DNA from: Deltaproteobacteria bacterium
Lineage (GTDB): Bacteria > Desulfobacterota > Dissulfuribacteria > Dissulfuribacterales > QOAL01
Direction: 5' to 3'
Assembly: GCA_015494395.1 (NCBI GenBank)
Contig: WGBG01000086.1
Coordinates: forward strand, 1 to 32,120
DNA length: 32,120 nucleotides
Part shown: positions 1 to 32,120 of the stretch, one piece after another
How positions within the stretch are numbered: the first letter of the stretch is position 1
Layout of the letters: every line of letters starts with the position of its first letter
Notes under the pieces: model-generated
The model's database searches: none
Told to the model about the DNA's origin: nothing
What the model saw: only the letters and a program-made list of their open reading frames with translations
Position numbers and translations under genes: made by a program

Positions 1-47
1 TAATCATTTTTTTGCAAAGACAGGGACTGTTGCTCTGCGTTTACCTT

Positions 48-257
48 GAAAATATCTGAAAGCTCAAGGTGCAAAGTCCAAAAAGACAAAAGCTGATCCG
101 CGAAGGACGCCAAGGACGCAAAGGGTTTTAATTTTTTCCATGTCGGGGTGGCCTCAGGGAAGGAACAACTTCCTTGGCGATGTTCTTTGCGTTATTGGCG
201 TCCTTGAGCGAAGCGGGCGGTTAAAAACTGATCTTTAAGTCGCAACATGAGCAGAGG
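48..257 (+). repeat. Dispersed palindromic repeat family 1, copy A
   Basis: This region shares long stretches with 15353-15577 (same orientation) and with the reverse complement of 11823-12036. The shared landmarks are a GCTCAAGG-type end, CCGCGAAGGACGC followed by AAGGACGCAAAGGGTTTT, GGGGTGGCC in the middle, and GGCGTCCTTGAGCGAAGCGGGCGG near the right side. The two halves are imperfect reverse complements of each other (GAAGGACGC against GGCGTCCTTG), so a transcript from either strand would fold into a long hairpin. The right end of this copy is the most diverged of the three. No coding capacity is seen. It fills most of the gene-free start of the window, and the operon begins about 85 bases after it. 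Confidence 0.85.
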
Positions 258-343
258 AAAATGTGTTTTCACCTCTGGTGAGTGAATGATCGGTGAGATT
301 CTAAATAGTCATACAACTGAACAGCAGAAAAGGGGTTTAGGTT

Positions 344-856
344 ATGAAAGTTGCAATAAGTGCTCAGGGAAAAGATGGCAGTTCAGCAGTTGATCCCCGT
401 TTCGGAAGGGCACCGTGGTTCGTTATAATGGATTCGGACAGTGGTGAGATAGTGGAGGTAATTGATAACCAGGCTGCGCAGGATGCAGCACACGGGGCAG
501 GTATCAATGCCGCAACCCGGGTGGCAGAGGCAGGGGTTCAGGCTGTACTTACCGGAAGGGTTGGCCCGAAGGCATTTACTGTTCTGGATGCTGCAGGAAT
601 AAAGGTTGTATCAGATGTCCAGGGCAGTGTGCAGCAGGCGCTGGATGCATTCAGAAAGGGTAGTGCCACCTTTGACTCCGGCCCATCATCAGACGGACAT
701 TCAAGCGGCCCGGGGGCTGTTTCCTATAAACCTTCTGCAGGTGCTGGTGCAGGAGCCGGAGGAGGCCGTGGAAAATGCGGTGGAAAGGGCCGTGGAGGCG
801 GCGGAGGCCGAGGCCGTGGAGGATGTGGATGCCGCGGAGGTAAACAGAATTCATGA
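344..856 (+). CDS. NifX/NafY-like (orange-protein family) cofactor-binding protein with Gly/Arg/Cys-rich tail
   Basis: The 170-residue protein has a dinitrogenase Fe-Mo cofactor biosynthesis fold (NifX/NafY/ORP family) in residues 1-105, with the usual MKVAISAQG start, the DPRFGRAPWF motif and a closing AGIKVV strand. Members bind small metal-sulfur clusters; the orange protein of Desulfovibrio binds a Mo-Cu sulfide cluster. Residues 120-170 form a low-complexity tail almost entirely of Gly, Ala, Arg and Lys with cysteines at 145, 161 and 163, which could bind metal or nucleic acid. The ATG lies in a good context (AGGGGTTTAGGTT upstream). The stop overlaps the next start (ATGA), so the genes are translationally coupled. 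Neighbours are MinD-like Fe-S ATPases and Mrp, as in Desulfovibrio orp loci. Family assignment is strong; the ligand is inferred. Confidence 0.85.
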   Translation: MKVAISAQGKDGSSAVDPRFGRAPWFVIMDSDSGEIVEVIDNQAAQDAAHGAGINAATRVAEAGVQAVLTGRVGPKAFTVLDAAGIKVVSDVQGSVQQALDAFRKGSATFDSGPSSDGHSSGPGAVSYKPSAGAGAGAGGGRGKCGGKGRGGGGGRGRGGCGCRGGKQNS

Positions 857-1710
857 AGATAGCTATTGCAAGCGGCAAAGGGGGCACAGGCAAGACCACT
901 GTTGCCGTAAGCTTGGCCCTGGTATCTGCACAGAAGTCCGGAAAGGTATTTTATCTTGACTGTGATGTGGAGGAGCCAAACGGGCATATTTTTCTAAAGC
1001 CCGAAATTGAAAACACCCGTGAGTTTACCCTTGAGGTTCCCCGCGTAAACGAAGAACTTTGCACCTATTGCGGAAAATGTAGGGAAATATGCAGGTATAA
1101 CGCCATCACAGTGCTTGGAAAGACCGTGATGTCATTTCCAGACCTGTGCCACTCATGTGGCGGATGTTTTCTGGTATGTCCTGAAAAGGCAGTAGAATCT
1201 GCCTGGCGTACAGTGGGTGTTGTTGAAAGGGGAAGCGCAGGTAACGGCAGTATCAGATTTGTCCACGGAAGGCTCCGAATTGGTGAGGCCATGGCTCCTC
1301 CGCTGATATCTGCTGTAAAGGAAGAGGCAGAGGAAATGGCTGAGGACCATCAGCAGATGGTCATACTTGACGCCCCGCCAGGTACATCTTGCCCGGTTAT
1401 AGAGACGGTCCGTGATGCTGACTATACTGTTCTTGTTACTGAACCCACCCCATTCGGCCTTAATGACCTGCAGCTTGCAGTGGGCATGCTCAGGAAGCTT
1501 GATCGTCCCTTCGGGGTGATTATTAACAGGGCAGGGCTTGGTTTCAGGGAGCTGAACAGGTGGTGCAGCCAGGAGGCAATTGACATACTCATGGAGATAC
1601 CCTTTGACAGGAAGATTGCCCAGGGCTATGCCTCAGGCATGCCGCTGATTGATATAATGCCAGGGATCAGCAGCGACTTTTCTGCAATCCTTGATGCAGC
1701 AGGGGGATAA
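853..1710 (+). CDS. MinD/ParA-type ATPase with inserted 2x[4Fe-4S] ferredoxin domain
   Basis: A 285-residue P-loop ATPase of the MinD/Mrp superfamily. A deviant Walker A (GKGGTGKT, residues 8-15) is followed by DCDVEEPN at about 37-43. A bacterial-type ferredoxin insertion carries two CxxCxxCxxxC sets: Cys70, 73, 76, 80 and Cys99, 102, 105, 109. A switch II-like DAPPGTSCPV follows. Proteins of this design occur in pairs in anaerobes and in the Desulfovibrio orange-protein operon (DVU2103/2104), where they associate with the NifX-like protein. The gene overlaps the upstream stop by four bases and lies immediately ahead of a homologous ATPase, so a heterodimer is plausible. The likely role is ATP-driven Fe-S or Mo-Cu cluster handling in the cytoplasm; the exact substrate cannot be read from sequence. 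Confidence 0.92.
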   Translation: MKIAIASGKGGTGKTTVAVSLALVSAQKSGKVFYLDCDVEEPNGHIFLKPEIENTREFTLEVPRVNEELCTYCGKCREICRYNAITVLGKTVMSFPDLCHSCGGCFLVCPEKAVESAWRTVGVVERGSAGNGSIRFVHGRLRIGEAMAPPLISAVKEEAEEMAEDHQQMVILDAPPGTSCPVIETVRDADYTVLVTEPTPFGLNDLQLAVGMLRKLDRPFGVIINRAGLGFRELNRWCSQEAIDILMEIPFDRKIAQGYASGMPLIDIMPGISSDFSAILDAAGG

Positions 1711-1711
1711 A

Positions 1712-2575
1712 ATGAAGGAGCTACTTATTCTCAGCGGAAAGGGCGGCACTGGCAAGACCTCGGTTGCAGGAGCAATAGCGGCACTTTCAGATGACAAGGT
1801 GCTTGCAGACTGCGATGTTGACGCAGCAGATCTTCACCTTCTCCTTGCCCCTGAGATCAGGGAAGAGCATGAGTTTGTATCCGGTGTAAAGGCAAGGGTG
1901 GAGAGCTCCATTTGCACCGGTTGCGGCACCTGCGCTGAAATTTGCAGGTTTGATGCTGTCTCAGTTGATGAAATATCAGCAATAGATCCCATGCGCTGTG
2001 AGGGTTGCGGTGTGTGTGCGTGGTTCTGTCCTGAAAAGGCTATTATCCTTGAGGATAACAGGTGCGGCAAGTGGTTTCTGTCAGACACTGAGTATGGTCC
2101 ACTTGTCCATGCGCGTCTTGATATTGGTGAGGAAAACTCAGGCAAACTTGTGGCGCTGGTAAAGCGTGAGGCAAGAAATATTGCTGAACGGCTTGACAAA
2201 AACCTCATTGTAGTGGATGGTCCTCCTGGAATAGGATGCCCGGTTATTGCATCAATGTCCGGGGCAAACCTGGTGCTTGCTGTTACAGAACCTACAGCCT
2301 CAGGGCTTCACGATCTGGAGCGTGTTGCTGATCTTGCTGTCCATTTCAAGGTGCCGGCCTGTGTGTGCATAAACAAGTGGGACCTTAACAGCAGCATGGC
2401 TGAGAAGATAAAGGATGCCTGCAGCAGCAGAAATATTGAGCTTGCAGGCATGATCCCCTTTGATGAACAGATGGTGGAGAGTGTTGTTCAGGGAGTGCCT
2501 GCTGTAAAATCAGGAAACAGCCCTGCGGTTCATGCCCTTGAGCAGATGTGGGCTCGGGTGAGAGAACTGATTTGA
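1712..2575 (+). CDS. Second MinD/ParA-type ATPase with 2x[4Fe-4S] ferredoxin domain
   Basis: Paralogue of the preceding gene, 287 residues from the chosen start. Walker A is GKGGTGKT (residues 9-16), followed by DCDVDAAD. Two cluster-binding sets lie at Cys68, 71, 74, 78 and Cys96, 99, 102, 106, and the switch II-like segment is DGPPGIGCPV. I placed the start at the ATG at 1712, just after the upstream TAA and behind AGGGGGAT. A TTG 21 bases upstream would add seven residues that are not family-like. The pair probably forms the ATPase module of an orange-protein-like complex. The conserved CPV cysteine after the switch region is present in both paralogues. Confidence 0.92.
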   Translation: MKELLILSGKGGTGKTSVAGAIAALSDDKVLADCDVDAADLHLLLAPEIREEHEFVSGVKARVESSICTGCGTCAEICRFDAVSVDEISAIDPMRCEGCGVCAWFCPEKAIILEDNRCGKWFLSDTEYGPLVHARLDIGEENSGKLVALVKREARNIAERLDKNLIVVDGPPGIGCPVIASMSGANLVLAVTEPTASGLHDLERVADLAVHFKVPACVCINKWDLNSSMAEKIKDACSSRNIELAGMIPFDEQMVESVVQGVPAVKSGNSPAVHALEQMWARVRELI

Positions 2576-2613
2576 ATTAAACAAACCTAATAAATATCCG
2601 GAGGAAGAGAATT

Positions 2614-3513
2614 TTGGTTGCAGATAACAATGGAAACCCGGTAGCTGGTAACCCTGTTCTGGATGAGCAGGAGAAGAAGATCAAGAAACAGCTTGATCAG
2701 ATCGAGTTCAAGATAATGGTAATGAGCGGCAAGGGCGGTGTTGGAAAGAGCACTGTGGCAATCAATCTGTCCATAGGCCTGTCGCTCCAGAATTTTTACG
2801 TCGGCCTGCTTGATGTGGATCTGCACGGCCCCAATGTCCCCAAGATGCTGGGCGTTGAGCGTGGAGAGCTTCAGAAGAGACCGGACGGCACTGTAGGGCC
2901 AGTATATTATTCTCCAAATCTCAAGTTCATGTCTGTGGAGCCTCTGCTTCCGGACAAGGACTCTGCTGTAATGTGGCGCGGGCCTCTGAAGATGTCTGCC
3001 ATACGCCAGTTCATTTATGACATTGAGTGGGGCGACCTTGATTACCTTGTTATTGATGCTCCTCCAGGGACTGGCGATGAGCAGATGACAGTTGCCCAGA
3101 TGATTCCGGACGCCTTTGCAGTTGTGGTAACCACACCCCAGGAGGTATCACTTCTGGACGTAAAGAAATCACTTAACTTCTGCAAACAGGTTGGCATGCC
3201 TGTTATTGGCATTGTTGAGAACATGAGCGGAATGATCTGTCCCCACTGCGGAAAGGCCATAGATGTCTTCAAGCGGGGCGGCGGTCAGAAGCTTGCTGAG
3301 GAGACAGGAATTCCCTTCCTTGGTCGTATTCCTGTTGATCCCAGGATTGTCACCACAGGTGATGCCGGAAAACCTGTTATGGCAATGTATCCCAACAGCC
3401 TTACGGCTCAGGCTTTTGAGCAATTATGCAGTAACGTGATCAACTCAACCCAGATGTTTGCTGCAAAACGCAAGGAAGAGGCAGCCGCCAACGAAAAGGA
3501 GGAAAACAAGTGA
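2614..3513 (+). CDS. Mrp/NBP35-family Fe-S cluster carrier ATPase
   Basis: The 299-residue protein is a canonical Mrp/ApbC/NBP35 P-loop ATPase. It has Walker A GKGGVGKST at residues 39-47, DVDLHGPNVPKMLG, MWRGPLKMSAIRQF, DAPPGTGDEQMT and the C-terminal CPHC pair (Cys209 and Cys212) that holds a bridging [4Fe-4S] cluster between protomers. Members assemble and transfer Fe-S clusters in the cytoplasm. The start is a TTG with GGAGGAAGAG spaced about nine bases upstream; no ATG is better placed. Mrp is part of the Desulfovibrio orange-protein locus (DVU2109), matching the neighbours here. The C-terminal about 20 residues are Lys/Glu-rich and probably disordered. Confidence 0.93.
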   Translation: MVADNNGNPVAGNPVLDEQEKKIKKQLDQIEFKIMVMSGKGGVGKSTVAINLSIGLSLQNFYVGLLDVDLHGPNVPKMLGVERGELQKRPDGTVGPVYYSPNLKFMSVEPLLPDKDSAVMWRGPLKMSAIRQFIYDIEWGDLDYLVIDAPPGTGDEQMTVAQMIPDAFAVVVTTPQEVSLLDVKKSLNFCKQVGMPVIGIVENMSGMICPHCGKAIDVFKRGGGQKLAEETGIPFLGRIPVDPRIVTTGDAGKPVMAMYPNSLTAQAFEQLCSNVINSTQMFAAKRKEEAAANEKEENK

Positions 3514-3899
3514 TGAAGATAGCAATACCTGTTGAAAATGGTAAATTATGTTCCCATTTCGGGCATGCTCCCCAGTTTGCCTTTGTAAATGTTGAAGATG
3601 GCAAGGTGGCTTCAACCTCACTTGAGACCCCGCCTCCCCATGAGCCAGGCGTGCTTCCCCGGTGGCTCAATGATAATGGAGTTACCCATCTGCTGTGCGG
3701 CGGTATTGGAGGCGGAGCCGTAAATATCCTTCAGGGGGCCGGTATAAAGGTAATTGCAGGCCTTCAGCCTGTTGATCCTGCAGAGCTGGTTGAGGCATTT
3801 CTTGCCGGAAAGGTCCAGGGTGTTACAGGTGCCACCTGCGGTGGCCACGGTGAGGGGCATGGCCACGGTCATGGTTGTGGTGGTACCTGCGGTCACTGA
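3513..3899 (+). CDS. NifX-like cofactor-binding protein with His/Cys metal-binding tail
   Basis: A second NifX/ORP-fold protein of 128 residues. It begins MKIAIPVENG, has CSHFGHAPQFAF where the family carries its ligand-binding loop, and shows LCGGIGGGAV and AGIKVIAG near the end of the domain. The tail after residue 108 is rich in Gly, His and Cys (GHGEGHGHGHGCGGTCGH), an obvious soft-metal-binding sequence. I chose the ATG at 3513; a GTG one codon earlier is also possible. AAGGAGG lies upstream and the start overlaps the mrp stop, so translation is coupled. The two NifX-fold proteins in this operon carry quite different tails, which suggests distinct metals, partners or steps. Confidence 0.88.
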   Translation: MKIAIPVENGKLCSHFGHAPQFAFVNVEDGKVASTSLETPPPHEPGVLPRWLNDNGVTHLLCGGIGGGAVNILQGAGIKVIAGLQPVDPAELVEAFLAGKVQGVTGATCGGHGEGHGHGHGCGGTCGH

Positions 3900-3952
3900 T
3901 ATCCTGTTTATAGGCCTTGGTCAAGAAAGATACCATTTTGAGGTGACAAGAT

Positions 3953-4207
3953 ATGCCTATCTATGAGTACAGATGCGGAGAGTGCGGCAAGGTAAGCGAG
4001 GTGCTGGTTTTCAGCTCCAACCTTGATTCCGTTACCTGTCCTGACTGCGGTTCTGCAGACATGGTAAAGCTTATGTCTGCCACCTCTTCAATTACAGGTC
4101 AGCAGACACATAACCTTCCACGGCCAGGAGATACGGGCTGTTGTGGCTCAAGGCCAGGTGAGGCCCAGGGGTGCGCAGGGCCTGGTTCCTGCTGCGGAAG
4201 GGCCTGA
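3953..4207 (+). CDS. FmdB-family zinc-ribbon protein
   Basis: The 84-residue protein starts with MPIYEYRCGECGK and has a second knuckle CPDCGSADMVKL, a complete CxxC/CxxC zinc ribbon of the FmdB (putative regulatory protein) family in the first 45 residues. The last 20 residues contain several more cysteines in a Gly/Cys-rich tail (CCG, SCCG), resembling the metal-binding tails of the two NifX-like neighbours. It is the last gene before a strong hairpin terminator and is preceded by a GAGGTGACAAGAT Shine-Dalgarno region. FmdB was named for formamidase regulation, but most homologues are uncharacterised; a function here should not be assumed. Confidence 0.88.
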   Translation: MPIYEYRCGECGKVSEVLVFSSNLDSVTCPDCGSADMVKLMSATSSITGQQTHNLPRPGDTGCCGSRPGEAQGCAGPGSCCGRA

Positions 4208-4214
4208 TTACATC

Positions 4215-4240
4215 AAGGGCGGCTTAACCCGCCCTTTTCT
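4215..4240 (+). terminator. Rho-independent terminator of the NifX/ATPase/Mrp operon
   Basis: AAGGGCGG pairs perfectly with CCGCCCTT around a six-base loop, followed by TTCTT. It lies 7 bases after the FmdB stop codon. The DUF2400 start codon follows within two bases of the T-rich tail, so the hairpin occupies the place of a ribosome binding site for that gene. Confidence 0.8.
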
Positions 4241-4241
4241 T

Positions 4242-5051
4242 ATGTCCGGCACACCTCTGAAAGATTCCCTTGAACGTCTGTACAGGAAATACAACCACAG
4301 GCGTTACGTCCATCCTGATCCCCTTGAGTTTCTGTATAACTATCCTGATCCTCTGGATCGGGAGATAGTAGCCCTTGTTGCCTCATCCCTTGCCTACGGC
4401 AGGGTGAATCAGATACTTAAGAGCGTCTCCCGGGTCCTTGAACCAATAGGGCAGTCTCCAGCCCGTTTTTTTGCCTCAGGTAATGCAGCGGATTTTGCCA
4501 GACTGTATTCAGGGTTCAAACACAGGTTTACCACTGGAGAAGACATTGCTGCCCTTTTTTCAGGTATCCGTGCAGCCCTTGATGAGTATGGCGGGCTGGA
4601 GGCCTGTTTTGTCTCATGTTTCAGCCGGGCAGATGGGGATATAATAAAATCCCTGGGATTTTTTGTGGATTACCTGCGAAGGGCAGGGGGGCTGAAGAGC
4701 AGCTTCTTTCTACCGTCACCGGAGAAGGGCAGTGCGTGCAAGCGTCTTTTTCTTTTTCTGCGCTGGCTTGTCCGCTTGGATGATGTTGATCCTGGGGGAT
4801 GGGAAAGCATTCCTGCGTCAGCCCTGTTGATCCCGCTTGATACCCACATGTTTCAGATTGCATCTTCAATGGGTTTTGTATCTCTCAAGCAGGCCAATCT
4901 GAAGGCAGCTATTGAGATAACTAATAATTTCAAAATTATAAACCCTTCAGATCCGGTCAGGTATGATTTTGTGCTTACACGCTTTGGTATCAGGCAGGAA
5001 CTTGACAAAAAAACTCTTGTGGAAATTCTTCCATCCGGGCGTGTTTTATGA
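4242..5051 (+). CDS. TIGR02757/DUF2400 family protein
   Basis: The 269-residue protein matches the TIGR02757 (DUF2400) family, whose function is unknown. Hallmarks are YRKYNHRRYVHPDPLEF near the N-terminus, DREIVALVASSLAYGRV, a block around KRLFLFLRWLVR, and a C-terminal block around PLDTHMFQIA and PSDPVRYDFVLTRFGIR. The fold is predicted helical with sequence features reminiscent of HhH-type DNA glycosylases, but this is inference. I chose the ATG at 4242 because it matches the family N-terminus; an upstream extension would read through the FmdB gene in another frame. No Shine-Dalgarno sequence is visible, since the terminator hairpin lies immediately upstream. Confidence 0.85.
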   Translation: MSGTPLKDSLERLYRKYNHRRYVHPDPLEFLYNYPDPLDREIVALVASSLAYGRVNQILKSVSRVLEPIGQSPARFFASGNAADFARLYSGFKHRFTTGEDIAALFSGIRAALDEYGGLEACFVSCFSRADGDIIKSLGFFVDYLRRAGGLKSSFFLPSPEKGSACKRLFLFLRWLVRLDDVDPGGWESIPASALLIPLDTHMFQIASSMGFVSLKQANLKAAIEITNNFKIINPSDPVRYDFVLTRFGIRQELDKKTLVEILPSGRVL

Positions 5052-5146
5052 TAAAAGTGGCAGACTGTTTTTCCGGGAGCCTGGCCCTTTTCGTACTCAA
5101 AAAGTACACTGGCGCAAGATAATATCCAGGCATTGAAATTTATCCA

Positions 5147-5369
5147 GTAACTGTTCAGCGTATTTATTTATGAGGGTTGGCAAATGGCCTTGTTTTCCGT
5201 TCCAGAGAATAATTTCTTGTTTTTCTAAGGCTTGCTACGCCAAAATCGCGAAACTCGTTCGTGCCTCACTCAGACAGACGCGATTTTGTGGCTGCGCTTC
5301 GCCAAGAAAAACTACGAAATTATTCAAAGTAACTCCAAGACAAGACCATTTACCACGCTGAATAGATAC
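5147..5369 (+). repeat. MITE-like palindromic repeat family 2, copy 1
   Basis: This 223-bp element matches the reverse complement of 10523-10747 nearly end to end. The outermost core inverted termini are TTCAGCG and CGCTGAA. Inside them, each half carries a version of GGTAAATGGTCTTGTTTT and ACAATTTCTTGTTTTTC, so the whole element is a long imperfect palindrome. A variable centre carries the GCGAAACTCG / CGCGATTTTGTGGC core. It has no coding capacity and resembles a miniature inverted-repeat transposable element or very large REP-like element. It occupies most of the 340-base gap upstream of thi4; the rest of that gap shows only a weak GTACT/AGTAC hairpin near 5094-5108. It ends about 12 bases before the thi4 ribosome binding site. 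Confidence 0.9.
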
Positions 5370-5391
5370 TTTATCCATCAAGGAGCAGATT

Positions 5392-6168
5392 ATGAGAGAG
5401 ATAGATATAACACGCGGAATTATTGAAAATCATGTAGAAGAGCTGATGCAGTCACTTAAGAGTGACGTGGTAATCGTTGGAGCTGGCCCTTCAGGGCTCG
5501 TGGCAGGTGGTTTCCTTGCTGAAATGGGGATCAATGTAACCATCCTTGAGAAGAAACTGGCTCCTGGCGGAGGAATCTGGGGCGGAGGCATGGGGTACAA
5601 GTATGTAATCATCCAGGATGAGGCAAAGAGTGTGCTTGATGATTACGAGATACCATCGAAGCCCTTTGAAAATAACCTTCATGCCGTGGATGCCCTTGCC
5701 CTTGCATCCGGGCTTATATTCGGCGCTGCCAAAAGGGGTGCCAAGATATTCAACCTTGTGGTTGTTGAGGACCTGCTTGTAAGAGAGGGCAGGGTAAACG
5801 GCGTGGTAATAAACAATACCTTTGCCATGATGAACCATTTCCCTGTTGATCCAATCACAATGGAGGCAAAGGCAGTGGTTGACGCAACCGGACATGATCA
5901 TGATATTGTCCGTACCTTCTCAAACAAGAATGATGTTTCCCTTAATACACCCAATGGTAAACCCCTGGGTGAGAGGTCTATGTTTGCAGAGCCTGCAGAA
6001 GATGCGGTTGTGACCAATACCACTGAGGTTTATCCTGGCCTTTATGTGTGCGGTATGTCCACAGCCGCTGTTTATGGAGGTTACAGGATGGGTCCCATCT
6101 TTGGCGGCATGCTGCTTTCTGGAAGAAAACTTGCCGACATGCTTGTAGAGGTATGTGGAAACAGATAG
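5392..6168 (+). CDS. thi4: Thi4-type thiamine thiazole synthase (likely sulfide-dependent)
   Basis: The 258-residue protein is a Thi4-family ADP-thiazole synthase, which makes the thiazole half of thiamine from NAD and glycine with sulfide or a protein cysteine as sulfur source. It has the dinucleotide-binding motif VVIVGAGPSGL at about residues 25-36, PGGGIWGGGMGY, VDATGHD, and the C-terminal GMSTAAVYGGYRMGPIFGGML block. The yeast suicidal Cys and the archaeal His lie just before the (M/V)DP motif. Here that motif is NHFPVDPITM, with Pro immediately before VDP and His two residues further upstream. No cysteine donor is present, so a sulfide-using multi-turnover enzyme is inferred. AAGGAG sits eight bases upstream of the ATG. 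No TPP riboswitch is recognisable. It is followed by a strong terminator. Confidence 0.9.
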   Translation: MREIDITRGIIENHVEELMQSLKSDVVIVGAGPSGLVAGGFLAEMGINVTILEKKLAPGGGIWGGGMGYKYVIIQDEAKSVLDDYEIPSKPFENNLHAVDALALASGLIFGAAKRGAKIFNLVVVEDLLVREGRVNGVVINNTFAMMNHFPVDPITMEAKAVVDATGHDHDIVRTFSNKNDVSLNTPNGKPLGERSMFAEPAEDAVVTNTTEVYPGLYVCGMSTAAVYGGYRMGPIFGGMLLSGRKLADMLVEVCGNR

Positions 6169-6190
6169 TATAGGCTGATAATTCGAGATT

Positions 6191-6224
6191 AAAGGGCAGT
6201 TCATCATTTGGAGAACTGCCCTTT
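6191..6224. terminator. Bidirectional hairpin terminator between thi4 and the GGDEF gene
   Basis: AAAGGGCAGTTC pairs perfectly with GAACTGCCCTTT over 12 bp around a ten-base loop. A T-rich stretch follows on the + strand and the sequence is A/T-rich on the opposite side, so it can end both thi4 and the convergent diguanylate cyclase gene. The hairpin begins 22 bases after thi4, and its far arm ends just before the GGDEF stop codon. Confidence 0.88.
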
Positions 6225-6228
6225 CTCT

Positions 6229-8166
6229 TTAAAAGTTCTGTTTCCGCCACATGTCAGGTGTAAATCTAACCACCTTGTTTCTGCCTTGACGTTTTGCCTC
6301 GTAAAGTGCTACGTCGGCAAACTTTATTGCCTCCCAGATTGAGTCGGTATCTTTGGGGAATTCACTTATTCCAATGCTTATGGTTTTACTGAACTCTCCC
6401 TGGGGAAAACGGAATACAAATTCCTCCACCTTTTTTCTCAGGCGTTCAGCTACCTTCTCGGCAAAACCAGGCTCGCAGTCAACCAGCAGCAGCAGGAACT
6501 CTTCCCCGCCAAAACGTATGGCATAATCAGATTCCCGAGCCTGTGACTTGATTATACCGGCAAATTGCTTAAGCACCATATCGCCAACATCGTGTCCGTA
6601 CTGGTCATTGACCTGCTTGAAGTAGTCAATATCGCACATCAGTACACCAAGTGAGGAGTTCAATCGTTTGATCCTTGCCACAATACCGTCAAGGTGCATT
6701 TCCATGTAGCGCCTGTTCAGGAGAAGTGTGATTGGGTCCTTGGTGGCACTCTCACTGAGTGTCTGAGCAAGCAGTTTGGATTTTATGACCGGCATTGCCT
6801 CCATAAGGTAGAGTTTGGCCTTCATTACAGCATCCTGGAATGCCTCTTCCCTCTCAGGGTTGTTAATAAAGGGGAAGAGAAACTGTACTATCCCCAACAC
6901 CTCTCCTCCTACACACATTGGAATGCACGCATGGGTCAGGGCATCAGGCCATGAGAATACCTGACATATTCCTTCATCCTGAAAGGAGGTAACAAAACCG
7001 CTTGTACGAAACGCCCGGCATTTGGATGGACTTATCCCCATTTCTACAAGTTCAGTTTCGATTTCCGGGGGTTCTATGTACACGGGCACCATCTTGTCAG
7101 ATTCCCTTATTACCTCGAAAATTACAAAACTCTGCAGTCCAAGCTGACGTTTAAAAACCTGTCCTAATCTGCGGTAAACATCTGTGACGGTTTCATCACT
7201 TTCAATAGTACGCCTGAAGTGACATATGTTTCGTATATGCTCAAGCAGTTTGTTTGTGGCAAAGGCTACCTGACCGATTTCATCGTTTCCGATAACCGGT
7301 ATTTTTTCAATTGAGGCGCAGCCATCAGCGGTTGCAGGCGTTGTGTGAATGCTCTCTAGGCTGCGTGCCATGATGCGAAGCGGCCCTACCAGGAATTTGC
7401 CCCAGGTAACGCTTAAAACAAGAAGTGCCAGCATGACTAGGGCTATGATTACAAAGCCTGTCCTTATGTGCCACACCGCATGTTCGTTGATTCGCTTTAT
7501 CTCTGAGTTAATGTGGGAGACGCCGGATTCAAGAATTTTTGACGCAAAATTTTCAATTACCAAAAGGTCATTTTCAATGGATCTGGTTTGGTGCAACAAG
7601 GTTTTGGGCAGACCAGTGCCTTGACCCATGTTTTTGTAATATCCCTCTATAATTGTTAAATGTTTCTTAATGTTTCTGATGGCGTTACCAACAGAGATAT
7701 TGAGTACAGGGTCAAGAGGCTCCTGCAGGTAAAATATACCATTGTTGTTTTTTCTTTGGCGGCCCTTCCTATGACTTTCCTGGTTAAGCAGGGGAATAAT
7801 GAGGTGAGAGAGTTGCTCCAGATGATCCTTGATGTTTTTAAGAGCAGCGAGCTTTTCCTCTCCGCAAGTTGACGCTGTGTTTGCAAGGTTCAGATTGTTT
7901 CTTATAGCATCAGTTTGTGATGTCAACCTCTTGTAAATTTTGAATCTGGCGTTTTGGTGCCTGTTAACTGTTTCAAGGTTCTGTCTGATTTCGCTTATAA
8001 TATTACCGTAATAAAACCCCAGGACTATAAACCCCGTAAGGCATAGGCTCAGCATCAGGGTGATTTTTGTCATAATGGGAATATCAAGATACTTTTGCCA
8101 TATTCCCAGCAGAAAGGATTTGGTTTGTTCAAACAGGCTGTGTTCTGCTGAAGTTTTTTGAGACAT
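6229..8166 (-). CDS. Membrane-bound diguanylate cyclase (sensor-HAMP-GAF-like-GGDEF)
   Basis: The 645-residue protein has a transmembrane segment at about 33-53 and a mainly helical periplasmic sensor region. A second transmembrane segment lies at about 232-254, followed by a HAMP-like linker and a GAF-like domain at about 335-435. A C-terminal GGDEF domain follows. The active-site motif is GGEEF at about 553-557, with an intact RxxD inhibitory site (RESD) exactly five residues upstream, plus DIDYFKQVNDQYGHDVGD and the closing YEAKRQGRNKV. It should therefore make cyclic di-GMP from GTP and be feedback-inhibited. No EAL domain is present. It lies alone on the minus strand between thi4 and ftsH, so its signal and target process are not indicated by context. 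Confidence 0.93.
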   Translation of the reverse strand: MSQKTSAEHSLFEQTKSFLLGIWQKYLDIPIMTKITLMLSLCLTGFIVLGFYYGNIISEIRQNLETVNRHQNARFKIYKRLTSQTDAIRNNLNLANTASTCGEEKLAALKNIKDHLEQLSHLIIPLLNQESHRKGRQRKNNNGIFYLQEPLDPVLNISVGNAIRNIKKHLTIIEGYYKNMGQGTGLPKTLLHQTRSIENDLLVIENFASKILESGVSHINSEIKRINEHAVWHIRTGFVIIALVMLALLVLSVTWGKFLVGPLRIMARSLESIHTTPATADGCASIEKIPVIGNDEIGQVAFATNKLLEHIRNICHFRRTIESDETVTDVYRRLGQVFKRQLGLQSFVIFEVIRESDKMVPVYIEPPEIETELVEMGISPSKCRAFRTSGFVTSFQDEGICQVFSWPDALTHACIPMCVGGEVLGIVQFLFPFINNPEREEAFQDAVMKAKLYLMEAMPVIKSKLLAQTLSESATKDPITLLLNRRYMEMHLDGIVARIKRLNSSLGVLMCDIDYFKQVNDQYGHDVGDMVLKQFAGIIKSQARESDYAIRFGGEEFLLLLVDCEPGFAEKVAERLRKKVEEFVFRFPQGEFSKTISIGISEFPKDTDSIWEAIKFADVALYEAKRQGRNKVVRFTPDMWRKQNF

Positions 8167-8575
8167 TTAGGAATCCTTGTGCAGGTTGTGAAAGCTTCTC
8201 AAAATGACATGACTTTTATTGAGACATACGGTAACCTGGAATGAGCGATTGTCGGATTTGCTGCATATCCGCGAAAGAGGAATTTCCATAATAGTCGGCT
8301 ATATGGGAATTCCTCTGACAAAGGAGATGCAGTGAATCCACCAATCCCGAAGGGTTTCAAAAGTTGAAGAGTATTATAGGTGTAACTCCTTTTGATATCG
8401 TATAAAATTATTTTTTCAAACTTTTGAAACGCTCAATTCAGGGGTAAATAGGTTTTGATAGGGCAAGCCCGGCTTTTGTTCATGGTATCTGCTGATATTG
8501 TTATCGGCAGGAGTATGACTGTTTGTAAAGTAAAATGATAACTGTATGGTAAAACTTGTAAAATAAGAGGGAAAA
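8167..8575. other. Gene-free divergent region between GGDEF gene and ftsH, with two inverted repeats
   Basis: This stretch carries no convincing gene. It holds two inverted repeats. AGAGGAATTTCC pairs with GGGAATTCCTCT at 8276-8316. GTTTCAAAAGTT(T)GAA recurs as its reverse complement at 8354-8430, flanking about 46 bases of A/T-rich sequence that includes TATAAAAT. A poor sigma-70-like promoter (TTGTAA, 16 bases, TATGGT) could lie at 8523-8550 for ftsH, but I give it little weight. The region must hold promoters for both divergent genes. Confidence 0.5.
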
Positions 8576-10513
8576 ATGGATAAAAAGGCTACCTTTTCCA
8601 TCTGGTATTATATTTCGTTATTTGGCCTGATCCTGATGGCTGAGGCGCTGTTCTTCTCTGGGTATTCAGCCAAGGAGATAGATTACAGCGAATTTCGAAA
8701 CAGGCTTGAGCAGAACAAGATAGAAACAGTTGTTCTTACAAAGGATTATATCTACGGGACCTTTATGCCGGAAAAGCCTGAGGCAAACCATATCCGGCCT
8801 GATAACCTGACACCTCCGGTCAGGCATACACCCTGGTATGTAAATCTTGATGGTCTTTTTGACTCCTTCAAGGAGGCCAGGGAAAAGGCAAAGGCATTAA
8901 AGGAACTGCAGTTTGTGGTTGTCAGGCTTAATGACCCGGGACTGGTGGAAAGGCTACAGAAACACGGTGTAAGCTACAGGGGCCGAATAGAGTCGAACTT
9001 TTTCAAGAACTTCATTGAAAACTGGATACTGCCTTTGGGCTTCATGTTCCTCCTCTGGACCTTTCTTATAAAGAAGATTGGAGGTGGAGGCCTGGGAGGT
9101 CCTCTCAATATTGGGAAGAGCAAGGCCAAGCTCTATGAAGACAGCAGCGCCCTAAATGTAAGGTTTTCTGATGTTGCCGGTGTTGACGAGGCTGTAGAAG
9201 AGACAAGAGAGATAGTGGATTTCCTGAAAAATCCGGGAAAATACACCCGGCTTGGCGCAAAACTTCCAAAGGGAGTGCTGCTTGTAGGTCCTCCTGGTAC
9301 AGGTAAAACACTTCTTGCCAAGGCCGTGGCAGGTGAGGCTGGGGTAGCATTTTATTCTATGGCAGGTTCTGATTTCGTAGAGATGTTTGTTGGAGTAGGG
9401 GCAGCCAGGGTAAGGGACCTCTTTAATGAGGCAAGGCAGAAGGCGCCGTGCATTGTGTTTATTGATGAGATAGATGCACTGGGCAAGTCAAGAAGCGGGC
9501 CTGGCGCACCTGTTGGAGGATTTGATGAGCGGGAAAATACCCTTAACCAGATGCTGGTTGAGATGGACGGGTTTGACGGCAGCATAGGTGTAATAATCAT
9601 GGGAGCTACCAACAGGCCGGAGGTCCTTGACAAGGCGCTTTTAAGACCGGGCAGGTTTGACCGTCAGATACTTGTTGACCAGCCTGACCGTAAAGGGCGT
9701 TATGAGATATTCAAGGTGCATACACGAAATATAGTGCTTGCAGATGACGTTGATCTTGAGGTGCTTGCTGCAGAAACCACCGGCTTTGTAGGTGCTGATA
9801 TTGCAAATATCTGTAATGAGGCAGCCCTCCTTGCATCAAGGGCAGGTCGAGAGGCCGTGACCATGCAGGATTTTCAGGATGCCTTTGAACGTGTAGTAGG
9901 TGGCATTGAGCGAAAGAGCAGGCGTCTTAACGAAAAGGACAGGCAGAGGGTTGCATGGCACGAGGCAGGACATGCGGTTGTTGGCTGGTTTACCCCCGGG
10001 GCTGATCCGGTGCAGAAGGTCTCTATTGTTCCCAGGGGGCAGGGCGCTCTGGGTTACACGCTTCAGGCGCCAGAGGATGATCGCTACCTGCTTTCAAAGA
10101 ATGAAATACTTGCCCGTGTCAAGGGGCTTCTTGGAGGGCGTGCGGCTGAGGAGATTGTTTTTAAGGAGATTTCAACAGGCGCATCAGATGACCTTGAGAA
10201 GGCGTGTGGCATGGTACGACAGATGCTTACTGTTTATGGCATGAGTGAAAAATATCCAAATATCTCACTTGTTGACAGAAGCAATATGGGCTTTCTGGGA
10301 GGCCCACCCCAGAGGGCTGAACACTCGGATGAGCTTGGACGTGAGTTTGACAAGGAACTCAGTGCCATAATTTCAAAATGTTATAGTGATGCCAAGGAAC
10401 TTTTGCACAGGAAACAGGAGAAGTTTGAGGCCCTTGCCAAGCGCCTGCTAGCCAAGGAGAAGATTGATACCAGTGACCTTGAGGAGATACTTGGAAAGAG
10501 GTCTGATGTATAA
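8576..10513 (+). CDS. ftsH: ATP-dependent zinc metalloprotease FtsH
   Basis: The 645-residue protein is a full-length FtsH, the membrane-anchored AAA+ protease that degrades misfolded and regulatory membrane proteins. Transmembrane segments lie at about 9-29 and 148-166 with a periplasmic domain between them. The AAA domain has Walker A GPPGTGKT at about 238-245, Walker [12 protein letters not shown], the pore loop MFVGVGAAR and the second region of homology [21 protein letters not shown]. The zinc protease site is HEAGH beginning at about 462. The N-terminal half contains a longer than usual periplasmic insertion ([11 protein letters not shown] region). It is monocistronic in this window, with AGAGGG before the ATG. 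A MITE-like repeat begins nine bases after the stop codon, and I see no separate terminator. Confidence 0.96.
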
Positions 10514-10522
10514 AAATATGGG

Positions 10523-10747
10523 GTATCTATTCAGCGTGGTAAATGGTCTTGTTTTGGAGTGACTTTGAACAATTTCGTAGTTTTTCTTGGCGAAGGGCAG
10601 CCACAAAAATCGCCTCTCGCTGAGCGAGGTACCAGCGAGTTTCGCGATTTTGGCGGAGTAAGCCTTAGAAAAACAAGAAATTGTTCACCGGAACGGAAAA
10701 ACAAGACCATTTACCAACCTTCATTAAAAAAATACGCTGAACAGTTA
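10523..10747 (-). repeat. MITE-like palindromic repeat family 2, copy 2 (inverted)
   Basis: This is the reverse-orientation partner of 5147-5369, with the same core ends (TTCAGCGT and ACGCTGAA) and long internal identity such as AATTTCGTAGTTTTTCTTGG. It lies between ftsH and the convergent permease gene, where its fold-back structure could act as a terminator for both. The element fills most of the 260-base gap. The short open frames inside it are by-products. Confidence 0.9.
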
Positions 10748-10773
10748 CAATATGGGCTTTATAGCAGGCAGGG

Positions 10774-11802
10774 TTACCAGCCTGCCAGTAGCCCGGCAGT
10801 GCCAACAAGCAGCCCTGCGGCAAGGTTAATTGCCTTTATTCTAATAAAATCCTTTCTGGATTCTGCAAGCATAGGAAGCATCCCGTGTCCATCCTGGACC
10901 AGGGAGCTTGCAAGGAGCGTACTGAATGGGATGGCGTGTTCTGCAAACAGGGTGACAAATATCATGTGTGGCCCTGATTCAGGAATGATCCCCAGCAGGC
11001 ACGCTATGACCATCACAATAAAGCGGTTGTTATCAAGCCATGCCTGCATGTGAAACTGCTCTATAAGCAGGTGCATTGCCAGAAGTGCCCCGAATGTCCA
11101 GAGGAATATGCGTGGTACGTGCTCCATCACCACGTGTTTCCAGAGGTGTTCTTCAAGAAAGTGGTCTGGCACCGTTGTTACAATAAACAGGCATACAATG
11201 CATACCACCATAAGTGTTATGCGTATCCAGTTCCAGACCGGTGGCCCAAGATTTCCGCTTATCACTCCGATAAGAAACAGCAATAACAGGAAGGCAAGTA
11301 TGCCGCGGGCAGGGGAGCACTTGCTCCACTGGCGTCTTATGGCCCCTGTGGAAAAGAATGGAAATGTCTCGTGGGTGTGGATTTGAAATCCTGTATCGCA
11401 ATGGAAGGGACGTTCATGATCAGGTTTGATGAACAGGTCTGTGATGGCTGCGCACACAATGCCTATGACTGCCAGTATGGTGAAGATTGCCAGTGCAGTT
11501 TTGGGAAACATTGATAGCATCACAAAGGATTCGTCACCGCTTGTTGCTATCATGGCAGCCACAACAGCGCCAAGGGTCACTGTCCCGTGACTGTACAGGG
11601 CAACAACCGCAAAGGCGCCAAGGCAGCCGGGGGTAGCGCCTAGGAATGCTGCAAGCAGATATTGTCCCCACCTGTTCTGTTCAAGCCTGGTCTGCCATAC
11701 CCCCTGACTCAGTATGTTTACGTATTCGATGAACAGCATCATCATGAATACGAAGCCCGTAATCATCAGGGCGTGCAACAGTGTGTGCCATAGAACTTCC
11801 AT
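10774..11802 (-). CDS. Putative 10-TM metal/arsenic exporter (PF11449, putative manganese transporter family)
   Basis: The 342-residue protein is very hydrophobic, with about ten predicted transmembrane segments in two halves separated by a cytoplasmic His-rich loop (residues including HCDTGFQIHTHETF). It carries the family motif around GATPGCLGAFAVVALYSHG and SGDESFVMLSMFPK in the first half, and a related GIIPESGPHMIF in the second, an inverted-repeat architecture. It belongs to the ArsP_2/putative manganese transporter family, whose substrate is mostly untested. I set the start at the ATG at 11802 behind GGGGGAGAGAG; an upstream TTG start would lie inside the adjacent repeat. Metal export is inferred from the family name and the His-rich loop. 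Confidence 0.85.
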   Translation of the reverse strand: MEVLWHTLLHALMITGFVFMMMLFIEYVNILSQGVWQTRLEQNRWGQYLLAAFLGATPGCLGAFAVVALYSHGTVTLGAVVAAMIATSGDESFVMLSMFPKTALAIFTILAVIGIVCAAITDLFIKPDHERPFHCDTGFQIHTHETFPFFSTGAIRRQWSKCSPARGILAFLLLLFLIGVISGNLGPPVWNWIRITLMVVCIVCLFIVTTVPDHFLEEHLWKHVVMEHVPRIFLWTFGALLAMHLLIEQFHMQAWLDNNRFIVMVIACLLGIIPESGPHMIFVTLFAEHAIPFSTLLASSLVQDGHGMLPMLAESRKDFIRIKAINLAAGLLVGTAGLLAGW

Positions 11803-11822
11803 GTTCAGTCTCTCTCCCCCTT

Positions 11823-12036
11823 GTTCAAGGCTCAAAGCAGGAAGCTGAAAGCAGACTTAGCTTCTTCACTGCCCGCTTTGCTCAAGGACGCCAAGAACGC
11901 TAAGAACAGCGCCAAAGAAGTTATTTCTCCCAGTCGGCCACCCCGACAGGGAAAAGTTAAAACCCTTAGCGTCCTTAGCGTCCTTCGCGGTTCGGCTTTG
12001 GTCTTTTTAAACTTTGAGCCTTCAGCTTTGAGCTAT
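11823..12036 (-). repeat. Dispersed palindromic repeat family 1, copy B
   Basis: The reverse complement matches 15353-15577 throughout, including AACCGCGAAGGACGCTAAGG, GGGGTGGCC, GGCGTCCTTGAGCAAAGCG and the GCTTTCAGCTT / TTGAGCCTTG end. It lies between the permease gene start and the last codon of the secreted-protein gene, ending within a base or two of that stop codon. Its orientation is opposite to copy C, so the pair brackets the TIGR03790 gene set. Confidence 0.88.
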
Positions 12037-12037
12037 C

Positions 12038-12928
12038 TTACTGTCCAGTAAGTGCCTTAAGCTGTTTCATCATCTCATTAAAGTCAGCAGGCGGTGCCTG
12101 GTTATTTCCAGGTGCCGGTGCAGAATTCTGTTCTACTCCCTGAACCGGTATATTCCCTGGGACTCCAGGCATGTTGGATGGAGGTGTAACCTGCATTTTT
12201 CCCTCAAGCAGCATCTTTATTGTTTCACGGGCACTGCGTCTGGCATGCTCTTCAGACTGTTTGTCATACTCCAGGCTTATGCCTGCAGGAGGCTGAAATT
12301 TATCATCAGGGACACTTGTCTCCTTAATCTCTGTGGCCACTGTTACATTATGTGCCCCCATCATGTCAGCTTCACTCTTCAAAACTATATCGGTCCCGGA
12401 AATTACCCAGCTCTTCATTCCCCCAAGGTTCATGACATCACAATCGTAGCCGAGAAATTTGGTGGCATGCTTTTTAATGTCTGCACCAGCATTGTTTGAG
12501 ATGGAGTAGCCCAGTTTTTCGCTGTTTCTGATGAGTTTTTTCTTGTCTGAAGAGGAGAGCCGTTCAAACTCCTCCTTCATGTATTTTGTTGGATTTACGG
12601 ATTTGGTACCGGTTCCTTCGGTAAAGTTGATTGAATAAATCCAGTCAGGAGTGGTGATTTCAGCAGTTTTTGTGTGCTGTGTAAAGCCCATGATGGTCAT
12701 GGATGTATCCCTGTAGGTGGCACGGTACCTGCCATAGTCCTTGATATAGGTGGTCTGTGTACCGTTTTCCATGCCAGTAATTTTGTATTTTATCACAGCG
12801 CTCTTGAAGGGAAGTTTCAAATCCCAGGGGTTCTGGGTGGCACTTACAGAAGATGCCAGAAACATGAACAAAAGCAAAATGGTACAGAATGTGAAATTGA
12901 ACGGATAGTGGCAAGTTTTTTTAATCAT
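12038..12928 (-). CDS. Secreted protein of unknown function
   Basis: The 296-residue protein has a classic signal peptide (MIKK start, hydrophobic TILLLFMFLASSV, cleavage near SSVSAT at about 30). The mature part begins with a beta-rich segment (PFKSAVIKYKITG, TTYIKDYGRYRATYRD) reminiscent of DUF4412-like secreted proteins that bind or report on surface state, but I cannot name the family firmly. Residues from about 245 to 285 are Pro/Gly/Asn-rich and probably disordered, and the end FNEMMKQLKALTGQ is helical. AAGGAGG precedes the ATG, which overlaps the upstream gene's end by eight bases, so the two are co-translated. The stop codon abuts repeat copy B. Confidence 0.8.
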   Translation of the reverse strand: MIKKTCHYPFNFTFCTILLLFMFLASSVSATQNPWDLKLPFKSAVIKYKITGMENGTQTTYIKDYGRYRATYRDTSMTIMGFTQHTKTAEITTPDWIYSINFTEGTGTKSVNPTKYMKEEFERLSSSDKKKLIRNSEKLGYSISNNAGADIKKHATKFLGYDCDVMNLGGMKSWVISGTDIVLKSEADMMGAHNVTVATEIKETSVPDDKFQPPAGISLEYDKQSEEHARRSARETIKMLLEGKMQVTPPSNMPGVPGNIPVQGVEQNSAPAPGNNQAPPADFNEMMKQLKALTGQ

Positions 12929-13835
12929 TTGAACCTCCTTGTTTTGTCTTCACGTTATACATGTTGAACTGTTTGGATTTAGCCGCCATTAAGGAGAGAT
13001 TGATAAGCGAGCCTGCTGCATACCAGGTGGAGTCAGGAAACGGTATGCCTTGAGATCTCCTTCCAAACCCTCCTCTTTTACTTCGGCATCCACGAAGAAA
13101 TCCTGTAGTCTCCTCCATGCAGGCAGGTTTTGTGCCAAGAAGTCTGTATGACTCAAGTGCGTGATATATATTTTCTGTATAGGATGTGGTTCCTGGGAAA
13201 AATCCGTAACCCCCATCAAAATTCCGGCACTTTTCAAGCCATGAACGCCATGTTCCTGATAAAGAAGCCTTGGCTGTATCCCCACAGTTTTGGGCAAGGT
13301 ACAGATACATGCGAAGTTCCTTTACTGATCTTGCATCATGTTCGCAGAAGCTTGAGCAGTTTGAAAAACTGTCCATGCTTTTTTTGATCATGCGCAGGGT
13401 GCGGATTCCGTAAAAGGTCTCATCAGGGGCATGAACCGTTTTTATCCTGTCATTTATAAAAGTTACGATACTATCCAGTGATACATGCCATTTTTCACTG
13501 CTGTCCGATGCAAGGGAGAGTTTGTCTGCACAGAACAGAAGTTCATAAAGCCTTTTTGAATTGTTCCAGTCCTGCTGCAGGCGCAAACTGATAAACTCCA
13601 TGTGAGATGAAATGTCGATTTCACCCGGAAACTCCCAGTGATCCACATCTGTGCCTTGTAAAAAACGGTCAAGCTCAAAAAGACATCTTACTGCATGATA
13701 TGTATCTTCAACTGTGGCAGGCATATAACGGCCTGCACTGAATCCCCCGGTCTTTTGTTCTCGCTGCAGGTAGAACCATACGATTCCTTCAGCAGAGTCA
13801 TTTAACAGTTTTTTGGCATTAGTAAACTCTGTCAT
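12921..13835 (-). CDS. Prenyltransferase/squalene-cyclase-like alpha-alpha toroid protein
   Basis: The 304-residue protein has repeated helical units with the sequence look of protein prenyltransferase beta-subunits and terpenoid cyclases: KTGGFSAGRYMPATVEDTYHAVRCL at the start, then FDGGYGFFPG, ENIYHALESYRLLG, KRGGFGRR and DSTWYAAGSLINL near the end. No DDXX(Y/F) or zinc-ligand pattern of true enzymes is obvious, so it may be a binding or structural toroid. I chose the ATG at 13835; a TTG at 13934 would add 33 residues read through a fragment of repeat family 1, and I reject it. The gene overlaps the downstream secreted-protein gene by eight bases and follows the TIGR03790 gene. Confidence 0.72.
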   Translation of the reverse strand: MTEFTNAKKLLNDSAEGIVWFYLQREQKTGGFSAGRYMPATVEDTYHAVRCLFELDRFLQGTDVDHWEFPGEIDISSHMEFISLRLQQDWNNSKRLYELLFCADKLSLASDSSEKWHVSLDSIVTFINDRIKTVHAPDETFYGIRTLRMIKKSMDSFSNCSSFCEHDARSVKELRMYLYLAQNCGDTAKASLSGTWRSWLEKCRNFDGGYGFFPGTTSYTENIYHALESYRLLGTKPACMEETTGFLRGCRSKRGGFGRRSQGIPFPDSTWYAAGSLINLSLMAAKSKQFNMYNVKTKQGGSND

Positions 13836-13845
13836 GATAAATGGC

Positions 13846-13881
13846 TTAAAGCTCAAAGCTGAAAGTTCAAGGCTCAAAGTA
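13846..13881 (+). repeat. Solo end fragment of repeat family 1
   Basis: GCTCAAAGCTGAAAG followed by TTCAAGGCTCAAAGT matches the terminal segment of family 1 copies (compare 11824-11850 and 15361-15380) without the rest of the element. It lies in the short gap between the TIGR03790 gene and the toroid gene and is the source of a spurious in-frame N-terminal extension. Confidence 0.7.
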
Positions 13882-13943
13882 TTTGAAGCCGGCTCGGGTT
13901 CTGCTGGTTCCCAAACTCCGGATTTGGAACTCAAAATGTTTTT

Positions 13944-15305
13944 TTACTTGAGCCTCATACCCCTTGCAGGAAAGGGCCTGTACAGCGGATCAGCAACAAG
14001 CACCATCTGCCATGAGGTAAATGGGATGCTGTACCAGTACGCCTCAGCCACGCCTGAACCATTGAATATGAGCGAGGCAAAAAACATGTCAGGAAACGGA
14101 AATGCCTGTACATAAGGTTCATACACAGGCCCCAGTGTTGCTGCTGCACCCTTTTCCAGCATCTTTTTGCACCACACCCTGCTGTCTTTTTTTCTGAGAG
14201 TAGTACATTCCGCGCTGGCAATATGGTACCCCACTGCGCCCCTTTTCCAATTAAATGCATCAACGTATTTGGCAAGGCTGTACCAGCCGCAGTAAATTGC
14301 TGCATTATCGCAGGTGCCAGGCTTGAACAGTTCCTGTGTGCTGTCTGTTACAACATTAAGTCTTCTGCTCTTTCTGACAAGCTCTGCGGCATGGTGAATG
14401 GCAGCATCATAAAGGGCGTAGCCTGAAAGCCCCTTTTTCTCAGAAGGGTTTTTCCATCTAGCATCAAAGTAGGCAGTTCCATGCAGCCCGCCCCTCTCCT
14501 CTGTTGCAACTGAGTCATCAATAATGCGCCTGACTGTGGCTGCATCAGGCCCGTCAAGCCTGCTGACCATGATTATGTCCGCAGGTTTTATGGTTCCCTG
14601 TCCTTTGGAATAGAGGCCGAACAGGGGATTTGCCACCCATCCGGTCAGCGGGTATGGCCCTGCCATTACCAGAGAGAGCTCTGAATCCACTGATGCCCGG
14701 GTATTTTTCATGCCAAGCATGTTGATCTGCCTGTTTATGGCGGCAATTTTTTTGTTTATGATTTTTATGTCCCTGCTGGCGTTATCCCTGTCTTTATTAT
14801 TTTTAAGACTTTCCCGTTTTTTCTGGAGTTTTTTCCTCAGTCCCTTTAGTTTTTCAAGTTTTTTCCTGTCCTGGCTGTTTTCAGGGCCCTGCCTTATCTT
14901 TAGCGGAACGCCCTGCATGAGCACAAGGCACCTGATGCTTGCTTTATCTCTTTGAAGCTCTTTGAGCGCCTTTTTTATGGGGGAGGCTATTGAGTTTTTA
15001 TATTCTGACCTTGAGCAGCTCTCACCTGTTACTGTCTCAATGGTTATAAGGTTTTTCCAGGGGATAAACCGTTTCTGCATGTAATAGAGGGCGAGAGATT
15101 TGCTCTCAGGGTGTGCGGTATTTGCTACAACTGCAACGTCCGATGGCTGAAGAAAGAGGAGTGAGGCTGCACAGGCCGGAGACAAAAAGAGAAGCCACTG
15201 TGCAGCCAGGATGCATATTATGAAGACCAGTTCCCCTGACAAACCTGTCAGGTGGTATCTGGGAGGCAGGTCCGGGGGGGTGATATGTGAGTAACTGTAA
15301 CTCAT
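13944..15305 (-). CDS. TIGR03790 family protein
   Basis: The 453-residue protein matches TIGR03790, a family of unknown function found mostly in environmental anaerobes and exosortase-bearing bacteria. An N-terminal hydrophobic segment (LVFIICILAAQWLLFLSP, about residues 27-45) is followed by the family signature VAVVANTAHPESKSLALYYMQKR, LVLMQGVPLKI, MVSRLDGPDAATVRRIIDD, YCGWYSLAKY and the C-terminal MVLVADPLYRPF. An inserted Lys-rich coiled coil of about 60 residues (LEKLKGLRKKLQKKRESLK region) interrupts the first domain. The start is tentative because no Shine-Dalgarno site is visible and the codon lies inside a palindrome. The protein probably faces the periplasm. It is the first gene of a three-gene minus-strand set. 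Confidence 0.87.
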   Translation of the reverse strand: MSYSYSHITPPDLPPRYHLTGLSGELVFIICILAAQWLLFLSPACAASLLFLQPSDVAVVANTAHPESKSLALYYMQKRFIPWKNLITIETVTGESCSRSEYKNSIASPIKKALKELQRDKASIRCLVLMQGVPLKIRQGPENSQDRKKLEKLKGLRKKLQKKRESLKNNKDRDNASRDIKIINKKIAAINRQINMLGMKNTRASVDSELSLVMAGPYPLTGWVANPLFGLYSKGQGTIKPADIIMVSRLDGPDAATVRRIIDDSVATEERGGLHGTAYFDARWKNPSEKKGLSGYALYDAAIHHAAELVRKSRRLNVVTDSTQELFKPGTCDNAAIYCGWYSLAKYVDAFNWKRGAVGYHIASAECTTLRKKDSRVWCKKMLEKGAAATLGPVYEPYVQAFPFPDMFFASLIFNGSGVAEAYWYSIPFTSWQMVLVADPLYRPFPARGMRLK

Positions 15306-15320
15306 GAGTAATTGTTACTT
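15290..15320. promoter_or_regulatory. Imperfect palindrome over the TIGR03790 start codon
   Basis: AGTAAC and GTTACT arms flank a perfect ten-base ACTCATGAGT centre that contains the start codon. It could be an operator or an mRNA structure affecting initiation; sequence alone does not decide. Confidence 0.35.
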
Positions 15321-15352
15321 ATGTCTTTTATGATCGCCTTGGGTTTTGTTGT

Positions 15353-15577
15353 TAAAATAGCTGAAAGCTCAAGGCTCAAAGTCCAAAAAGATAAAAGCTG
15401 AACCGCGAAGGACGCTAAGGACGCAAAGGGTTTTCATTTTTCCCTGTTGGGGTGGCCAACAGTGAAGGAATAACTTCCTTTGCGTTGTTCTTTGCGTTCC
15501 TGGCGTCCTTGAGCGAAGCGGGCGGTGAAGAAGCTATGTTTGCTTTCAGCTTTCGACATTGAGCCTTGCGCTAACTT
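15353..15577 (+). repeat. Dispersed palindromic repeat family 1, copy C
   Basis: This is the best-preserved copy. It opens with GCTGAAAGCTCAAGGCTCA, has CCGCGAAGGACGCTAAGGAC in the left half, GGGGTGGCC centrally and CTGGCGTCCTTGAGCGAAGC in the right half, and closes with GCTTTCAGCTTTCGACATTG. The left and right halves are imperfect reverse complements. It occupies nearly all of the 295-base gap between the TIGR03790 gene and yjbQ. A perfect palindrome ACTTTCATG-T-CATGAAAGT follows at 15574-15592. Confidence 0.88.
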
Positions 15578-15600
15578 TCATGTCATGAAAGTGAAACATA

Positions 15601-16017
15601 TTATTCCCCTATGATTTTTACCAGCACCCTCTTTTTTCTGCGTCCGTCAAACTCCCCGTAGAAGATCTGCTCCCATGTACCGAAATGGAGTTTCCCCTCT
15701 GTAATGGCAACCACAACCTCCCGTCCCATTATCTGTCTTTTCATGTGTGCATCGGCATTGTCTTCAAAACCGTTGTGTTTGTACTGTGATACAGGTTCAT
15801 GGGGAGCAAGTTTTTCAAGCCAGACTTCATAATCATGGTGCAGGCCGGATTCGTCATCATTGATAAATACCGAGGCTGTTATGTGCATGGCATTAACCAG
15901 GCAGAGCCCTTCCTTTACCCCGCTTTCCCTGAGGCATGCCTCTACCTGTGGAGTTATGTTTATGAATGCCCTGCGTGTCGGCACTTCAAACCAGAGTTCC
16001 TTATGGTAGCTTTTCAT
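15601..16017 (-). CDS. YjbQ/UPF0047 family protein (secondary thiamine-phosphate synthase)
   Basis: The 138-residue protein is a full-length member of the YjbQ/UPF0047 family. Signatures are [15 protein letters not shown], the central [12 protein letters not shown], and [19 protein letters not shown] near the end. E. coli YjbQ has weak thiamine-phosphate synthase activity and may handle a related condensation; the physiological role of most members is uncertain. AAAGGAGAAGC precedes the ATG. It is a single gene divergent from the envelope operon, and a co-function with thi4 ten kilobases away is possible but not shown. Confidence 0.92.
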
Positions 16018-16066
16018 GTATTGCTTCTCCTTTTATATTATGAAAATAAATAGTTAGTGAACTTGG

Positions 16067-16101
16067 TAGGGGCTTTCTTACCCGGACACGTTCAGCCCCT
16101 A
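16067..16101. other. Inverted repeat in the yjbQ / envelope-operon divergent region
   Basis: TAGGGGCT and AGCCCCTA are perfect eight-base arms separated by 19 bases. There is no T-run, so this is more likely a regulatory site or mRNA leader structure than a terminator. It lies about 60 bases ahead of the first gene of the FHA/PEGA operon. Confidence 0.4.
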
Positions 16102-16162
16102 GTGATGCCCTCCCATTTATACGAATGTTGCATAATGTCCCCGCAGGCTTTAAGATTATACT

Positions 16163-17203
16163 GTGCTTACTTCAGTAAATCCGCTAATAATCTCTTTGCT
16201 GTCCCGGACTGCTGGAAACTCCAAAAAGAGTTTTTTTCTTGTTTCTGTCCTGGCAGTCATCATGTCACTGCTGCAAGTACCATCCGTTGCAGCTTTTTCA
16301 TCGTCCAATTCCTGGGATAATTCCAGGAGCAAATCCCTGGGGAGCGGTGCGTCATCTTCTGGCAAGCTTTCCCATGACCCCATTATCAGGGAAATTATAT
16401 CCCTTGACCATGAAAAAAAGAAGATGGCTTCGCAACCGGGGCAGGGTAAAGATGATTTGTCCGGCAATGATGCCAGGTATCTAAGGTATCTTGATTCACG
16501 AATAAGGGAGCTTTGTGCCCGGGCTGTATCAGAACATGGCAAGGCATTTATTGCGTCACTGCCATGTCCTCCTCCTGATTCCATGCTTCCAGGTTATGAA
16601 ACTCCTGTACTTCCATCCACCTCCCAGAGGATAAGATCGGCAGACAGGGAGCTTGTGGAGTCACTTGGCAAGTTTGACGAGTTTCTTGAAGGTGAACAGA
16701 AAAAGGCTGCAGCTGACAGGCCCAGAGATACAGAAGCCGTTTATGCAGGTGGTGGGGGAGCAACAGGTGGAGCAGGCTCAGGCGGTGAGGGCGAGTATCA
16801 AAATGGTTCTGGTGCGGACTCAGGAACTGGTGGGCAGCAGGGTGGTGAGGAGTCTGTTCAGAAGACTGCCTCTGGTGCAGGAGGTGAACAGGGACAGCAG
16901 GGGGCAGTTGGCAGAGAAGGGGCACAGACCCCTGGCAGGCGTGTTGCTCAGAATGGTTCAGAAAGAAAGGGTACTGGAAGCGGTGACGGGCATTATGGAA
17001 CACAGCAGGCTGGAACGGGACAGAGAGGCATTTCAGGGCAGGGTTCCAGAGGAGCTTCTGATCAGGGGGCAGCCAAATCCATTTATGAGGATGATGATAT
17101 AGTTGCCAGGCAGCTCAGAGAGGCTGCAGAAAGGGAAACAGATCCTGAGCTTAAGAAGAAGCTTTGGGAAGAATACTGGAAGTATAAAGAGGAAAACCGT
17201 TGA
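16163..17203 (+). CDS. Secreted Gly/Ser/Gln-rich protein with charged helical tail
   Basis: The 346-residue protein has a signal peptide (SKKSFFLVSVLAVIMSLLQV, cleavage near SVAAF at about 45). Residues 50-190 are mostly helical and charged. A low-complexity region at about 195-305 is dominated by Gly, Gln, Ser and Ala. A compact charged helical tail (DDDIVARQLREAAERE, DPELKKKLWEEYWKYK) ends the protein; its order suggests it is the conserved functional part. The start is a GTG without a visible Shine-Dalgarno sequence; a TTG 11 codons later is an alternative. It is the first of four co-oriented genes, and its stop overlaps the next start, so it probably works with the lipoprotein encoded downstream. 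No known family is recognised. Confidence 0.75.
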   Translation: MLTSVNPLIISLLSRTAGNSKKSFFLVSVLAVIMSLLQVPSVAAFSSSNSWDNSRSKSLGSGASSSGKLSHDPIIREIISLDHEKKKMASQPGQGKDDLSGNDARYLRYLDSRIRELCARAVSEHGKAFIASLPCPPPDSMLPGYETPVLPSTSQRIRSADRELVESLGKFDEFLEGEQKKAAADRPRDTEAVYAGGGGATGGAGSGGEGEYQNGSGADSGTGGQQGGEESVQKTASGAGGEQGQQGAVGREGAQTPGRRVAQNGSERKGTGSGDGHYGTQQAGTGQRGISGQGSRGASDQGAAKSIYEDDDIVARQLREAAERETDPELKKKLWEEYWKYKEENR

Positions 17204-18630
17204 TTCCAATGATTCGAAGCATTTTTCATAAGCCAGTTAATGCCTTTTTTGAAAGGTTTTTTCAAGGCTCATGCTGTTCAGTGCTCCTGCTGGTACTTTG
17301 TGCCTTTGGTGGATGCGCAGGGCATGGCAGTGTGGCTGTACAGGAGGATGTCTCCGCTGTTACAGCCAGAAGCGAGATCCCGGAAGATCAGCTCCTTAAT
17401 GTTACCATTCAGGTGTTTGATCCCGGTGAACTTCCTGAAGATGAGGAAGAACGTGCCGGGCTTTCCCAGGAGATAAGGAATGCAGAGGCAATTTTTATTC
17501 CTGTACAGCTAAAGGATACGCTCCAGAATACAGGATACTGGGGTTCAGTATGGGTTATTCCCCGGCAGGAGCTTCAAGGCGGAGAAGGTGGAGATACAGA
17601 GAAACAGACAGAAACCAGGTCATCAGGTGATGACAGTGATCAGGGGCAGGCGGAGCTTAATATTGCCGGCAGGATTGAATATTCAGATGGAGAAAAACTG
17701 GTCCTGACAATAGTTGCCAGGGATGCCACCAATCGGATCTGGCTTGACAAGACCTATTCGGAAGAGGCGAAACCGGAAGACAGGCAGGGCATAAGACCTG
17801 AAAAAAAGGATGTATTTCAGGACATGTTTAATGCCATTGCCAATGATCTGATTAAGTTTCGGCAGCAGTTAAGTCCTGAAAAGATAGACAGGATAAGGAA
17901 AATTTCAGAGCTTCGTTACGCTGCTTCCATGGAAGAGGATGTGTTCAGCCGGTATTACAGGCAGGATGAAGACGGTATTTACCAGCTTGTGTCCCTTCCT
18001 GCAAAGGATGACCCCATGCTTGCCCGTATAAGGGCGATACGTGCCAGGGATGAGATGCTTATGGACACACTTAGCAGTTATTATGATAGCTCCTATGCCA
18101 GGCTCTGGACTCCTTACCAGAACTGGAGAAAGAATCGTGCTGAGGAACTTCAGGCAATACGAAAGATCAAGGATGAGGCATTTACTAGGCAGGTTATGGG
18201 GTTTGCTGCAATTGCAGGAGCAGTGGCACTGGGGGCCATAGGAGGTGAGGATGCCAGCAGGATGCTTGCCCCGATAAGGGGGATCATGGCAGCAGGAGGG
18301 GCTGCGGCTATTTACAGCGGCTATGAAAAGCGCAAGGAGGCAGAGATGAACGTGGAGGTCCTCAAAGAGCTTGGGGAATCCTTTGCCGCTGATGCAACGC
18401 CCCTTGTTGTGGAAGTGCACGGAGAGACAGTCCGCCTTACAGGAACTGCCAGGGAGCAGTATGCAGAGTGGCGCAGGCTTTTAAGGAAGATTTATCATGA
18501 AGAGAGGGGAGCAGTGGATGATCTGCCTCTGATCCTTGGGCATGAGATCAATACTGACGATGCCGGAATGGATGATAATGCCTCACATGTTAACATCCCC
18601 TCTGAACATGCAGTTGATCAGTCATATTAG
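17200..18630 (+). CDS. Outer-membrane lipoprotein of unknown function
   Basis: The 476-residue protein has a lipoprotein signal ending in the lipobox FGGC at about residue 39. Residues 60-215 form an alpha/beta domain that includes AELNIAGRIEYSDGEKLVLTIVARDA, recalling the LpoB/CsgG-type lipoprotein fold, but the match is only suggestive. A charged helical region (EELRAIR-like, 235-330) follows, then a short Gly/Ala hydrophobic hairpin-like stretch (GFAAIAGAVALGAIGG to GIMAAGGAAAIYSGYE). A final domain contains LVVEVHGETVRLTGTAREQ. The TTG at 17200 has GAGG spaced well and overlaps the upstream stop (TTGA); the ATG at 17209 is an alternative. The hydrophobic C-terminal hairpin could insert in a membrane. 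Confidence 0.75.
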   Translation: MIPMIRSIFHKPVNAFFERFFQGSCCSVLLLVLCAFGGCAGHGSVAVQEDVSAVTARSEIPEDQLLNVTIQVFDPGELPEDEEERAGLSQEIRNAEAIFIPVQLKDTLQNTGYWGSVWVIPRQELQGGEGGDTEKQTETRSSGDDSDQGQAELNIAGRIEYSDGEKLVLTIVARDATNRIWLDKTYSEEAKPEDRQGIRPEKKDVFQDMFNAIANDLIKFRQQLSPEKIDRIRKISELRYAASMEEDVFSRYYRQDEDGIYQLVSLPAKDDPMLARIRAIRARDEMLMDTLSSYYDSSYARLWTPYQNWRKNRAEELQAIRKIKDEAFTRQVMGFAAIAGAVALGAIGGEDASRMLAPIRGIMAAGGAAAIYSGYEKRKEAEMNVEVLKELGESFAADATPLVVEVHGETVRLTGTAREQYAEWRRLLRKIYHEERGAVDDLPLILGHEINTDDAGMDDNASHVNIPSEHAVDQSY

Positions 18631-18642
18631 CACTATTCTTTT

Positions 18643-20202
18643 ATGAGTAATAATCCGCAGCTCGTACCGCCGGATTTTTTAAGATCTCCGGGCAGTAAGC
18701 CACCCTCAGATAAAAGCGGAAAACAGAGGCTTATATGGTTTTTCGCAGCACTGGTGCTTGTGCTTGCAGCAGTCGCAGCCTATGAGCTGTTGTGGCTTCC
18801 CCATGTGATTGAGACCCGGAACAGTGCTGATGAGTCCATTTCTCACAAAAAGGATGCTACTGCCTCCAAGACGAACTTCCCTGAACAGCAGGAAAAAGAT
18901 GCAGGGGGAAATGCCGCGGCCCCTGTTCAAACCGTAAAAAGTGAAAGCGTAAAAGATGAAGCTGGAAAAGATGAGGCCAGAAACCTTGCCTTTGAGATGC
19001 GTCAGAAATGGTACGAGAAAAAGGCTGAGGCTGAGCTTGAAAACATGCCTGTTTACGGAGATGCGGATTATGCCCGTGCCTTTGATGTGGCATCAAAGGC
19101 ATCAGAACAGATGGAAAGGCAGGAGTTCAGCCAGGCAGTATCCTCTTTCAAACAGGCAATAAACATAATTTCCCGGATTCGCGCCTCTCGCCAGGATATC
19201 CTTTCGGCATCAATTAAGGCAGGCAGCCAGGCACTTGAAAATGCAGATGGGCCTGAAGCAGCCAGACATTTCAGAAAGGCACTTGCAATTGACCCTGATA
19301 ATGCCGTTGCCCTTAAGGGTATAAAACGGGCTGAGACCATAGACACTGTCCATGCAATGGTATTAAAGGGCAGGGCGTTACTTGAAAAAGAAAAGGATTT
19401 TGATGCCGCCCAGGCTGTGTTCAAAAAGGCCATTGAGATAGATCCGGAATTTTCCACCGCACGTGATTTGCTTGAACAGGCAAGGGAGCAGGCACAACGG
19501 CAGCGGTTTTCAAAGCTGATGGGAAGGGCAATGTCTGATCTTGCGGCATGCAGATATAACTCTGCCTCCAGGGCTGTGGCAGAAGCCCGTGCCATATTTC
19601 CTGATGATAGCGCTGCAAGGGAACTTTCCACAAGGATTGAAACAGAACGCAAGGCAGCAGAATTCAAGCGTTCTTTGCAGACAGCCCGGCATGCCTTAAG
19701 CAAGGAACAGTGGCAGCAGGCTATCCAGGGTTTTCGCATGGCACTTAAGCTTGATCCCCTTTCTGTTGAGGCAAAACATGGACTTTCTCAGGCTGAAAAA
19801 TCCTTGGCACTCCAGAATGCCCTTCAGGATATAGTCAGAAATCCGTGGCGCCTGAGTGATAAGGGACCTCTTGAGGATGCAAAGGCTGCGGTTCGTGCAG
19901 CACTTAACGTCAGCAATGCAGGGCCTGAGTTAAAGAGGTTCACGGCAGAAGCTCAGGATATTTTGAGAAAGTGGCAGAAAAAGGTCACAGTGGTCTTTGT
20001 TTCTGACGATGCTACTGACGTTGTGATATACCGCCTTGGTCGGCTTGGAAAGTTCAAGAGACGAAGCTTAAGGCTTAGGCCAGGCATTTATACTGTTTCA
20101 GGCATGAGAGAGGGATACAGAGACGTGCTGTTGAAGGTCAGGATTCCTCCCGGTGCAGATGGAAAGCAGATAATGGTTAAGTGTACGGAGAAGATTTTGT
20201 AA
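18643..20202 (+). CDS. Single-pass membrane protein with TPR-like repeats and C-terminal PEGA-like domain
   Basis: The 519-residue protein has a short cytoplasmic N-terminus, one transmembrane helix at about 29-52 (LIWFFAALVLVLAAVAAYEL) and a charged linker. Helical TPR-like repeats span about 145-400 (for example FSQAVSSFKQAINI, ARHFRKALAIDPDNAVAL, AQAVFKKAIEIDPEFSTA, WQQAIQGFRMALKLDPLS). A beta-rich C-terminal domain at about 447-519 (VVIYRLGRLGKF, LRLRPGIYTVSGMREGYRDV) resembles a PEGA/peptidoglycan-associated domain. The topology puts the TPR and C-terminal parts in the periplasm. It lies 12 bases after the lipoprotein gene with no clear Shine-Dalgarno site and is followed by the FHA-PEGA gene. 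It likely scaffolds an envelope complex. Confidence 0.82.
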   Translation: MSNNPQLVPPDFLRSPGSKPPSDKSGKQRLIWFFAALVLVLAAVAAYELLWLPHVIETRNSADESISHKKDATASKTNFPEQQEKDAGGNAAAPVQTVKSESVKDEAGKDEARNLAFEMRQKWYEKKAEAELENMPVYGDADYARAFDVASKASEQMERQEFSQAVSSFKQAINIISRIRASRQDILSASIKAGSQALENADGPEAARHFRKALAIDPDNAVALKGIKRAETIDTVHAMVLKGRALLEKEKDFDAAQAVFKKAIEIDPEFSTARDLLEQAREQAQRQRFSKLMGRAMSDLAACRYNSASRAVAEARAIFPDDSAARELSTRIETERKAAEFKRSLQTARHALSKEQWQQAIQGFRMALKLDPLSVEAKHGLSQAEKSLALQNALQDIVRNPWRLSDKGPLEDAKAAVRAALNVSNAGPELKRFTAEAQDILRKWQKKVTVVFVSDDATDVVIYRLGRLGKFKRRSLRLRPGIYTVSGMREGYRDVLLKVRIPPGADGKQIMVKCTEKIL

Positions 20203-20289
20203 GAAGTATCTACTCACAGATTTCTGCATGTGAGGCGTTGGCGGGGACTTGCAGTACATGGGGTACGCCTTTGCCTCTTAAGTATGTAT

Positions 20290-20306
20290 GGTGCGCATTG
20301 CGCACC
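20290..20306 (+). other. Perfect GC-rich hairpin between the TPR and FHA-PEGA genes
   Basis: GGTGCGC pairs with GCGCACC around a three-base ATT loop, followed by GTAAAATTCTGTTTT. The T-run is interrupted, so this is at most a weak or partial terminator. It may attenuate or protect the transcript inside the operon. Confidence 0.5.
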
Positions 20307-20347
20307 GTAAAATTCTGTTTTCGGATAAACATACCCTTTAGATAAAA

Positions 20348-22744
20348 ATGCACCGCTATTTTGAAATAATCAGAGATGGTGCCGCCACAGGTCCCAAAAA
20401 ATATGCTCTCCCCCTTACTGTAGGAGGCTCTGAGACAAGTACCATCAGGATTCAGGGGGTTGATCACGATGTCTGCTACATTGGGGAGGATCATGGTCAC
20501 CTTTTCCTGCAGCCGGTTTCAGACAGTGTGGAGATATTTCATAACCGGGAGCGGGTAAGGGCATCGGTGTGGATAAAATCAGGGGATGTTACCCGTATTG
20601 GCAGTGAAGCCATTGTTTTTGATATTTCCGGTGACGTGGTAACAATCAGGGTGGTGTCTTCGGAAAAGGATGGCCACAAATTACAGGCAGAGGCCCAGGC
20701 ACCCCCGGGTGAACCTTCCCTTGCATTAAACTCGCTTCCCCGTGTTTCTGCAGATGATTCAGGGCATCAAGAGAGATACAGGCCAATTGTGGTAAAAATT
20801 GCTTTTTTCCTGTTGCCGTTCCTTTTGGCCTGCGCACTTGCGATCATTTTTGCCCGGCCATTTTACCTTAATATCACGCCGGTGCCTGATTCAATATCCT
20901 TCAGTGGTCCTTTTCCAGTGCTAGAGATTTCAGGCCGCTATGTGGGGCTGCCCTTCAGAATCAGTGTTAAGGCTCAAAAGGAGGGGTATAACCCCATGAA
21001 TGCAGTTATAGACCTGGGGGAAAACAGAAAAGAGTTCACCCTGTCCATGACCCCTCTTCCTGGAGTGGTGGATTTTACCTCTGAGCCTGTTAATGGCGCT
21101 GACATCAAAATAGACGGTGCATCAGTTGGGGTTACACCTGTAAAGGGGCTTGAAGTTCCTGCCGGAAGGCACACAGTCAGGGCAAGTCTTGAAAAATACC
21201 AGGATGCTGAACAGGAGATTATTGTACAGGGAAAGGGTGTTCATCAAAGCTTTCATTTCAGTCTTGAGCCTGCCTGGGGTTATCTGAACGTGATATCCGA
21301 GCCATCCGGGGCAAGAATTATGGTAGATGGGCAGGAGTCTGGAATGCGTACTCCGGCACTTCTTGAAATAGCTGAAGGAAGTCACGATATTCTCCTCTCC
21401 CTTCCGGGGTACCTTCCCTATACGTTCAAGGTTTCCATATCTTCAGGGGAGCACAAAACGCTTGAAAAAATCAAATTAAAACCTGTTCCTGCCACGCTTG
21501 AAATTACAGGAGAACCTGAGGGTGCGCTTGTAGCCATTGACGGGGTTTTTGTTGGCAAACTGCCTCTTGAAAAAGATGTGGAGGCAGGGAAAACCCATGA
21601 GATTACAGTTACTGCCCCAGGCTTTGCATCACAGGGCAGGAGTGTTCAGGTTAAGTCCGGTGTGAGACAAAATATAGAGTTTAAGCTCAAGCCTGTGTAT
21701 GGAACTATATTTGTCAGAACTGAACCTGAAAGGGCAGAGCTTTTTATTGACGGCAGGAAGCAGGCCAGAAATGGGGGTAAATTCCGGCTGAGGGCAATGC
21801 CCCACGTGATTGAGGCAAGGGCAGATGGATATGTAACTGCCTCAAGAAAGATAAACCTGCTTCAGGGAGGTGTCCAGACTGTATCCTTACGGCTTAAGAC
21901 CCTTGCTGCTGCCAAAAGGGAGAAGGCTCTTAAAAAATCGTCTGTCTTTGCGGGAAAGATGATTCTCATTACGCCTCGCCCGTTTATGATGGGTTCATCC
22001 AGACGGGAGCAGGGACGAAGGACCAATGAGGTGCTTCGTAAGGTTGTGCTTTCAAGACCTTTTTTTATAGGGGCATACGAGGTAACAAACAGTGAGTTTC
22101 GGCGTTTCAAGGCAGGGCATTCATCAGGGAGTTTTTCCGGCCATACCCTCGATGGTGACAAGCAGCCTGCTGTAAATGTCACCTGGGAAGATGCAGCAAG
22201 ATATTGTAATTTTCTGTCTGGGAAACAGGGCCTTCCCCTGTTTTACAGGGATGATGGAAAGACAATAACTGTCTCACAGCGGCCAAATACAGGATATCGC
22301 CTGCCAACAGAGGCAGAGTGGGCATATGCCGCAAGGATAGAGGGCAATACTTCTCCGGCTAAATATCCCTGGCTTGGAGCATATCCCCCAAAGGATAAAA
22401 GCGGAAATTTTGCCGATGAATCAGCCCGTGGAGTGCTGGCAGTGATTATAGACGGTTATCACGATGGATATGCGGTAAGCGCTCCTCCTGGAAGCTTCAG
22501 CCCTAATCGTGCAGGTCTGTTTGACATAGGCGGCAATGTTTCTGAATGGTGCCATGATTTCTATTCTCCTGCCTATTCATCCCAAAATAATGACCCTTTG
22601 GGCCCGGAGTCAGGGACCCATCATGTAATACGGGGTTCAAGCTGGCAGGACAGTTCTATTACAGAGCTTCGCCTGAGTTACAGGACTTTCGGGGATAAGG
22701 CGACGGATTTTGTGGGATTCAGGATTGCCAGGTATGCAGAATGA
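20348..22744 (+). CDS. FHA-like / transmembrane / PEGA repeats / FGE-sulfatase-like fusion protein
   Basis: The 798-residue protein has four parts. Residues 1-105 form an FHA-like phosphopeptide-binding beta domain (LPLTVGGSETSTIRI, DHGHLFLQPV). A transmembrane helix at about 148-168 follows. Residues 178-516 hold about five PEGA-type beta repeats, each with a signature such as VDFTSEPVNGADIKIDG, LNVISEPSGARIMVDG or LEITGEPEGALVAIDG; the first is degenerate. Residues 533-797 are a formylglycine-generating-enzyme-like (SUMF1) domain with TGYRLPTEAEWAYAAR, FDIGGNVSEWCHDFY and RGSSWQDSSITELRLSYR. In true FGEs the last motif carries the catalytic cysteines; here none are present, so the domain is probably a binding module. 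The layout couples cytoplasmic phospho-signalling to the periplasm. Confidence 0.9.
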   Translation: MHRYFEIIRDGAATGPKKYALPLTVGGSETSTIRIQGVDHDVCYIGEDHGHLFLQPVSDSVEIFHNRERVRASVWIKSGDVTRIGSEAIVFDISGDVVTIRVVSSEKDGHKLQAEAQAPPGEPSLALNSLPRVSADDSGHQERYRPIVVKIAFFLLPFLLACALAIIFARPFYLNITPVPDSISFSGPFPVLEISGRYVGLPFRISVKAQKEGYNPMNAVIDLGENRKEFTLSMTPLPGVVDFTSEPVNGADIKIDGASVGVTPVKGLEVPAGRHTVRASLEKYQDAEQEIIVQGKGVHQSFHFSLEPAWGYLNVISEPSGARIMVDGQESGMRTPALLEIAEGSHDILLSLPGYLPYTFKVSISSGEHKTLEKIKLKPVPATLEITGEPEGALVAIDGVFVGKLPLEKDVEAGKTHEITVTAPGFASQGRSVQVKSGVRQNIEFKLKPVYGTIFVRTEPERAELFIDGRKQARNGGKFRLRAMPHVIEARADGYVTASRKINLLQGGVQTVSLRLKTLAAAKREKALKKSSVFAGKMILITPRPFMMGSSRREQGRRTNEVLRKVVLSRPFFIGAYEVTNSEFRRFKAGHSSGSFSGHTLDGDKQPAVNVTWEDAARYCNFLSGKQGLPLFYRDDGKTITVSQRPNTGYRLPTEAEWAYAARIEGNTSPAKYPWLGAYPPKDKSGNFADESARGVLAVIIDGYHDGYAVSAPPGSFSPNRAGLFDIGGNVSEWCHDFYSPAYSSQNNDPLGPESGTHHVIRGSSWQDSSITELRLSYRTFGDKATDFVGFRIARYAE

Positions 22745-22820
22745 AGGAAAATTGCTCAATACTCCAAGTCGAGGGCATGCCATCTGCTGGTTTACTGCTC
22801 CCAGTCTGGGAACTAAAAAA

Positions 22821-22840
22821 GGCGAATGTTGCCATTCGCC
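22821..22840. terminator. Hairpin terminator between the FHA-PEGA operon and the PEP-CTERM gene
   Basis: GGCGAATG pairs with CATTCGCC around a four-base loop. Read on the minus strand it is followed directly by six or more T residues, as expected for termination of the PEP-CTERM gene. On the plus strand a weaker CTTAATTTT follows. An extra hairpin TCCCA-GTC-TGGGA lies just upstream at about 22799-22811. Confidence 0.85.
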
Positions 22841-22866
22841 CTTAATTTTCAGTTGTCTTTGATTGT

Positions 22867-23676
22867 TTACTTAGCTTTTTTCAATCTATATATCAATCCG
22901 GCAACAAGGCCTCCTGACAGCAGAAACACAGAGCCTGGTACCGGTACAGGATTTGCAGGGCTGGTTTCAAATTTCACTATATTGTATTCCGCCCCTCCAA
23001 GGCTGCCATCGAAAAAGGCACCCCATGCTACCCTATTTGCATGTACATTGTTAGTAGAACCTGTGTATCCGCTTAATACCTCAACTCCGTCAACCAGCAG
23101 ACTTGCAGCATCGTTTTGGAATATCAAGGTATATTCATGAAAACCACCCGTTGGAACAATGTAATTCGTTCCAGTAGAGTGATCCCCTGCCCAGCCATCC
23201 TGGAGTATTACTACCGGATTATTATCATTGTCTAGGCCGAAATCCATGCGGTAGGCAGTTGTATCTGTGGCAAATTCCACCATGACAGCCATATTTGGGG
23301 TTTTATAATTCTCCAGAAGCTCACCTGACAGGGGTGGTGCTCCACTTCCATCTAACAGGTTTATCCTGGCACTCAACGCCCAGCCAGTAGCAGCTTCTGC
23401 TTTTTCAGTGTCGGTGAGATAGTAGAGATAACGTTTTGAAGAACCGAAATTTGTGCTTTTGTCATCAATAAACCATACACTGGTGGTTGGATCTCCCGTG
23501 TCTCTTGCCCCTTCCGATAGGCCGGCATTTCCAAATCCGTTTCCTGCCCAGCCTTCAGTGATTGGATCATTTGCACCTTGATGAAGTGCAACCACTGATG
23601 CCATGGCCGCTGACGACATGCATGCGAAGACAAGTAAGGTACCTAAGATTAAAGCTTTTTTGATGATTGAATTCAT
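22867..23676 (-). CDS. PEP-CTERM sorted surface/extracellular protein
   Basis: The 269-residue protein has a signal peptide (MNSIIKKALILGTLLVFACM, cleavage near AMAS) and a beta-rich LamG/concanavalin-like mature region with many Gly, Asp and Asn residues. The C-terminal PEP-CTERM sorting signal consists of VPVPGSVFLLSGG, a hydrophobic stretch and a basic RLKKAK end. Such proteins are processed by exosortase and usually go to the extracellular matrix; no exosortase gene is in this window. The correct start is the ATG at 23676 with GGGAGGAG upstream. A longer in-frame extension to 23898 is not credible because it would read through the promoter. Transcription is probably sigma-54 dependent. 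Confidence 0.93.
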   Translation of the reverse strand: MNSIIKKALILGTLLVFACMSSAAMASVVALHQGANDPITEGWAGNGFGNAGLSEGARDTGDPTTSVWFIDDKSTNFGSSKRYLYYLTDTEKAEAATGWALSARINLLDGSGAPPLSGELLENYKTPNMAVMVEFATDTTAYRMDFGLDNDNNPVVILQDGWAGDHSTGTNYIVPTGGFHEYTLIFQNDAASLLVDGVEVLSGYTGSTNNVHANRVAWGAFFDGSLGGAEYNIVKFETSPANPVPVPGSVFLLSGGLVAGLIYRLKKAK

Positions 23677-23727
23677 AGAACACTCCTCCCTTTTATGGTT
23701 AATAAAAAATAAAAATATATATGAAAA

Positions 23728-23743
23728 TGCAAAAAATATGCCG
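23728..23743 (-). promoter_or_regulatory. Sigma-54 (-24/-12) promoter of the PEP-CTERM gene
   Basis: Read on the minus strand the sequence is CGGCATA-TTTT-TTGCA, matching the consensus TGGCAYR-N4-TTGCA at all but the first position, with the strict GG-N10-GC spacing. Transcription would start about a dozen bases downstream, leaving a leader of roughly 40 bases that contains the ribosome binding site for the ATG at 23676. PEP-CTERM genes in several bacteria are controlled by the sigma-54 activator PrsR, which fits. Confidence 0.75.
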
Positions 23744-23757
23744 TTGTGTTTTTTAGA

Positions 23758-23782
23758 TTTTTGGCCTGGATTATGCCAAAAA
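23758..23782 (-). promoter_or_regulatory. Inverted repeat upstream of the sigma-54 promoter
   Basis: TTTTTGGC and GCCAAAAA are perfect eight-base arms with nine bases between them, about 15 bases upstream of the -24 element. It is a candidate binding site for an activator of the PrsR/NtrC type, though closer to the promoter than most enhancer sites. Confidence 0.45.
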
Positions 23783-24101
23783 ACTCCCTGAATGGTAAAA
23801 ACGGTTTGAAAATGAAAATAAATTCTGTTGATTTTCTTTCTTTTTACCCATCGGTCATTAGTAAAGACAGCAGAGCGTGTCAGTGCTTGAACCGACATGG
23901 CACTTTAAGATATTTTGATCGAAATGGGAAGTATGCTTTTTTTAAGAAAAAATGGGAAATGTCGAAAAGAAAAAAGCATGGTAAATCAATAAATTGTGTT
24001 ATTTTAATCTCTTGCATGACTGGACAGGCGAGAGTGTAATGATAAGATTAAGAAACAGCCTCCAAGGATTGTAAGGGTAACAGAATGGAAAAAGGGAGAT
24101 C

Positions 24102-25361
24102 ATGGGCGAACGGATAGGTTTCATATCAACCAGATTTGCTGGAACAGACGGTGTTTCTCTTGAGTCAGCCAAGTGGGCGGAAGTTCTGTGGCAGGACCAC
24201 CATATAAGCTACTGGTACGCAGGCCAGCTTGACAGGGATGCCGGTGTCTCAATGTGTATTCCAGAGGCCTATTTTAACCATCCGGAAAATCAGTATATTA
24301 ACGACATGGTATGGGGACGCACCACAAGGCATCCCCAGGTTACCAGGCGTATTCACAGTCTTACAGAATACCTTAAGGGTACAATTTACGATTTTGTAAA
24401 GCAGTTTGATATCACCCTATTAATCATTCAAAACGCTCTTACCATTCCCATGCATATTCCCTTGGGGCTTGCCATCACCGAGTTTCTGGCAGAGACTCCC
24501 ATGCCTGCCATAGCGCATCACCATGATTTTTACTGGGAGAGAAGCAGATTCCAGGTGAACAGTGTTCCTGATTTCCTGGATATGGCATTTCCTCCACGGG
24601 ACCTAAATCTGCAGCATGTGGTGATAAATCAGGCTGCAAGGGAGGAGCTCGCCCTGAGAAAGGGCCTGTCATCCCTGCTGATTCCCAACATACTCGATTT
24701 TGATAACCCGCCCGGCCCTCCGGATGAATTTTCAGCAGACATCAGGGATGCCATCGGGCTTGCGCCTGAAGACAAATTGATCCTGCAACCCACAAGGGTT
24801 GTGCCAAGAAAGGGCATTGAACATAGTCTTACTCTCATAAAGAGGCTTGATGATCCCAGGTGCAAGCTTGTTATCTCTCATGGTTCCGGGGACGAGGGTG
24901 ACGATTATCCCAAACAGATAAAAGAGCTGGCCCGTTATGAAGGGGTGGATGTACGATTTTTTGGGAACAACATTGGTGACAGGAGACGTATAGACAGCAA
25001 GGGAAGAAAAATCTACATACTTCAGGATCTGTATCTGCATGCAGACCTCGTGCTCTATCCCAGTATATATGAGGGTTTTGGAAATGCGTTCCTGGAGGCA
25101 ATTTATTACAGGGTACCCATTATTGTTAACAGGTATCCTGTGTGGGTCAGGGATATAGAGCCGCGTGGGTTCAAGGTCCCCATGATGAACGGATTTGTTA
25201 ATCAGCAGATTGTTGAAGAGGCTAGACGCCTTCTTGAGGACCAGGAGTACAGGCATCAGATGATAGAACACAACTATGAACTTGCCCGGCGTTATTACGG
25301 GTATCCTGTGCTGAGATATGGGCTTCAGACCCTGATTAACAATATCAAGAACAGGATGTAG
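24102..25361 (+). CDS. GT4 family glycosyltransferase (mannosylglucosylglycerate synthase-like)
   Basis: The 419-residue protein is a GT-B fold retaining glycosyltransferase. The N-terminal acceptor domain starts with RIGFISTRFAGTDGVSLESAKWAEVL and has the AHHHDFYWERSRF motif. The C-terminal domain has LQPTRVVPRKGIEHSL and the EX7E motif in YEGFGNAFLEAIYY. Close relatives act on glycerate-type solutes, notably mannosylglucosylglycerate synthesis in Petrotoga; the context here (glucosyl-3-phosphoglycerate synthase and a GH13_18 phosphorylase) supports that reading. It is the first gene of the cluster, 56 bases ahead of the phosphorylase. Donor and acceptor are inferred, not visible. Confidence 0.83.
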   Translation: MGERIGFISTRFAGTDGVSLESAKWAEVLWQDHHISYWYAGQLDRDAGVSMCIPEAYFNHPENQYINDMVWGRTTRHPQVTRRIHSLTEYLKGTIYDFVKQFDITLLIIQNALTIPMHIPLGLAITEFLAETPMPAIAHHHDFYWERSRFQVNSVPDFLDMAFPPRDLNLQHVVINQAAREELALRKGLSSLLIPNILDFDNPPGPPDEFSADIRDAIGLAPEDKLILQPTRVVPRKGIEHSLTLIKRLDDPRCKLVISHGSGDEGDDYPKQIKELARYEGVDVRFFGNNIGDRRRIDSKGRKIYILQDLYLHADLVLYPSIYEGFGNAFLEAIYYRVPIIVNRYPVWVRDIEPRGFKVPMMNGFVNQQIVEEARRLLEDQEYRHQMIEHNYELARRYYGYPVLRYGLQTLINNIKNRM

Positions 25362-25417
25362 GGAGCAAACACCAGCTTGTGCCTTGCATCACCGGGCATG
25401 TATGAACGGAGGAAGCC

Positions 25418-27154
25418 ATGTGGAGTCTTCACAAGGATTTGCAGCAAAAGATAAGAGCCAGTTTTGAAAGGCTTTACGGGGCGGAAAAGGTGCCAAGGCT
25501 CCTTGAGCGCATGTCTCTTCTTGTCAGCCGCTACAGTTTTCTGTTTGAGCCCTGCGGCGCTGATGAGCCATTCTGGGATGAGAAGAGCAGCCTCCTTATC
25601 ACCTATGGTGACATGGTAACTGATGAAGGCCAGGCCCCGCTTGTAACACTTGAGAGTTTTTTGAAGGAGCATCTTTCAGGGGTCATCTCAGGTGTGCACA
25701 TACTGCCGTTTTTCCCATACAGTTCAGATGATGGATTCTCTGTAATTGACTACAGGCAGGTCAATCCCGAGCTTGGAACATGGGAGGATATTGAAAGGAT
25801 TGCCAGGGAATTTACCCTTATGGTTGATCTGGTGCTGAATCATGTCTCGGCAAGCAGTGAATGGTTTGAGCATTATCTAAGCGGCATAGCACCTGAGCGA
25901 GAGTATTTTATCGAGCTTGACCCGGAGACAGATCTGAGCAGCGTGGTAAGACCAAGGACAACGCCCCTGCTTACACCTGCCTACACGGTTTATGGGGAGC
26001 GCTGGGTCTGGACAACATTCAGCAGTGATCAGGTTGATCTTAACTATGCCAATCCTGACCTGCTTTTTGAGATGCTTGATATCCTCCTTGGATATATTGC
26101 CAAAGGCGCCAGGATAATCCGGCTTGATGCCATTGCCTACCTGTGGAAAAAGATTGGTACATCATGTGTAAACCTGCCTGAAACCCATGAGGTGGTAAGG
26201 CTCATGAGGGCGGTTACAGACCGGGTTGCTCCCTGTGTCAGGCTCCTTACAGAGACCAATCTGCCACACCAGGAGAATATAAGCTATTTTGGCAACGGCG
26301 ATGAGGCACACATGGTGTACCAGTTTTCACTACCGCCACTTCTGCTCTACACAATGCAGACCGGATCTGCCGCCCACCTGTCTTCCTGGGCAGCCTCTCT
26401 TGATGAGCCACCTCCTGGATGCGGTTTTCTGAACTTCACTGCCTCCCACGACGGAATAGGGGTGAGGCCCCTTGAGGGAATACTGACTCCTGAAGAGATA
26501 GACCAGGTGGTTGAAAATGTAAAGAAGTGCGGCGGGCTTGTTTCAAGCCGTACTGTGGAGGACGGCTCGGAAAAACCCTATGAGCTTAATATCACGTGGT
26601 TTGATGCCATGAGGGTCCCTGATGATCCTGATGATCTCACCTCCCAGCTAAGGCGTTTTATCTGTTCCCAGGCAATAATGCTGGAACTTAAGGGTATTCC
26701 TGCAGTATATTTCCATAACCTTACAGCAACCGGCAATTATTATGAGGGTGTGGAACAGACAGGAATGAACCGCACCATAAACCGCAGGAAATGGCGCAGG
26801 AAGGAACTTGAGGCACGCCTTTCAGACAGGGAGTCAGCAGCATTTCACGTATTTAATACGTTCAAAAAGCTTTTGAAAATACGTGCCGGGCAATCTGCGT
26901 TTCATCCTGATGCTGCACAGGAGGTGATTGCCCTTCCAGATACAATGTTTGGAATCAGGCGTATTGCCCAGGGCGGCCAGAGGATAGTGGCAGTAAGTAA
27001 TGTTACAGGAAATCCCCAGAGTGTCCCTCTTCATGACCTTGACACGGAGCTGGCAGCCTTTGAGAAAGTTCGTGACCTGATTTCAGATCAACCTGTAAGC
27101 GGGGATGTGGTGCTTGAACCCTGGCAGACCTGCTGGCTTACTGCTGCTGACTGA
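25418..27154 (+). CDS. GH13_18 phosphorylase (glucosylglycerate or sucrose phosphorylase)
   Basis: The 578-residue protein is a GH13 subfamily 18 phosphorylase with a TIM-barrel catalytic domain. Landmarks are HILPFFPYSSDDGFSVIDY, DLVLNHVSASSEWF, the nucleophile Asp237 in IIRLDAIAYLWK, the acid/base Glu279 in LLTETN, and the transition-state stabiliser Asp345 in TASHDGIG. All three catalytic residues are present. Subfamily members include sucrose phosphorylase, sucrose-6-phosphate phosphorylase and glucosylglycerate phosphorylase (EC 2.4.1.352). The presence of GpgS in the same cluster favours glucosylglycerate as substrate, releasing glucose-1-phosphate and glycerate. GGAGGAAGCC precedes the ATG. 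It is a cytoplasmic enzyme without a signal peptide. Confidence 0.9.
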   Translation: MWSLHKDLQQKIRASFERLYGAEKVPRLLERMSLLVSRYSFLFEPCGADEPFWDEKSSLLITYGDMVTDEGQAPLVTLESFLKEHLSGVISGVHILPFFPYSSDDGFSVIDYRQVNPELGTWEDIERIAREFTLMVDLVLNHVSASSEWFEHYLSGIAPEREYFIELDPETDLSSVVRPRTTPLLTPAYTVYGERWVWTTFSSDQVDLNYANPDLLFEMLDILLGYIAKGARIIRLDAIAYLWKKIGTSCVNLPETHEVVRLMRAVTDRVAPCVRLLTETNLPHQENISYFGNGDEAHMVYQFSLPPLLLYTMQTGSAAHLSSWAASLDEPPPGCGFLNFTASHDGIGVRPLEGILTPEEIDQVVENVKKCGGLVSSRTVEDGSEKPYELNITWFDAMRVPDDPDDLTSQLRRFICSQAIMLELKGIPAVYFHNLTATGNYYEGVEQTGMNRTINRRKWRRKELEARLSDRESAAFHVFNTFKKLLKIRAGQSAFHPDAAQEVIALPDTMFGIRRIAQGGQRIVAVSNVTGNPQSVPLHDLDTELAAFEKVRDLISDQPVSGDVVLEPWQTCWLTAAD

Positions 27155-27228
27155 GCATGTTCACAATGGCCAAATGTGCAGCATGGGTGTATGGTTTGAA
27201 GGTCGTATGTTAATGATGGAGGTGAAGC

Positions 27229-27609
27229 ATGGGAAACATAACTGAGACCACCTTTGTACAGGTAACAGAGCACCGGCCATGGGGGAGTTTTACAGTTCTG
27301 GCTGATGAGCCTGATCACAAGGTCAAGCGCATAGTTGTTAATCCTGCAGCCAGGCTTTCACTTCAGCGCCATCAGAGGCGCCAGGAACACTGGCTGGTGG
27401 TAAGCGGCACTGCCCATGTTACCCTGAACAGTGATATTATAGAAATTGGGCCCGGTGAGGCAGTGGATATTCCCAGAAGGGCAGTGCACCGGGTAGAGAA
27501 CAGGGGAAACATTCCCCTGGTCTTTATCGAGATTCAGCTAGGTGATTATTTTGGTGAGGATGACATAGAACGTCTTGAGGATGATTACGGACGCACAGGA
27601 GAGGTGTAG
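27229..27609 (+). CDS. Stand-alone mannose-6-phosphate isomerase type II-like cupin
   Basis: The 126-residue protein is a single cupin corresponding to the C-terminal domain of bifunctional mannose-1-phosphate guanylyltransferase/mannose-6-phosphate isomerase. Signatures are RPWGSFTVL, the metal-binding LSLQRHQRRQEHWLVVSG and the closing GDYFGEDDIERLEDDYGR. No guanylyltransferase domain is attached or adjacent. It may supply mannose-6-phosphate for a mannosylated solute, in keeping with the mannosylglucosylglycerate-like glycosyltransferases in the cluster, or may act on a related sugar phosphate. TGGAGGTGAAGC precedes the ATG. The next gene begins two bases after its stop codon. Confidence 0.9.
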   Translation: MGNITETTFVQVTEHRPWGSFTVLADEPDHKVKRIVVNPAARLSLQRHQRRQEHWLVVSGTAHVTLNSDIIEIGPGEAVDIPRRAVHRVENRGNIPLVFIEIQLGDYFGEDDIERLEDDYGRTGEV

Positions 27610-27611
27610 GC

Positions 27612-28787
27612 TTGAGTGCTAACCTGGTAGAAACAGAGAACTTTGAACAGATTCGTGACAGGGTGCGCAAGCTTCCCTTTGAGCTTGAAAGGTACAGGGA
27701 GCTGCTTCTTGCCAACGTGATAATGCTTGGCGAGATACCTGCGCCTACATTTCATGAGCAGGAGCGGATTCATCTGCTTGAGCAGCGGTTTAATGAATGC
27801 GGGCTTCAGAACTGTTCAATAGATGAAAAGGGAAACGGGGCTGCAATTATTCCAGGGACACGGGGTGATACAACCATACTCCTTACGGCACATGCAGACA
27901 CTCCCTTTCCTGCAAGCCTTGACCACACGCTTACACTTGAGCCGGACCGGATTGTAGGCCCCGGTATTGCAGACAACAGCCTTGGTATTGCTGTTCTTGC
28001 AACCCTTCCAACCATGCTTGAGGGCCTGGGAATAAGGCTGAGCTCAGACATACTGCTGATGGGTGCTGTAAAGAGCCTTAATGAGGGTAATCAGGAGGGC
28101 TTGCGTTTCTTTCTTTCAAATGCCGAAAGGCCCATTACCGCTGCACTTGCCGTTGAGGGGGTTCAGCTTGGAAGGCTGAATTACAGGTCACGCGCCTCTC
28201 TGGGCGGAGAGATTGCCTGTGTTGCAGACAATGCCCATGAAGAGGTCAGTGCCCTTGACGTGCTTAATCAGATTATTTACAGGCTCAGGAAGATTCACCT
28301 TCCCCAGGAGTCTGAGACAAGGCTGATCCTGGGATATATTGAGGGCGGAGTCACCTACAAGACACCGGCAAGAAAGGCACGGCTCAAGTTTCAGTTAAGC
28401 AGTGACTCTGACCAGACCATTATTGACATAACAGAGAAGATTGACAGTGTTATTCACGAACTCTCAAAGGAGTACAGGGTAAGTATTGATTTCAATATCA
28501 TAGCCCGTACCCGCTACGGCGGCCTTGACCCCCAGCATTTTCTGGTGCTGCAGGCAAGGCGTGTGCTTACAACGCTGGGCATCCATCCAGGCAGTAATGC
28601 CTATTCATCTGTTATCTCCGGTTTTGTGGAAAATGAAATACCTGCAATGTGTGTGGGCATAACCACCGGGGAGAATCTCAACTATCCTGATGAACGGATA
28701 GATATTTCACCAATAATGAAGGGAGTAGCCCAGCTGATTGGTCTGCTTTTATCAATAGATGGAGGATGCTGTGCAGGACATCAGTAA
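27612..28787 (+). CDS. M20/M42-like metallohydrolase with altered metal-site residues
   Basis: The 391-residue protein resembles M20 family metallohydrolases. The first metal motif is present (TAHADTPFP) and so is the second (GPGIADNSLGIAVL). The segment where M20 enzymes carry the catalytic Glu-Glu pair reads SLNEGNQEGLRF, and ALAVEGVQLG supplies a possible third ligand. The terminal motif, usually containing His before PDE, reads LNYPDERIDIS, so that His looks to be Asn. A small dimerisation-like insertion domain (STIL-type region, about 200-310) is present. The TTG start has GAGG eight bases upstream and lies two bases after the cupin stop. Its role in a solute cluster is unclear: it may deacylate or hydrolyse a solute conjugate, or be non-catalytic. 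Confidence 0.8.
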   Translation: MSANLVETENFEQIRDRVRKLPFELERYRELLLANVIMLGEIPAPTFHEQERIHLLEQRFNECGLQNCSIDEKGNGAAIIPGTRGDTTILLTAHADTPFPASLDHTLTLEPDRIVGPGIADNSLGIAVLATLPTMLEGLGIRLSSDILLMGAVKSLNEGNQEGLRFFLSNAERPITAALAVEGVQLGRLNYRSRASLGGEIACVADNAHEEVSALDVLNQIIYRLRKIHLPQESETRLILGYIEGGVTYKTPARKARLKFQLSSDSDQTIIDITEKIDSVIHELSKEYRVSIDFNIIARTRYGGLDPQHFLVLQARRVLTTLGIHPGSNAYSSVISGFVENEIPAMCVGITTGENLNYPDERIDISPIMKGVAQLIGLLLSIDGGCCAGHQ

Positions 28788-29748
28788 TTGGCTGCAGTCA
28801 AATACGTTCCATCATAGTCAGTTCTGGGATCTGTTGAGGATGATCGAGGAGAAGGAGAAGAGGGGTCTTACCATCTCCCTGTGCATCCCTACCCTTAATG
28901 AAGAAAAGACCATTGGCAAGGAGGTGGTGCTGTTCAAGTCCGAGTTGGTGGACCGGTACCCGCTTCTTGATGAAATTGCAGTAATTGATTCAGGCTCCAC
29001 AGACAGGACCATTGAAGTTGCTGCCTCCTTTGGCGCTTCTGTTTATCTTTCAGCTGACATCCTGCCGCATATGGGTTTCAAGAGGGGAAAGGGGGAGAAC
29101 CTGTGGAAGGCTATCTATCAGCTTCAGGGCGATATCATTGTCTATGTTGATGCAGATATAAAAAATATCCATCCAAGGTTTGTTTACGGGCTTGTTGCAC
29201 CCCTTATCTACCGGCCTGAAATAAAATATGTAAAGGCATTTTATGACAGGCCCCTGGCCCTTTCAAAGGAGATAAGGCCCTCAGGTGGCGGCAGGGTTAC
29301 AGAGATCCTGGTGCGTCCACTTTTCTCACTGTTTTTCCCGGAGTTAACCGCAATAATTCAGCCCCTTTCAGGGGAGTATGCAGTAAGGCGTGAGATCCTT
29401 GAACGCATTCCGTTTCCTGTGGGCTATGGTGTTGAGACATCCCACCTTATTGATGTCTATGATGGGTGGGGGATTGAGGCATTTGCCCAGACTGATCTTG
29501 ACAAGCGGGTCCACAGGCATCAGGCCACAAGGGATCTTGGCAAGATGTCTTTTGGTATTCTCAGGACATTTCTGAAAAGGCTTAAGAGCAAGGGGATCAT
29601 AAAGGATCTTCCTGAACTTACGCCGTTTCTGCGTCAGTTCCAGGCACGGGAGGATCATTACGAGCAGATAATTCATGAGATAGTGGAGGAAGAGCGTCCT
29701 CCAATGATTGAGGTGCCTGAATACAGGGCAAAGCGCGGACTTGAGTAA
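28771..29748 (+). CDS. gpgS: Glucosyl-3-phosphoglycerate synthase (GT81)
   Basis: The protein (325 residues from the chosen GTG) is a GT-A glycosyltransferase of family GT81. It transfers glucose from an NDP-glucose donor to 3-phosphoglycerate, the first step of glucosylglycerate synthesis. Evidence: SLCIPTLNEEKTIGKEV, EIAVIDSGSTDRTIEVA, the metal-binding DVD/DAD region YVDADIKNIHPRFVYG, and GYGVETSHLIDVYD followed by LDKRVHRHQ. I prefer the GTG at 28771 because GGAGG is spaced five bases upstream; an ATG at 28759 would add four residues and lacks such a site. The start overlaps the preceding gene and the stop overlaps the next ATG by one base (TAATG), so the genes are translationally coupled. 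Confidence 0.9.
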   Translation: MQDISNWLQSNTFHHSQFWDLLRMIEEKEKRGLTISLCIPTLNEEKTIGKEVVLFKSELVDRYPLLDEIAVIDSGSTDRTIEVAASFGASVYLSADILPHMGFKRGKGENLWKAIYQLQGDIIVYVDADIKNIHPRFVYGLVAPLIYRPEIKYVKAFYDRPLALSKEIRPSGGGRVTEILVRPLFSLFFPELTAIIQPLSGEYAVRREILERIPFPVGYGVETSHLIDVYDGWGIEAFAQTDLDKRVHRHQATRDLGKMSFGILRTFLKRLKSKGIIKDLPELTPFLRQFQAREDHYEQIIHEIVEEERPPMIEVPEYRAKRGLE

Positions 29749-31217
29749 TGCGCATTGCAATATGTCATTATCATCTTCAGCGGGGAGGTGTTACAAGAAT
29801 AATCCTCCATACTGTCCGGGCTTTGGAGAGGCAGGGTGCCCGGGTGGTGGTGCTTGCCGGTGAGGCCCCTCCTGATTCATGGAGTATGCCGCACCGGGTT
29901 GTTCCTGAGCTCCACTATGACAATATGGGGGGCGGGTGCAGTGCAGATGCCCTGCATGGTCATCTTCTTGAAGCTGCAGAACTTGCCCTTGGCGCTCGCC
30001 CTGATGTATGGCATTTTCATAACCACAGCCTTGGAAAGAACCTTGCCCTTCCCCTGGTAACATCACGCCTTGCCCAGGAGGGTGCGCGGCTTCTGCTGCA
30101 CATCCACGATTTTCCGGAAGACGGACGCCCCAATAACTACAGCCGCCTGTTAAACCAGCTTGCCGCCGGCGATCACCGCAGGCTTTCCTGTATTCTCTAT
30201 CCTTCTGCCCCACATGTGCATTATGTGCTTCTAAACAGCAGGGACCTTGGTTTTATAAGAGATGCCGGTGCCTTGGAAAATTCTGTACATCTTCTACCCA
30301 ATCCCGTTGAGCTTGGAGGGAGGAAGGAGATACAGGATATGATATCAGAGGTAGAATTCCCAAAAGAGAGGCTGTATCTCTATCCTACAAGGGCAATAAG
30401 AAGGAAGAATGTCGGAGAATTTCTGCTTTGGGCTGTAATGGCACGTTCAGAAAGAGATACCTTTGCCCTTACCATGGCCCCCTCAAACCCTGCTGAGCGG
30501 CCCTTTTATGAGGGTTGGAAAAGGCTTTCGGCTGAACTCTGTCTGCCGGTGCAGTTTGAATACGCAGAGGCAACAGGTTACTCATTTGACATGATGCTGC
30601 AAAAGGCAAATGCGGTAATGACAACAAGTGTTGCCGAGGGTTTCGGCATGGCTTTTCTTGAGCCGTGGCTTATGGGAAGGGCTGTGTGCGGAAGGGATCT
30701 TCCTGAGATAACAGGAGAGTTTCGTGATTCCGGCATCAGGCTTCCATACATGTATTCAAGGCTTGATGTGCCAGTATCAATGCTGGGCAAGGATGAACTT
30801 GTTGAAAAATTGATAGTTGTGCAGGATGAGTATCATGATGCCTACGGGCTGAACCGCTTAGATCTTTCTGTCCCCTCACTTGCAGATACCTGGATAAGAG
30901 ATGAGATGATTGATTTTGCACGTCTTGATGAGCCGTTTCAGGCAAAGGTTATAAGAAGGTTGAGTGAGAAGCCTGAAATGTCTGAAGAAGTGGCATGTGA
31001 GAACAATCCTCTTAGAAAAGATTATGACCAGGAACTCATAATCTCAAACCGTAATGTGATTCGCAGTAACTACAGCCTTGAAAATTACAGTGAAAAAATA
31101 GTGGATGTTTATCTGAAAATTTCTGAATCTGAGCCGGATACTCTCTATAACCTTGACGGTATCAAGCTTATTGAGAGATTTCTTGCCCCTGAGCGCCTGA
31201 GCCTTTTAAGAATGTGA
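29748..31217 (+). CDS. Second GT4-family glycosyltransferase
   Basis: The 489-residue protein is a GT-B retaining glycosyltransferase with a Gly-rich N-terminal loop (CHYHLQRGGVTRIILHTVRA), the HIHDFPEDGRPNNY acceptor-side motif, LYPTRAIRRKNVGEFL and the EX7E motif EGFGMAFLEPWL. It carries an extra C-terminal segment of about 100 residues after the GT domain (DEMIDFARLDEPFQ to ERFLAPERLSLLRM) that is not part of the standard fold. It probably adds a further sugar to a glycerate-type solute, but donor and acceptor are not evident. The ATG overlaps the GpgS stop (TAATG). Confidence 0.82.
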   Translation: MRIAICHYHLQRGGVTRIILHTVRALERQGARVVVLAGEAPPDSWSMPHRVVPELHYDNMGGGCSADALHGHLLEAAELALGARPDVWHFHNHSLGKNLALPLVTSRLAQEGARLLLHIHDFPEDGRPNNYSRLLNQLAAGDHRRLSCILYPSAPHVHYVLLNSRDLGFIRDAGALENSVHLLPNPVELGGRKEIQDMISEVEFPKERLYLYPTRAIRRKNVGEFLLWAVMARSERDTFALTMAPSNPAERPFYEGWKRLSAELCLPVQFEYAEATGYSFDMMLQKANAVMTTSVAEGFGMAFLEPWLMGRAVCGRDLPEITGEFRDSGIRLPYMYSRLDVPVSMLGKDELVEKLIVVQDEYHDAYGLNRLDLSVPSLADTWIRDEMIDFARLDEPFQAKVIRRLSEKPEMSEEVACENNPLRKDYDQELIISNRNVIRSNYSLENYSEKIVDVYLKISESEPDTLYNLDGIKLIERFLAPERLSLLRM

Positions 31218-31225
31218 GATGAAAA

Positions 31226-32120
31226 GTGAAGAAGGCTGTTGAGCTTATAAAATTTCTCTCCCACCCACTTGAGCCAGTCCCGACAGTCATCAAGCCCCTT
31301 ATGCCTGATGGAATTTCCAATATTAAGGCCGTAATCTTTGATATATACGGTACACTGTTTATCTCTGCTGCCGGGGACATTGGGAAGGATTCCGCCATCG
31401 ACAGCGTACAGTTCTTTGTCAAGGCACTTGAAGATGCCTCAATACCTGTTCCGGAAGATGGACAGCTGCTTTCAGGGCCGGATATTTTTAGGGATGAGAT
31501 TCTGGCTTGTCATCAGAGGCTTAAGGCCCAGGGAGTTGAATTTCCTGAGGTTGATATCTGCAAGATATGGAAGCGTGTCCTGGCACGGCTTGAAATAGAC
31601 AGAGGGGTTACCCAGGAACAGATTGAGCTTTTGGCAATATCTTATGAGTGCAGGACAAACGCTGTATGGCCCATGCCCGGATTGCTCTCTCTGCTTAATA
31701 CCCTGCGAGATAAGAAAATAGCCATTGGCATAATTTCAAATGCCCAGTTTTATACCCTGCTTATGTTTGAGGCACTTCTTGGAAGAAGTCTGGGTGAGCT
31801 TGGTTTTGACCCGGATATTTGCCAGTTTTCCTGGCAGCAGGGAGTGGCCAAGCCATCGCCCCTGATGTTTCACAAGGTCAGGTATGTTCTGGAACACAAG
31901 TATGACATCGGGCCTGATGCCACGCTTTACATGGGAAATGACATGCTGAAGGACATACTGCCAGCCCATGAGGTCAGGTGGAAGACCGCTCTTTTTGCCG
32001 GTGACAGGCGTTCTCTGCGTTTAAGGGAAGATGATTTCAGGGTCAGCGGCATCGCCCCGTGGTGTATTGTCACTGCCCTAGCGCAGCTTGAATCAGGGTT
32101 TGATGTGAAATCAGCTCAAA
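31226..32120 (+). CDS. HAD-superfamily phosphatase, C-terminus cut by window end
   Basis: The visible 298 codons run open to the window edge. Motif I is VIFDIYGTLF with Asp39 as nucleophile and Tyr in place of the usual second Asp, as in haloacid dehalogenase-type members. Motif II is GIISNAQF, motif III contains the Lys of VAKPSPLMF, and motif IV is LYMGNDMLKDI. About 34 residues precede the HAD core. It starts with a GTG eight bases after the upstream stop; a nearby ATG at 31219 runs into a stop within a few codons. In a GpgS cluster the obvious role is dephosphorylating glucosyl- or mannosylglucosyl-3-phosphoglycerate; the missing second Asp makes this less certain. Confidence 0.85.
   Translation, partial: MKKAVELIKFLSHPLEPVPTVIKPLMPDGISNIKAVIFDIYGTLFISAAGDIGKDSAIDSVQFFVKALEDASIPVPEDGQLLSGPDIFRDEILACHQRLKAQGVEFPEVDICKIWKRVLARLEIDRGVTQEQIELLAISYECRTNAVWPMPGLLSLLNTLRDKKIAIGIISNAQFYTLLMFEALLGRSLGELGFDPDICQFSWQQGVAKPSPLMFHKVRYVLEHKYDIGPDATLYMGNDMLKDILPAHEVRWKTALFAGDRRSLRLREDDFRVSGIAPWCIVTALAQLESGFDVKSAQ

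Follow-up and report, generated by a model that had tools for sequence, protein, structure and literature searches.

Four envelope genes of a deltaproteobacterial contig form the first half of a conserved set of eight genes, a likely ion-driven envelope motor

Four ORFs on the forward strand of contig WGBG01000086.1 span positions 16163 to 22744 of the window (the whole stretch of 32,120 nucleotides [nts] that was analyzed). The question raised by this locus is what their products, here called P1 to P4, build. A reading made earlier from the letters of the window (the sequence-only reading) took them for a four-gene envelope system. The genes proved to be real, but they are the first four of a conserved set of eight, and the other half, P5 to P8, lies beyond the window. 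One protein of that back half, P6, is related to proton-driven motor proteins (MotA/TolQ/ExbB family). The set is therefore likely a machine that would push or turn parts of the envelope, and what the locus encodes is probably driven by a motor rather than static. We consider it likely, with a probability of roughly 0.6, that the eight genes build an ion-driven motor that reaches across the cell envelope.

Gene order across relatives

Scanning genome contigs with an alignment of P2 gave 69 loci, with record titles that were mostly Desulfobulbaceae, Desulfuromonadales, Deltaproteobacteria, and Gammaproteobacteria. In these relatives, four further genes, P5, P6, P7, and P8, lie downstream of P4. 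The genes for P1-P2-P3-P4 were in this order in 48 of the 69 loci and all eight were in order in 39; many of the others end early. In 37 loci the sequence continues for 8 kb or more downstream of P2; P5 was found in 36 of these, and P2 through P8 were ordered on the same strand in 35. The two exceptions were L020, in which P3 was not recognized, and L070, in which the set is interrupted. The P1 profile matched in all 56 loci with at least 1.5 kb upstream of P2. These counts test order, not homology, because the profiles came from the same loci. They were made with stop-to-stop frames and profiles; longest-ORF calls hide some of P5 to P8 beneath antisense ORFs. Named strains that have the complete set include Desulfopila sp. 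IMCC35008 (L039), Desulfogranum marinum DSM 2058 (L047), and Geothermobacter hydrogeniphilus HR-1 (L057). P6 was the most conserved of the five members compared, with a median identity of 66% versus 39 to 58% for P2, P4, P7, and P8 (29 sets).

Table 1. Features of the set in the window genome. Positions refer to the window for P1 to P4 and to the contig named for P5 to P8.
Feature	Position	Strand	Description	Basis
P1	16163..17203	+	346 aa, GTG start, Gly-rich, secreted, low-complexity	ORF list
P1 conserved C-terminal tail	17093..17200	+	Residues 311-346 (DDIVARQLREAAE...)	By eye, translations of several loci
P2	17200..18630	+	Lipoprotein, 476 aa	
P2 lipobox-like stretch	17302..17316	+	Last residue Cys39	Alignment of 30 rows
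P2 alpha/beta domain	17332..17874	+	Residues 45-225	Fold likeness to FlgT, PelC, CsgG, TolB N-domain
P3	18643..20202	+	Single-pass membrane protein with TPRs, 519 aa	ORF, Pfam, hydropathy
P3 C-terminal domain	19984..20199	+	Residues 448-519, PEGA-like	By eye
P4	20348..22744	+	FHA-TM-PEGA repeats-FGE-like protein, 798 aa	ORF, Pfam, predicted structure
P4 FHA fold	20348..20659	+	Residues 1-104, predicted cytoplasmic	Predicted structure, structural comparison
P4 transmembrane helix	20789..20851	+	Residues 148-168	Predicted structure, hydropathy
P4 chain of small beta domains (PEGA)	20855..21892	+	Predicted periplasmic	Pfam, predicted structure
P4 FGE-like domain	21956..22732	+	Residues 537-795, without catalytic cysteines	Pfam, NCBIfam, alignment
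P5	C183 (L179), 8431-8682	minus	83 aa, ending ADQAVAFPVDI	
P6	C169 (L101), 1580-2389			Profile match
P7	C169 (L101), 2411-3511			Profile match
P8	C169 (L101), 3508-4503			Profile match

Co-occurrence of P2 and P6 and the dispersed set of the window genome

P2 and P6 were scored in three genome samples. In the sample of 60 relatives, P2 was found in 10 genomes, P6 in 9, and both in 9 (P2 only, G017). In the phylum sample (395 genomes), the numbers were 9, 10, and 8 (P2 only, G417; P6 only, G185 and G423). In the sample of the class of G450 (369 genomes), P2 was found in 27 genomes, P6 in 35 at an E value of ≤1e-20 or 31 at ≤1e-65, and both in 26 (P2 only, G641; P6 only, G544, G669, G768, G770, and G773). 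In the relatives, phylum, and class samples, respectively, P6 was present in 9/10, 8/9, and 26/27 of the P2-positive genomes (24/25 in the class if its centre, G450, and G445, both reached via P2 loci, are omitted). Among the P2-negative genomes it was present in 0/50, 2/386, and 5/342, the last becoming 9/342 if four weak matches taken as negative (E values of 3e-26 to 5e-21) are counted as positive. Fisher's one-sided P values were 6.8e-10, 2.9e-14, and 8.1e-34, which overstate the association because the genomes are related by descent. The relatives and phylum samples overlap (G000 and G008 to G010 among the positives), and the window genome is counted in both. Where more first-look candidates existed, 4 per genome were scored for the P2 alignment (A1) and 6 for alignment A3. 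Carriers of the set are few and scattered, making up about 2% of the genomes in the phylum sample and 7% of those in the class sample. P6 lies inside 44 of the 69 P2 loci; of the remaining 25, 18 have it elsewhere in the genome.

The sequence-only reading had taken P1 to P4 for one system, a claim that rare co-occurrence of the four genes would have undone. Rare co-occurrence is not what we found: the gene order is kept, and P1 to P4 are a conserved unit.

The window genome carries the set on three separate contigs: P1 to P4 on the window contig, P6 to P8 on C169, and P5 on C183 (Table 1). The matches of P6, P7, and P8 on C169 had E values of 4.7e-124, 1.0e-121, and 1.7e-140; the three genes lie inside the contig, with an NAD-dependent epimerase gene on one side and a rubrerythrin gene on the other. 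The start of P5 on C183 overlaps the end of the preceding gene, which we take to encode NAD kinase. A profile scan found no P5 in the window, on C169, or on the contig of G001. All eight parts are open frames despite the dispersal. Two genomes of the same family (G008 and G011) keep P4 next to P6. In G001, the second genome of the genus, P6 to P8 are on a short contig that ends just upstream of P6, and therefore this genome cannot tell whether P4 adjoined P6. For P2, P4, P6, P7, and P8 alike, L020 and L024 were among the four nearest sets (28 sets compared), as is expected if a single inherited set broke up.

A set that can be split in this way could be two independent modules, a passive envelope scaffold (P1 to P4) and a separate motor (P6 to P8), that most genomes happen to keep in one operon. 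The window genome, with P6 to P8 on another contig beside unrelated genes, fits such a division. So does the single metagenome-assembled chromosome of L070/G449, in which P1 to P3 are more than 1 Mb from the remaining members. G669, in which the 14 kb examined show P6 but none of its partners, also counts against a one-system view. However, the near-perfect co-occurrence of P2 and P6 in three samples, which include genomes with dispersed sets, and the order kept in 35 of 37 loci argue for one system. G641 points the same way: P1, P2, and P3 are in pieces, the 16 kb examined contain nothing of P4 to P8, and the whole genome lacks P6, a pattern that looks like joint loss of the set, with sequencing errors possible. 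We consider two modules unlikely. Of the P6-only genomes, we looked into G768, whose contig is cut just beyond P3; G770, which has a variant set (P1, a P3-like protein, P4 without FGE, P5, P7, P8, and P6); and G669.

Parts of the front half

P1 has a hydrophobic segment at residues 24 to 42 (hydropathy), and its one Pfam match, to DUF6381, was weak and below the cut-off. P2 gave no Pfam match; a protein database search found at least 513 members of its family at an E value of ≤0.001, and among the 120 matches listed, the source names, where given, were "hypothetical protein." In an alignment of 30 rows drawn from those 120 (of the 513 found), Cys39 was invariant (30/30) and followed by Ala or Ser, and 61 further columns were invariant. 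The TPRs of P3 scored above the Pfam cut-off and are predicted to be on the periplasmic side; residues 448 to 519 gave no Pfam match. None of P1 to P4 was named by NCBIfam, and PHROGs gave no informative match. Like the sequence-only reading, we found no named system with this set, and the allotment of parts to cytoplasm, inner membrane, periplasm, and outer membrane is supported as a prediction.

The eight genes might also encode a machine for export or assembly of a surface fiber or polymer, with P1 as cargo, P2 as exit ring, and P6 to P8 as power. The P2 domain resembles CsgG and PelC, a hydrophobic stretch of P2 at residues 331 to 349 (hydropathy) could enter a membrane, and P1 is secreted, Gly-rich, and of low complexity. 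However, the conserved part of P1 is a charged C-terminal tail, which would suit docking better than a fiber repeat, and the set includes no fiber or polysaccharide gene. We regard fiber export as unlikely.

In P4, both PEGA (148.4 bits, four stretches) and FGE-sulfatase scored above the Pfam cut-offs. PorK/GldK are among the relatives of the FGE-like domain, and the best NCBIfam model for P4 was that of GldK/PorK (E value of 6.5e-33), with 114.6 bits far from the equivalog cut-off of 350. We aligned 33 of the 45 full-length P4 proteins (44 relatives plus that of the window). None of the 33 rows has a Cys in the columns of residues 759 to 779, the stretch aligned to the catalytic FGE cysteines, and we rejected activity of P4 as a formylglycine-generating enzyme. 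The FGE domain has a likeness to the variable protein 2y3c, but we rejected it as a target of a diversity-generating retroelement because its C-terminal stretch is strongly conserved across the 33 rows. Structural comparison, whose lists do not count against families missing from them, gave an FHA fold at the N terminus. Position 27 of P4 is, we assume, that of the Arg of the FHA Gly-Arg motif, in the phosphothreonine site. Arg occupied it in 0 of 33 rows. Control by protein phosphorylation, which the sequence-only reading had drawn from the FHA domain, is therefore unsupported. A structural FHA domain was likewise judged unlikely to bind phosphothreonine in PrgH of the type III basal body (PMC3635987, in part). 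PrgH/YscD resemble P4 in having a cytoplasmic FHA fold with a poor phospho-site, a membrane anchor, and small periplasmic domains, a likeness of layout only. P4 differs from them in having PEGA and FGE domains in place of ring-building motifs.

The back half and the proposed motor

P5 is a small protein, secreted by its look, with a tail like ADxxVxFPxDI; P6, P7, and P8 are about 268, 365, and 333 aa long. P6 of the window genome matched PF01618, the family of wheel subunits, with 53.4 bits (cut-off, 22.9). P7 and P8 of the window genome each have a basic N-terminal stretch followed by one transmembrane helix (hydropathy), which contains SFLD. The transmembrane Asp that marks an axle subunit was invariant in 37/37 P7 and 36/36 P8 full-length rows, as was a DxSxS metal-site motif of the von Willebrand A (VWA) type; frames open at a locus end or shorter than 200 aa were omitted. 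In MotB, such an Asp binds a proton; one is also predicted in TolR and AglQ/S (PMC9389320, in part). P7 barely passed the VWA_2 cut-off (27.3 against 27) and P8 was below it. A database search with P8 found at least 8,000 proteins at an E value of ≤0.001, some possibly other than P8; the 120 matches listed had at least 62% identity and, where named, were called hypothetical or VWA only, apart from one evident misname. From what is known of these families, P6 would be an ion-conducting wheel and P7/P8 an axle with its N terminus inside.

A divergent Tol-Pal or Ton system would have P6 to P8 as a variant of TolQR/ExbBD that energizes outer-membrane import or stability, and P2 as TolB. P6 matched the TolQ, ExbB, and MotA equivalog models weakly and far under every cut-off (TolQ, 17.3 and 32.2 bits; cut-off, 221). 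P7 and P8 gave no ExbD/TolR or MotB match in Pfam or NCBIfam at an E value of ≤0.1, and no TolA, Pal, TolR, ExbD, or TonB match was found in the proteins scanned. Two VWA-type proteins occupy the place of one TolR/ExbD. We therefore regard a Tol-Pal or Ton variant as quite unlikely. Anti-phage defense of the Zorya kind, with a proton-driven motor as sensor, is very improbable. A MotA/ExbB-type subunit is common to both, and P6 weakly matched ZorA models (17.4 bits; E value of 4.2e-4). However, among the seven set proteins scanned (all but P5), ZorB gave no match at an E value of ≤0.01, and the other PADLOC match was a weak one of P8 to LmuB (E value of 0.0025). Family scans found no nuclease, and the eight-gene envelope set is fixed.

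For an ion-driven envelope motor, we propose the following arrangement. P6 would form the wheel in the membrane, and P7 and P8, probably as a P7-P8 pair, would form the axle, with VWA-type domains in the periplasm. The VWA heads would move as ions flowing past the two transmembrane Asp residues make the axle turn or rock. The heads would act, aided by the TPR protein P3, on P4, the putative inner-membrane hub, with its cytoplasmic FHA fold, one transmembrane helix, PEGA stalk, and noncatalytic FGE docking domain as in PorK. P2, whose fold is known from proteins that form rings in the outer membrane, would anchor the machine there, probably as a ring, and P1 and P5 may be secreted linkers or clamps attached through their conserved C-terminal tails; these roles of P2, P4, P1, and P5 are suggested by likeness. 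The likeliest uses at the outer membrane would be to move or export a surface component or to tension the envelope. A 5:2 stoichiometry, a single complex, and motor work of the set are likewise what we infer. More tentatively, and at less than even odds, the set may represent a new class of motor, found in scattered desulfobacterial and gammaproteobacterial lineages. In such a motor, a MotA-like wheel would turn two unlike VWA-headed axle proteins that work as an obligate pair. By gripping and releasing a PEGA/FGE ring in the inner membrane, the metal-site heads of this pair would drive a lipoprotein ring in the outer membrane.

By the tests made, the set resembles a 5:2 motor coupled to an envelope assembly and falls outside Tol-Pal, the type IX core, and Zorya. 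Like the 5:2 motors (MotAB, ExbBD, TolQR, GldLM, and AglRQ/S; PMC9389320, in part), it has a wheel protein of PF01618; axle-type proteins with a short basic N terminus, one transmembrane helix with an invariant Asp, and a predicted periplasmic domain; and adjacent wheel and axle genes (P6 to P8). Unlike them, complete sets carry two axle-type genes, each with a VWA-type domain, and P6 to P8 reach no equivalog model. According to the same review in part, it is not known if the Agl system pairs its two axle homologs as heterodimers. The P7 and P8 genes are side by side in each complete set, and so the question arises sharply here too; the set would be a test case for heterodimeric axles in 5:2 motors.

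Few ion-driven envelope motors have been described. The words VWA, von Willebrand, and PEGA are absent from the review as available to us, VWA and PEGA are absent from the text of PMC12505986, and "VWA domain" appeared in none of the matches listed among papers on known motors. Open-licence PubMed Central papers found by targeted searches did not describe the set; in sequence data the system seems widespread, and to our knowledge it is unstudied. A further motor, found in cultured strains and with more than 500 public P2 homologs, would be an obvious subject for structural work and genetics.

In the type IX system (PorKLMN/GldKLMN; PMC12421860 and PMC12635249, both in part), as here, a noncatalytic FGE-fold protein is encoded with a motor. 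There it is a lipoprotein, whereas here the FGE domain is on the predicted inner-membrane FHA-PEGA protein P4. GldL, GldM, and GldN gave no NCBIfam match among P1 to P8 at an E value of ≤0.1. The set would test whether the noncatalytic FGE fold became a motor docking hub more than once. The likeness of P2 residues 45 to 225 to FlgT, PelC, CsgG, and the TolB N-domain is a likeness in fold, and the predicted structure of P2 has, beyond that domain, two long helices and a small C-terminal domain that are extra in P2.

A hydrophobic stretch in the lipoprotein

Between its two long helices, the lipoprotein of the set (P2) carries a hydrophobic, Gly/Ala-rich stretch (residues 331-349) that is kept across homologs. 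This stretch might contact a membrane.

Apparently decayed, split, and variant forms of the set

In genome G641, only fragments of P1, P2, and P3 occur, spread over several frames, and P6, the MotA/TolQ/ExbB family protein, was not found in that genome. The whole set is apparently in decay there. In G449, the set is interrupted on the MAG chromosome (contig C1), its two parts (L070 and L168) lying >1 Mb from each other; on the far side, a single ORF matches the end of P3 (the TPR membrane protein) and then the end of P4 (the FHA-TM-PEGA-FGE protein). A rearrangement or an assembly error would account for the split and this ORF.

A variant cluster in G770 consists of P1, a P3-like gene, P4 without its FGE part, P5, P7, P8, and P6, together with additional, unassigned genes; P2 had no match in it. 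The P6 homolog in G669 (E 1e-96) had neither P7 and P8, the VWA-type proteins, nor other partners within the 14 kb examined.

At locus L054, the set lies directly 3' of genes that, judged by eye, we take to resemble dnaA-dnaN-recF-gyrB. The arrangement is perhaps the same at L045 and L076, where the upstream genes are alike in length only.

Other genes in the window

The TIGR03790-family protein and its prenyltransferase-toroid neighbor are outside the set. Because of the below-cut-off PEP-CTERM match, a PEP-CTERM sorting system is possible. Two dinitrogenase-cofactor-type proteins flank the P-loop NTPase trio.

Features of the window and loci in other genomes
Feature	Location	Positions	Strand	Remark
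P-loop NTPases, three clustered	window	344-3899		4Fe-4S matches in two
Prenyltransferase-toroid protein	window	12921-13934	minus	adjoins TIGR03790-family protein
TIGR03790-family protein	window	13944-15305	minus	298 bits
P2	window	17200-18630	plus	
Laminin-G-like and PEP-CTERM matches	window	22867-23898	minus	both below cut-off
Set	L054	2465-8987		
Set, one part	L070 (G449)	8904-11979		
Set, other part	L168 (G449)	5312-9538		
P6 homolog	L173 (G669)	7302-8801	minus	
Variant cluster	L174 (G770)	1941-12724		
Pieces of P1-P3	L176 (G641)	6373-9305
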